This document shows positions 1 through 47,760 of a stretch of 47,760 bases of DNA, in pieces. Under the pieces are notes generated by a model. That model was not told the DNA's origin, did no database searches, and worked only from the letters and a program-made list of their open reading frames with translations. Both the position numbers and the translations under genes were made by a program. The stretch's first letter is position 1; each line of letters begins with the position of its first letter. Origin of the DNA: a virus. The DNA lies in the IMG/VR virus record IMGVR_UViG_3300042879_000940, positions 1 to 47,760 of that record. One strand, given 5' to 3'.

Positions 1-3000
1 TTGGTTTGACAATACCATTAACCATGCTTGGTGGATATGCATCTAAAGCATTTAGAGAATTAGAAGAATCTATAGTTAAGTTTAGACGTGTTTATGGTGA
101 TGCATTTACTAACGATGCAGAAGTTGATGCAGCAGTAGAAAATATTAGAAAACTTGCAACCGAATACACAAAGTTTGGCGTTGCTGTAACTGAAACTATG
201 GATATGGCTGCAACTGCAGCAGCAGCAGGCTTTAAGGGAGCAGATCTAACTAGACAGGTAGAAACTGCAACTAAGTTAGCGGTACTTGGACAAGTAGAGC
301 AGCAGCAAGCACTTGAAACAACAATATCTTTACAGAATGCTTTTGGATTGTCAAGTGATCAACTAGCAGAAAAAATTAACTTTCTAAACGCAGTAGAAAA
401 CCAAACTGTTCTTTCTATTGAAGATTTAACAATTGCAATTCCAAAGGCTGCACCAGTTATTAAACAACTTGGCGGTAACGTAGAAGATCTTGCATTCTTC
501 TTGACTGCTATGAAGGAAGGCGGTATTAATGCATCAGAAGGTGCTAACGCACTTAAGTCTGGTCTTGCTTCATTAATTAACCCTAGCGAAAAAGCAGCCA
601 AATTCCTTGGTGCAATGGGAATCAATATTAAGGGACTTGTTGAAGCAAACAAGGGAGACATTAAGGGAACTGTTGTAGGATTTGCTAGAGCACTAGATGA
701 ACTAGACCCACTTAATCGTGCTCGTGCTATTGAACAATTGTTTGGTAAATTCCAGTTTGCTCGTTTGTCTACATTATTCCAGAATGTATCTAAGGACGGA
801 ACGCAGGCTGCAAGAGCATTCCAGTTAACTGGAGCATCTGTTGAAGAGTTAGCAATTCTATCTGAACGAGAAATGAAGAAGATAGAGGAGTCTGTCGGCG
901 TTAAGTTCCAGGCTGCTTTAGAACAATTCAAGCAAGACATCATGCCACTTGGCAAGGCATTCCTTGAAGCAGTAACGCCAATAGTAAAATTTTTTGGAAG
1001 TTTGTTTGAAAAGTTTAATGGACTTAGCGATCAAACCAAAAAAGTAATAACCGCTATAGTTGCAGTTGTTGCTGGTATAGGTCCAGTAGTTCTGATGACA
1101 TTCGGTCTTTTAGCCAATGGTTTGGCAAACCTTATTAAACTTTTTGCAACAATAAGAGGCGGAATCGCAAAGTTAAATGGTCAAACAAATGTTTTAGGTG
1201 CAGGATTTAATTATGTAACGCAAGAACAATTAGAGCAGCAAGCAGCAGGACAAGCACTACATAATACTCATACTAGATTAACTGAAATATTTAATATTGA
1301 AAAAACAGCAGCAATGCAATTAGCATCAGCGTATGCGTCATTAAGTTCTCAGATGAGGTCTATGGCAGCACAAAACCCAGCACTGTTTGCTGGAGGTATG
1401 GGTGGAGCAAAACGTGCAGTAACTAAGTTACCACCAGCAAGAAAATATAAAGATGGAATTATTTCTGTGCCAGGTCCAAAGGGTGCAGGAGATGTTGTCC
1501 CAGCAATGCTTTCTCCAGGAGAAGCAGTTATACCTACAGAGACTACAGATAAATATAGAGGTTTAATTACTGCAATGTTCCAGGATAAGGTTCCAGGCTT
1601 TATGGCTGGAAGACTTCCAGGTGGACCAGGTAGAGGGATACCGCTTTCTGCAGGACCAGAGGCAGTTAGAAAAGCGCAACAAGCAAGAAACAGAAGAAGA
1701 GATGATGCTCGTCAAGGATATGATGAACCACATCCAGAGAGACAGTCAGGCGCTGTTTTTGTTGGTATGCCTAAGTCTGCTAAAGAGGCATCGCAATCTA
1801 GAGAAATAGTAGACAAGATAGCAAAGAACGTAAGAGATGGAAAATATGGAGATGTTGCTCCTACTGATTTTGGCACAATGCTCCAGCCATTTTCTGGAAG
1901 AAGTTTCCCTGTCAGAGGAGTTGGCGGGGTATACAGAAAGCCTAATGGCAAGATCGTAGTAGTAAAACCAACAATAGATGAGAAGACAGCATTAGCAGAA
2001 GTTCGTGCTACTCAGATTGCTAGAGAAGTTCATGGTTTGGTATCTCCAAAACAAAGTATTAAGACTATGATTGATCCAACAGATCCTTCAGGTCAAAGAA
2101 AGTTTATTGTTATTGAGTCTCCATATGATCCACGAATAGCAGCAATGGATGGCAAGTTCTCTCAGTCTGACATGGTTAAGCAGTTAGTTGCATCAACCCT
2201 TAGAGCAGATAAAGATTTACAAAAGGCAAATCTTTCTGGAAATGTTTTAGCAGATGTTGGAACTGCTGGAGTATTTGATAGAGCGTCTGGCTTTAGAGAT
2301 TTCTCTAAGGGATTGCCAAGCATGGAACAGCAAGCGCTTATCAACTTACTAGGTGTAAAGGGTGGTGCGAAAAAGTTCTTTGCACAAGAAACTTCAGGCC
2401 TTGCTGCAAACATGACACCAGCACAATATGATGCTGCCATAAAAGCAGAGATAAACAAATCTATTCCAAGATTAGAAAGAGTACTTAAGTCTTGGGATTT
2501 AACACCAGACGAGCAAGTTGTTTATAATGACATGCTTAAGAGACTTAAGGATGGCGCAAAAACAGATTGGTCACAACTTCAATCTGTTCATGCTCGTGCA
2601 GGAAGTGGAGTTGTAAAAGCACTTGAAGGAATAGATCCAGGAGCAACAAATTCACTTGCAGAAGAGCAACTCAGAAAGTATCTTCTTCCACCAGGAACAC
2701 AAGAAAAAACTTTAATAGAAGAATTAAAGAGAACTGCAAATAATGATTTTATCAGAGAACTAGATAGAGTTGATCCTCAAAGAAGAGCAGTTATCGAAGC
2801 AGCATGGAAGGGTGGGGTAGCAGCAGTACCACCATCTGGCAGAGAGCAAAATTTCACCTCTCCAAGACAAACACAGTTTATGAATGAACTTAGCAAGATG
2901 CACCCAGTCATGGTAAATGGTGAAGTAAGATATATTCACAAGCAAGACCTAGATGCATTTTTAGCAGATCCAGATGGAAGAGCAAAATATTCTAGATCAG

Positions 3001-6000
3001 CAAAGCAAGTTACAGATATGATGTTGTATCGAATGGGAGTTATTCCAAACGAGAAGGGCAGACTTGTTTCTGGAGGAAAGTTCCAGGGAAGATTTGCAAG
3101 CATTGAGCCTTTTGTAACAGCATTAAGGTCAACTGGAAAACAGGCTGGTGGTGGAAAGGCAAATATATCAAATATCGTAAAGCCATTTGCCACAAAAGAA
3201 ATTCAAGAATATAATGCAAGAATCGGTAATCCACTTACAACAAAAACAGGAAGAGCCATGTTGGCTGCTGGATATACTCCAGACGAAGTTAGAGGTTTAT
3301 TAAAAGAAAATCTTTCACATATAAAACAAGAAGTTACAGGTCGCCAAGGCGCACTAAAGATGAAAACTGGCGAAGCATTATATGACGCCAGAATCTTAAA
3401 CAACTACATGAATGCAAAGAGAAGAGGATTAAACATACTCGATATCTTTAACAAAGATAATGTGCTTGGTTTATCAGAAATAGAAAATAGAGAATATAGA
3501 AAAGCAGCAGAATTTATGGCAAGAGGAAGCCATCCAAAAAATCCACAAGAAAGAATGTTGCTTGCTAAGGCAGCGCAACTAGATCAACTTGTTATAGACT
3601 ATAAAGCAAATGGTGGCAAGGTAGCAGGTAAGTATTTACCAGCAGATTTAAGAACACCAAAAATGCTACTCACCTTATTATCAGATCCTCAATTCCAGCC
3701 AGGTAACGTAATGAACCTTGCTGCTCAATCAGCAGATGAAGTACTTGTTGCTGCAAAAAGAGGTGAAAGCCTTGTTAACAGAGATTTGACTGCTAAGGAA
3801 AAGATTAATAGCAGTAACAGTTCTCCTATGCCAAAGGGAACAGTTGGTGTGGATGAAAGAGGCAAGCGCACTTCTGATAATGTAGTTGTTAGAAGGGGAC
3901 GTGGTCAAGCAATTGCAACTGCATCACAGGCTGCAAGACTTAGAATGCTTCCTGGTTTTGAGGGTGGAGATAGTGCTTTACGTGGCGGAGGAATTACTAA
4001 TCCTACTAGACGTCAGGGAGACATAGCAGTAGACCTGCGTAGACGAGGTGTTAGCCAGTCTGAAATTGATAAGATATTAAGAAGCCTTGCAAAGAAAGAA
4101 ATAAGGGCTAAAGAGGTAGCCGTTGCAGCATCAGAAAAGGCAGCAAGAACTGAAGCAGCAAAACAAAAAGAACAGGCAGCACTTCAAAAACGACAAACTG
4201 AGGCTGCAAGAAAAAGATTCCTTGAGAATGAGCGTAGAGCAAGATTAAATGCTGCACAAGCAAAGTACTATGATGATGCAGTAAAAGAAGATCAAAGAAG
4301 AACATTAAAACAATTAAAGCAAACAGAAAAAGCAGAAAGAAACCAGCGAAAGTTAGTCCGCCAAGAAAAGGTAAATAGATTCTCTGGCGGAGCCTCCATG
4401 GCTCTTGGAACTGCAGGTATGGGCTTAATGATGGCTGGACAGCAGACTGCTGGTATGGTGGCAATGGGTGCATCTGCAGTTGCTGGAATGGCCCCTATGC
4501 TTGCTGGAATGGGTCCTCTTGGATGGGCTATTACTGGATTAACTGCTGCTGCTGGAGCATTTTTATTAACTGACAGGGCAGCAAAGAAGGCAGCAGAATC
4601 ACAGTCTAAGTATGTTGACTCAATTTCAGCAACTACAGAAAAGATGGCACAAATAGGACAGTTAACTAATACTGTAGGTGCTAGTGAGATTTATGCAAGA
4701 AAGAGACAGGCTGGTGCTGCAGATAGATATACTACTGGTTTTGAAAGAGGTAAGCAGCAGTTTGGTGAAACATTTATAGACAGCGAAGTTGGTAAGTCAA
4801 TATTTGAATCATTTAAACAAAATATGACTGCTGGAGGAATAGATGCCGTTAAGGCAATATCAGTTCAATTAGCAGCATATGTCTCTGATGGAGTTATGAC
4901 TGCAGAGCAAGCACATAGCGTCGCTTCACAAATCGGTATTGAATTAAATAATACAACATTGATATCACAAATTAGCGGACAACTACTAGATCTCATAGGA
5001 CCAGAAGGACAAGACTTAACTAAAGATCCATTAAATGTTAGAATGAATTTAGTTCAAGAGCAAAGATCGGTATCAACTGGGGCAACTAAAGGTCTATCTA
5101 AAGAAATAGATAAGTCTTTGCAAAGTACCGAAGAGTCTGTTGGTGAAAGATATAAGAGACTATTTAACCCTAAAAAAGCATGGGACGAAATAGCACTACC
5201 TGCATTTACTGAAACTGATGCAGAAAAGTCAGCAGCACAGATAGCAGCAATTAATGCTAATAACCTAGAACTAAACTTAGCGCAACAAGACTCTTTATCA
5301 AAACAATATGATACTGAAATCAAAAAATTACAAGCACAAAAAGCAGCAACTGCAGATAAAGCAAAACAAAAAAAGATAGATGATGAAATATTAACTCTTG
5401 AAGGTCGTAAGCAGTCAGGACTTGATGCATTAAGAGAAAAGAATAGGGCACTTTTAAATGATCAGATTAAGGCATTTAGAACTGCTTCAAAAAATATGTT
5501 TACAAAAGACGCATTTTTAAATTCATTAGATTCTCAAGTAAATGCTAAGTATGAGGGAAATCCTTTTGCAAAAACATTTTTACAAAAAGCAAAAGATTTA
5601 GATTCAGAAGAAATTGAAGTAAAGATTAAAACAGTTGTTGCTGGAGGAGATCTTACTCCTGAATCTGGAGAAAGACTCATAGAAATATTTGGTGATGACG
5701 AAAAGGGACTAGAGAAAAATTTAGATTTAGCACTAACAAAACATGATCCAGGAGCAGTAACACAATTAATAAATGGTCTTGGCGGAGTAGAAAATGACGT
5801 AGCGAAAAAAATTCTTGTAGATGTTCTAAAAAAGAATCCACAGGAGTTTGAAAAGACTGCCTCCGCAATAGCCTTAGTTCAAAAGATGGCTGGCAAGGAA
5901 GTTAACATTCAAGCATTCTTCTCTTCAGAAAATGCATTAACAAATCTTGAAGATTTGCAAAAGGCATTAGAAGAAGTAGAAAAGATAGATACTCCAATAA

Positions 6001-9000
6001 CAAAAACAGCATTAATGGAAATGAAAGAAATTGGAGGGGTTAACCTAGAAGGACTTCTTCCTCTATGGGATCAATGGGAAAACCTTCCAGACGAAACTAA
6101 AAAAACTGTCATTCAAGAATATATTACAGTACAAAAAACAATTACAGAGGGTGACGTAAGTGCGGAAATTGCAAGAAGAGTTGCAACTGCTGATAAAAAG
6201 AAGCAGGGATGGATCAATGCTTATTATAATACTCCAGCAGGAAGAGAGAAGGTAAGAAATGAACTTGCTGGCCAAAGAACAATGCAGTCAGTAAATCAAG
6301 ATATTGCAAACGCTAAGGCTGGAAAGTTTGATGATGAAGAAAAGGGTGGCAGTAAGGCAGATCCATTTGCAGACATAATGAAGCGTCTCAAGAATGTCAG
6401 AAATGCTGCTTTAAATGCTGCTGGTGGATTTAAAGAATTACAAAAGGCAATGGAGGCAGCAGGCGATAAGTCTGTTGCAAACAAGTTTGTTGGTATAGAA
6501 CAGCAGTTAATGAATAAGGGTTATAGTCAAGACTTTATTGATTTCATAACACAACTAGACCCAGAAGAACAAAAGAAGTTTGGAAGCACCGCTACAAAGG
6601 CTGGAAGTAAGAAGTATAAAGAGTTTGACTACGAAACTGGAAAGATGAAAACCAGAACTCAGAAATACAAAAAGGGAGATTTTGTATTAACTGATCAAGG
6701 AAACGCAATGCGTCAAGGAATGGATAAGGCAGTTGTAGGCGAATTCCAGATAGAGCAACAGAATGTACTTAAAAATATAGATGAGCAAAATAAGGCATAT
6801 GTCAAATTAAAGGCTGCTGGACTATCTAATGTAGAAATACAAAAGGCTATGGAGAATCAGGCATATGTTACAGCCATAGCAACTGGACAAATAACTGCAC
6901 AAGAATTAAAGACAAACAATGCTTTAACTAAGCAAGCAGTGTTAAGAGAACAAATAAATGGTTTGGTAGACAAAACAAAAACCAACCAAACAAGAATTGA
7001 CGCTTTAAAGAAAACCCCAGAACTAATTAATTTCTTGTCTGCCTTTAAAACATTAGATGCAGAAGGCAAGGAAGTTGCACTTTCCATTACATCTATATAT
7101 GATGCAATACAGGACCCAGAAGATTTAATTGCAATGGTTGCAGTAATGGATGCCATTAAGGCTGGAACATTAGACGCTAAAGATGGAATGAAGCAACTGT
7201 TTGATCTTATTGCTAGTTCTGAAGCATCAAAGGATCTTGAGAAAAATCTATTGACACCTCTTGAAAAGTTCCAAAAGGCTTATGATGCAGCAATGAAGAT
7301 TTTTGATGCATACAAGCAGATGGATGAATATACGCTAAAGGCTCCAAAAAATTCAGTAACACCAGAACTTGGCGGAAAAACATTTAAGCAATTGAGCAGA
7401 ACAAAAACAGAAAGCGACGAAGCATTGTCAGCAATGAATGCTGAACTTGCAATTTATGAGCATCAGATTTCTATGATTCGTGACGAGATTGCAAAGATTG
7501 AATCTGATATTGAGAATATGGATGTTAAGGATCTAAACCTTACTATAGACGGACAGAAGGTCACTGGTAAATTAAAGTATGTACTAGAAGATCTTAAGGA
7601 AAAGATTGATGACTGGGAAAGAGAAATAGAGATGAAGTATGAGCGTCCTATCAAGACGCTTCAGGATGAATCTAATGTCCTTTCTCATGACCTAGAAGTT
7701 ATGGATTATAAAGCAGGAAAGATTAATGAAAAGTATGACAAGCAGGCGGAAGCCTTGGCCGAAGTTCAAAAGGTTAATGAGTCTATTATTCGTCAACAGG
7801 AGCAGCAACTTGATTTGGCTGATGCCTTAACTCAAGGAGATATTTCTGCTGCTGCTCGTGCTGCTCAAGCAATGAGGGCTGGCAATGCAGCAGATTTTGC
7901 TACTGGCCAAAGTGATGCATTACAGCAATCAAGAGAAAATGAAATTAATGGATTAACAAATGCTAATGGATTAACACGAGAACAAATTGAAGAAAGACGT
8001 TGGGAAATATCACAAGCAATATATGCACTTGAAAACGATCCAGCAAGACTTGCTCTTCAAAAGAGTATACAAGAAACTAAGGATGCAATATATGCAATAG
8101 AAGAAGCAAGAGAAGTTAAACTGCTTGCTATTAGAGCACACGAAGAAAGAATTTATCAAATTGAAAAGGATAAGATTCTTCCATTGCAAAATGCAATTAA
8201 TCTTGAATTGACAAAAAATCTTGCGTTAGAATATCAGTTAGTCGTTCTTGGAAACATTATTGCTGCAAATGATAGGAATAGAATAGTTGCAGGACAGACA
8301 AGAGATCAATGGGAAGAGATGCTTGCCCAGATGACCTTGATGGACGAAAAACTTAGAAAAGAATTAAAAGATGCACTAGATGGCTTTAACGCTCAAAGCG
8401 GTACAGCAGAAGATATTTGGAAGAGAATTAAGGATCTTTATGATTCTATTAAAGATAAGACTGTAACCATTACAGTTAATTACGTGACCAATGGTTCTCC
8501 AGGTGATGGGTCTACAGGTGATGGGTCAACTGGAGATGGTTCGACAGGTGATGGCTCAACTGGGGATGGTTCTACAGGGGATGGTTCTACAGGCAATGGC
8601 TCTACGGGTAATGGATCAACAGGCAATGGCTCTACAGGAGGCTCTAAGAGTGGTTCTGTCGTAACTGGCGGGGTATCTGGAGTAAACCCAGCAACAACAC
8701 CAACACCATACAAATCTACATACAAGACTATTACTGACCCAACAGCCAAAGCACATGTCAAGAGTATGGAAGCAAACATATCATCCAACATTGCACAAAA
8801 CTCTACACTGTTCGCACAAAAAATTGCAGAAAAGAAAGCAACAGAAAATGCTGGATCTGTTGCTGGACAACATCTTGCAGATCTTAATAGAATGGCAAAT
8901 GCTGCTGCACTTGCTAAAAAATACGATGGTCCTGAAGCAGCAAAGAAAAAGGCAGAGGCTGCACAGAAAGCAGCAGCAGATAAGGCAGCAGCAGCAAAGA

Positions 9001-9368
9001 GAGCAGCAGACCTTAAGAAGTTTGGCGGTAATGCTTCAGCAGCCAACTCATTTGCTAACTGGGGAAAGAGTAAAAATGCTGGTGGCCTAATACAAAGATT
9101 TGCTGTAGGTGGCCCAGTAATAGGAACAGATGTTATTCCGTCAATGCTTACTCCAGGTGAATTTGTGATGAGTAGATATGCTGTCGAATCGTTTGGTCTT
9201 GATAATATGAAGGCAATAAATAATGGAGAGTCAGTTGGCGACTCAGTGTATAATTATAGTATTAATGTAAATGTTAAGTCTGATGCAAACCCAGACGAAA
9301 TAGCACAGGCTGTAATGACAAACATACAGAGAGTAAACTCTCAGAAGTTAAGGAGTGTTAGAATATAA
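1..9368 (+). CDS. Tail tape measure protein, 5' end cut by window
   Basis: This very large protein (about 3,120 residues in the window) sets tail length and is threaded through the tail tube. The reading frame is open to the first base, so the true start lies upstream and the TTG at 6 is probably internal. Residue numbers count from that TTG. Residues 1-340 look like a TP901-type tape-measure core, followed by a hydrophobic stretch near 340-375. A motif of the type MLSPGEAVIP occurs near residue 505 and returns as MLTPGEFVMS near the C-terminus, as in many actinophage tape measures. Residues about 600-900 form a globular insert of unclear function. A Gly/Ala/Met-rich membrane-like segment lies at about 1464-1522. 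Long Lys/Glu/Ala helices follow, then a Gly-Asp-Gly-Ser-Thr repeat at 2833-2877. The stop overlaps the next start by one base (TAATG). Confidence 0.93.
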   Translation, partial: GLTIPLTMLGGYASKAFRELEESIVKFRRVYGDAFTNDAEVDAAVENIRKLATEYTKFGVAVTETMDMAATAAAAGFKGADLTRQVETATKLAVLGQVEQQQALETTISLQNAFGLSSDQLAEKINFLNAVENQTVLSIEDLTIAIPKAAPVIKQLGGNVEDLAFFLTAMKEGGINASEGANALKSGLASLINPSEKAAKFLGAMGINIKGLVEANKGDIKGTVVGFARALDELDPLNRARAIEQLFGKFQFARLSTLFQNVSKDGTQAARAFQLTGASVEELAILSEREMKKIEESVGVKFQAALEQFKQDIMPLGKAFLEAVTPIVKFFGSLFEKFNGLSDQTKKVITAIVAVVAGIGPVVLMTFGLLANGLANLIKLFATIRGGIAKLNGQTNVLGAGFNYVTQEQLEQQAAGQALHNTHTRLTEIFNIEKTAAMQLASAYASLSSQMRSMAAQNPALFAGGMGGAKRAVTKLPPARKYKDGIISVPGPKGAGDVVPAMLSPGEAVIPTETTDKYRGLITAMFQDKVPGFMAGRLPGGPGRGIPLSAGPEAVRKAQQARNRRRDDARQGYDEPHPERQSGAVFVGMPKSAKEASQSREIVDKIAKNVRDGKYGDVAPTDFGTMLQPFSGRSFPVRGVGGVYRKPNGKIVVVKPTIDEKTALAEVRATQIAREVHGLVSPKQSIKTMIDPTDPSGQRKFIVIESPYDPRIAAMDGKFSQSDMVKQLVASTLRADKDLQKANLSGNVLADVGTAGVFDRASGFRDFSKGLPSMEQQALINLLGVKGGAKKFFAQETSGLAANMTPAQYDAAIKAEINKSIPRLERVLKSWDLTPDEQVVYNDMLKRLKDGAKTDWSQLQSVHARAGSGVVKALEGIDPGATNSLAEEQLRKYLLPPGTQEKTLIEELKRTANNDFIRELDRVDPQRRAVIEAAWKGGVAAVPPSGREQNFTSPRQTQFMNELSKMHPVMVNGEVRYIHKQDLDAFLADPDGRAKYSRSAKQVTDMMLYRMGVIPNEKGRLVSGGKFQGRFASIEPFVTALRSTGKQAGGGKANISNIVKPFATKEIQEYNARIGNPLTTKTGRAMLAAGYTPDEVRGLLKENLSHIKQEVTGRQGALKMKTGEALYDARILNNYMNAKRRGLNILDIFNKDNVLGLSEIENREYRKAAEFMARGSHPKNPQERMLLAKAAQLDQLVIDYKANGGKVAGKYLPADLRTPKMLLTLLSDPQFQPGNVMNLAAQSADEVLVAAKRGESLVNRDLTAKEKINSSNSSPMPKGTVGVDERGKRTSDNVVVRRGRGQAIATASQAARLRMLPGFEGGDSALRGGGITNPTRRQGDIAVDLRRRGVSQSEIDKILRSLAKKEIRAKEVAVAASEKAARTEAAKQKEQAALQKRQTEAARKRFLENERRARLNAAQAKYYDDAVKEDQRRTLKQLKQTEKAERNQRKLVRQEKVNRFSGGASMALGTAGMGLMMAGQQTAGMVAMGASAVAGMAPMLAGMGPLGWAITGLTAAAGAFLLTDRAAKKAAESQSKYVDSISATTEKMAQIGQLTNTVGASEIYARKRQAGAADRYTTGFERGKQQFGETFIDSEVGKSIFESFKQNMTAGGIDAVKAISVQLAAYVSDGVMTAEQAHSVASQIGIELNNTTLISQISGQLLDLIGPEGQDLTKDPLNVRMNLVQEQRSVSTGATKGLSKEIDKSLQSTEESVGERYKRLFNPKKAWDEIALPAFTETDAEKSAAQIAAINANNLELNLAQQDSLSKQYDTEIKKLQAQKAATADKAKQKKIDDEILTLEGRKQSGLDALREKNRALLNDQIKAFRTASKNMFTKDAFLNSLDSQVNAKYEGNPFAKTFLQKAKDLDSEEIEVKIKTVVAGGDLTPESGERLIEIFGDDEKGLEKNLDLALTKHDPGAVTQLINGLGGVENDVAKKILVDVLKKNPQEFEKTASAIALVQKMAGKEVNIQAFFSSENALTNLEDLQKALEEVEKIDTPITKTALMEMKEIGGVNLEGLLPLWDQWENLPDETKKTVIQEYITVQKTITEGDVSAEIARRVATADKKKQGWINAYYNTPAGREKVRNELAGQRTMQSVNQDIANAKAGKFDDEEKGGSKADPFADIMKRLKNVRNAALNAAGGFKELQKAMEAAGDKSVANKFVGIEQQLMNKGYSQDFIDFITQLDPEEQKKFGSTATKAGSKKYKEFDYETGKMKTRTQKYKKGDFVLTDQGNAMRQGMDKAVVGEFQIEQQNVLKNIDEQNKAYVKLKAAGLSNVEIQKAMENQAYVTAIATGQITAQELKTNNALTKQAVLREQINGLVDKTKTNQTRIDALKKTPELINFLSAFKTLDAEGKEVALSITSIYDAIQDPEDLIAMVAVMDAIKAGTLDAKDGMKQLFDLIASSEASKDLEKNLLTPLEKFQKAYDAAMKIFDAYKQMDEYTLKAPKNSVTPELGGKTFKQLSRTKTESDEALSAMNAELAIYEHQISMIRDEIAKIESDIENMDVKDLNLTIDGQKVTGKLKYVLEDLKEKIDDWEREIEMKYERPIKTLQDESNVLSHDLEVMDYKAGKINEKYDKQAEALAEVQKVNESIIRQQEQQLDLADALTQGDISAAARAAQAMRAGNAADFATGQSDALQQSRENEINGLTNANGLTREQIEERRWEISQAIYALENDPARLALQKSIQETKDAIYAIEEAREVKLLAIRAHEERIYQIEKDKILPLQNAINLELTKNLALEYQLVVLGNIIAANDRNRIVAGQTRDQWEEMLAQMTLMDEKLRKELKDALDGFNAQSGTAEDIWKRIKDLYDSIKDKTVTITVNYVTNGSPGDGSTGDGSTGDGSTGDGSTGDGSTGDGSTGNGSTGNGSTGNGSTGGSKSGSVVTGGVSGVNPATTPTPYKSTYKTITDPTAKAHVKSMEANISSNIAQNSTLFAQKIAEKKATENAGSVAGQHLADLNRMANAAALAKKYDGPEAAKKKAEAAQKAAADKAAAAKRAADLKKFGGNASAANSFANWGKSKNAGGLIQRFAVGGPVIGTDVIPSMLTPGEFVMSRYAVESFGLDNMKAINNGESVGDSVYNYSINVNVKSDANPDEIAQAVMTNIQRVNSQKLRSVRI
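8502..8636 (+). repeat. Nine 15-bp repeats coding for G(D/N)GST in the tape measure gene
   Basis: Nine in-frame tandem units encode six Gly-Asp-Gly-Ser-Thr and then three Gly-Asn-Gly-Ser-Thr pentapeptides. Third codon positions vary between units, so the peptide rather than the DNA sequence seems to be kept. It probably makes a flexible linker between the helical part and the C-terminal segment of the tape measure. Copy number could vary by slippage. Confidence 0.95.
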
Positions 9369-10021
9369 TGGCAACTACTAATTATATGAATGGTCGTAAA
9401 AAATATGGTAGACCACAGGCCATGCTATGGTCTGAAAATTCTGGCAAACTAGAAAATGGTTTGTATATACCTAACGGTCTTGAAATTAATTCTAATCCAG
9501 GTTCTGAGGTAGACCCAAACAATATTGATCAATTTTTAATTTTATCAGATGACAATAGATCACCAATAGACATTGGAAAAATAAGAATTGAAAAGCGGGA
9601 ACGCATGATAAACGGAAGAATGAGATCTTATCATATAGCAGATAAAAGAGTAATAAATCTTAGTTATACTAATTTGCCTTCAAGGTCTTTTGCTTTTAGT
9701 CCAGACTTTGATTCTAACGGACAATCAGAAATGACTGGACAATCTGGACTGCCTAACTCTCCAGATGCACAGTATACAACCGACGGTGGTGCTGGGGGAG
9801 TAGAATTACTTGATTGGTATGAAAATCATCAAGGATCTTTCTGGTGCTATCTATCATACGATAAGTATTCTGTATTTGGAAAAGATGATTCTGCTTATGC
9901 ACACCTGCCACAATATAACGAATTAGTAGAAGTTTTCTTTACTGACTTTTCTTATACAGTAAATAGAAGAGGCCCTAAGTTTGATTTTTGGAATATATCC
10001 ATAGGCTTGGAAGAGGCATAA
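9368..10021 (+). CDS. Distal tail / minor tail protein
   Basis: A 217-residue protein directly after the tape measure, the usual place for the distal tail protein that joins tube and baseplate. The sequence is beta-rich with many aromatic residues. A Gly/Asp/Ser-rich loop sits at about residues 115-145, followed by a WYENHQGSFW-type segment. The ATG overlaps the tape-measure stop by one base (TAATG), and its own stop overlaps the next ATG the same way, so translation is probably coupled. The assignment rests mainly on position and size; no catalytic motif is visible. Confidence 0.65.
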   Translation: MATTNYMNGRKKYGRPQAMLWSENSGKLENGLYIPNGLEINSNPGSEVDPNNIDQFLILSDDNRSPIDIGKIRIEKRERMINGRMRSYHIADKRVINLSYTNLPSRSFAFSPDFDSNGQSEMTGQSGLPNSPDAQYTTDGGAGGVELLDWYENHQGSFWCYLSYDKYSVFGKDDSAYAHLPQYNELVEVFFTDFSYTVNRRGPKFDFWNISIGLEEA

Positions 10022-13000
10022 TGTTTTATAATGAAGATTTAAAAAAACATTTAGAGACATCTTCTGTAGTTAAAACTAAAAGTGCTGTCATTGCTGAATG
10101 GAATCTGAACTCACCTACCAACATTCTTAAGATTGGTAACTATAGATATAGGCCAACTAGATCAGACTCAGTATATAAAATTATTCCAAGCAACTTTGAT
10201 CCATCAGAAACTAAGGATACATCGATACCATTTTACTATGGTGCTACAGATGCAGATGTAGTTATTGACGGAGGCTTTAAAGATAATGGTGATCCAATAA
10301 CTTTAAAGCCTAATAAAGAAAAATTAAAAATGATTTATTCATTAGAGGATTGCTTTAAGCAATTTAGACCAAGATCAGGAATTAATAAAGCAGTATATTT
10401 GCCAGGAAATTATTTGCATCATCCTAACATTAATATGGCAAACCGCCCTAGATATTATATGCCAGATGTCAAGGACTCTTTTAAATATTGGACATCATTT
10501 AGAACTGAAAATGGTATAGAGTATGGTATATCTCTTTCTAAAAATGGAGAGTTTGCCATTGAAGATACCGCACCATTTATTGTATATAAGGACACTGTAT
10601 CTGCAAATAGAGTTGTTGTTAAAATGCAAACACATGTAGGCAGTGTAGATCTTGGAACTTTTACTTCCGCATCATCATCAATATCTGATCCATTCTACGG
10701 AGACTCCAAAAGGGCAACTCCAGTTAGATGGAAGATCCAGGCTTTAAAAAATAATTCATGGGTTGATCTATTATCTTTTAACCAATCTTCTGTTAGAAAA
10801 GACGGAACGCCTATCATAAAAAGTGACGGGTATGTTGAGTTGGCCTATGGATTAAAGGTTCCACAACCATACAGAGATATATTCGTATATGCAGAAAAGT
10901 ACAGTTCTACAACATTGCTTCCAGAAAAATCTGTTAACGGGTATGCCTATCTAGTATGTACTAATGAAAATGACATAGGTGAATTTCATATCTGGATAGA
11001 TGAAATTAATGACTACAAGGTTTTCACACCACAATACGGTTGGTATTTAGAAGAGTCAGAAGTAGATAGGCTAACAAACTTTGTAACAGATATGACAAAC
11101 CCTACAAAGTATATCAATGCTGGTGGTGCTGAGATTTATAGAGAGTTTGATAATATTAGAGGACTTAGAGTTGTTGTTGATACAATGAACAAGTCAAACT
11201 GTACTTTTGATCTTATCGAAATGTCCCCACGATTAACGGCAGACATAACAGATAAGACTTTAGATTTTTCTGTAAAAAAGAGTGCTTCAGATTTAGGCGT
11301 TAGCGGAATGCCAGTAGGACAACTTTTGGCATCGACTGGGTCTCTTTCTATATTTGATTACGATGATGCTTTTAATGAAAACAATACACAAAGTATAATT
11401 AAAAACTACATTAATAGACATATACAAATTAAGTTTTATGATATTGTTTTTAATGTAGATGGATGGGATTATTATATTCCAGTCAAGACTTTGTATTCAG
11501 ATGGTTTTCCAAAAAGCAATAAGTCAGATCAAACAGTAGAGTTAGAGTTACGAGATTTGTTTTTTTATTTTGAAAACTTAACAGCGCCACAAATTTTAAT
11601 GACAAATGTATCTCTTAGTTCTGCAGTAGCATTCCTATTAGATTCTGTTGGATTTGCAAACTATACCTTTAAAAGAGTGGCAAATGAAACAGAGTTAATA
11701 ATCCCATATTTCTATGTAGAGCCAGACGTTAGCGTTGCAGAAGTTTTAGAGCAATTAGCAATCTCGTCTCAATCAGCAATGTTTTTTGACGAATATAATA
11801 ATTTTGTTATGATGAGCAAAGACTATATAATGCCAACAGCAGATCAAAGACCTATAGATATTTATTTATCTGGAAATGAACCTGACTCAAATTTAAATAT
11901 TCTTCCAAACATTATTGAAATTGCATCCGAAGAAAACCAAGTATTTAATGATGGCAAGATTAATTATTCTGAAAAATATATTCAAAGATCTGTAGGAACT
12001 ATTAAGCAAGCAAGCCTAATTGACATGGATAGAAATTGGATTTATAAACCAGTTCTTTTATGGGAAGTTGCTGGAACAGAAAACACTAAATCTGTTAATA
12101 ATGAAACAGGTATGCAATCTTCATATCTATTAAGTGCTATACCACTGAACTCCAATCTTTCAAATCAAATACCTACAGTTGTAAATAGAGAATTAACAAA
12201 CAACGTTATAGACTTTGGTGAAGGAATTTATTGGATAGCAAGATATAATGGATATTTTTATTCCAATGGGGAAATAATTAAATATGACGCTGCACAATTT
12301 AATGTTGCTAAGTTCGGTAACGTTTGGATTAGCAGCGCCCAAGAGTATGAATATTATTTTTCACAGTTACCGTTTAACGGAAAGATGTACCCAACTGGAC
12401 TTGTAAGAATATATACTGAGCCTAACTATGAAGAAGTTAACGGAGTATTAAAATTAAAAAATGGAGCAGTCGCTAAACATGGAAGAGGGCAGTTTGGAAC
12501 TTCTATTGAAGAACATTATGCAGGACTAAACTCGTACTGGAGAGATGACGCAAACGTTAGAGGATGCTCCATGCAGTCAAAGTATTTATTTGAAGACAAT
12601 ACTCAAGCACCAAATACTGTCGAGGGTGCTGCTGGGATTAGTAATGAACTTGCCAAAAAAGCAACAAGAAACGGAATTATAAGAAATTTCATGTCTGCTA
12701 CTTTTAATGCTGAGTCAGATGTAAATACTTTTACAACGCCAAAATCTGGAACTATTCAATCCTCTGCTTTTGTTATGCAAGGGCCATCGATACCAGTAAC
12801 AGGAAAGCCAAGAGATTTTATTTCATATGTCTATAAGCCACTTAACAGTAAATTTAAACATTTTGGAACTAGAATGAGAATTGTAGGAAAGATAGAAAAT
12901 AATGCAAGCCGTGGGCAAACAGCAAACGGCAGCACAAATTATTACACTGTGCCAGGACTAACTCCAGACAGAGACATAACTATTTCTGGGGGTGGTGGAG

Positions 13001-14274
13001 GACTTGCCATAATGGTAAATCCAGAAACAAATAATGGATACTATTTAGAGTTAAGTGCGCTTGGAAGTTCTAACATATCTACTCTTGAAAAACAGAATGT
13101 ACACAATGTTATATTCTACAAAATTAAAAAAGACTCTGCTTCTTCTGATGCTATACCAGTAAAAATCTGGGAGGGTTTAGGAAATATTATTGTAGATGAT
13201 GGTAAGTTTACTGGTCAATATAGAATGGCGTCTGAGCAAAATGTAACAGTTTATGATATTGGAATTGAGTATGAGGCTTTAGGAAATGCAAGAGTTTTTC
13301 ATTTATACATGAACGGATCATTGCTGACAACAGTTGTAGACCAAGACCCACTTCCAGTATATAATAATATGGCACTTTTTGTTCGTGGCTCATCAAGAGT
13401 AATGTTTGAAAATATATATGCACTGTCAAATAACTATAGCCAAAATGCTGTGTTTGCTTTGGATACACCAGTTAATAATATTTTTGATGATGAGATTAAT
13501 GCTACAGAATCATTTAGAAAGTACGCCATGAGCGGTATTATTCAGGGAACATATTTGTCTGGAATCAGTAGTTCAGATCCTAAGAAGTACAGTATTTATT
13601 TTGAAGAGTTTGGAACTATCATGCGTGAGGCTGCCACATTTAATATTAGATATGATAAAGCCTATCCAGCACTTTATGCAAAGATGTCTCCAACGTTTAA
13701 CAAGATAAAGGGATACACGGTTTCTGGATTTAGAGCGGGTTCTTACGGTGCAGAGTTTATGATATTTAATGCTACAGACACTGCGTTAAGTTTAGATGAA
13801 ACAACTGGAAACTATTTAAGAATTCAAGGAGTGACCTTTACTCAAGAATCTAATGGAGAGTTAACGGTAGATGAATACTATTCTAAAAATAGTTCTTTGT
13901 CTGATCCAACTATAGAAGGGTCCAATGTTGTTGTGTCTCCTTTTAAAATAAATAAAGAGTATGAAGATATTAAGTTAAGCAGAATGACTTATGGCAAAAA
14001 AGATTTTTCTATTCAAACTGCATATATTCAAACGCAAGATCAAGCAAATAGTTTAATGAAGTGGCTATTGTCAAAAATAGTCAAACCAAGAAAGTCTATT
14101 GGCGTTAAGATTTTTGCTAATTCTACAATTCAATTAGGCGATATTGTTTCTGTAAAATACACAAAAGATAATATTCAAAAAATTACAAATGACAGATACG
14201 TTGTATACTATATTGAATATAGTAAAGGAACAGAAGGTCCAGATATGACAGTATACTTAAGTGAGGTAAAGTAA
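10021..14274 (+). CDS. Large minor tail protein: tail hub/fibre with lectin-like insert
   Basis: This 1417-residue protein probably forms the central hub or main fibre of the tail tip. ATG 10021 is chosen over the upstream TTG at 9988 because it overlaps the preceding stop as TAATG and follows a GGAAGAGG-type ribosome site. The N-terminal third is beta-rich. A segment at about 430-640 recalls baseplate hub proteins, and the C-terminal 110 residues (ending with an IQLGDIVSVKY-type strand and an EGPDMTVYLSEVK tail) are also typical of hub or fibre proteins. Residues about 929-1137 look like a concanavalin/LamG-type beta-sandwich, including HLYMNG and a Phe-Glu-Asn-Ile strand, which suggests carbohydrate binding. 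It is a good candidate for the receptor-binding component. The family call is by pattern only. Confidence 0.7.
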   Translation: MFYNEDLKKHLETSSVVKTKSAVIAEWNLNSPTNILKIGNYRYRPTRSDSVYKIIPSNFDPSETKDTSIPFYYGATDADVVIDGGFKDNGDPITLKPNKEKLKMIYSLEDCFKQFRPRSGINKAVYLPGNYLHHPNINMANRPRYYMPDVKDSFKYWTSFRTENGIEYGISLSKNGEFAIEDTAPFIVYKDTVSANRVVVKMQTHVGSVDLGTFTSASSSISDPFYGDSKRATPVRWKIQALKNNSWVDLLSFNQSSVRKDGTPIIKSDGYVELAYGLKVPQPYRDIFVYAEKYSSTTLLPEKSVNGYAYLVCTNENDIGEFHIWIDEINDYKVFTPQYGWYLEESEVDRLTNFVTDMTNPTKYINAGGAEIYREFDNIRGLRVVVDTMNKSNCTFDLIEMSPRLTADITDKTLDFSVKKSASDLGVSGMPVGQLLASTGSLSIFDYDDAFNENNTQSIIKNYINRHIQIKFYDIVFNVDGWDYYIPVKTLYSDGFPKSNKSDQTVELELRDLFFYFENLTAPQILMTNVSLSSAVAFLLDSVGFANYTFKRVANETELIIPYFYVEPDVSVAEVLEQLAISSQSAMFFDEYNNFVMMSKDYIMPTADQRPIDIYLSGNEPDSNLNILPNIIEIASEENQVFNDGKINYSEKYIQRSVGTIKQASLIDMDRNWIYKPVLLWEVAGTENTKSVNNETGMQSSYLLSAIPLNSNLSNQIPTVVNRELTNNVIDFGEGIYWIARYNGYFYSNGEIIKYDAAQFNVAKFGNVWISSAQEYEYYFSQLPFNGKMYPTGLVRIYTEPNYEEVNGVLKLKNGAVAKHGRGQFGTSIEEHYAGLNSYWRDDANVRGCSMQSKYLFEDNTQAPNTVEGAAGISNELAKKATRNGIIRNFMSATFNAESDVNTFTTPKSGTIQSSAFVMQGPSIPVTGKPRDFISYVYKPLNSKFKHFGTRMRIVGKIENNASRGQTANGSTNYYTVPGLTPDRDITISGGGGGLAIMVNPETNNGYYLELSALGSSNISTLEKQNVHNVIFYKIKKDSASSDAIPVKIWEGLGNIIVDDGKFTGQYRMASEQNVTVYDIGIEYEALGNARVFHLYMNGSLLTTVVDQDPLPVYNNMALFVRGSSRVMFENIYALSNNYSQNAVFALDTPVNNIFDDEINATESFRKYAMSGIIQGTYLSGISSSDPKKYSIYFEEFGTIMREAATFNIRYDKAYPALYAKMSPTFNKIKGYTVSGFRAGSYGAEFMIFNATDTALSLDETTGNYLRIQGVTFTQESNGELTVDEYYSKNSSLSDPTIEGSNVVVSPFKINKEYEDIKLSRMTYGKKDFSIQTAYIQTQDQANSLMKWLLSKIVKPRKSIGVKIFANSTIQLGDIVSVKYTKDNIQKITNDRYVVYYIEYSKGTEGPDMTVYLSEVK

Positions 14275-14804
14275 TGGCAACTAATTCAACTCCACAAATT
14301 CCACAGTCCAGCCCAAGTATTGCTAGACCACTGGCAGTTAAGCCAGCAACACCAGATTTAATAATTACTCCACCTGACACTGTTCCTATTGAGATAATGA
14401 CTGATTTAATATTTGAGGATATAGGTGGTCATGAAATCATTACCATATCTAGAAGTGATTTAATTAATGGAGAAAACGTAGTTTATAGTCCTATTAAAAA
14501 TCTAAGTTCTATATTTTTTCAATATAACCCTCAAAATATTCTTGCATTACAAAAAACGGCAGATTCATATTTTAAAAATTTTCCAATTAAACTTAGCGAC
14601 AGAATCCCAGAATGTGGTACGGGATATACGCTTGACACCGTTGATCCTACGAAGCAGATAGAAAACTGTAAAATAGTATATACAGATCCAAGAACTGGGG
14701 ATATCGTAATCAACGTTATTAATATGGGTAAAGAAGAGCAGGTAGAGGTTCAAATCCTTCAGCAGGGGATTGTTCTTAGTGATACAATATACGAGGTGGA
14801 ATAA
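14274..14804 (+). CDS. Tail-associated structural protein, unknown
   Basis: A 176-residue protein that I do not recognise. The N-terminal 45 residues are Pro/Ala/Thr-rich and probably extended; the remainder is a compact mixed alpha/beta domain with two or three cysteines and many Ile/Val strands. The start overlaps the previous stop by one base (TAATG), and the next gene starts two bases after its stop. That places it in the tail-tip operon, so it is probably a baseplate or fibre-attachment component. No enzymatic motif is visible. Confidence 0.55.
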   Translation: MATNSTPQIPQSSPSIARPLAVKPATPDLIITPPDTVPIEIMTDLIFEDIGGHEIITISRSDLINGENVVYSPIKNLSSIFFQYNPQNILALQKTADSYFKNFPIKLSDRIPECGTGYTLDTVDPTKQIENCKIVYTDPRTGDIVINVINMGKEEQVEVQILQQGIVLSDTIYEVE

Positions 14805-14806
14805 CT

Positions 14807-15964
14807 ATGATAACTAATAATGGAAAAAATATAATTGCTAAATACCTTGTGGGTCAGTCCCCAGCGTATGCTTCCTATATTGCCGTGGGCTGTGGAGCAA
14901 AGCCATTAGATCCAGACCCAGAAGTTCCATTTGGAGATTATTCTAACCAAACCTCACTGGACTTTGAAATGTTTCGTGTTCCAATTACATCTAGAGGATA
15001 TATAAAGGATGACGATGGAACTGCTAAAGTTGTACTTACAGCAGAACTTCCAACAGAAGAAAGATATGAGATTTCTGAAATTGGAGTTTATTCTGCGGGT
15101 GCAAATCCAACTGCTGGTGCTTATGATAGCAAAACATTATTTTCATTTTCTGAGTCAGAAGGTTGGGAATATAATAATCAAATTGCATTAATACCAAAAT
15201 ATGAACCACTAGATTCCACTGGCTCTAGCGGAGAAATACATATTAAAGACAATGGTTCAGACCTGATGGCATTTACTACAAATGCAAATAATAGAATCTT
15301 TACAAACCCTGAAAGAGTTGAGCGGTATGAAAGATGTAGATTTTTAAATAATATTGTAATTACAAATGGGTCAATGTCAAATCTATCAACAGAAATGGTA
15401 GGTGGGGTAAAAAGACTTAAGGCAAACACTGGAAGCAATTATGTAGGTCTAACTGGAACAGCATTAAACTTAAGTAAAAATGCTCCTACGGATGAAATAA
15501 GACTTGCCTTTTCAGTTGTAAATAAAAATGCAAATAATGTTTCACCAATTAATCCAGACAAGGTGTATATATTAATTGAGTTTTCAGACACAGATGTTTA
15601 TGGAGAAGGTCAGTGGGCAAGGTTTGAGGCAATCATAGAAGACTACGATTTTGCAACTAATAGATATATTGTTAGTACTAAACAATTACAAGAACTAAGA
15701 AAAAGCAGCACGGGATTTAACTGGGACTCTGTAAACACTATAAAGGTTTACACCTCAGTGTTTATTGAAAACGATGTTCTTTCTGATGACTTTTATATTT
15801 GTTTAGATGCTGTTAGACTAGAAAATGTTACATCGATAAATCCTTTGTATGGTTTGGTTGGGTACTCTGTAATTAAAAACATAGACGCTGCAACTGTGAT
15901 TAAAGAATCAAACACAACAAGTTATATTGAATTTAGATTTGGGATGAATATTAATAATGGCTGA
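14807..15964 (+). CDS. Tail fibre / baseplate protein
   Basis: A 385-residue protein. The N-terminal 130 residues (conserved-looking YIAVGCGA segment, Phe-Arg-Val-Pro-Ile strand, then YEISEIGVYS) resemble the attachment domain of phage tail fibres that dock on a baseplate. Residues about 160-385 are a beta-rich module that could be a jelly-roll or lectin-like domain. The next gene overlaps its end by eight bases. Together with the preceding large fibre it may decide host range. The fibre call rests on the N-terminal pattern and on context. Confidence 0.6.
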   Translation: MITNNGKNIIAKYLVGQSPAYASYIAVGCGAKPLDPDPEVPFGDYSNQTSLDFEMFRVPITSRGYIKDDDGTAKVVLTAELPTEERYEISEIGVYSAGANPTAGAYDSKTLFSFSESEGWEYNNQIALIPKYEPLDSTGSSGEIHIKDNGSDLMAFTTNANNRIFTNPERVERYERCRFLNNIVITNGSMSNLSTEMVGGVKRLKANTGSNYVGLTGTALNLSKNAPTDEIRLAFSVVNKNANNVSPINPDKVYILIEFSDTDVYGEGQWARFEAIIEDYDFATNRYIVSTKQLQELRKSSTGFNWDSVNTIKVYTSVFIENDVLSDDFYICLDAVRLENVTSINPLYGLVGYSVIKNIDAATVIKESNTTSYIEFRFGMNINNG

Positions 15965-16379
15965 TCAAGGTGTTAAAAAAATAATTATTCCAAGATCATC
16001 TCTGCCACCAGCAGGCAAGGATGGAGAATACCTGGTTCGCTATAGAATAGCGTCACAAGATAAAAACAGATACTCCCACTGGTCTTTAATTCATAAAGTT
16101 ATTGGAAAAAGCCTACAGCCAGTGAGTGGCAGAATTGAGAGGGTTAACTCTATCATTGTAGTTGCCTGGGACTCTGTACCAAATATATTATCTTATGATA
16201 TATTTACAAAATATAATAATGAAACAGAATATACATACCATGGAACCGCTACTTCAAATAACTATTCTATTATTAGTCAGGGTGGAACCAGTATCGATAT
16301 AGCGGTACAAATAGGCGGTATATTCAAAGAACGAAGAGATAGTAATACTATCTATACTGGAACTTTAAGTTTGGTATAA
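15957..16379 (+). CDS. Small tail protein with fibronectin-III-like fold
   Basis: A 140-residue protein. From about residue 10 it shows the rhythm of fibronectin type III domains: a Pro-rich entry, YLVRYRIASQD, SHWSLIHKV, then an AWDSV-type strand and SYDIFTKYN, consistent with one domain and part of a second. Such domains are common on phage tail and capsid proteins, where they bind sugars weakly. It overlaps the preceding fibre gene by eight bases. The C-terminus ends at the start of a probable -10 element for the next gene. Confidence 0.6.
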   Translation: MADQGVKKIIIPRSSLPPAGKDGEYLVRYRIASQDKNRYSHWSLIHKVIGKSLQPVSGRIERVNSIIVVAWDSVPNILSYDIFTKYNNETEYTYHGTATSNNYSIISQGGTSIDIAVQIGGIFKERRDSNTIYTGTLSLV

Positions 16380-16380
16380 T
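16372..16380 (+). promoter_or_regulatory. Extended -10 element (TGg-TATAAT) before gene at 16396
   Basis: An extended -10 box overlaps the stop of the preceding gene, and no good -35 is visible. It is followed after 15 bases by ATG 16396, with a near-perfect AGGAGG ribosome site in between. It could start a transcript for the last fibre gene and the genes behind it. Confidence 0.4.
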
Positions 16381-16395
16381 TATACAGGAGGAAAC

Positions 16396-16839
16396 ATGGC
16401 ACAAATATCACCACCAGAACGAGGACAGCCTTTAGACGTAAACTATATTTATAGTATAGTTAATGCAGTAAATGAGTTGTCTAAGCAAATATCACCATCA
16501 TCTTCAAAGTATGTAACGATTGATATCCCAGGAGATGGGCCAAGATCTGTTAAGGCTTCTGAGGCAAGAATTATTGGAACAGAAAAAGTGGTTGTAACTA
16601 ACTCATCAAAAAATATTGGCGATGAGGAAACTTTTGAGTATGTGTTTCCAGCAGAGTTTAAATTTAAACCAGTAGCAACTGCTACTCCAGTCAACATAGG
16701 TCAGACCAATGCTGGAGAAAATGTAACCGTAGTTTTAAAAAGTGTAGGAACTTCACGTGTGGAGGGCCTAGTTCGATTTAATGAAACTGGAAACTTATCT
16801 GTATCCGTAAACATATTGGTCGTCGGCATACCTCTTTAA
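16396..16839 (+). CDS. Putative tail fibre tip / structural protein
   Basis: A 147-residue protein with the strongest ribosome site in the tail module (CAGGAGGAAAC just upstream), which suggests high expression. Residues 1-40 form a helix with QPLDVNYIYSIVNAVNELSKQ, like the coiled N-terminal shaft of trimeric fibres. The remainder is beta-rich, with alternating Val/Thr strands ending in a NILVVGIPL strand. It probably forms a trimeric fibre or tip protein, but I cannot place it in a named family. Its stop overlaps the next ATG (TAATG). Confidence 0.5.
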   Translation: MAQISPPERGQPLDVNYIYSIVNAVNELSKQISPSSSKYVTIDIPGDGPRSVKASEARIIGTEKVVVTNSSKNIGDEETFEYVFPAEFKFKPVATATPVNIGQTNAGENVTVVLKSVGTSRVEGLVRFNETGNLSVSVNILVVGIPL

Positions 16840-17030
16840 TGATAAGTTGTAAGAAATGTTTTCGCAAAATGTTAATAGACAGGGTATACAACTCAGTCTC
16901 ACATTTAGAGATATACTGTTTGGCTTGTGGATCAAGAAGATTTTTCCATCCGCCATCTGATTCAGAGGAAGGTCGATGGCTACTAAAAAAGGAAATAGAA
17001 CGAGCCAAGAGTACAATGGCGCTCCTGTAA
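16839..17030 (+). CDS. Small zinc-ribbon-like protein
   Basis: A 63-residue protein with two paired-cysteine knuckles (CKKC near residue 4 and CLAC near 27) followed by a short charged helix. This would make one zinc ribbon, a fold used for nucleic acid or protein contact. It starts in TAATG overlap with the fibre gene, and its last 55 bases overlap the next gene in another frame, a long but not unusual overlap for this genome. The function is unknown. Confidence 0.55.
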   Translation: MISCKKCFRKMLIDRVYNSVSHLEIYCLACGSRRFFHPPSDSEEGRWLLKKEIERAKSTMALL

Positions 17031-17518
17031 TACCTGGGAATAAAAAAGTTTGGTTTTTAAATAAAGATCTTGTTAGGATTGTGCATTATAACAGATCAAA
17101 CGGCATTATGTCAATATACAATATTAACAAAGATAGATTAGAAAGTTGTTTGATTAATGATTTTAAAACTAAAAGAGAACGTGCTTACACTGTAGGAGAG
17201 ACTGCTGATCTTGTTAATAGGCATAAAAAGTATATGCCATCATTAATGAAGCGTGGAATTATTCCATTTCCAACAGGATCACAAAAAGGTGGTGAGCGTG
17301 GATGGCAGGTAAGATCTTATTATTCAGAATCGCAAGTAAGAGAGATTCGTGATATACTGGCTACATACCATATTGGTAGACCAAGAAAAGATAACTTAAT
17401 AACAAACGATATCACACCAACAAAGGCTGAGTTGACTCGCAGGATGGGTGATGGTATACTTACATATACGAAGACTGAAGACGGTAGATTTATACCAATT
17501 TGGTCTGAATCAATATAA
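16976..17518 (+). CDS. MerR-like helix-turn-helix DNA-binding protein
   Basis: A 180-residue basic protein. Residues about 65-115 contain the pattern of a MerR/excisionase-type winged helix: YTVGETADLVNRH, a second helix around YMPSLMKRGIIPFP, a GWQVRSYYS wing and a final SQVREIRDIL helix. The C-terminal half has Lys/Arg patches and a second short helix pair. The ATG has an AGGAAGG ribosome site about five bases upstream. Sitting between tail and replication genes, it could regulate the early-late switch or have a role in replication. No dimerisation or effector domain is visible. Confidence 0.6.
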   Translation: MATKKGNRTSQEYNGAPVIPGNKKVWFLNKDLVRIVHYNRSNGIMSIYNINKDRLESCLINDFKTKRERAYTVGETADLVNRHKKYMPSLMKRGIIPFPTGSQKGGERGWQVRSYYSESQVREIRDILATYHIGRPRKDNLITNDITPTKAELTRRMGDGILTYTKTEDGRFIPIWSESI

Positions 17519-17532
17519 CAGAAGGGTATGAA

Positions 17533-17745
17533 ATGGAAAACGAAGATACAAAAGTATCAGTAACAATTGGATATACACTAAACCTTGGAAACTTTCAATC
17601 ACTAAGACTTGATCTTGGTGTTGTTGATTCAAGACGTAATGGAGAAACTCCAGACCAGGCTTTTGAGCGTGTGTATAAATTTGTTGAAGATAAACTAGCA
17701 GCAAAGATAGCAGAAGCAAAGGTTGAACTAGAAGAAAGCAACTAG
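17533..17745 (+). CDS. Conserved small phage protein, unknown
   Basis: A 70-residue acidic protein with a compact beta strand pair (VSVTIGYTLNLGNFQSLRLDLG) and a C-terminal amphipathic helix rich in Glu, Lys and Ala. The layout resembles a small protein family found beside phage replication genes, but I cannot give a function. It has an AGAAGGG ribosome site and is followed after one base by the next gene. Confidence 0.5.
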   Translation: MENEDTKVSVTIGYTLNLGNFQSLRLDLGVVDSRRNGETPDQAFERVYKFVEDKLAAKIAEAKVELEESN

Positions 17746-17746
17746 T

Positions 17747-18055
17747 ATGACCGACAAGCAGAGTAAGTGGGCATTGCTTAGTCGTTTTGACAAGCACTAT
17801 AAGTTTAAGATGGGGCATGCTCCAACACATAATAAGTGGAAAGAGCAGAAGTCAGCAGAAGTTCTTGTTGAGTCCTATACCCTAGAAACTTGCTATGCTT
17901 TGCTAGAATACTATTTTGAAGTTACAGATAATCCTACTTGGAATCATTTCTCGTACATTGCAGATGATATACTAAAAGCAAAGACTATAGAAGAAAAAGA
18001 CTTACATGATCGTGAACAACGTAAACAATTAGCAAAGGAGTGGTTGAGTGAATAA
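17747..18055 (+). CDS. Putative helicase-associated protein upstream of DnaB
   Basis: A 102-residue, mostly helical, charged protein ending eight bases inside the helicase gene. A segment with CYALLEYYFEV and the neighbouring PTWNHFSYIADDIL is conserved-looking, and a short gene at this position is often a helicase partner or loader in phages. There is no P-loop, so it would not be an ATP-driven loader. The partner role is inferred only from position. Confidence 0.45.
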   Translation: MTDKQSKWALLSRFDKHYKFKMGHAPTHNKWKEQKSAEVLVESYTLETCYALLEYYFEVTDNPTWNHFSYIADDILKAKTIEEKDLHDREQRKQLAKEWLSE

Positions 18056-19274
18056 TACAGAGTCTAAACTAATCTCAGCCGTTCTTCAAGACAAGCAAGC
18101 GCATGTTTTGTTGCAGGCAAATGTAGAGAATATACTAACCACACACCTAGATGTATGGCAGTTTATTAGAAAGTATTATGAGGGGAATGGCACAGTTCCT
18201 CCAGCAGACCTAGTTGTTGAAAAGTTTAGGGACTTTGATCCAGTTAGTGGTGTTGGTTCTACAAAGCATCACCTTGAAGAATTACAGTCAGAGTATTTAA
18301 CAAATAGTTTAAAAGATATTATTAGATCTGCTGCTACTGACGTGCAGGGTGGCTTAGGATTAGATGCCCTTGAATCTCTTATAACTAAAACAGCAGAACT
18401 TAGAAAAAATACAGCAGCCATTCGTGATATCGATGTTACAGATTTAGATTCTGCAGTTGCATATTTTGAAAATCTAAAGAAGCAGCAGGAGTCTGGAGCG
18501 CTTGGTATTAAAACAGGATTGCCAGGTTTTGATAATTATTTACCTTCAGGAATTATGCCAGGGCAACTAGGAGTCTTCCTTGCATACCCAGGTATTGGAA
18601 AGTCTTGGTTGTCTCTCTACTTTGCCGTCCAGGCTTGGAAGCAGGGTCGTAGCCCTATGATTATCAGCCTTGAAATGTCTGAGGTCGAAGTTCGTAACCG
18701 TGTATTTGCAATTATGGGAGAGGGACTTTGGTCACACAGAAAGTTAAGTTCTGGCAATATTGAAATGGATATGCTTAAGTCTTGGCACACAAAAACTGTT
18801 CAGGGTAGACCAGAGTTCCATATCATATCAAACGACACTGGTGGAGATATTAATCCAATGGTACTTCGTGGAAAAATTGATCAGTACAAACCAGACTTTG
18901 TAATTGTTGACTATTTACAATTAATGTCACCAAACCAAAAATCTGACAACGAAACAGTTCGAATGAAAAACCTTTCTCGTGAATTAAAACTAATGGCTAT
19001 TTCGGAAGAGGTTCCAATCATTGCTATATCTTCTGCCACACCAGATGATGTTACTAAACTTGAGACAGTGCCAACTCTTGGTCAAACTGCATGGTCAAGA
19101 CAGATTGCTTATGATGCTGACTGGGTTCTAGCATTAGGTCGAGGGGCTAATAGTGATATTATTGAGTGTGTATTTAGAAAGAACCGTAATGGTTTTATGG
19201 GTGAGTTCTTAGTTCAGGCGGACTTTGATAAGGGATATTACAGGTATAAGGATTATGAAGATAAGTCAGTATAA
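18048..19274 (+). CDS. dnaB: DnaB-type replicative DNA helicase
   Basis: This 408-residue protein unwinds the fork as a hexameric RecA-fold ATPase. The start is GTG 18048, with AAAGGAG seven bases upstream. Residues 1-120 are a helical N-terminal domain. The ATPase core shows a Walker A of AYPGIGKS type (Lys185), a GRSPMIISLEMS segment with the DnaB H1a Glu, and a Walker B with Asp288 in FVIVDYLQLM. A sensor-like Ser-Ser-Ala and an RKNRNG near the C-terminus are also present. It is slightly shorter than bacterial DnaB (about 450-470). Neighbouring primase, SSB and polymerase genes make a complete-looking replisome apart from a clamp, which I did not see. Confidence 0.93.
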   Translation: MNNTESKLISAVLQDKQAHVLLQANVENILTTHLDVWQFIRKYYEGNGTVPPADLVVEKFRDFDPVSGVGSTKHHLEELQSEYLTNSLKDIIRSAATDVQGGLGLDALESLITKTAELRKNTAAIRDIDVTDLDSAVAYFENLKKQQESGALGIKTGLPGFDNYLPSGIMPGQLGVFLAYPGIGKSWLSLYFAVQAWKQGRSPMIISLEMSEVEVRNRVFAIMGEGLWSHRKLSSGNIEMDMLKSWHTKTVQGRPEFHIISNDTGGDINPMVLRGKIDQYKPDFVIVDYLQLMSPNQKSDNETVRMKNLSRELKLMAISEEVPIIAISSATPDDVTKLETVPTLGQTAWSRQIAYDADWVLALGRGANSDIIECVFRKNRNGFMGEFLVQADFDKGYYRYKDYEDKSV

Positions 19275-19275
19275 T
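19270..19275 (+). promoter_or_regulatory. -10 box (TATAAT) seven bases before ATG 19283
   Basis: A consensus -10 overlaps the end of the helicase gene. The distance to ATG 19283 is seven bases, so a transcript starting there would begin at or beside the start codon (leaderless). No clear -35 is visible. Confidence 0.4.
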
Positions 19276-19282
19276 ATGCTCC

Positions 19283-19609
19283 ATGGAGACATTTCAGCAC
19301 AAGCCTATAAAAAGGTTTGCTTTGGACGGGGTCATTAATGATGACGCTGCCATATACAGATTACAGCAGGAATATATCAGGCTACTGGTATCAGAGATGC
19401 GATTATCTGGCTATGCTCCAAGAATTGACATCGATCCACAATTTACATTATCATATAACGAAAACAAAAATTATTTTCAATTCCAATTAAGCGTATACGG
19501 AATATATGTAGGGAGAAAGAAATCAGAATGGATACTAGGGATAGACGGAACCAAGCCAGTATATACACAGCAGATCAAATCAAAAGAGTACTCGCAGGAT
19601 CTGGCGTAA
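19283..19609 (+). CDS. Hypothetical protein between helicase and primase
   Basis: A 108-residue protein that I do not recognise. The N-terminal half is helical (YRLQQEYIRLLVSEMRLSGY), followed by a small beta meander (FTLSYNENKNYFQFQLSVYG and WILGIDG). Its last 82 bases overlap the primase start in another frame. No ribosome site is visible, but a TATAAT box seven bases upstream suggests leaderless translation. The location suggests a replication accessory role, without further evidence. Confidence 0.55.
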   Translation: METFQHKPIKRFALDGVINDDAAIYRLQQEYIRLLVSEMRLSGYAPRIDIDPQFTLSYNENKNYFQFQLSVYGIYVGRKKSEWILGIDGTKPVYTQQIKSKEYSQDLA

Positions 19610-20472
19610 CTGTAGAAAAAGAAGCAGAGTCTGAATACATAGTATTTTGCCCATTCCATTCAAATCATAGAACACCTGCTGGAGAAATAAATAAATATAC
19701 TGGATTGTTCTTTTGTTTTTCATGCAGCAAAACAGCAGACCTAATAGAACTCGTAATGTATTTTTCCAATAGAACATATTTTGAGTCTGTTAGATTTATT
19801 AAGAGCAAAGAGGTTGAGACAAACATCCTGTCTGAGGTTAATAATAAGTTAATTGAAAAAGAAGAGTGGACAGAGTTTGATATGTCTGTTGTTAATAGGC
19901 TTCACGAACAGGCGCTTAATTCCGAAAGAGCAAAAGAGTATTTTGTTAAAAGAAAGATTACTAAGGAATCTGTTATAAAGTTTAAACTTGGCTATTCTGA
20001 AAACCAAGATATGGTTTCTATCCCAATACAAAATAGTGATGGGCTGTGTGTAGGGTTTGTTGGAAGATCTGTTGAGGGTAAAGACTTTAAGAACACATCT
20101 AGACTTCCAAAGTCTAAATTACTATTTAATTTAAATAGAGTAAAGACTGCATCTAAGGTTTATGTAGTGGAGTCATCCTTTGATGCCATTAGGTTAGACC
20201 AGGTTGGCTTTCCAGCCGTTGCGACATTGGGTGCTAACGTATCATCCAAACAAATAGATTTGCTTCAAAAATACTTTAGTGATATAATTATTATTGCTGA
20301 TAATGATGAGGCAGGCGGTAACATGAAAGAAAAGATAGTCGAAAGACTAAATGGAAATGTTACTGTGATTAACTTAGATAAACAATATAAAGATATAGGC
20401 GACATGGACGACAAGTCAATAAAAGAATTGGAATACCAATTTGACAAATCAATATTGTCTATGCTACAATAG
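19528..20472 (+). CDS. dnaG: DnaG-type DNA primase
   Basis: A 314-residue primase that makes RNA primers for replication. The N-terminal CHC2 zinc site is visible as Cys41, His44, Cys63 and Cys66. A TOPRIM domain follows, with the catalytic Glu215 in VVESSFDA and the DxD pair Asp258/Asp260 in IIIADNDEAG. It is about half the length of bacterial DnaG and lacks the C-terminal helicase-interaction domain, as is usual for phage primases. The start overlaps the previous gene by 82 bases; GGGAGAAAG upstream can serve as a ribosome site. The 3' end contains a promoter for the next gene. Confidence 0.92.
   Translation: MDTRDRRNQASIYTADQIKRVLAGSGVTVEKEAESEYIVFCPFHSNHRTPAGEINKYTGLFFCFSCSKTADLIELVMYFSNRTYFESVRFIKSKEVETNILSEVNNKLIEKEEWTEFDMSVVNRLHEQALNSERAKEYFVKRKITKESVIKFKLGYSENQDMVSIPIQNSDGLCVGFVGRSVEGKDFKNTSRLPKSKLLFNLNRVKTASKVYVVESSFDAIRLDQVGFPAVATLGANVSSKQIDLLQKYFSDIIIIADNDEAGGNMKEKIVERLNGNVTVINLDKQYKDIGDMDDKSIKELEYQFDKSILSMLQ
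20441..20470 (+). promoter_or_regulatory. Sigma-70-type promoter for the SSB gene
   Basis: TTGACA at 20441-20446, an 18-base spacer, and an extended -10 (TGc-TACAAT, 20462-20470) lie at the very end of the primase gene, about 20 bases before ATG 20491. The SSB gene behind it also has an AAGGAGA site. This fits separate, strong expression of an abundant replication protein. Confidence 0.65.
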
Positions 20473-20490
20473 AAAAAACAAGGAGAAATA

Positions 20491-21150
20491 ATGAATAAAA
20501 TAGTAGGACTAAAAAACATCAATGCTTTACTAGATAAGAAGACAGACGAAAACGGTCCAAAGGTTCGCTGGCTAAAGTTAGCAGACGGCCAGGCAGTAAA
20601 GATTAGATTTATTGAAGAGTTGGACGAAGACTCTGCAAACTATAATGAAAAGCGTGGACTTGCATTCGTTGTTAAGGAACACACAAATCCAAAGGATTAC
20701 AAGCGCAAGGCTGTAGACACAATGGATACAGAAGGCCGTGACTGGGCTGAAGAGATGTATCGCAAGGATCCAAAGGGAAATAGTGGATGGCGTGGTCGTC
20801 TTCGTTTCTATTGCAACGTTCTTGTCGACGATGGTATCGAAGCACCATATGTTGCAATCTGGTCAATGGGTATCAGCAAGCAATCATCCTTTAATACAAT
20901 TAAAGAGTATGCTATGGAAACAGGTAGCATCTCTAACGTACAGTGGAAGTTAAAGCGTAATGGTCAGGGAACTGAAACATCTTACACTTTGATTCCTTCT
21001 GCTCCAGATAAGGAGCCTTTCAACTGGGAAAGTGTTGAGCCATATGCTCTAGAGAAGGCATTGCGTCGAGTTCCATATGCGGAGCAAGAAGCATTCTATC
21101 TAGGTTTTGATTCACCTTCATCTACATCAGCGACGAATATCGACTGGTAG
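20491..21150 (+). CDS. Single-stranded DNA-binding protein, gp32-like
   Basis: A 219-residue protein placed between primase and polymerase. It begins with MNKIVGLKNINALLDKK, then has an OB-type beta region (VRWLKLADGQAVKIRFIEEL and a WRGRLRFYCNVLVDD segment), a VAIWSMG strand and a helical C-terminal part. This resembles the phage SSB group annotated near polymerase genes in actinophages. The tail ends Ile-Asp-Trp instead of the long acidic tip of T4 gp32. AAGGAGA precedes the ATG and a good promoter lies just upstream, consistent with high demand. It would coat single strands and support RecA. Confidence 0.75.
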   Translation: MNKIVGLKNINALLDKKTDENGPKVRWLKLADGQAVKIRFIEELDEDSANYNEKRGLAFVVKEHTNPKDYKRKAVDTMDTEGRDWAEEMYRKDPKGNSGWRGRLRFYCNVLVDDGIEAPYVAIWSMGISKQSSFNTIKEYAMETGSISNVQWKLKRNGQGTETSYTLIPSAPDKEPFNWESVEPYALEKALRRVPYAEQEAFYLGFDSPSSTSATNIDW

Positions 21151-21153
21151 TAG

Positions 21154-24100
21154 ATGAACTACGTACCACTACACTTACATACTCACTTTTCGTTATTCGA
21201 TGGTATTGGGTTGCCATCTGAATATGTAGATCGTGCTACAAAACTGGGTATGCCTGCAATTGCGATTACAGACCATGGCTCCCTTTCTGGCCACAGAGAA
21301 ATGTATCGTATTGCCAAAGCAAGTGGTATCAAACCTATTCTTGGCATAGAAGGTTATATGTGTGAAGATCGCTTTGATCATAGAGATAAAAGCGAAAGAA
21401 CCGATCAACTTGATATGGTTTATAACCATATAATTCTTCTAGCCAAGAATAAGGTTGGATTAGAAAACCTAAACAAACTAAATGAAATTGCTTGGACAGA
21501 AGGATATTACAAGAAGCCAAGAATAGATTTTGAAGTTTTGTCTAAGTACAAAGAAGGTATTATTGTATCTTCTGCTTGTCCAAGTGGAATCATTGCTAAG
21601 TCAATTGAACTTGGTGAACTTGGTATGGCAAAGAAATATATTAAGTGGTTTAAAGAACAGTTTGGCGATGATTATTACCTTGAGGTAATGCCACATAATG
21701 ATGACTCAATAAATAGAAACATTTTATTGTTAGCCGATGAATTTAAGGTTAAGCCAATTGTTACTCCAGACTGCCACCATGTTGATCCATCACAAAAAGA
21801 AATTCAAGAACTAAAACTTATCTTAAATACATATTCCAATAAAATTCAAAAAGATGCCACATATGAAAAGTCAAAAAAGCAGGGTGACTTAATGAGGCGT
21901 TTAGACTACCTATATGGTGCAGATAGACAGATGTCGTTTAATAAGTTTGACATACATCTTCTTTCTTATGAAGAGATTCAGGCTGCTATGGAAAAGCAAG
22001 CAATCTGGAGAACTGATATTTATGAAAATACAATTGACCTTGCTAATAAGGTTGAAGACTATGAGATCCAAGATAATCTAAACCTCCTTCCAGTTCAGTA
22101 TAAAAATCCAGACAAGCAATTAAAAGAATTGGCTATGGCTGGTTTGGTAGAAAAAGGTCTTGATACAAAACAAGAATATCTTGATAGACTTGAAGAAGAG
22201 TTAACTGTAATTCAAGATAAAAATTTTGGTCCATACTTCCTTGTTGTTCAAAGCATGATATCTTGGGCAAAGAAAGAAAAGATTATGGTTGGTCCTGGTC
22301 GTGGATCATCTGCTGGTTCTTTGCTTTGCTATGCACTTGGCATCACTGATATCGATCCACTAAAGCATGGATTACTGTTCTTCCGATTTATTAATCCAGA
22401 GCGTAATGACTTTCCTGATATCGATACAGATATTCAAGATACTCGTCGTGACGAAGTAAAAGATTATTTAGTAAGGCAGTATAAGCATGTTGCATCTATT
22501 GCAACATTTTTAGAATTTAAAGATAAAGGTGTTGTACGAGATGTTGCTCGTGCACTAAATATTCCATTAGTAGATGTTAATAAAGTTTTGAAATTGGTAG
22601 ATACTTGGGATGAGTACTGCACATCAAAAACAACTGCATGGTTTAGAGAGAAATATCCAGAGGTAGAGCAATATGGAGAACAATTACGTGGTCGTATTAG
22701 AGGTACTGGCATACACGCTGCTGGTGTTGTCACTAGTAAAAATCCTATTTTTAGGTACGCACCGTTGGAGACACGTTCTTCTCCTGGTTCCGATGACCGC
22801 ATACCTGTTGTGGCGGTGGACATGGAAGAGGCTGAGAAAATCGGACTCATCAAAATCGACGCACTTGGTCTTAAAACCTTAAGCGTTATTAACGATACAT
22901 TAAATATTATCAAGGAGCGAGAGGGCACTGAGATAGATCTTTTAAGTCTTGATATGGATGATTCCAAGGTTTACCAGATGCTTTCTGAGGGGTATACAAA
23001 GGGTGTGTTCCAATGTGAAGCCACACCTTATACCAACCTACTTGTTAAGATGGGTGTAAAGAATTTAGCAGAACTTGCTGCCTCCAATGCCTTGGTTCGT
23101 CCAGGTGCAATGAATACTATTGGCAAGGACTATATTGAACGCAAGCACGGCAGACAGGCAGTAAATTATCTGCATCAAACCATGAAACCATTCACACAAG
23201 AAACATATGGGTGTATCCTATACCAAGAGCAGGTTATGCAGGCCTGTGTTGAACTTGGAGGGATGTCTTGGTCTGAAGCGGACAAGGTTCGTAAGATCAT
23301 TGGTAAAAAGAAAGATGCTAGAGAATTTGATGCTTTTCGTGATAGGTTCGTTGATGGTGCTAGTAAGTTTATTAGTCCTAATCAGGCTCGTGATTTATGG
23401 CATGACTTTGAGGCGCATGCGGGTTATTCGTTCAACAAGTCTCATGCGGTTGCTTACTCTACGCTCTCGTATTGGACGGCATGGCTAAAGTATTATTATC
23501 CAATTGAGTTTATGTACTCACTACTTAAGAATGAAAAGGACAAAGATGCACGAACTGAATATCTTATTGAAGCGAAAAGAATGGGCATTAGCATTAAACT
23601 ACCTCACATTAACGATTCGGATATTGATTTTAAAATTGAGGGTAAGGGTATTCGGTTTGGATTGTCGGGGATCAAGTTTATCTCTGATAAGATTGCAGAA
23701 CGATATATATCGGCACGACCTTTTAAGTCTTTCGAGGAAGTTAAAGCCTTTACATTTACAAAAGGTAATGGAGTCAACAGCAGAGCGCTTGAAGCATTAA
23801 GACTTATCGGAGCAGCAACGTTTCCTGATAATCCAAGAAATGATGATGAGTTACGAGAACATCTTTATGAATATTTAGGTTTGCCAGAATTTACACAAAC
23901 AGTTCCATCACATTATCACGCATTCATTAATCCAGTAGAGGACTTTGAAGAAAAGGGTTCATTTATTTTAATGGGTATGGTAAAAGGAATTAAGCGTGGC
24001 AAAGGTTGGTCTCGTGTTGAGATCTTAGATAAGACTGGAAGCATTGGAGTATTTGATGAAGAACAAACTACAATTGAGGCTGGACGAAGTTATATTGCAC

Positions 24101-24432
24101 TCTGTTCTGATAACAGAATTGTTAGTGCTGTTCCTGTGGACGAGATAAAAGGATCTGACTCTGCTTTAGTTAGATTCTTAAACTACAGAATGTTGCCATA
24201 CAAAGACGACGAGTTATTTGTGGTATCCTTTAAACCTAGGATAACTAAAGCAGGTAAAAAGATGGCTTCGCTTACTCTAGCAGATACTTCTAGAGAGTTG
24301 CATTCTGTAACAGTATTCCCTACAGCATTTGCTAAGGCATATATGAAAATAGAAGAAGGACACGCATACAAGTTTGAATTTGGCAAAACCAAAGATGGCA
24401 CCGTAATATTGGAGGATGTAAATGTCGGTTAG
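21154..24432 (+). CDS. dnaE: DNA polymerase III alpha subunit (DnaE-type)
   Basis: This 1092-residue replicative polymerase copies the genome. The N-terminal PHP domain keeps metal-binding residues: the HLHTH cluster, ITDHGS, the EGY glutamate, YNHIILLAKN, SSACPSG and a final DCHH, so it may be an active proofreading exonuclease. The palm has GPGRGSSAG followed by PDIDTD (two catalytic Asp) and a third Asp in LIKIDALGLKT. A helix-hairpin-helix region and a C-terminal OB fold follow. It is close to the usual DnaE1 length, slightly shorter at the C-terminus. No clamp or clamp-loader gene is in the window. The last 11 bases overlap recA. Confidence 0.95.
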   Translation: MNYVPLHLHTHFSLFDGIGLPSEYVDRATKLGMPAIAITDHGSLSGHREMYRIAKASGIKPILGIEGYMCEDRFDHRDKSERTDQLDMVYNHIILLAKNKVGLENLNKLNEIAWTEGYYKKPRIDFEVLSKYKEGIIVSSACPSGIIAKSIELGELGMAKKYIKWFKEQFGDDYYLEVMPHNDDSINRNILLLADEFKVKPIVTPDCHHVDPSQKEIQELKLILNTYSNKIQKDATYEKSKKQGDLMRRLDYLYGADRQMSFNKFDIHLLSYEEIQAAMEKQAIWRTDIYENTIDLANKVEDYEIQDNLNLLPVQYKNPDKQLKELAMAGLVEKGLDTKQEYLDRLEEELTVIQDKNFGPYFLVVQSMISWAKKEKIMVGPGRGSSAGSLLCYALGITDIDPLKHGLLFFRFINPERNDFPDIDTDIQDTRRDEVKDYLVRQYKHVASIATFLEFKDKGVVRDVARALNIPLVDVNKVLKLVDTWDEYCTSKTTAWFREKYPEVEQYGEQLRGRIRGTGIHAAGVVTSKNPIFRYAPLETRSSPGSDDRIPVVAVDMEEAEKIGLIKIDALGLKTLSVINDTLNIIKEREGTEIDLLSLDMDDSKVYQMLSEGYTKGVFQCEATPYTNLLVKMGVKNLAELAASNALVRPGAMNTIGKDYIERKHGRQAVNYLHQTMKPFTQETYGCILYQEQVMQACVELGGMSWSEADKVRKIIGKKKDAREFDAFRDRFVDGASKFISPNQARDLWHDFEAHAGYSFNKSHAVAYSTLSYWTAWLKYYYPIEFMYSLLKNEKDKDARTEYLIEAKRMGISIKLPHINDSDIDFKIEGKGIRFGLSGIKFISDKIAERYISARPFKSFEEVKAFTFTKGNGVNSRALEALRLIGAATFPDNPRNDDELREHLYEYLGLPEFTQTVPSHYHAFINPVEDFEEKGSFILMGMVKGIKRGKGWSRVEILDKTGSIGVFDEEQTTIEAGRSYIALCSDNRIVSAVPVDEIKGSDSALVRFLNYRMLPYKDDELFVVSFKPRITKAGKKMASLTLADTSRELHSVTVFPTAFAKAYMKIEEGHAYKFEFGKTKDGTVILEDVNVG

Positions 24433-25435
24433 CATTGAAGATGTATTAGCACAGTTAAACCCTAAGTTAAGAAAGAGTATATTGGTAGGAGATGAAGTTC
24501 CAAAGACTGAGTACGCAGCAACACCCAGCCACGGACTTAATCGTGCCCTAAATGGTGGACTACCATATGGAAGACAGGTATTAATATGGGGATCAAAATC
24601 ATCTGCTAAATCATCTTTATGTTTGCAGACAATTGCATTAGCGCAAAAAGAAGGCAAGGTCTGTGCATGGATTGATGCCGAAATGTCATATGATAAATCA
24701 TGGGCAGAGAAGTTAGGCGTAGACACATCAAAACTAATTGTTTCTCAGGCTAGAACAATTAATGAAATGGTCGATGTCGGTGTAAATCTTATGGAGGCTG
24801 GAGTAGATTTAATTGTTGTAGATTCTATTACATCTCTTCTACCTGCTATTTATTTTGAAAAAGATTCTGACGAACTTAAGCAATTAGAAAACACAAAACA
24901 AATTGGCGCTGAGTCTCGTGACTTTAGTAATGCATGGAAGATGATTAACTATGCTAATAATAAAGTTAAACCAACACTGTTTATATTAATTAGTCAGTCA
25001 AGAAATAATATTAATGCAATGTACACAAGCCAACAACCGACTGGTGGGCAGGCTACTAAATTTTATTCCTCTACTGTTGTTAAACTATTTTCATCAGAAT
25101 CAGACAACCAAGCACTAAAGGGAAAGATATATGTTGGTGACAAGGCTATTGAAGAAAAGATTGGCAGAAAGGTTAGATGGGAACTCCAGTTTTCAAAAAC
25201 TAGTGCTGCTTTTCAGTCTGGTGAATATGATTTCTATTTTAGAGGCGATACTTTGGGCATTGACTCTGTCGCTGATCTTGTTGATACTGCTGAATCTTTG
25301 GGCATAGTTGAAAGAACTGGAGCATGGTATGTTCTGCCAGATGGATCAAAGGTTCAGGGTAGAGATGGATTTGTTAATAGAGTAAGAGAGGATCTTGATC
25401 TACAAGATATGATTAAGAATAAGATCAGTGGATAA
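24422..25435 (+). CDS. recA: RecA/UvsX-type recombinase
   Basis: This 337-residue ATPase forms filaments on single-stranded DNA and drives strand exchange. Walker A is GSKSSAKSS at 57-65 with Lys63; the usual Gly before the Lys is Ala62. Walker B is in DLIVVDSITSLLP, and an ISQSRNN loop matches the RecA ISQ/NQ sensor region. The C-terminal part is beta-rich and includes FSKTSAAFQ. It is about the length of bacterial RecA, but the ATP-site substitution and low resemblance to host-type RecA suggest the phage group. It overlaps the polymerase by 11 bases and the next small gene by eight. Confidence 0.85.
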   Translation: MSVSIEDVLAQLNPKLRKSILVGDEVPKTEYAATPSHGLNRALNGGLPYGRQVLIWGSKSSAKSSLCLQTIALAQKEGKVCAWIDAEMSYDKSWAEKLGVDTSKLIVSQARTINEMVDVGVNLMEAGVDLIVVDSITSLLPAIYFEKDSDELKQLENTKQIGAESRDFSNAWKMINYANNKVKPTLFILISQSRNNINAMYTSQQPTGGQATKFYSSTVVKLFSSESDNQALKGKIYVGDKAIEEKIGRKVRWELQFSKTSAAFQSGEYDFYFRGDTLGIDSVADLVDTAESLGIVERTGAWYVLPDGSKVQGRDGFVNRVREDLDLQDMIKNKISG

Positions 25436-25604
25436 ATACACTATCTGTGAAGGAAAGTTTCCATGCAAGACCTGTAAAAAGGAAGTAAAAACTATGCGGG
25501 TTTATCTATCTACTGGGATTGCATCTTGGATGTGTGCAGATAAGCATTTATCAGAAGTTCAATTGTTTAAGGTTGGGTATAAGAAAGTAAAAAGAAATGA
25601 CTGA
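25428..25604 (+). CDS. Small zinc-binding protein (58 aa)
   Basis: This is a short gene starting at GTG 25428. It fills the only coding gap in this stretch and overlaps both neighbours by eight bases, a strong sign that it is real. The protein has Cys7, Cys13, Cys16 (CKTC) and Cys36 (WMCADKHL), plus a His just after, consistent with one zinc finger, and a Lys-rich C-terminus. The function is unknown; similar tiny zinc proteins are frequent in this genome. Confidence 0.6.
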   Translation: MDKYTICEGKFPCKTCKKEVKTMRVYLSTGIASWMCADKHLSEVQLFKVGYKKVKRND

Positions 25605-25887
25605 AAAAAATGAAAGTAAAAGGTTAGGGGCAAAGCAGCATAAAAATTCTGGTAGAAATACCAAGAAGGGTGATGCTACTTGGGCAAACTTTACTGTAGA
25701 TTTTAAAGAAAACTCAAAATCTTTTACGCTTAATCAAGATGTATGGGCTAAAGCAGTTACAGATGCTATACGAAATGGCAACGACCCAGCAATTGTGGTG
25801 GTACTTGGCGAGGGTAACAAGAAGGTAAGACTTGCTATAATAGAGTTAGAACTACTAGAACAGATGGTGAATAATGGAACAGAGTAA
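25597..25887 (+). CDS. Putative Holliday junction resolvase (PD-(D/E)xK-like)
   Basis: A 96-residue basic protein whose pattern matches a small phage resolvase group: RLGAKQHKNSGR, a conserved KKGDA, then NFTVDFKENSKSF carrying the Asp-x-Lys of a PD-(D/E)xK site, SLNQD/VWAK-type helix text and a VVVLGEG strand. It would cut branched recombination or replication intermediates before packaging. Its neighbours are RecA, a Cas4-like nuclease and a RuvC-like protein. The nuclease call is from the motif layout only. Confidence 0.55.
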   Translation: MTEKNESKRLGAKQHKNSGRNTKKGDATWANFTVDFKENSKSFTLNQDVWAKAVTDAIRNGNDPAIVVVLGEGNKKVRLAIIELELLEQMVNNGTE

Positions 25888-26179
25888 TACAACGCTTGAA
25901 ATGGTCAATGGTTTGTCAGAAATAGCAGAATATATGGAGGACGAGGAGTTAACCTCTGCCCTAACATTTATTGCTAAGATAATTATTAAGCCAGATATCC
26001 CCATGAGCGTGGCTACTGTAGAAATAGTTAGACTACAGGCAATTGCAGCCAAGATGGCATTTAGGGCTACATGGATGGCTAATGTGGATAAGTCAAATAG
26101 AGGAAAGAAGAATATTTACTATACAGCAGCAGAGTCAATCAATAGTCTCGTGTCTGCTCTTAAATACATAATTAAGTGA
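25874..26179 (+). CDS. Hypothetical helical protein
   Basis: A 101-residue, largely helical protein that I do not recognise. It begins with an acidic helix (IAEYMEDEELTSALTF) and ends with a basic one containing KSNRGKKNIYYTAAESINSL. The pattern of a conserved Lys-rich segment followed by Tyr-Tyr is seen in small phage proteins of recombination loci, but no function can be claimed. The start overlaps the previous gene by 14 bases. Confidence 0.5.
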   Translation: MEQSNTTLEMVNGLSEIAEYMEDEELTSALTFIAKIIIKPDIPMSVATVEIVRLQAIAAKMAFRATWMANVDKSNRGKKNIYYTAAESINSLVSALKYIIK

Positions 26180-26183
26180 TATC

Positions 26184-26192
26184 TGCTATAAT
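26184..26192 (+). promoter_or_regulatory. Extended -10 element (TGc-TATAAT) before gene at 26214
   Basis: A consensus extended -10 sits five bases after the preceding stop and 21 bases before ATG 26214. The -35 position is weak. It probably starts a transcript for the nuclease, RuvC and terminase block. Confidence 0.5.
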
Positions 26193-26213
26193 TAATACAA
26201 ACAAGGGATAACA

Positions 26214-27071
26214 ATGACTAAAAATTTATTGAAGCAAGTAATGATCAAGAGTCCAGAGAAAAAGCATGAATCTAAAGAAGATACAAGTTTTGTTGACGGT
26301 TTAATAGAAAAAATAGAATCTGGCTACATGACAAAAACAAAGCCAAGGTTTAGTAAAAAGACAAATTTTTCAGCATCCGCTTTAACTTATGGCGCTGGAG
26401 AGTGTCCTAGATACTGGTACCTTGCATTTGATGGACAGGTTCATTACGACAACTCTGACGCATTTGGTGTTGCAAATAGAACTAACGGAACACTTGGTCA
26501 CGAAAGAATTCAGGAGGCCATCGAGGCTTCTGGACTTCTTGATGAAGATATGGAATTAGATCCCATTGAAAGAAAATATAATAAGCAAACTCATCCAGCA
26601 ATGGAGTTTAGAGTTAAACTAGACGATCCACCTTTTGACGGGTATGGAGATGTCATGCTTAAGCATAATGGGGAAAGAATTATTGGTGAAATTAAAACAA
26701 TAATGAATGAAGGCTTTGAATACAAAAAGAATAGTAGAAAGCCTAAGATGGGTCATCTTATGCAATTGCTAATCTATATGAAGGTTTGGAAAGTCGGCAA
26801 GGGTGTAATGATTTATGAAAATAAAAATAATCATGAGTTGTTGACTTTACCAGTAGTAGTAAACGATCATTACCGTCGGTGGGTAGACCAGGCATTTGAT
26901 TGGATGAGAACAGTACACAAGTCTTGGAAGGATCGAGAGTTGCCACAAAAGCCTTATCGATCTAATTCTAAAATTTGTAAGGTGTGCCCAATCCAAAAAG
27001 CATGTGCTGAAGCAGAGGCAGGGGTAGTTAAAATTAAACCTCTGGAGTTGCTAGAAAATGAAGAGTTGTAG
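26214..27071 (+). CDS. Cas4/RecB-like PD-(D/E)xK exonuclease with iron-sulfur cysteines
   Basis: A 285-residue nuclease probably resecting DNA ends for phage recombination. The active site reads Asp146 (GYGDVML), Glu159 and Lys161 (GEIKT), followed by HLMQLLIYM, the QxxxY helix of the RecB/Cas4 group. Four cysteines are placed as in Cas4/AddB proteins: Cys64 (ECPR) and the C-terminal cluster Cys255, Cys258 and Cys264 (CKVCPIQKAC), suggesting a 4Fe-4S cluster. There is no cas gene nearby, so a role in RecA-mediated recombination is more likely than CRISPR adaptation. The end overlaps the next gene by 14 bases. Confidence 0.85.
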   Translation: MTKNLLKQVMIKSPEKKHESKEDTSFVDGLIEKIESGYMTKTKPRFSKKTNFSASALTYGAGECPRYWYLAFDGQVHYDNSDAFGVANRTNGTLGHERIQEAIEASGLLDEDMELDPIERKYNKQTHPAMEFRVKLDDPPFDGYGDVMLKHNGERIIGEIKTIMNEGFEYKKNSRKPKMGHLMQLLIYMKVWKVGKGVMIYENKNNHELLTLPVVVNDHYRRWVDQAFDWMRTVHKSWKDRELPQKPYRSNSKICKVCPIQKACAEAEAGVVKIKPLELLENEEL

Positions 27072-27354
27072 ATGGTGCGATCATACATTTGAATCTGATG
27101 TATCTTATCAGATATATTGTTCAGAAAAATGCAGAGAGCAAGCCACTAAAGAAAAAATTGCACAAAGATATATTCAAACTAGACGACAAAAGCGTAAGGG
27201 TAAGAATAGAACTTGTAAGCAGTGTGGAGAGAAGTTGTCCATATATAACGATGAGCCGTTATGTAATCAATGTGTAATTAATCCAATAGATGTTAAAAAA
27301 GTTTTAAAACAAGTAAAGGGATTGTCAAATGACAAAGGCAAAAGAAACAGATAG
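27058..27354 (+). CDS. Double zinc-ribbon protein
   Basis: A 98-residue basic protein with two zinc knuckle pairs in each half: CRWC with CSEKC at about 4-25, and CKQC with CNQC at about 53-72. A Lys/Arg-rich linker (RRQKRKGKNR) sits between them. This is consistent with nucleic-acid binding. It lies between two nucleases and overlaps both, so it may be an accessory factor for DNA processing. The function is not established. Confidence 0.55.
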   Translation: MKSCRWCDHTFESDVSYQIYCSEKCREQATKEKIAQRYIQTRRQKRKGKNRTCKQCGEKLSIYNDEPLCNQCVINPIDVKKVLKQVKGLSNDKGKRNR

Positions 27355-27949
27355 ATATCCAGAAGGCAACTACGGTAAAAGGCCTGGAGTAATTTGCTCT
27401 ATAGATGCTAGTACTAATAATCTTGCTTTTGCAATATATTCATATAACAAATTAGATTGTTATGGAAAAATAACATTTAATGGTAGGGATATATACGAAA
27501 AGATAACTGATGCATGTAAAAAGTCTAAGGCATTGTTTGATCACTATAACTTAGTTGAGGCTATTGTTATTGAGCATACAGTCTTTATGAATAGTCCAAA
27601 AACTGCAGCAGACCTTGCATTAATACAAGGTGGAATCCTAGGTGGTGCTGGTCTATCTGGTATCCAAATTATTGGTAAGGTATCTCCAATTACTTGGCAA
27701 AATTATTTAGGAAATAAAAGATTAACTAAAGAAGAACAAATTAGGATTAGATCTCTGAATCCTGGAAAGTCAGACTCATGGTATAAATCTTATGAGCGTG
27801 AATTCAGAAAGCAAAGAACAATAAAACTATTAGATGTTATTTATGATAAGAAAATAACAGACAACGATGTTGCAGATGCATGTGGCATTGGTCACTGGTC
27901 AATAAATAACTGGAATAAGGCTATTGGATTTGACAAGGATGAGTCATGA
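27329..27949 (+). CDS. RuvC-like Holliday junction resolvase
   Basis: A 206-residue RNase-H-fold nuclease. The four acidic catalytic positions of RuvC can be followed: Asp26 (SIDAST), Glu82 (VIEHT), and Asp180 with Asp183 in NDVADACGIGHW. It probably resolves four-way junctions during replication or before packaging. It is longer than E. coli RuvC (173). The segment at 130-165 is a charged insert (SLNPGKSDSWYKSYEREFRK). Its ATGA overlap with the following small gene suggests coupled translation. Confidence 0.85.
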   Translation: MTKAKETDRYPEGNYGKRPGVICSIDASTNNLAFAIYSYNKLDCYGKITFNGRDIYEKITDACKKSKALFDHYNLVEAIVIEHTVFMNSPKTAADLALIQGGILGGAGLSGIQIIGKVSPITWQNYLGNKRLTKEEQIRIRSLNPGKSDSWYKSYEREFRKQRTIKLLDVIYDKKITDNDVADACGIGHWSINNWNKAIGFDKDES

Positions 27950-28101
27950 GTGCTAAACTATATACAAGTGAGTTATGGCTTAAAAAGAGATATCACATTG
28001 ATAAGAAATCTCCAGAGGCTATAGCAAAAGAATGTGGGGTAAGCGTGGAAACTATTTATGTATATCTTGCTAAGTTTGGATTAAGGAAGTCAAAGAGATG
28101 A
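27946..28101 (+). CDS. Small homeodomain-like HTH protein (51 aa)
   Basis: A short gene whose ATG overlaps the preceding stop (ATGA) and whose stop overlaps the next ATG the same way. The 51 residues form one helix-turn-helix: SPEAIAKECGV, then SVETIYVYLAKFGL, with basic residues at both ends. It resembles the recognition domain of resolvases and small regulators. It may bind DNA next to the resolvase or terminase, or control this operon. Confidence 0.65.
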   Translation: MSAKLYTSELWLKKRYHIDKKSPEAIAKECGVSVETIYVYLAKFGLRKSKR

Positions 28102-28460
28102 ATTTAGAGCCAGTTTTTCCAGATTCACAACAATTTAAGTGTGATGATTTATATTTACTTACAGTAGGAACAGAGGCTGGAAAAGAAATACTAGAAACCT
28201 GCCATGAAATTGCACACATGTTAGTAAAAAAGAATATTGCTTATGGCAACTCAGCCCTTGAGCCTGTACGTATATTTTCAAAGGCGGGACCAAGAGAGCA
28301 ACTCCATGTTCGTATAGATGATAAGTTAAACAGACTTATGAAGGGTACAGAGTATCCAGGAGACAATGATATTGATGACTTAATAGGATACTTGGTATTG
28401 CTAAAAATAGCAAAGTCAAATGATTTAGGAACTCAGGGGGATTATCAACTTGTCAACTGA
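28098..28460 (+). CDS. Nmad1/DUF1599-like nucleotide-related protein
   Basis: A 120-residue helical protein. The pattern of a KKNIAYGNSALEP helix followed by LHVRIDDKLNRLMKG and DIDDLIGYLVLLK matches the Nmad1 (DUF1599) family, which is related to all-alpha NTP pyrophosphohydrolases and is linked to phage nucleotide metabolism or modification. The Asp-Asp and Lys residues that would bind nucleotide are present. No base-modification enzyme is seen next to it, so the substrate is open. Confidence 0.65.
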   Translation: MNLEPVFPDSQQFKCDDLYLLTVGTEAGKEILETCHEIAHMLVKKNIAYGNSALEPVRIFSKAGPREQLHVRIDDKLNRLMKGTEYPGDNDIDDLIGYLVLLKIAKSNDLGTQGDYQLVN

Positions 28461-28983
28461 AGAAGATTTAATTAAGCATCTTGATGAAATTAATAATGTT
28501 GTAGGAGAATACCTAAAAGGAAATGATGCAACAAAGATTTCCAAAGATCTTTCAATACCAAGAACTCGTGTAGTTCAGCACATCAATGAGTGGAAGGTTA
28601 TGGCATCTGCTAATGATGCTATTCGTGCTCGTGCTAAAGAAGCACTTGCAGTTGCAGACACACATTATAATAAACTAATTGCAAAGTCGTATGAGGTTAT
28701 TGATGAAGCATCCATGACCAACAACCTTGGGGCAAAGACTGCAGCAATTAAACTTGTTATGGATATTGAGTCTAAGAGAATCGATATGCTACAAAAGGCT
28801 GGGCTTCTTGAGAATAAAGAACTCGCAGAAGAAATGCTACAAATAGAAAAGAAGCAAGAAGTTTTAATGGCAATTCTTAGAGACATAGCATCTGAGTACC
28901 CACAGGTTCGTGATGAGATTATGCGTAGACTTTCTGATGTTGCCAAAAAGGATGAAGTGATTACCATTGTCCATGAAGTTTGA
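28450..28983 (+). CDS. terS: Putative terminase small subunit
   Basis: A 177-residue protein immediately before the large terminase. An HTH segment near residues 25-50 (GNDATKISKDLSIPRTRVVQHINEW) would recognise DNA, followed by long helices suited to a ring oligomer (AIRARAKEALAVADTHYNKL and KELAEEMLQIEKKQEVLM). It starts at TTG 28450 with AGGGGGA eight bases upstream. The call rests on HTH-plus-coil architecture and position; the sequence itself is not diagnostic. Confidence 0.65.
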   Translation: MSTEEDLIKHLDEINNVVGEYLKGNDATKISKDLSIPRTRVVQHINEWKVMASANDAIRARAKEALAVADTHYNKLIAKSYEVIDEASMTNNLGAKTAAIKLVMDIESKRIDMLQKAGLLENKELAEEMLQIEKKQEVLMAILRDIASEYPQVRDEIMRRLSDVAKKDEVITIVHEV

Positions 28984-30751
28984 TGATTTCCTTGAGGCTT
29001 TAGCAGATAGTCATTTTGAAGAAACTCCAGTCGATGCAAAGACGTTTGTTGAGTCTCCAGAATATTTAGGTCAGCCAGGATTATCTGATATTCAGTATGA
29101 CATTGTTGAGGCAATGAGTCAGATTTATCGCAAAGAAGATCTTATAAATATTATGGGAGAAGAAGAGGGGTCAAGATATTATGACAAATACACAAAGAAT
29201 GAAATCATTCTACAACTTGGCAAGGGTAGCGGTAAAGACTTCACCTCTACTGTGGCTTGCGCTTATATTGTATACAAATTACTATGTCTCAAAGATCCAG
29301 CAAAATACTTTGGAAAACCATCAGGGGATGCGATAGATTTAATTAACGTTGCTATTAATGCTCAACAGGCTAAAAACGTTTTCTTTAAAGGTTTCAAATC
29401 AAAGATTGAGAGATCACCATGGTTTGCTGGTAAGTATGAAGCAAAGGTAGACTCTATTGGTTTTGATAAATCTGTTACAGTTTACTCTGGACACTCTGAG
29501 CGTGAATCTCATGAAGGTTTAAACCTTTTACTTGCAGTGCTCGATGAGATTTCTGGTTTTGCATCTGAGGTTGCAACTGGTAATGAGCAGGGTAAGACTG
29601 CTGACAACATCTACAAAGCATTTCGTGGATCAGTAGATTCTCGTTTCCCTGACCTTGGCAAGGTAGTTCTTCTATCATTCCCACGCTATAACGGAGACTT
29701 TATTTCTGAGCGGTATGAAGCAGTAATTGCTGACAAAGAAGTAGTAAGTAAAACACATAGGTTTATAATTAATCCACTACTTCCAGAGGATGATAAGGAT
29801 AACTGGTTTGAGATTGCATGGGATGAAGATCATATTAAGTCATATAAATACCCTGGAGTTTTTGCTATTAAAAGACCTACATGGGAAGTAAATCCTACAA
29901 GACAGGTAGACGATTTTAAAATTGCATTTATGACAGACCTTGGTGACGCAATGATGCGTTTTGCCTGTGTTCCTACATATGCATCAGATGCCTTTTTTAA
30001 ACAAGCAGATAAGGTTCGTGCTTGTATGACATCCAGAAATCCACTGGATCAATTCAGAAGATTTGAAGAAAACTTTAAGCCAGACCCAGATAAAGTTTAT
30101 TATGTTCATGCTGACCTTGCACAGAAACACGATAAGTGTGCTGTTGCAATTGCACATGTTGAGAAGTGGGTAAATGTTCAGGTAATTAAAGACTATGAGC
30201 AGATATCGCCTATTGTTGTTGTTGATGCTGTTGCATGGTGGGAGCCAAAGGTAGAGGGTCCAGTCAATCTTTCAGAGGTAAAGCAGTGGATACAAAATCT
30301 ACGCAGACTTGGATTTAATATAGGGTTAGTTACTTTTGACCGTTGGCAGTCCTTTGATATCCAGAATGAGTTGCAGGCAGTGGGCATGAGAACAGAAACA
30401 GTTTCTGTAGCCAAGAAGCACTACGAGGATATGGCTATGCTTGTATATGAGCAAAGACTAGTAATGCCTGCTATCGAACTTTTGTTTGAAGAACTAACAG
30501 AACTTAAAATTATGAAAAATGACAAGGTCGATCACCCACGCAAAAAATCTAAGGACCTTGCTGATGCTGTGTGTGGATCTATCTTTGGTGCGATATCCTA
30601 TACACCCAGAGATCAAAACCTTGAAGTCGAGGTTCATACATTTAGGGGACAGCCCCGCAGAGTTGACACGCTCCCTGAGAACGTGATACAATATAAACCT
30701 AACCAAATAGAAGATATAAAAGACTATCTGGATAGACTAAAAACACTATAA
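28973..30751 (+). CDS. terL: Terminase large subunit
   Basis: This 592-residue packaging motor has an N-terminal ATPase and a C-terminal nuclease. I start at ATG 28973 instead of TTG 28967. Walker A is GKGSGKD at 83-89 with Lys88, and Walker B is LLLAVLDEISGF with Asp191/Glu192. The RNase-H-like nuclease shows Asp381 in YVHADLAQKH, a second Asp in LVTFDRWQS and a third near the end in KSKDLADAVCG. The protein is complete. No portal gene follows; instead a promoter in its last 90 bases drives an exported protein. Confidence 0.93.
   Translation: MKFDDFLEALADSHFEETPVDAKTFVESPEYLGQPGLSDIQYDIVEAMSQIYRKEDLINIMGEEEGSRYYDKYTKNEIILQLGKGSGKDFTSTVACAYIVYKLLCLKDPAKYFGKPSGDAIDLINVAINAQQAKNVFFKGFKSKIERSPWFAGKYEAKVDSIGFDKSVTVYSGHSERESHEGLNLLLAVLDEISGFASEVATGNEQGKTADNIYKAFRGSVDSRFPDLGKVVLLSFPRYNGDFISERYEAVIADKEVVSKTHRFIINPLLPEDDKDNWFEIAWDEDHIKSYKYPGVFAIKRPTWEVNPTRQVDDFKIAFMTDLGDAMMRFACVPTYASDAFFKQADKVRACMTSRNPLDQFRRFEENFKPDPDKVYYVHADLAQKHDKCAVAIAHVEKWVNVQVIKDYEQISPIVVVDAVAWWEPKVEGPVNLSEVKQWIQNLRRLGFNIGLVTFDRWQSFDIQNELQAVGMRTETVSVAKKHYEDMAMLVYEQRLVMPAIELLFEELTELKIMKNDKVDHPRKKSKDLADAVCGSIFGAISYTPRDQNLEVEVHTFRGQPRRVDTLPENVIQYKPNQIEDIKDYLDRLKTL
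30663..30692 (+). promoter_or_regulatory. Strong sigma-70-type promoter inside the terL 3' end
   Basis: TTGACA at 30663-30668, an 18-base spacer and an extended -10 TGa-TACAAT (30684-30692). It points at the exported protein whose ATG is at 30773, giving a leader of about 75 bases that ends in an AAAGGAG ribosome site. A rho-independent terminator follows that gene, so this looks like a one-gene transcription unit with high output. Confidence 0.75.
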
Positions 30752-30772
30752 ACAATGAATAAAAGGAGAAAA

Positions 30773-31924
30773 ATGAATTCATTCAAGAAAATCGCACTAG
30801 CCGTGGTTGCAGCCATGACTTTGGGCATGGTCGCCGTAGCACCTGCAAATGCTACAGTAATGACAGTAGCGGTAACGCTAGATGGAACAGCAAATACAAC
30901 TAATGGTGTAATTGCTACCCCTGCCACATTGCCAGTACCAGCAGATAACACAATTGATGCAGCAGATGCACTACGCTTTGTAGCAACAGTAGCAGCAGGA
31001 ACATCAGTAACTGCAACTGCAACTAACGCAACAATCGTATCTGCACTACACACATCAGCAGCACCAGTAGGAGCATCGTCAGGATCATCATCTTTGACAA
31101 TTGCAACAGGTACTGGAACAACTGCAACATTTTTTGTCTACACAAAGACAACAGCAATTGGAACCGTTGTAATTAACAATGGTGGAACAACTCTTACATA
31201 CTATGTACAGGGTACTGCTGGCAAGATCAATAACCTAACAGTTTCAGCACCTACAGCAGGTGCAGCAGGAACTAAGCAGGATATCGTTGTAACTGCAACA
31301 GATGCATTTGGCAACAAGGTATCTGGCAAGTCAATTACAGCAACCGTATTTGCTTCAACAGCAGTTATGGATACAGCAACAGTAACAACTGGTGCTACTC
31401 TAACAGACTTTGGAACAGCAACCTTTAAGGCTACTCTTCCAACAACAGGAACACGCTCACTAATTACTTTTGCACCAACAACATCATCAGATGCAGTTGC
31501 AGCAGCAGTAGTTGGTTTGACTGCTCCAACACTTGCACCATTCGCAGAGATTGCAGTTCGTGATCTAGTATCAGAACTTGCTGCACAGACTGCTGCAAAG
31601 ATTGCTGCAGAGAATGCTCTTGCTGCTGCCGTTGCTAAGGCTGCAGCCGATGCTGCTGCTGCAAAGGTTGCTTCAGATGCAGCACTTGCTGCTAAGAATG
31701 CAGAACTTGCAAAGTTCAAGGAAGACACAACAACAGCAGTTGCTCAGGCAAAGGCTGCTTCAGATAAGGCACTTGCAGATGCAAAGGTTGCACATGATGC
31801 AGCAATTGCCAAGTTGACTGCAGATAACGCTGCAGCAATTGCTTCTTTGAAGAAGTCATTCAATACACTTGCAAATCGTTGGAACAAGAAGAATCCACGA
31901 GCAAAGGTTACACTGATTAAGTAA
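30773..31924 (+). CDS. Exported Ala/Thr-rich protein with Ig-like and coiled-coil parts
   Basis: A 383-residue protein. ATG 30773 is chosen because AAAGGAG lies just before it and a typical signal peptide starts there (MNSFKK, a hydrophobic core, then APANA for cleavage). Residues about 30-150 are Thr/Ala-rich beta. Residues about 150-250 look like an invasin-type Ig-like module (VTATDAFGNKVSGKSITATV). From about 265 an Ala/Lys heptad coiled coil runs to a basic C-terminus. Codons are more uniform (GCA, ACA, AAG) than in neighbours, suggesting high expression. The role could be a surface layer or adhesin-like factor, or a cell-wall-retained decoy. It may derive from a host surface protein. 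Confidence 0.7.
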   Translation: MNSFKKIALAVVAAMTLGMVAVAPANATVMTVAVTLDGTANTTNGVIATPATLPVPADNTIDAADALRFVATVAAGTSVTATATNATIVSALHTSAAPVGASSGSSSLTIATGTGTTATFFVYTKTTAIGTVVINNGGTTLTYYVQGTAGKINNLTVSAPTAGAAGTKQDIVVTATDAFGNKVSGKSITATVFASTAVMDTATVTTGATLTDFGTATFKATLPTTGTRSLITFAPTTSSDAVAAAVVGLTAPTLAPFAEIAVRDLVSELAAQTAAKIAAENALAAAVAKAAADAAAAKVASDAALAAKNAELAKFKEDTTTAVAQAKAASDKALADAKVAHDAAIAKLTADNAAAIASLKKSFNTLANRWNKKNPRAKVTLIK

Positions 31925-31937
31925 TTAATCAAATAAT

Positions 31938-31973
31938 GGGGGGGGTGGGGAAACCTGCCCCCCTTTTTGTTTT
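31938..31973 (+). terminator. Rho-independent terminator after exported protein gene
   Basis: A run of G residues (31938-31950, one T inside) pairs with CCTGCCCCCC (31954-31963) around a short AAA loop and is followed by TTTTTGTTTT. It is the clearest intrinsic terminator in the window. It isolates the strong gene on the left from the one starting at 31992. Confidence 0.8.
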
Positions 31974-31977
31974 GAGG

Positions 31978-31986
31978 TGATATAAT
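31978..31986 (+). promoter_or_regulatory. Extended -10 (TGa-TATAAT) five bases before ATG 31992
   Basis: An extended -10 directly after the terminator. Only five bases separate it from ATG 31992, so a transcript would begin at the start codon. No -35 match; the upstream sequence is the terminator stem. Confidence 0.55.
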
Positions 31987-31991
31987 TGAGT

Positions 31992-32573
31992 ATGTTTGAT
32001 TTAATGGAAAACGCAAAGCAAAACAGTAAGGTTCTGACTGTTGAAAAATACCATACATCAGAAATCACATGGGAAGATGTGGCAAAATTTTTATATAGTG
32101 AATCACTTATACCAAATGAAATACTTAAGGATAGAATTTTAAATCAAGGTGGTTCCTTTAGAGGCAATGTTGAAATTCAATCAGGGCTATGGTTTGCTCC
32201 GCAAGGAAGGAAATCAATATTTAGTCATTTTAAAGGTGTAACTGAATTACTATACAAATTAAATAAATCTGTAGACAACACTAATTGTGATTATTATGAA
32301 GCCAAGCCATGTAATTGTAAGAGTGATTGGCACCTGCAGGGAATAAGAATATCAATGACTGATAAGATTACTGGCTATCATGCAGATACTGTTGATGCAA
32401 TTTTTTGGCAAATACTTGGAACATCTTTGTGGGAAGTAGATCAAGAAGAAACTTATGAATTAAAGCCAGGAGATATAGTTTATTTGCCTACCGAAACAGA
32501 ACATAAGGTTTGGGGAGTTGGCCCAAGATTAGGGCTTATAATTGACAATCTTAATACTAAATATTTAAAATAA
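31992..32573 (+). CDS. Cupin/JmjC-like 2-oxoglutarate-Fe(II) oxygenase-like protein
   Basis: A 193-residue protein whose second half has the pattern of a cupin-type oxygenase: GYHADTVDA gives His130-x-Asp132, then a KPGDIVYLPTETEHKVW strand pair with His171 as the third iron ligand. Similar proteins hydroxylate amino-acid side chains or act on small molecules. The substrate is unknown. I start at ATG 31992; the TTG at 31986 lies inside the -10 box. No ribosome site is present and the -10 is five bases away, so translation is probably leaderless. It is preceded by a terminator, so it is its own unit. Confidence 0.6.
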   Translation: MFDLMENAKQNSKVLTVEKYHTSEITWEDVAKFLYSESLIPNEILKDRILNQGGSFRGNVEIQSGLWFAPQGRKSIFSHFKGVTELLYKLNKSVDNTNCDYYEAKPCNCKSDWHLQGIRISMTDKITGYHADTVDAIFWQILGTSLWEVDQEETYELKPGDIVYLPTETEHKVWGVGPRLGLIIDNLNTKYLK

Positions 32574-32576
32574 AAA

Positions 32577-32585
32577 TGCTATAAT
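32577..32585 (+). promoter_or_regulatory. Extended -10 (TGc-TATAAT) before gene at 32599
   Basis: A consensus extended -10 lies directly behind the previous stop. The GTG start at 32599 is 13 bases further, giving a leader of only six or so bases. No -35 at the right distance. Confidence 0.5.
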
Positions 32586-32598
32586 TATCCTATTAATT

Positions 32599-34740
32599 GT
32601 GGAGGCTGAAAGGATAATTAAAAGATTAACACGAATAACACTTGCAACCTTCTTAGCCTTTGGTTGGCTCTTAATAGCCCCCACAGAGGCTCATTCTGAC
32701 GACCCTCTAACTGTTGCAGCCCAAGAAATACAGGAACTTAACGATAGCGTAGACGATCTTGGCTACCAAGATGACTTTATAGATCTTATAGAGATAGCAG
32801 AAAATAAGTTTGCCTCAGCCACAAATGCGAAGGAACTTAAAGATGATGCCTATGATGCCCATGAAGATGCAGTAGAAGCAGAAGCCACAGCCTTAGAAGC
32901 AAAGAACCTTGCCCAGTCAAATGTGGATGGTCAGACAGCCACAGTAGCCTTGGCCCTTGAACATAAAGACAACGCTCTTGAAGAAAAGAATGATGCTCAA
33001 GATGCACTAAGCATAGCCAATATTAATGTTCAAACCACACAGTCTAATATGCAGGCTGCTGGAGGAACAGGGTTAGCCTATACGGTTTATACTCTTGTCA
33101 GACAAGGAAATGTCGCTACCCCAGGATCTGTGCTTTGTTCTGGCACCTGGAACTCAAGCCACATGCAACTACCAGTTTGTGGTAACAGATACGAAAACTT
33201 TATAGTTAAGTTCACTGGTCAAATAACAGTACCGTCCTGGTTCACATCAACATATTTTGCAGGATATACAGATGATGGATTTAGAATGTATGTAGACGGA
33301 AATCTTGCTGTTGACAATTGGGTAGAGCAAGGAACTACTTGGAGCGATTATTCACCAGTATATGATGTTAGCGAAGACAAAACATTGAGTGTAGAGATTT
33401 GGTGGTATAACGGTGGAGGACCAGGCTCCTATCATCTTGGTTGGGCTATACCTGGTGGATGGACTGGAGCAGGATGTGATTATTCTGGAAATCCAAGAGT
33501 CTGGGGACAAAATTTTAGTTGTAATCTTAATACATTTTCTTCTGGATCAGGACCAACTCAATCACAAATAAATGCTTACAATGATGCTGTTGCAGCACAG
33601 GCTATAGCACAAACAAACTATAACAATAAATTGGCAGTATACAATGACAAACTAAGCGTATACAACTCTGAAAATTCAACACTGTCATCAATGAACCAGG
33701 TATTGCAAACCAAAACACAGGAACATCTTGATGCCGTTGCAGATACAGAAGATGCTTTAGAATTGAAAAATAGCAGAATAGAAATATATAATCAGTCAAT
33801 AATTGATTTAAATAATGCTATTAGTGATGCATGGGAATATTACTACGAACAATCACAGAGAGAACTTAATGCTGCTATTGCTCAAGCAGCAGCCAATGCT
33901 GCAGCCAATCAGCCGACCCCAGAACCCACACCAGAACCTTCTCCAGAACCAACTGAAGAGCCAACAGATGAACCAACTCCAGAGCCTTCACCAGACCCTA
34001 CAGATGAGCCAACTGAAGAACCTACACCAGAGCCATCTCCAGAGCCTACAGTAGACCCTACAGATGAGCCTACACCTGAACCTACCCCAGAGGTTACACC
34101 AGATCCAGAACCAACTGAGGAGCCAGTCGTAGACCCAACAGAAGAGCCAACTCCTGAACCACAACCAGAACCAACCCCAGAACCAGAACCAACAAATAAT
34201 CCTGAAATAGAAGATGAAGAGTTGGTTGAACTTATTCCTGAAAAGGGTACAGGAACAGCAGAAGATTTATCTGGAGTTATTGCAAACCTTACAAGCAAAG
34301 ATAATAAGTTAGTTGTTTTATCACCTGAGCAAGTAGCAGCAGTTAGCCAAACACTGAAGGCTTTGACTCAGGAAGCAAAGGCAGAGGTAGCACAAGATTT
34401 AGGTATCAAGTCATCAGAAGTTGAAAAGATTGCAGAGGCAATGAAATCTGACCCTGCCATTGCTACAGCGTTTGTAGAGTTTGAAAGCAGAGCAGCAGAA
34501 GCGGGGGATTCAGCAATGCCATTCACATTGGCAGACGCTATTACTGAAGTACAGACAGAAGCATTTTTGGCAGACCCACTTGGAACATTAACAGATATAG
34601 ACTTTGATAAATTATTAAGCCCTACAGATTGGGGTAAAGATATGACAGATGACCAAAGAGAGAAGGTTCAAGAGGTGGTCATTCCTGTTATTTTGGTAGG
34701 AAATATTGTTAGTTCAGTTATGTCACTAAGGAGGTTATAA
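32599..34740 (+). CDS. Exported PA14-domain protein with Pro/Thr/Glu repeat and C-terminal anchor
   Basis: A 713-residue protein starting at GTG 32599. It has an N-terminal signal peptide (RIIKRLTRITLATFLAFGWL, cleavage near EAHSD), a helical region to about 150, a PA14-like beta barrel at about 158-290 (FAGYTDDGFRMYVDG then DNWVEQ and a Trp-rich strand), and a coiled coil at 310-430. A Pro-Glu/Pro-Thr repeat spans about 438-535. The C-terminal helical domain ends in a hydrophobic stretch (VVIPVILVGNIVSSVM) and RRL, like a membrane anchor. PA14 domains bind sugars. It is probably displayed on the infected cell's surface, less likely a virion fibre. The real function is unknown. Confidence 0.7.
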   Translation: MEAERIIKRLTRITLATFLAFGWLLIAPTEAHSDDPLTVAAQEIQELNDSVDDLGYQDDFIDLIEIAENKFASATNAKELKDDAYDAHEDAVEAEATALEAKNLAQSNVDGQTATVALALEHKDNALEEKNDAQDALSIANINVQTTQSNMQAAGGTGLAYTVYTLVRQGNVATPGSVLCSGTWNSSHMQLPVCGNRYENFIVKFTGQITVPSWFTSTYFAGYTDDGFRMYVDGNLAVDNWVEQGTTWSDYSPVYDVSEDKTLSVEIWWYNGGGPGSYHLGWAIPGGWTGAGCDYSGNPRVWGQNFSCNLNTFSSGSGPTQSQINAYNDAVAAQAIAQTNYNNKLAVYNDKLSVYNSENSTLSSMNQVLQTKTQEHLDAVADTEDALELKNSRIEIYNQSIIDLNNAISDAWEYYYEQSQRELNAAIAQAAANAAANQPTPEPTPEPSPEPTEEPTDEPTPEPSPDPTDEPTEEPTPEPSPEPTVDPTDEPTPEPTPEVTPDPEPTEEPVVDPTEEPTPEPQPEPTPEPEPTNNPEIEDEELVELIPEKGTGTAEDLSGVIANLTSKDNKLVVLSPEQVAAVSQTLKALTQEAKAEVAQDLGIKSSEVEKIAEAMKSDPAIATAFVEFESRAAEAGDSAMPFTLADAITEVQTEAFLADPLGTLTDIDFDKLLSPTDWGKDMTDDQREKVQEVVIPVILVGNIVSSVMSLRRL
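33910..34203 (+). repeat. Pro/Thr/Glu-rich repeat region in the PA14 protein gene
   Basis: Imperfect in-frame units such as PTPEPTPEPSPEP and PTDEPTPEPSPDP make a rigid extended spacer of about 98 residues, similar to cell-wall-spanning segments of surface proteins. Codons for the same peptide vary, so it is not a recent expansion. Confidence 0.9.
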
Positions 34741-34741
34741 T

Positions 34742-34951
34742 ATGAACATGATTAAGAAGATAGTTAAAGGACTCTTTAAGTGGTTTAAGGCTGCTGTAAT
34801 TGAGAGTATTGCCCAGATATTTACCATCCTTGGCTTCTTTATTGCTTGGCTTACCCTTACAGGTACCGCCCAGCAGGTAGTGGGGGTAGCCACATTAATA
34901 TCAATTGCCCTGTGGCTTATTACCATCCCGCTTCGTGAAGATAAAGAATAG
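34742..34951 (+). CDS. Small two-helix membrane protein, candidate holin
   Basis: A 69-residue protein with an amphipathic basic N-terminus (MNMIKKIVKGLFKWFK), two membrane spans (AQIFTILGFFIAWLTLTG and VVGVATLISIALWLITIPL) and a short charged tail. The size, topology and place a few genes before the endolysin fit a holin. The start has AAGGAGG seven bases upstream. It could instead assist the preceding surface protein, whose stop is one base away. Confidence 0.55.
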   Translation: MNMIKKIVKGLFKWFKAAVIESIAQIFTILGFFIAWLTLTGTAQQVVGVATLISIALWLITIPLREDKE

Positions 34952-34952
34952 T

Positions 34953-34961
34953 TGGTATAAT
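34953..34961 (+). promoter_or_regulatory. Extended -10 (TGg-TATAAT) six bases before ATG 34968
   Basis: The extended -10 starts just after the previous stop codon. Six bases (ACAAGT) separate it from the lipoprotein ATG, the spacing expected for a leaderless transcript. The -35 is weak. Confidence 0.55.
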
Positions 34962-34967
34962 ACAAGT

Positions 34968-35153
34968 ATGAAGATCCGTAATATTTTTTTATCGTGTATA
35001 CTTGTATTAGGCCTTGGTGGCTGCGGGTATGACGGTCACTATCGCTATCCTTGCCAGGATCCAGTAAACTGGGAAAAGGCAGAATGTAAGCCACCACTTT
35101 GTGAGGCTACAGGAACTTGTACAAAAGACTTGATAGGAAAACAGGATGAGTAA
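34968..35153 (+). CDS. Small lipoprotein
   Basis: A 61-residue protein. ATG 34968 is chosen over upstream in-frame starts because it begins a lipoprotein signal peptide (MKIRNIFLSCILVLGLGGC) with an LGGC lipobox. The mature part has YDGHYRYPCQDP followed by several Cys, a pattern I have seen in small phage lipoproteins. It sits in the lysis region, where an outer-membrane spanin would be expected in Gram-negative hosts, but in an actinobacterium the role could be at the outer surface or in superinfection exclusion. No ribosome site is present; a -10 box six bases upstream suggests a leaderless start. Confidence 0.65.
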   Translation: MKIRNIFLSCILVLGLGGCGYDGHYRYPCQDPVNWEKAECKPPLCEATGTCTKDLIGKQDE

Positions 35154-35556
35154 GCAAAGATTAACACCGCAGGATCTTGATGCACGACTAAAGTTTATTC
35201 TTGGTTGTACACTTGGAGCAATTTTATTATTTACAGCGTTAGGTATTTTATACGCACTTATATTCGTAACACAACCAATTGGAGCACAATCAGAAAATGA
35301 TAAAATGTTTTTCAATGTGCTTGGTTCAGTTGCTACATTTATCACAGGAACACTTGCAGGACTATTAATTGGTCAAAGTGGTGCTAAAGATATTATGCAA
35401 GCACAGATAGATAATAAAAAAGTAGATTCAGAAGTTAGAATGGCAGAAGATAAACTTGATGCAGAGTTAGATGAAGTAAGAGCAAGACTTGCTGCCAAAC
35501 CAGACGGTGCAATGCCAGCAGAGCAACCAGTAGATACTAATTGGGATAAGGAGTAA
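35146..35556 (+). CDS. Two-span membrane protein, candidate holin/antiholin
   Basis: A 136-residue protein with two membrane spans (GCTLGAILLFTALGILYALIF and MFFNVLGSVATFITGTLAGL), a polar loop containing IGAQSEND and a long C-terminal charged helix (AEDKLDAELDEVRARLAAK). It overlaps the lipoprotein by eight bases and is followed within four bases by the endolysin, so a role in lysis timing or in anchoring the endolysin is reasonable. Membrane topology is evident; holin activity is inferred. Confidence 0.55.
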   Translation: MSKQRLTPQDLDARLKFILGCTLGAILLFTALGILYALIFVTQPIGAQSENDKMFFNVLGSVATFITGTLAGLLIGQSGAKDIMQAQIDNKKVDSEVRMAEDKLDAELDEVRARLAAKPDGAMPAEQPVDTNWDKE

Positions 35557-35559
35557 GCA

Positions 35560-36192
35560 ATGGCACAAGATGATTTTCCAGTACCAGCAGCAACAGAGAA
35601 GGCTCCACAAGGAACTGCTGCTCGTCTTATTCAAGTTGCTAAATCTCAGGTAGGCTATATAGAAGGTCCAAAAGATAACGAAACTAAGTACGGTGCTTTT
35701 ATGAAAGCAAATTTCCAACCATGGTGCGGAAGTTTCGTAAACTGGTGTGGGTCAGAATCTGGCGTAAAGATTCCTAATACTGTCTACACTCCAAGTGGTG
35801 CACAGGCTTTTAAGAAGGCTAACTCATGGATTGATGGAGATTTAGCAGATCCAGAGCCAGGAGATATCGCCTATTTTGATTTCCCATCAGATGGCGTCGA
35901 TAGAATTTCTCACGTAGGAATTGTTATTGAAGATAACGAAGATGGAACTGTATGGTGTATTGAAGGAAACACTTCTTCAAAGAAATCAGGAAGCCAAAGA
36001 AATGGTGGAGAAGCCTGTAAGCAACTTCGTGCTTTTAAGAAAAATAAAGCAGGAGTTCAAGTTTCTATCGTAGGGTTTGGTCGTCCTAAGTTTGGCGGTA
36101 AAGCAGCAGCAAAATCCACTACAAAATCTGAGCCTAATAAGACTGTTAAGAATACTAAAACATGCTCAGAATGTGGCCAAACAATCAAGTAA
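35560..36192 (+). CDS. CHAP-domain endolysin
   Basis: A 210-residue peptidoglycan hydrolase. Residues about 10-180 form an NlpC/P60-like CHAP domain with Cys56 in PWCGSFVNW, His118 in ISHVGIV, and a third polar position in CIEGNT (Glu135/Asn137). CHAP enzymes cut an amide or peptide bond in peptidoglycan at the end of infection. The C-terminal 30 residues are Lys/Thr-rich and end with CSECGQTIK, a half zinc ribbon that may aid wall binding. No signal peptide, so release depends on a holin, consistent with the two membrane proteins before it. It is followed by an independent promoter. Confidence 0.85.
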   Translation: MAQDDFPVPAATEKAPQGTAARLIQVAKSQVGYIEGPKDNETKYGAFMKANFQPWCGSFVNWCGSESGVKIPNTVYTPSGAQAFKKANSWIDGDLADPEPGDIAYFDFPSDGVDRISHVGIVIEDNEDGTVWCIEGNTSSKKSGSQRNGGEACKQLRAFKKNKAGVQVSIVGFGRPKFGGKAAAKSTTKSEPNKTVKNTKTCSECGQTIK

Positions 36193-36221
36193 TTGACACA
36201 TTTTTACTTTAATGCTATACT
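36193..36221 (+). promoter_or_regulatory. Near-consensus promoter for the proteasome-like gene
   Basis: TTGACA (36193-36198), a 17-base spacer and TATACT (36216-36221) with an extended TGc. It begins immediately after the endolysin stop. The predicted leader is about 20-25 bases and carries ATAGGAAGG before ATG 36248. Confidence 0.8.
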
Positions 36222-36247
36222 GAATAGTAAATATAGGAAGGCATATC

Positions 36248-36772
36248 ATGACTTGTATTGCTGTTGTACGTCACGAAGATAAAGTCTATATGGCTGGAGA
36301 TCGTGGAGCATCAGATGATGGCACTATTCTAGCACTTGAGGCACCAAAAGTTTGGAAGATAGGTCCGTACCTTATTGGATATGCTGGATCAATGGACGGA
36401 GAAAGAATCCGTTACAACTTTAAACCAACTGCTCCAAACATTAAAGACACAGATAAGTTTATGCAGACTAGATTTATTAAAGAACTAAAAGAATTTTATA
36501 ATGAGTTCTGGGTTGATACATCTAAAGATGGAGACCTTGGTTTGATTATTGCTATTCGTGGTGAGATATATGAGCATAGTTCTGCAGATATGTCTTTATC
36601 TAAATATACACTTCCATACCTTGCTATGGGTTCTGGTGCAGAGTATGCTTACGGTGTCTTGTATGCAACAGATAAACAAAAAAATGCAAGAAATCGTGTG
36701 CATTCTGCTGTAAGCGCAGCAATAAAATTTTCTCCATCCTGTATGGGGCCTATTGACATAGTAAGCATTTAA
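36248..36772 (+). CDS. HslV/proteasome beta-type threonine peptidase
   Basis: A 174-residue protein of the N-terminal nucleophile hydrolase family. After loss of Met1 the numbering matches HslV without gaps: Thr1 (nucleophile), Asp17 in AGDRGA and Lys33, the catalytic set of proteasomal subunits. The later GSGAEYAYGVL segment fits the conserved Gly-Ser near position 129. It probably forms a peptidase chamber. No ATP-driven unfoldase gene is in the window, so it would use a host partner or act on small peptides. It has its own strong promoter. Related phage proteins exist, but no role in the infection cycle is known to me. Confidence 0.8.
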   Translation: MTCIAVVRHEDKVYMAGDRGASDDGTILALEAPKVWKIGPYLIGYAGSMDGERIRYNFKPTAPNIKDTDKFMQTRFIKELKEFYNEFWVDTSKDGDLGLIIAIRGEIYEHSSADMSLSKYTLPYLAMGSGAEYAYGVLYATDKQKNARNRVHSAVSAAIKFSPSCMGPIDIVSI

Positions 36773-36781
36773 GGATATACT
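36753..36781 (+). promoter_or_regulatory. Near-consensus promoter with a leaderless start at 36788
   Basis: TTGACA (36753-36758), 17-base spacer, TATACT (36776-36781) at the end of the proteasome-like gene. Only six bases lie between the -10 and ATG 36788, so the transcript should start at or beside the ATG. Confidence 0.75.
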
Positions 36782-36787
36782 AGAGGT

Positions 36788-36991
36788 ATGAATCATATGG
36801 GTATGGAAGATCTTTCTCCAGAGGAGCAAGAGTTTGGTATCTGGTTACAGAACGGCATTGAGAGAGGCTGGATTAGTGACCCTTATTGCCACACGCATGA
36901 CGGTGGCTATCAGTATATGAGTCAAGAAGAAGTAGAAGAATGGGAAGCAGGAGGCGACCCATGCGAACACGTAATAAGAATATTCATTTAA
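36788..36991 (+). CDS. Small acidic hypothetical protein
   Basis: A 67-residue protein rich in Glu, Trp and Gly, with a conserved-looking segment GWISDPYCHTHDGG holding Cys and two His that could bind a metal. The C-terminus is DPCEHVIRIFI. I do not recognise a function. It has its own near-consensus promoter and, with only six bases between -10 and ATG and no leader, is probably translated leaderless. Confidence 0.6.
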   Translation: MNHMGMEDLSPEEQEFGIWLQNGIERGWISDPYCHTHDGGYQYMSQEEVEEWEAGGDPCEHVIRIFI

Positions 36992-37006
36992 CAGAAAGGT
37001 AATACA

Positions 37007-37879
37007 ATGAAAAAACTACTAACAACACTACTATCACTAACCATTGCTTTGGTACCACTACAGGTGGCACAGGCAAACGATCAAAAGGTTCTTGCCATTA
37101 TTGATACTACTATTGATTCTAGCAAGATTCCATCAGTTATCTATGAAGCATGTTTTGCACAGTCTGGGGCTAATACATCTTGCCCTAATGGATCTGGATT
37201 TATGGAGGGTAAAGGGTCTGCAAACTTACAAATAGTTCCAGCAAAAGGATCATTAAATAATTTTAGTCATGGTACAACTATGACACAAACAGCACTTCTT
37301 ACTAGTCCAGAGGTTAAGATTGTTTTTGTAAGAATTGCCCATATCACACCGAATGGATCTATGGGAGTTAGCAACCCAGAATCTATTTCAAAGGCAGTAG
37401 ACTGGGTGTCTAAGAATGCTTCAAAGTATAGTATTGATGCGGTATCAATTAGTCAATCCTTTACTACCGCAACCAACCTATTACGATGTACAAATGATAC
37501 AACTATCATTAATGCAGTATCCTCACTAAACAATCAGTCAGTTCCAGTTTTTGCTTCTACAGGAAACGATAGACTAACTAATAGAGTTGGCTTCCCATCT
37601 TGTGTTAATGGCGTAATTGGAGTTGGTGCTTTGGCCTGGTCAAAAAATACTAAGTTGCCAACAGACTATACAATTATGAGTCCTGTAACTAATAGAGGTC
37701 CTGGGCTAGATGTTGTTGCACAAGGAGAACAACAAATTGGATCGGTACAGCATACTGGTACATCTATTGCAAGTGTTATTGCAGCATCTTTATATGTAAA
37801 TAAAAATACAGATAGAAATGTTAATAATTTTATTGGTACTTTTTCAAAGGTGCTAACATATCCATACATTTCTAAGTAA
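37007..37879 (+). CDS. Secreted subtilisin-like serine protease
   Basis: A 290-residue S8-family peptidase. A signal peptide (MKKLLTTLLSLTIALVPLQ, cleaved near AQAND) sends it outside the cytoplasm. The catalytic triad is visible: Asp33 (AIIDTTID), His88 (FSHGTTM) and Ser253 (HTGTSIASV), with the oxyanion Asn187 (STGND). No pro-domain is visible between signal and catalytic part, so the mature enzyme would be about 265 residues. It could cleave host surface proteins or process the exported phage proteins nearby. GAAAGG lies ten bases before the start. Confidence 0.85.
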   Translation: MKKLLTTLLSLTIALVPLQVAQANDQKVLAIIDTTIDSSKIPSVIYEACFAQSGANTSCPNGSGFMEGKGSANLQIVPAKGSLNNFSHGTTMTQTALLTSPEVKIVFVRIAHITPNGSMGVSNPESISKAVDWVSKNASKYSIDAVSISQSFTTATNLLRCTNDTTIINAVSSLNNQSVPVFASTGNDRLTNRVGFPSCVNGVIGVGALAWSKNTKLPTDYTIMSPVTNRGPGLDVVAQGEQQIGSVQHTGTSIASVIAASLYVNKNTDRNVNNFIGTFSKVLTYPYISK

Positions 37880-37882
37880 TAG

Positions 37883-37888
37883 TATAAT
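37883..37888 (+). promoter_or_regulatory. -10 box (TATAAT) before gene at 37938
   Basis: TATAAT in the context AGTATAATAGTCCT, right after the protease stop; a very similar AGTATAATTGTCCT occurs at 40811. No good -35. The leader to ATG 37938 would contain the hairpin at 37894. Confidence 0.35.
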
Positions 37889-37893
37889 AGTCC

Positions 37894-37916
37894 TAGGCAA
37901 GACTAAAAACTGCCTA
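37894..37916 (+). other. Short hairpin in the leader of the gene at 37938
   Basis: TAGGCA (37894-37899) and TGCCTA (37911-37916) form a six-base-pair inverted repeat with an 11-base A-rich loop. It is followed by an A/T stretch without a proper T-run, so it is a weak terminator candidate or a leader structure between the -10 box and the AGGAG site. Confidence 0.35.
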
Positions 37917-37937
37917 CAATAAAAATAGGAGAAAATA

Positions 37938-38156
37938 ATGGAATCAAAAAAGAAAAGTTTGCTAAAAACAATTAGTTGGCCATTTGTGCATTTTACTTTT
38001 GTTTCTGGAATAATTTATTTCGTTCTAAAGTATTACACTGGGGAAGCAGAATGGGAATATGTAGGTCTGTATGGACTATCATACCTAACGCTAGAAATGA
38101 CTTTTTTCTATCTTCATGAAAGAATTTGGGCAAGGTTTGGCAAGAAGGTTAAGTAA
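37938..38156 (+). CDS. DUF2061-like small membrane protein
   Basis: A 72-residue protein with a basic N-terminus, two membrane spans (FVHFTFVSGIIYFVLKYY and GLYGLSYLTLEMTFFYL) and a closing HERIWARFG signature. The Lys-Ser-xxx-Ile-Ser-Trp opening and Tyr-x-His-Glu-Arg-x-Trp end match the DUF2061 family, also seen in the gene at 43103. The function of the family is unknown. AATAGGAG is in front of the ATG. Confidence 0.7.
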   Translation: MESKKKSLLKTISWPFVHFTFVSGIIYFVLKYYTGEAEWEYVGLYGLSYLTLEMTFFYLHERIWARFGKKVK

Positions 38157-38257
38157 TGCGTATTAAAATTATTAGATTTATTGTTAAGGCATTAGGGTAT
38201 GAACTGAGCAACGCTCCAAGAGGGATTCAAACCTGGCAATTAAGAAAGAAGAAGTAA
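38156..38257 (+). CDS. Very small basic protein (33 aa)
   Basis: An ORF of 33 residues whose ATG overlaps the DUF2061 stop (TAATG) and whose stop overlaps the next ATG (TAATG), filling the gap exactly. The peptide is basic (MRIKIIRFIVKALGYE, then WQLRKKK). Position and double coupling support a gene, but sequence this short gives no function. Confidence 0.5.
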   Translation: MRIKIIRFIVKALGYELSNAPRGIQTWQLRKKK

Positions 38258-38442
38258 TGCCTTCATATGAATATGACTGTATGCCTTGTGCAAAACGGTA
38301 TATTAAAGAAAGATCTATAAAGGAAAGCGACCCAGGGTACACCTGCGAAACTTGCAATGCTACCCTGGTTCGTGTATACTCTAATGTAGGAGTTACATTC
38401 AACGGCTCTGGTTTTTATCAAACTGATAATAGAAAGGTATAA
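38257..38442 (+). CDS. FmdB-like zinc-ribbon protein
   Basis: A 61-residue protein with the FmdB-family signature: MPSYEYDCMPC at the start, a second pair TCETC near residue 30, and FNGSGFYQTD near the end. The four Cys would form one zinc ribbon. FmdB-type proteins are small putative regulators of unknown mechanism. It overlaps the preceding small ORF by one base. Confidence 0.75.
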   Translation: MPSYEYDCMPCAKRYIKERSIKESDPGYTCETCNATLVRVYSNVGVTFNGSGFYQTDNRKV

Positions 38443-38443
38443 T

Positions 38444-38692
38444 ATGTTTAGTATGCTCAAGAATAAGGAAGAAGAGAAGGTATGGCTTCTTGATGCCAAT
38501 GATCGCTGTGACAGATGTGCTGCTCAGGCGTATGTTAAGGTTGTTGGTAAGTCTGGGTCGTCCCTTTTGTTCTGCGGACATCACTACAATAAGGCAATGG
38601 ATAATGCAATTGGATATGACAATATGATGAAGTTTGCCTTAGAAATTCTTGATGAACGAGATAGACTAATCGAAAATAGATCAGAAAATTAA
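38444..38692 (+). CDS. DUF7455-like actinobacterial protein
   Basis: An 82-residue protein with DRCDRCAAQAYVKVV, a Gly/Ser turn, SLLFCGHHYNKA and a C-terminal acidic helix. This Cys-xx-Cys plus Cys-Gly-His-His set is characteristic of a short actinobacterial family (DUF7455) and should bind zinc. It supports an actinobacterial host. The TATAAT at 38438 touches the start codon and is not taken as a promoter; AGAAAGG six bases before ATG is a reasonable ribosome site. Confidence 0.7.
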   Translation: MFSMLKNKEEEKVWLLDANDRCDRCAAQAYVKVVGKSGSSLLFCGHHYNKAMDNAIGYDNMMKFALEILDERDRLIENRSEN

Positions 38693-38705
38693 TTAGAGGA
38701 TAACA

Positions 38706-39293
38706 ATGAATATCTTGGGTAAAGATTACGAAAAGGTGCTCTATGTTCACATACCTAAAACTGCTGGGTCGTCTATCACTAAAGTATTGCAGGACAATAA
38801 TTTAGATAATTGGATAAGAGCATATCCAAGGCACCACGATCCATATTTTTATTTAGCACAGGCAAACAATGTTGATGATAAGGTATTTTCATTTTCTACC
38901 ATACGAAATCCTTATACTCGTACATATAGTTCTTTGCATCAATATAATAGAGCAAACAAAACTAATCTATCATTTATGGAATATCTTAATAATATATTAG
39001 AAAAGAGAATATCCAAGATCAGCCCTTTGATACATCTGCCACAAGCGTGGTATGTAACAGATTCAAATAATAATATATTAGTAACAAAGTTATATAGGTT
39101 TGAAAATATTAAAGAGTTAGAGCAAGATCTTAACTGGGAGATAGGCTCATACCATATAGGAAATTACACTAAAGATATGTATATAGAAGCATATACAGAT
39201 GTTGCAATAGATATTGTAAAAAAGTTTTATGCAATAGACTTTTCTCTATTTGGATATTCTACCAACTTCGAAGAGACATTGGAGCAAAGATGA
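38706..39293 (+). CDS. Sulfotransferase-family protein
   Basis: A 195-residue protein with both PAPS-binding signatures of the sulfotransferase fold: the 5'-phosphosulfate loop HIPKTAGSS at 15-23 and the 3'-phosphate motif STIRNPYTRTYS at 64-75 (Arg67). It resembles the Sulfotransfer_2 group, which moves sulfate from PAPS to sugars. The rest is helical with Trp/Tyr-rich segments. It is shorter than most such enzymes (about 250-300) but not obviously truncated. The APS-kinase-like gene at 42293 could supply the donor. AGAGGAT precedes the ATG. The acceptor is unknown. Confidence 0.8.
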   Translation: MNILGKDYEKVLYVHIPKTAGSSITKVLQDNNLDNWIRAYPRHHDPYFYLAQANNVDDKVFSFSTIRNPYTRTYSSLHQYNRANKTNLSFMEYLNNILEKRISKISPLIHLPQAWYVTDSNNNILVTKLYRFENIKELEQDLNWEIGSYHIGNYTKDMYIEAYTDVAIDIVKKFYAIDFSLFGYSTNFEETLEQR

Positions 39294-39868
39294 GAAAGTC
39301 AGAAGAAGATTTTAATGTAAAAAAGCATGCCGAATATGATGTTTCAGAATTGCATGATTATGTAAATAATTTTTCAGATGAGTGGTTGCTGGACACAAGC
39401 AGACAAAATAGACCAAATACGCCACACACACAAACTAACACATACTATATTTATACTAGCAGTATTCACTGGAAGCATATGGAAAAGTTCGTCACTAATA
39501 AAATATCTCAAGACGAAAAACTACTACAACTAGTAGAGCCAATAGTCAAAGATTTAGAAAGAATACATAATGGTGTTCGTGGCAATGTGCTTTTAATTAA
39601 ACTTAAGGCAAAAGAAGATGTTGCTATGCATGAGGATACTGGGGATTACTTGATGATGTCCCGCAGAAACCATGTGCCAATCATTACTACTGGAGATGTA
39701 GTATTTGGAGTTGGATCTGAACGCATTAGTATGAAAACTGGCGAATGTTGGGAAATAAATAATTACAGATTTCACTGGGTAGATAACAACAGTGAAATAG
39801 ATAGAGTTCATTTATTGATAGACATCATGCCATACGAGATCATAGGAGATAATCATGTACGAATATAG
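39290..39868 (+). CDS. Aspartyl/asparaginyl hydroxylase-like oxygenase
   Basis: A 192-residue protein. The second half has the layout of the Asp/Asn beta-hydroxylase family: MHEDTGDY (His114, Asp116), a Gly-Asp-Val-Val-Phe strand, WEINNYRFHWVDNNS (His162) and RVHLLIDIMP with an Arg (172) to hold 2-oxoglutarate. It probably hydroxylates a side chain or small molecule using Fe(II). Its ATGA overlap with the sulfotransferase suggests coupled expression. The substrate is unknown. Confidence 0.65.
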   Translation: MRKSEEDFNVKKHAEYDVSELHDYVNNFSDEWLLDTSRQNRPNTPHTQTNTYYIYTSSIHWKHMEKFVTNKISQDEKLLQLVEPIVKDLERIHNGVRGNVLLIKLKAKEDVAMHEDTGDYLMMSRRNHVPIITTGDVVFGVGSERISMKTGECWEINNYRFHWVDNNSEIDRVHLLIDIMPYEIIGDNHVRI

Positions 39869-40271
39869 AGTAAAAAAGTTAACTAATGTAGTAGACGGAG
39901 ATACAATTGATGTCGAGATCGACCTTGGTTTTAATGTGTCGTATGCACAAAGAGTTCGTTTGGCTGGTATAGATACTCCAGAATCAAGAACTACAGATAA
40001 GGCTGAAAAAGTATTGGGTCTTGAATCTAAAGAGTACTTGAAATCAAAGTTAAAAGATGCTAAACTTATAGTAATTAAAACAGAAAAGCCAGACTCTTCT
40101 GAGAAGTATGGTCGTATTTTAGGGTGGTTATATGTTGATGGAAATACTATTTCTGTTAACGATCAGATGATTGAGGACGGATATGCGTGGGGTTATCTTG
40201 GAGATACCAAGGTAAAAGATTTTTCTGCTCTTGCCAAGCAAAGAGAAATTACAAAAAAGAAAGCAAAATAA
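39855..40271 (+). CDS. Thermonuclease-like (SNase) protein
   Basis: A 138-residue protein with the staphylococcal-nuclease pattern: VVDGDTIDVEI (metal-binding Asp pair), RVRLAGIDTPES with catalytic Arg, and KYGRILGWLYV with the second Arg. It would cut DNA or RNA with calcium. No signal peptide, so it acts inside the cell, perhaps on host nucleic acid. It overlaps the hydroxylase-like gene by 14 bases. Confidence 0.9.
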   Translation: MYEYRVKKLTNVVDGDTIDVEIDLGFNVSYAQRVRLAGIDTPESRTTDKAEKVLGLESKEYLKSKLKDAKLIVIKTEKPDSSEKYGRILGWLYVDGNTISVNDQMIEDGYAWGYLGDTKVKDFSALAKQREITKKKAK

Positions 40272-40496
40272 ATGGATGCTAGAACTAATGCTTTAGTAGA
40301 GCATTTGGTTTTACAGGGCGGTATCGAAATCGAAGATATTGATATTGAAACTGGTGAAACATACTACACTATAACCGATAAGTTAAAAGATATGGCTCCA
40401 GAGTTATACAAGGAATTAGATGATCAGTTTAAACATCATCTTTTTGTTCTTGGTAAGCGTGGTCCAGAGTCAATGGTTTGGAGAATAAGGGGTTAA
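40272..40496 (+). CDS. Small protein, copy 1 of a tandem pair
   Basis: A 74-residue acidic protein without a known family. Its core is LVLQGGIEIEDID, ETGETYYTITDKLKDMAPELYKELD and HHLFVLGKRGPESM. The neighbouring gene repeats this plan closely, so the two arose by duplication. The ATG follows the preceding stop directly. Confidence 0.55.
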   Translation: MDARTNALVEHLVLQGGIEIEDIDIETGETYYTITDKLKDMAPELYKELDDQFKHHLFVLGKRGPESMVWRIRG

Positions 40497-40497
40497 A

Positions 40498-40812
40498 ATG
40501 GAGATAGAAGATTTAATTTTAAGTGGTGCAATAGAGCCAGCAGGGGTAGATCCTGAGACTGGTGAAATGCTATATAATTTTACGGATAAGTTAAAAGATG
40601 TTAGCCCTCTTTTACATCAAGAGGTAAATAATGCTTTTAATTCTCATGTTATGAGACTGTGGGAGTTAGGAATGGTGAGCATGGACGTTACTGCTAAAAA
40701 TCCACTGGTTCAGTTAACAGAAAAATCTTTTGATCCTGATTTAATATCTCAGTTAAATGATGAAGAACTTTATACGTTAAAGGAAATTAAGAGAAACTTA
40801 TTAAGACAGTAG
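40498..40812 (+). CDS. Small protein, copy 2 of a tandem pair
   Basis: A 104-residue paralogue of the previous gene: LILSGAIEPAGVD, ETGEMLYNFTDKLKDVSPLLHQEVN and HVMRLWELGMVSM align with the first copy without gaps. It has an additional acidic C-terminal helix of about 35 residues (LISQLNDEELYTLKEIKRN). Function unknown; the shared TDKLKD helix might be a protein-interaction element. Confidence 0.55.
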   Translation: MEIEDLILSGAIEPAGVDPETGEMLYNFTDKLKDVSPLLHQEVNNAFNSHVMRLWELGMVSMDVTAKNPLVQLTEKSFDPDLISQLNDEELYTLKEIKRNLLRQ

Positions 40813-40818
40813 TATAAT
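40813..40818 (+). promoter_or_regulatory. -10 box (TATAAT) before gene at 40834
   Basis: Consensus -10 in the context AGTATAATTGTCCT directly after the stop of the previous gene, 15 bases before ATG 40834. The same context occurs at 37881. No -35. Confidence 0.35.
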
Positions 40819-40833
40819 TGTCCTGGTGATACA

Positions 40834-41256
40834 ATGGAATATATTATAGGATTTTTATCTGCTATTGTTTTTGTATATTTTCTTGTCCGTATTCAAAATA
40901 AATATGATGTACTAAGGGTAAGGCTAAAATTTTCTAAGGCTACTCAGAGTAGGAACCATTATTTATTTGAAAGGGATGTTGATGTTGTACAGAAAAAGAA
41001 AAAAGAAGTAAATAGGCAATCTGCAAAACATGATAAAAATGTCAATATCAGGGTAATAATCATGGACAATCAGGCCTATTGGATTAAAGATAATGTTTTT
41101 TATACTGCAGAACTTAACCATGGTATTGTTGATAAGGAAACTACAAAAGAAGTTGACACAATGACCATGAATAAGGTACAATTAGATAAAATGATATTCA
41201 TCATTGATAGATTAAGAGAAGAGGCTTTTGATGATCGTTGGGGTTCAGGGTACTAG
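40834..41256 (+). CDS. Membrane-anchored hypothetical protein
   Basis: A 140-residue protein with one N-terminal membrane span (EYIIGFLSAIVFVYFLVRI), then a basic cytoplasmic part with a Lys-rich helix (VVQKKKKEVNRQSAKHDK) and a small beta region with IRVIIMDNQAYWIKDN. I do not recognise the family. The end overlaps the next gene by 26 bases. Confidence 0.5.
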   Translation: MEYIIGFLSAIVFVYFLVRIQNKYDVLRVRLKFSKATQSRNHYLFERDVDVVQKKKKEVNRQSAKHDKNVNIRVIIMDNQAYWIKDNVFYTAELNHGIVDKETTKEVDTMTMNKVQLDKMIFIIDRLREEAFDDRWGSGY

Positions 41257-41581
41257 TGGTTTTAGTGACTACCAAGTTTTTCTTCGTGCCGTAGGCGTTG
41301 CTTTATCAAGTATGGCCGAAGATGACGAATACTTTTATATATACACTGCTGGTCCAGCAAATGTAAATAAGATGGTTATGGAGTTTGTAAATGTTTCTGA
41401 AAAAGGAATGAAGTCCCGTGGTAAAAAAATTAAAATGTTTAAGGTAGCACCACAGTGGATGTCAGAAAATATTTTAGATATTAATTATTTTGTATTTTTA
41501 TCAAAGCCAAAAGAAAATGCATCAAAGTTAGTAGCACAAGCACAATTAAATAATATCGAAGTCGGAATATTTCAATACTAG
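41231..41581 (+). CDS. SLOG/Rossmann-like small protein
   Basis: A 116-residue protein. I start at ATG 41231 (GAAGAGG upstream) instead of TTG 41228. MIVGVQGTSGFSDYQVF at the start, a YIYTAGPANVNKM strand-turn, a Lys-rich FKVAPQWM segment and a FVFLSKPKENASKLVAQAQ helix resemble the SLOG superfamily of nucleotide-binding proteins (YpsA/DprA type). The conserved Gly-Ser-Arg is not perfect (Gly-Thr-Ser-Gly). If correct it may bind a nucleotide or a signalling molecule. Confidence 0.45.
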   Translation: MIVGVQGTSGFSDYQVFLRAVGVALSSMAEDDEYFYIYTAGPANVNKMVMEFVNVSEKGMKSRGKKIKMFKVAPQWMSENILDINYFVFLSKPKENASKLVAQAQLNNIEVGIFQY

Positions 41582-41588
41582 GAGAAAA

Positions 41589-41813
41589 ATGATAGTAAAA
41601 GAATTAGAGCAAATGGAAAAAATTGTATCCAAAAATAGGAATTTGTTTTGGGATGGATGGACTGTAGTTAGTATATATAAATCTGATAAGGCTAAAACAT
41701 CAAAGAGCGGAATGTATGTAAATGGTAACTGGTGTATGTCAAAAAGATTTGAGCCGAATAGGAATGGTTGGGATATTCCAGAAAGGCTAGTGCTGGGGTA
41801 TGCACAAACTTAA
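41589..41813 (+). CDS. Small hypothetical protein
   Basis: A 74-residue protein with Trp- and Lys-rich segments: NLFWDGWTVVSIYKSD, a KAKTSKSGMYVNGNWC turn, and NGWDIPERLV near the end. It is probably a small basic domain, but no family is recognised. AGGAGA precedes the ATG, and the following whiB-like gene overlaps its end by 14 bases, so the two are likely co-expressed. Confidence 0.5.
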   Translation: MIVKELEQMEKIVSKNRNLFWDGWTVVSIYKSDKAKTSKSGMYVNGNWCMSKRFEPNRNGWDIPERLVLGYAQT

Positions 41814-42093
41814 ATGGAAAGACGATGCTTCTTGTTTAGATTATGATACAAATTTATTTTTTGAGAAATACGAAGAAGAAGAGTTATTAAGACCAGCAAT
41901 TGATGCCTTGTGCATTGAGTGTCCAGTAATACAAACATGCTTTGCTGTAGGTGTATCAAGCAAAGAATACGGTGTTTGGGGCGGTATTTATTTGGAAGCA
42001 GGAGCAATCTCAAAAGAGTTTAATAGCCATAAAACAGAAAGTGATTGGGGCAATACATGGAAGCACCTTACCACTGAAGAAGACTACAAATGA
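41800..42093 (+). CDS. whiB: WhiB-family iron-sulfur regulator
   Basis: A 97-residue protein with the four Cys of WhiB proteins (Cys12, Cys38, Cys41, Cys47) and the turn GVWGG at 58-62. WhiB proteins carry a 4Fe-4S cluster and bind the sigma factor to alter promoter choice; they are confined to Actinobacteria and their phages. It lacks the basic C-terminal AT-hook typical of several host WhiBs and ends acidic. A phage copy may redirect host transcription or block the host's own WhiB. GGGG upstream of the ATG serves as ribosome site. Confidence 0.88.
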   Translation: MHKLKWKDDASCLDYDTNLFFEKYEEEELLRPAIDALCIECPVIQTCFAVGVSSKEYGVWGGIYLEAGAISKEFNSHKTESDWGNTWKHLTTEEDYK

Positions 42094-42296
42094 ATAACAA
42101 AGAGTATTTAGATTTTATAAGAAAAAAGAATAAAGAAATCTTATCAAAATGTTATTATTGTGATGGTTTTGCCATAACTATAATTGCTGATGGTTATGCC
42201 ATTAAGCCTGTCTGCAAAGAGCATGATAGTCGATCATTTGATATAATGGAAGAAGACATTAACACAATATTCGAGAAACAGAGGGACTTTGAATGA
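42090..42296 (+). CDS. Small protein with possible zinc site
   Basis: A 68-residue protein starting in ATGA overlap with whiB. It has CYYCDG near residue 21 and VCKEHDS near 42, i.e. three Cys and one His suited to a zinc ion, followed by an acidic helix. It could bind a protein or nucleic acid partner. Function unknown. Confidence 0.5.
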   Translation: MNNKEYLDFIRKKNKEILSKCYYCDGFAITIIADGYAIKPVCKEHDSRSFDIMEEDINTIFEKQRDFE

Positions 42297-43054
42297 TTAT
42301 TCAGATTATAGGTCTTCCAGGATCAGGAAAGACTGAACTGGCAAAGGCACTAAAGGAACGCATTAATGCTATTCATCTAAATGCAGATGAGGTTCGTGCT
42401 ACAGTAAACTCAGACCTTGGCTTTAGTCATGAAGATAGAATTGAACAGGCAAGAAGAATGGGTGAGATGGCTCGTCTTATTGCAAAGCAGGGGGTCGCTC
42501 CAGTAATTGTTGACTTTGTTTGTCCTACAGAATTAACTCGTGCAGCATTTGGAAAGCCAGATATTTTAATTTATATGGAAACAATTGAAGAGGGTAGGTT
42601 TGAAGATACTAACAAGATGTTTGAAACCCCAACCAATTTTGATATGGCTTTTATTAGTCACGAGTGGGATCCAAACGAAAAGGCAACAGAGATAATCAAA
42701 CAATTTAATTTGCATGACTGGTCTGCACCTACAACATTGATGCTTGGCAGGTACCAGCCTTGGCATGAAGGCCACCACGCTCTATACAAAGAGGCGGGTA
42801 AAAGAACAGATCAGGTACTTCTTGGAGTACGTAATACATACAATACAAGTGAGAAAGATCCACTTAAGTTTGATCAGGTAAAAGAATATATTGCCAAGGA
42901 CGACTTTATGGATGGGGCATTAGTATTAAGACTACCTAACATTACCAACATTGTATATGGCCGTGATGTAGGATATAAGATTGAGCAAGTAGATTTGGGG
43001 GCAGACATTCATGCTATATCGGCTACGCAAAAGCGTAAAGAGATGGGTATCTAA
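42293..43054 (+). CDS. Fusion: APS-kinase-like P-loop domain plus HxGH nucleotidyltransferase
   Basis: A 253-residue, two-domain protein. Residues 1-140 resemble adenylylsulfate kinase: P-loop GLPGSGKT at 7-14, HLNADEVRATV and the APS-kinase-type LGFSHEDRIEQARRMGE segment. APS kinase makes PAPS, the sulfate donor. Residues 145-253 form a Rossmann nucleotidyltransferase: GRYQPWHEGHHALY with HEGH at 158-161 and ISATQKR at 242-248. That second signature is closer to NMN- or cytidylyl-transferases than to ATP sulfurylase. Either it activates another small molecule, or the fusion replaces a sulfurylase. ATGA overlap with the preceding gene. The sulfate link is inferred from the sulfotransferase at 38706. 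Confidence 0.75.
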   Translation: MIIQIIGLPGSGKTELAKALKERINAIHLNADEVRATVNSDLGFSHEDRIEQARRMGEMARLIAKQGVAPVIVDFVCPTELTRAAFGKPDILIYMETIEEGRFEDTNKMFETPTNFDMAFISHEWDPNEKATEIIKQFNLHDWSAPTTLMLGRYQPWHEGHHALYKEAGKRTDQVLLGVRNTYNTSEKDPLKFDQVKEYIAKDDFMDGALVLRLPNITNIVYGRDVGYKIEQVDLGADIHAISATQKRKEMGI

Positions 43055-43106
43055 GGTTTGGAAAGTAATTAGTAAAGGCCCTGACAATATGGAGTGGCCA
43101 GCATGA
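43011..43106 (+). CDS. Possible very small gene (31 aa) overlapping the kinase end
   Basis: An ORF from ATG 43011 that overlaps the end of the preceding gene by 44 bases and the next ATG by four (ATGA). The product has a basic helix (RLRKSVKRWVSKVWKVI) and ends SKGPDNMEWPA. The bridging overlaps argue for a gene, but there is no clear ribosome site and it could be chance. Confidence 0.3.
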   Translation: MLYRLRKSVKRWVSKVWKVISKGPDNMEWPA

Positions 43107-43306
43107 ATGTATCCAAACAAAGATCAGCACTAAAGGCCATTACATGGCGTATAATTGGAACAGCAGATACATTTGCTATTGCTTGGCTTATAACCAAAGA
43201 GCCAGTTACAGCAGGTGCAATCGCAAGTTTCGAGGTAGTTACAAAAACAATCCTTTATTACTTCCATGAGCGTGGTTGGAATAAAGTTAAATGGGGTAGA
43301 AAATAA
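43103..43306 (+). CDS. DUF2061 small membrane protein
   Basis: A 67-residue protein started at ATG 43103 (GGAG eight bases upstream), not GTG 43094. It has the DUF2061 signature: KAITWRIIGTADTFAIAWLI, TAGAIASFEVVTKTILYYFHERGWN. Two membrane spans. It is a more typical member than the protein at 37938. The family is membrane-located with unknown function. Confidence 0.85.
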   Translation: MNVSKQRSALKAITWRIIGTADTFAIAWLITKEPVTAGAIASFEVVTKTILYYFHERGWNKVKWGRK

Positions 43307-43545
43307 TGTATACAGATTCTATGCGTAGAGCATTTAAGTCCTTAGATCATTTTTGCCCTAAAGGCTTTAGTTTAGAGTTAGTGGATAATGATAGTTTTAT
43401 TACTGTTCGTGCATCAGAAAAATCTTTTATGTCACTATTTGACGAAGATAAGCGTCGTGCTGTAGAATATATGATAAGAGTCAAAAAGGCACTTGAGGAT
43501 AATGGAGCAATTGTCCTATTAGTTCGTGAAGGCGGTAAAGAATAA
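43306..43545 (+). CDS. Small hypothetical protein
   Basis: A 79-residue protein with a mixed fold: helix (MRRAFKSLDHFCP), strand pair (SLELVDNDSFITVRAS), helix (KRRAVEYMIRVKKALEDNG) and a final strand (AIVLLVREGG). I do not recognise the family. It sits in one-base overlap with both neighbours, so it is part of a coupled operon with the DNA-repair protein behind. Confidence 0.5.
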   Translation: MYTDSMRRAFKSLDHFCPKGFSLELVDNDSFITVRASEKSFMSLFDEDKRRAVEYMIRVKKALEDNGAIVLLVREGGKE

Positions 43546-44030
43546 TGCAAACATTTTTACCATCAGCAAATGCAGCAACCTCTGCTCGGTTTCTTGATAG
43601 CAAGCGTTTAAACAAGCAAATACTTGAGTGTTACCAAATACTTAATGTCTTGTCTGGTAAGTCTAAGGGTGGTGGCTGGCGAAATCATCCAGCAGTTCTT
43701 ATGTGGAAAGGCTATGAGCGTGGCTTATGGCAGTATGTTCAGGCTATGATTCGTGAGGCTAAGTTGCGAGGTATTCGTACAGAAAACAATGAAGCCAATC
43801 TCAATACTTTAAAAGACTTGTGTTGGGATATTTGGGGAGATAATCCTCCATCTTTTTGGAATGATAAAACTAAACTTATGCGTGTAGTAACAACACACAA
43901 GGCAAGTCTATTTGATAAAGATCCTATATTCTATTCAAGGTTTGGTTATGCAAAGCATAGCATTTACAACAGTCCATGCTGCTCTAAGTGCAAGTATTAT
44001 TGGGTAACACATGAGGGTAGAAATGCTTGA
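43545..44030 (+). CDS. Pyrimidine-dimer glycosylase-like protein (MSMEG_6728 type)
   Basis: A 161-residue protein resembling the pyrimidine-dimer DNA glycosylase/MSMEG_6728 family: MQTFLPSANAATSARFLD, KRLNKQILECYQIL, then GWRNHPAVLMWKGYE. The family is related to T4 endonuclease V and removes UV-damaged bases. The C-terminal part has a CCSKC zinc knuckle. The activity is inferred from family resemblance; T4-type N-terminal Thr is not at position 2. Confidence 0.75.
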   Translation: MQTFLPSANAATSARFLDSKRLNKQILECYQILNVLSGKSKGGGWRNHPAVLMWKGYERGLWQYVQAMIREAKLRGIRTENNEANLNTLKDLCWDIWGDNPPSFWNDKTKLMRVVTTHKASLFDKDPIFYSRFGYAKHSIYNSPCCSKCKYYWVTHEGRNA

Positions 44031-44388
44031 GTTTGCTATATTTTTAATTTTTTTTACTCTAATAACTATACTATCAATAATCATTGTAAGATTAAAAAAT
44101 GTAAACTTGCAATTAGTTATTGCAATAGATCAGGCAATTGCAGATATTGAAGTTTTGAGTTTGCGATCTAATGAAACGCCTACTGAAAAAGAACACCTTT
44201 TGTCATTTTTAAATGAAACTCGTGACATTGCATACAAATATATAGAGGAGGTTCATACTGCTTTATTAGAATATAAAGAAGAAATTGAGTATGACTTAAA
44301 TAATCCAAGTGAACTATCTATACATAGACTTAAAAATGCTTTTAAAAAGTTAGAAAAAATATATCCAAAGGACATTCCAAATGATTAA
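44011..44388 (+). CDS. Membrane-anchored helical protein
   Basis: A 125-residue protein with one N-terminal membrane span (FAIFLIFFTLITILSIIIV) and a long charged helical domain (EEVHTALLEYKEEIEYDL, RLKNAFKKLEKIYP), suggesting a coiled coil at the inner membrane face. No family recognised. It overlaps the glycosylase-like gene by 20 bases. Confidence 0.5.
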   Translation: MRVEMLEFAIFLIFFTLITILSIIIVRLKNVNLQLVIAIDQAIADIEVLSLRSNETPTEKEHLLSFLNETRDIAYKYIEEVHTALLEYKEEIEYDLNNPSELSIHRLKNAFKKLEKIYPKDIPND

Positions 44389-44578
44389 TGCAAGAGGAAT
44401 ACCTACAGCAAACTGCCCTGAATGTGGATGCGATCTTTTAAAGGTTAATGTAAAAATTGATCCAATAGATTATGAGATAGGGCTATATACATTGGACGGT
44501 GAGTGTGCTAAATGTGGTGCCCTGGTTACTGTTGCCACCCCACTTGACCATCCTGATTTTCAAAAAGGAGAAAAATGA
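44381..44578 (+). CDS. Zinc-ribbon protein
   Basis: A 65-residue protein with CPECGCDL near residue 12 and CAKCGALV near 42, i.e. one four-Cys zinc ribbon separated by an acidic beta region. It overlaps the previous gene by eight bases and ends in ATGA overlap with a short membrane protein gene. Function unknown. Confidence 0.6.
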   Translation: MINARGIPTANCPECGCDLLKVNVKIDPIDYEIGLYTLDGECAKCGALVTVATPLDHPDFQKGEK

Positions 44579-44733
44579 AAGAGATTATATTCTCAGTTTT
44601 AACTGGTTTTGGCTGCGGTTTGGTGTTTGCAATCTTTAAACTACCAGTTCCAGCCCCACCAGTGTTTGCTGGAGTTGCTGGTATAATTGGACTATGGCTC
44701 GGATACGATGTCATAACAAGGTTCATATCCTAG
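44575..44733 (+). CDS. XapX-domain small membrane protein (52 aa)
   Basis: A short gene in ATGA overlap with the zinc-ribbon gene, with AAAAGGAG in front. The protein is two membrane spans around a conserved Pro-rich turn (KLPVPAPPVFAG) and a closing GLWLGYDVI, the pattern of the XapX family (DUF1427), whose function is unknown. The length is typical of that family. Confidence 0.75.
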   Translation: MKEIIFSVLTGFGCGLVFAIFKLPVPAPPVFAGVAGIIGLWLGYDVITRFIS

Positions 44734-44743
44734 GAGGAATAAA

Positions 44744-45043
44744 ATGAAACTTAAAGAAAAACAAAAGAAAATGCTAGAGACTTATGTTGCATCATTTGGT
44801 GTTGCTGTAGCACAGTCATATCAGGCTAACAGCGATCTTGGAATAGATGGCTTACTAATTGCAGGTTTAATTGCAGTAGTAGGACCAGCGATAAGAGCGA
44901 TCAATCCAAAAGATCCTGCGTTTGGTTGGGTAGCAAATGTGGCTGATGCAGAACTTAAGAAGTTGGCTAAGAAGGCTGAAACAAAGAAGAAGGCTCCTGC
45001 AAAGAAGTCTGGCGGTGGCGGTAAGCCATCACAAATGGCATAA
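44744..45043 (+). CDS. Membrane-associated protein, possible second holin
   Basis: A 99-residue protein with an amphipathic N-terminus, a hydrophobic segment (GLLIAGLIAVVGPAIRAI), then ELKKLAKKAETKKKAPAKKS, a highly basic tail. TAGGAGG precedes the ATG. This layout (one to two short spans, Lys-rich end) is seen in some phage holins and also in small virion proteins. A terminator-like hairpin follows. Holin status is a guess. Confidence 0.5.
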   Translation: MKLKEKQKKMLETYVASFGVAVAQSYQANSDLGIDGLLIAGLIAVVGPAIRAINPKDPAFGWVANVADAELKKLAKKAETKKKAPAKKSGGGGKPSQMA

Positions 45044-45058
45044 TAGCCTTATAAAAGG

Positions 45059-45090
45059 AATAGGGATGGGTTGTTGACATCCCTATTTCT
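45059..45090 (+). terminator. Probable intrinsic terminator
   Basis: A perfect 10-bp stem (AATAGGGATG with CATCCCTATT) around a nine-base loop, followed by a short T-rich stretch. It lies after the Lys-rich protein gene and before the carbamoyltransferase unit. The weak T-run lowers confidence. Confidence 0.55.
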
Positions 45091-45112
45091 AATAAAAGTA
45101 AAAGGATAAAGC

Positions 45113-45211
45113 GTGATAATTAAATATTATTTTTATAAAATTTTTAAAAAAATAAAAAAAGTTATTTTTTTTAAAAAGAAAAAAGACACAAACAGAGAGT
45201 TTATATACTAA
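45113..45211 (+). CDS. Possible very small basic peptide (32 aa)
   Basis: A GTG-started ORF, with AAAAGGAT upstream, in a strongly A/T-rich gap of 168 bases. The peptide is Lys/Phe/Tyr-rich (MIIKYYFYKIFKKIKKVIFF) and its stop directly touches the carbamoyltransferase ATG. It may be a coupled leader ORF for a gene lacking its own clear ribosome site, or chance in low-complexity DNA. Confidence 0.35.
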   Translation: MIIKYYFYKIFKKIKKVIFFKKKKDTNREFIY

Positions 45212-46633
45212 ATGATTATACTTGGAATTAATGAAACATCACATGATGCTTCTGTGTCTTTAATTAAAGATGGTGAAATACTATTTGCTGGTCATGCTGA
45301 AAGATATTCTAAAAACAAAAATGATTGGTATAACAATAAAGATATTTATTCCGATATGCTTAATTATGGAACTCCAACACACATAGCATACTATGAGCAT
45401 TCTCAACTTAAAAGATCACGTATATTATTAAGAGGTGGGGCAGCAGACTGGAAGCCTAAGATTCCTATGGATCTTCCAGTAAAATACTTTAGTCATCACT
45501 ACTCCCACGCATGTGCTGGATACTATACAAGTAAGTTTAATGACGCAGTAATTGTTGTGCTAGATGCTATTGGCGAATACAATACTTCAACTATATGGGT
45601 TGGAGAAGGCAGCAAGATTAAGCCAATTAAAAAGTTTAACTACCCGTTTAGTTTTGGTTTATTTTACTCTGCATTTACTCAACTTGTAGGGTTGAAGCCA
45701 AATGAAGAAGAATATATTCTTATGGGAATGGCTGGGTATGGAGATCCTGAAAGATATTTCCACAAAGTAAAAGATTATTTCCCATCAATGTCTCAACAAA
45801 AATATAACTTTCATAAGGGCATTATTGATTGGGATGAGCCTATTGGACAACAGGAAAAATTTGATATTGCTGCTGCCGTTCAAAAAGTATATGAGCAAAG
45901 GCTTATGGAATTTATGCGATATGCAAAAGCCAAAACAGGAAAAGAAAATCTTGTCTTTATGGGTGGGTGTGCACTTAACTGTTCTGCAAATACAAAGTTA
46001 TGGGATATATTTAGTGATATTTGGATTATGCCAAACCCTGGCGATGCTGGAAGTTCTTTGGGCGCAGCAGCAGCCTTGTACGGTAAACATTTAAATTGGC
46101 AATCACCTTATCTTGGCTATGATCTTGGTGGAGATTACCCAGTTCAGAAAATTCTGGACGGTATATTTGAAGACGGAATCGTAGCAGTAGCAACAGGTAG
46201 AGCAGAATACGGTCCAAGAGCATTAGGAAACAGATCTATCTTGGCTGATCCAACAGATCCAGACATCAAGAATAAGGTTAATTTAATTAAAAAGAGAGAG
46301 TTATTCAGACCATTTGCCCCAGTAGTTATGGCAGAACATGCATCAGAATGGTTTGATATGAATTATGAATCTCCGTATATGCAGTATGCTGTCAAATGCT
46401 TGAAGCCTGACCTAATACCATCAGTAGTTCATGTGGATGGTACTTCTCGTGTTCAAACAGTAACAAAAGATCAGCACCCTGGACTATATACTTTATTAGA
46501 AAAATTTTACTCAGTAACTGGTGTGCCTATATTATTAAATACAAGTTTAAATATTAAGGGGCAACCACTATTAAATGATATGAATGATGTAAAGATTTTT
46601 AATGAAATTAATAGGTTTAATATAATAACATGA
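45212..46633 (+). CDS. NodU/CmcH-family carbamoyltransferase
   Basis: A 473-residue protein that should move a carbamoyl group from carbamoyl phosphate, via ATP, to a hydroxyl on a sugar or similar acceptor. The N-terminal part (LGINETSHDASVSL, FSHHYSHACAGY with metal-binding His95/His96/His99, and VVVLDAIGE) is the Carbam_trans_N domain; the C-terminal part (GRAEYGPRALGNRSILADP, FRPFAPVV and ILLNTSLNIKGQPL) is the YrdC-like ATP domain. It is somewhat shorter than NodU (about 560). Its end overlaps the SGNH-like gene by four bases. In phages such enzymes are rare; substrate unknown. Confidence 0.92.
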   Translation: MIILGINETSHDASVSLIKDGEILFAGHAERYSKNKNDWYNNKDIYSDMLNYGTPTHIAYYEHSQLKRSRILLRGGAADWKPKIPMDLPVKYFSHHYSHACAGYYTSKFNDAVIVVLDAIGEYNTSTIWVGEGSKIKPIKKFNYPFSFGLFYSAFTQLVGLKPNEEEYILMGMAGYGDPERYFHKVKDYFPSMSQQKYNFHKGIIDWDEPIGQQEKFDIAAAVQKVYEQRLMEFMRYAKAKTGKENLVFMGGCALNCSANTKLWDIFSDIWIMPNPGDAGSSLGAAAALYGKHLNWQSPYLGYDLGGDYPVQKILDGIFEDGIVAVATGRAEYGPRALGNRSILADPTDPDIKNKVNLIKKRELFRPFAPVVMAEHASEWFDMNYESPYMQYAVKCLKPDLIPSVVHVDGTSRVQTVTKDQHPGLYTLLEKFYSVTGVPILLNTSLNIKGQPLLNDMNDVKIFNEINRFNIIT

Positions 46634-47544
46634 CGAGTAATAGAAATCTTTTTGAGTTTGATAATCTGTTTTCACGATCCTTAAAGTCGATGGGTGGCAA
46701 AATTCAAGAAGGACCATGGCCTATAGATACTGATCGTTTAGAGGTATTGTATACTCACAATTCTTACGGCTATAGGTGTGAAGAATTTAATAACCAGGAA
46801 GTTTTAATTTTAGGATGTTCTTATACCAGAGGTGATGGACTACCATTAGAAGTAACATGGCCACATATGCTTGCTAATAAAATGAATAAACCTTATATTA
46901 ATTTAGCAAAAGGTGGAGATGGAATGCAGGCTCAAGTTTTTAAGGCATTTCAATTTTTTAGAGAGTTCCATAATCCAAAATATATTTTTGGACTTTTTCC
47001 TTTGACAAGATTAGAAATGCCATATGTAAAGGATGTATTTGCTGTAGATAAAAATCCTAAAGTAGTTGATGTTAATGGAAAATATATTCAGAATGTTTTT
47101 ATTTCAAATAGAAAAATTGAAAAATTTTCAAAATTACCACATAGTATTGATGAAATCTTGCCAGAAGAGGCTGCAATATTTTATAACTTAATGTTTATAC
47201 AAATGTTAGATCAGTATTGCAAAGCAAATAATATTAAATTTTTATGGACAGTTTATAATGATTTAGAATATAAAGGAAACAACAGTGATTTGCTAAATAA
47301 ACTTAAGTTAGATAGTTATTTTAGTGAGCCGTCTCTCAACTGGAGCGACTACCCTATTGAGCATGATCAATGTCACGCAGATCTTTCTAATGATCAATTC
47401 TTTTACTATGCTGCAGACTCTATGGAGCAACCTCTGAAACTATCGCAACAGTACCTTGATATTTATCGTCCTACGGGTGGTCATGGTCATTGGGGCTTTC
47501 ACAAACATATTCACCTTGCAGATACTATATATAATCTAATATAA
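46630..47544 (+). CDS. SGNH/GDSL-like hydrolase
   Basis: A 304-residue protein with the SGNH blocks: block I LILGCSYTRGDGL (Ser nucleophile), block II INLAKGGDGMQ (Gly), and a C-terminal HGHWGFHKHIHLAD whose His/Asp could complete the triad. The central part is helical and Trp/Tyr-rich. It overlaps the carbamoyltransferase by four bases (ATGA), so the two act together; it might deacylate or esterify the same sugar. A canonical block III Asn was not seen with certainty, so activity is inferred. Confidence 0.65.
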   Translation: MTSNRNLFEFDNLFSRSLKSMGGKIQEGPWPIDTDRLEVLYTHNSYGYRCEEFNNQEVLILGCSYTRGDGLPLEVTWPHMLANKMNKPYINLAKGGDGMQAQVFKAFQFFREFHNPKYIFGLFPLTRLEMPYVKDVFAVDKNPKVVDVNGKYIQNVFISNRKIEKFSKLPHSIDEILPEEAAIFYNLMFIQMLDQYCKANNIKFLWTVYNDLEYKGNNSDLLNKLKLDSYFSEPSLNWSDYPIEHDQCHADLSNDQFFYYAADSMEQPLKLSQQYLDIYRPTGGHGHWGFHKHIHLADTIYNLI

Positions 47545-47724
47545 TTATGCGTTTTTGATATCATTCAAAATAGCATCAGCCAAACCCTTATCAAAGTGGG
47601 CATGTCCAGCAGAAAGACGATCAAATTGAGGGGCTAACAAATTAACAATCCTATTTTTTGTTGCCTGAATAATCTGATGCACCATGATTTCTGCTTGCTG
47701 TTCTGTGGTAAGTTCTTCATTCAT
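47545..47724 (-). CDS. Small acidic protein on the minus strand (59 aa)
   Basis: The only minus-strand gene I support. It runs from ATG (complement of 47722-47724) to TAA at 47545, ending exactly where the convergent SGNH-like gene ends. The product begins MNEELTTEQQAEIMVHQII and ends FDKGLADAILNDIKNA; both ends are helical. No ribosome site, but a -10 box lies six bases upstream, so a leaderless start fits. Function unknown. Confidence 0.6.
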   Translation of the reverse strand: MNEELTTEQQAEIMVHQIIQATKNRIVNLLAPQFDRLSAGHAHFDKGLADAILNDIKNA

Positions 47725-47730
47725 AATCTA

Positions 47731-47739
47731 ATTCTATCA
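47731..47739 (-). promoter_or_regulatory. Extended -10 (TGa-TAGAAT) for the minus-strand gene
   Basis: Reading the minus strand, TG-A-TAGAAT is followed by six bases and ATG, the same leaderless spacing as other genes here. -35 not visible. Confidence 0.4.
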
Positions 47740-47746
47740 TAACCTA

Positions 47747-47755
47747 TGCTATACT
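47747..47755 (+). promoter_or_regulatory. Extended -10 (TGc-TATACT) pointing out of the window
   Basis: A plus-strand extended -10 starting eight bases beyond the minus-strand element, probably driving a gene to the right of the window. The two form a divergent promoter pair at a strand switch. Confidence 0.45.
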
Positions 47756-47760
47756 ATTTA

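Follow-up and report, generated by a model that had tools for sequence, protein, structure and literature searches.

The window analyzed here, i.e., the whole stretch of 47,760 bases that constitutes one IMG/VR virus record, carries on its plus strand a complete open reading frame of 290 amino acids (positions 37007-37879), and its product is a subtilase of peptidase family S8 that is predicted to be exported. Upstream and on the same strand lie, in this order, genes for a small membrane protein, a CHAP-domain endolysin, an HslV-like peptidase, and a 67-amino-acid protein. The membrane protein (35146-35556), found in 15 of the 74 distinct S8 loci compared, showed hydrophobic segments by eye and gave only weak Pfam matches; it is a possible holin. 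The endolysin (35560-36192; PF05257, 2.6e-10) recurred in 70 of these loci, and in many relatives its gene follows the S8 gene. The HslV-like peptidase (36248-36772; phrog_1040 and PF00227) is the conserved left neighbor, present in 69 loci, and a DUF7455 protein was likewise encoded in 69. The 67-amino-acid protein (36788-36991), which contains Cys and His residues and whose gene ends 15 bases before the S8 gene, was found in 56 loci, and it had no match in the phage collection and no clear Pfam family. The position occupied by the S8 gene is referred to below as the slot. To its right, a small DUF2061 membrane protein is encoded (37938-38156, plus strand; PF09834, 1.4e-6), and after the slot region, sulfotransferase-like and aspartyl/asparaginyl hydroxylase-like genes (38706-39868) recur in 26 and 29 of the 74 loci, respectively. 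It was also observed that an internal HslV/proteasome-like peptidase with its own consensus promoter is paired with an exported protease in the 69 loci mentioned.

The Asp33/His88/Asn187/Ser253 set listed by the sequence-only reading is complete, and these residues sit in the expected motifs IID, HG, TGN, and GTS. As a single sequence, the protein had no match in Pfam or PHROGs, and a single-sequence search of the PDB returned only chance matches to frataxin. Among 29 family members, PF00082 matched 7 (best 8.9e-13), the other 22, including the window protein, being below Pfam detection, and phrog_3677, annotated as "protease", matched 13. When the profile of the 29 members was compared with solved subtilisins, a match at 9.2e-13 was obtained. 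In agreement, an AlphaFold2 model generated from the 29 sequences (pLDDT 86.6; an earlier model from four sequences, with pLDDT 47.7, was set aside) aligned with subtilisin BPN' over 216 residues with a Z of 25.9 and an rmsd of 2.1. The earlier call of a secreted subtilisin-like protease at this position was thus borne out by the triad, the fold, the profiles of the relatives, and the predicted signal peptide described below.

A viral scan with a four-sequence S8 alignment gave 52 loci, and the scan with the 29-sequence alignment confirmed 237 relatives; we kept the best 80. The Asp, His, and Ser of the triad stand in the S8 order: Asp33 and His88, together with Asn187, were unchanged in all 141 distinct coding sequences, and Ser253 in 139. 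The sole members without the catalytic Ser, L050 and L053, are close relatives with truncated S8 genes, reflecting either true loss or faulty assembly. That close relatives might have lost the triad had been named beforehand as one outcome that would speak against the reading, and no such loss was seen except by truncation in these two sequences. In S8 pairs at 80-99.6% protein identity (n = 286), the median dN/dS was 0.14, and this value, along with the conserved residues, suggested an enzyme kept active by selection. Collectively, the triad, the fold, and the selection indicate an active-looking, catalytically competent subtilase. The phage-record collection contained distant S8 matches only, and no S8 relatives were found in bacterial or archaeal genomes by two pattern scans and tblastn, searches that distant cellular subtilases could escape. 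With no cellular relative in two scans against 237 viral relatives in one, the idea of a recent acquisition from a host gained no support.

The N-terminus of the protein reads MKKLLTTLLSLTIALVPLQVAQA, followed by ND, and by direct reading this is a predicted Sec signal peptide covering residues 1-23 (37007-37075, plus strand), with an Ala23 that is invariant in the relatives. A signal-peptide heuristic was positive for 74 of 74 distinct S8 relatives and for 60 of 896 other open reading frames of at least 110 residues, 39 of these 60 belonging to one family. The heuristic missed several metalloprotease-like proteins of types A and B (see below), in which the start codon gives a hydrophobic segment lacking the usual positive residue. 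From the signal peptide to the catalytic Asp there are about 10 residues, and the pro-domain of classical extracellular subtilisins is thus absent, as had been claimed. Since residue 25 of the model aligns with BPN' residue 24, the mature enzyme would start at the strand carrying the catalytic Asp. The fold, the Asp/His/Ser triad, the oxyanion Asn, and the export signal are shared with peptidase S8 (PF00082; subtilisin BPN'), whereas the slot S8 lacks the pro-domain and the first 23 residues of mature BPN', and its family has four conserved cysteines. The enzyme would have to fold without an intramolecular chaperone, and two disulfides among the four cysteines may help.

The terminase and the DNA polymerase of the window were 55.5% and 55.4% identical, respectively, to their counterparts in Streptomyces phages (Yaboi, LukeCage, BillNye, and others), and the gene order (tail genes, helicase, primase, polymerase, UvsX, Cas4-like, and terminase) resembled that of Yaboi (Stanwilliamsviridae). 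To judge from these genes, the window most likely derives from an uncultured actinophage related to Stanwilliamsviridae. Its long relatives measure 98-123 kb, suggesting that the window is probably only part of a genome. An actinobacterial host is suggested by the Streptomyces-phage relatives and by the DUF7455 protein, a family that we take to be biased toward actinobacteria. Phages of this kind have been linked to lakes; our label "freshwater" stems from these links and from papers on lake actinophages, not from the habitats of the IMG/VR samples. Actinomycetia phage DSL-LC01 was considered as a lake relative and rejected; in the 45-kb stretch compared, it has an HslV gene, but the gene order is different, and no subtilase is annotated there. 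The title of the corresponding paper terms these genomes metagenome-assembled (PMC10611076). No tRNA genes were found in the window, and no near DNA match to positions 35001-47760 was found among phage records.

To avoid picking loci by their S8 gene, we sampled loci anchored on the terminase (80 loci) or on HslV (two scans of 80 loci each). Downstream sequence of 8 kb or more was available for 22 of the terminase-anchored loci; an S8 was in place in 18 of these, and the other four encoded there a trypsin-like protein (L149) or a metalloprotease-like protein (L112, L146, and L153). From the total of 240 loci, 54 without HslV, 21 that were too short, and 42 duplicates were removed, leaving 123 distinct slots. 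These were occupied by S8 in 83 cases, by trypsin-like S1 proteases in 7, by metalloprotease-like proteins of type A in 10 and type B in 5, and by other secreted proteins in 4, and 14 had no secreted occupant; after collapsing at 90% identity (n = 102), the numbers were 67, 5, 9, 5, 4, and 12, respectively. All five S1 occupants tested were above the Pfam Trypsin cut-off, and His, Asp, and Ser were invariant in the five aligned. HExxH was present in 13 of the 15 metalloprotease-like occupants (type A, 8/10, L285 and L294 being the exceptions; type B, 5/5); this motif is the sole basis for calling them putative zinc proteases, and no curated family passed the cut-off. Compared with solved structures, the type A profile gave only weak matches near HExxH (best 0.02) and one M66 match just under the cut-off, and the type B profile matched mainly through a proline-threonine linker, with no convincing relative; elsewhere in the genomes, the type B profile matched no more than the N-terminal module and the linker. 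Types A and B (L267, L278, L153, L330, and others) have in common this N-terminal module, CPKxxxNKxxxxxICxKxGxxYRW, and the linker, and differ in their catalytic parts. The four other secreted occupants (L213, L309, L315, and L326; 4/123) form a fourth family of 223-241 amino acids with no known catalytic motif, and the one tested had no Pfam match. We considered whether the 67-amino-acid protein could act in trans on S8, as a pro-peptide or an inhibitor, an idea we do not favor because its gene also precedes S1 and metalloprotease-like occupants as well as slots lacking a secreted occupant.

Among the 12 long relatives (98-123 kb), 9 had a single S8, and the other 3 had no S8 but one type A protein; no S1 match was found in any of the 12. 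In the 14 records without a secreted slot occupant, no S8 was found elsewhere in a search that ran without a concurrent positive control, and the three longest of them (38, 44, and 54 kb) encoded a trypsin-like protein at another site. The other eleven are fragments of 8-31 kb, so that the absence of a protease there says little. The statement that exported phage proteases are unusual proved too strong, as viral subtilases are known and most phages with this locus encode an exported protease there. The same data bear on the suggestion that the enzyme matures the phage's own proteins, either its surface proteins or its endolysin, a thought for which there is some ground in that genes for a PA14-domain protein and for the endolysin lie close by. 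However, all relatives have a signal peptide, whereas virions assemble in the cytoplasm, and unrelated catalytic classes in one slot do not fit a single specific cleavage. We thus consider this role extremely unlikely, and the part of the sequence-only reading that proposed it for surface proteins was not sustained.

The promoter sequences set this cassette apart. Exact consensus promoters, TTGACA-17-TATACT, precede the HslV-like gene (36193-36221, plus strand) and the 67-amino-acid gene with the S8 gene behind it (36753-36781, plus strand), and these were the only exact plus-strand matches to TTGACA-N17-TATANT in the window; unlike the slot cassette, the terminase and tail genes had no consensus promoters. 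On the other strand, in the interval separating the tail genes from the replication genes, an exact consensus promoter was found at 17085-17114, directed against the genes, along with a plus-strand near-consensus at 17432. A count of plus-strand TTGAC.-N17/18-TATA.T sites over the 123 census loci (1.20 Mb) gave 280, 109 at the 67-amino-acid gene, 104 at HslV, 21 at CHAP, and 46 elsewhere. At the 67-amino-acid gene, the ATG followed the -10 box at a distance of 6 bases in every such site (110 of 110), and this constant spacing points to a leaderless transcript. A site directly at S8 was found in 1 of 75 cases, equal to the shuffled rate, suggesting that S8 is probably co-transcribed with the 67-amino-acid gene. 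By sequence match, the cassette has dedicated host-type consensus promoters, a match that is silent on the timing of expression. Among CHAP genes, 21 of the 49 lying downstream of the slot had a site, against 0 of the 54 lying upstream.

These positions and promoters are where a contribution to lysis has to be weighed. According to this explanation, the exported protease would weaken wall proteins so that holins and endolysin burst the cell, acting as an accessory like LysB, on protein and not on lipid. The slot adjoins holin-like genes and the CHAP endolysin in nearly all loci, the endolysin when downstream has the same promoter type in part of the cases, and the LysB of mycobacteriophages is also a hydrolase whose gene adjoins that of the endolysin, is rarely missing, and is highly diverse (PMC6116114). 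Nevertheless, the slot has host-type promoters of its own, which the upstream CHAP never showed; the turnover of S8 is much faster than that of the endolysin, as detailed below; and the three phages with an empty slot and a trypsin-like gene have their S1 protease at another site. LysB itself is a lipolytic alpha/beta hydrolase with GxSxG, traits not found in the slot S8, which has the subtilisin fold and a GTS motif in S8 context; the slot enzyme is a protease with a signal peptide, and several unrelated folds occur at the slot. Given the position and the parallel with LysB, a role in lysis is a serious rival, though less probable than the surface modification discussed below.

The comparison of close relatives showed how the slot changes. 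For L063, identity to the window was 95-100% between 34.9 and 37.0 kb and 93-100% between 38.2 and 39.4 kb, whereas across 37.0-38.2 kb, the segment with S8 and the DUF2061 gene, identity fell to 49-77%, with S8 proteins 51% identical; upstream beyond 34 kb, L063 was again more different (83%). Locally, near-identical phages were distinguished almost solely by the protease gene. In L012, the signal-peptide region of S8 was kept (92%), and divergence began right after it. Where HslV was 97-100% identical (139 pairs), S8 had a median identity of 60.7%, the 67-amino-acid protein 88.9%, and the endolysin 86.7%. When pairs were chosen by HslV DNA (95% identity or more; n = 37), the occupant class differed in 7, and 3 of these involved a slot with no secreted occupant. 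Allele and class differences within near-identical flanks indicate that the slot turns over by replacement, both within S8 and between unrelated folds. The S8 gene is thus the exchangeable cargo of a fixed slot, in which alleles and catalytic classes (S8, S1, and zinc-type) replace each other while the flanks stay unchanged. The description of the surroundings as an accessory region was only partly right: the locus is syntenic and adjoins lysis genes and is not a random accessory region.

Since fold and mechanism are replaced and an exported protease is nonetheless retained, proteolysis outside the membrane is suggested as the selected function, and extracellular protein cleavage would seem to be of importance to these phages. 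One way to read this is nutrient release, in which extracellular protein would be digested and the infected cell would take up the peptides, a task for which any unspecific protease would suffice; interchangeable, unrelated catalytic classes and predicted export are what it would call for. A free secreted enzyme would, however, be subject to dilution in open water, the conserved neighborhood contains no genes for uptake, and fast allele turnover is unexpected for general digestion, so that we hold nutrient release to be unlikely. Exported, exchangeable, and fast-evolving cargo would also suit antagonism of other organisms, for instance bacterial competitors or flagellates grazing on infected cells, and a review on lake phages puts forward the idea that grazers are affected by proteins encoded by phages (PMC6802176). 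The S8, however, has no cell-binding domain, and we hold this role to be very unlikely.

Fast allele turnover in near-identical neighborhoods is a pattern of host- or competitor-facing genes more than of housekeeping lysis, and it favors modification of the surface of the infected cell itself. We counted in its favor the fold and conserved triad, the low dN/dS, the signal peptide, the mixture of protease classes in the census and their replacement within near-identical flanks, the cassette's own consensus promoters, and the single protease per genome in the 12 long relatives, and against it the position by the holin-like genes and the endolysin, which also fits lysis, the shared promoter type of CHAP when downstream, and the 14 of 123 slots without a secreted occupant. 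The sequence of events would be as follows. The S8, made from one transcript with the 67-amino-acid protein off a host-type promoter, would be exported from the infected actinobacterial cell through the Sec pathway and, outside the membrane, would cut surface proteins of its own host cell; surface proteins serving as receptors would be destroyed or altered, and competing phages would thus be excluded. We infer that the exported protease may modify the surface of the infected cell, with superinfection exclusion as the likeliest benefit, and we give this reading a probability of roughly 40%. More tentatively still, the promoter-headed slot might be a surface-shaving system in phage-phage competition, with the protease in the slot varying according to which surface proteins different host strains have. 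Of the roles proposed at the outset, an exported subtilase is thus predicted, and cutting of the host surface is the best reading of its purpose.

Subtilases encoded by phages are known (phrog_3677; Acinetobacter phage MD-2021a, Bacillus phage SP-15, and Lactococcus phage AM4), and the slot S8 has this trait in common with them; identity was about 23-35% at best, over part of the protein, in a comparison made by protein and not by the HslV, 67-amino-acid, and slot arrangement. Phage morons, found mostly in prophages, are exchangeable single-gene cargo with their own promoter between conserved genes. The slot resembles them in its own promoter and its exchangeable single-gene cargo and differs in that the cargo is nearly always a secreted protease. 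The enzyme adds a member to S8, and its combination of features is unusual, with predicted export, no pro-domain, and no close cellular relative found, 22 of 29 single members being unmatched by PF00082, in a field where viral subtilases were already known. No description of an exported-protease slot in actinophages was found in the literature, of which coverage was incomplete and which included the available parts of PMC10202952, PMC6802176, PMC11039613, PMC6116114, PMC10611076, and PMC2873492, and the exchangeable protease slot looks new.

The locus is present in hundreds of environmental phage contigs, with 237 S8 relatives in one scan and 537 HslV-like relatives. It offers a marker for annotation, as the gene that follows the HslV-like and 67-amino-acid genes is usually a secreted protease, even if unnamed in databases. 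The replacement of protease classes at a fixed locus is good evidence of a need for exported proteolysis itself, and it raises the question of which extracellular proteins these phages cut, and whether this cutting decides who infects whom.
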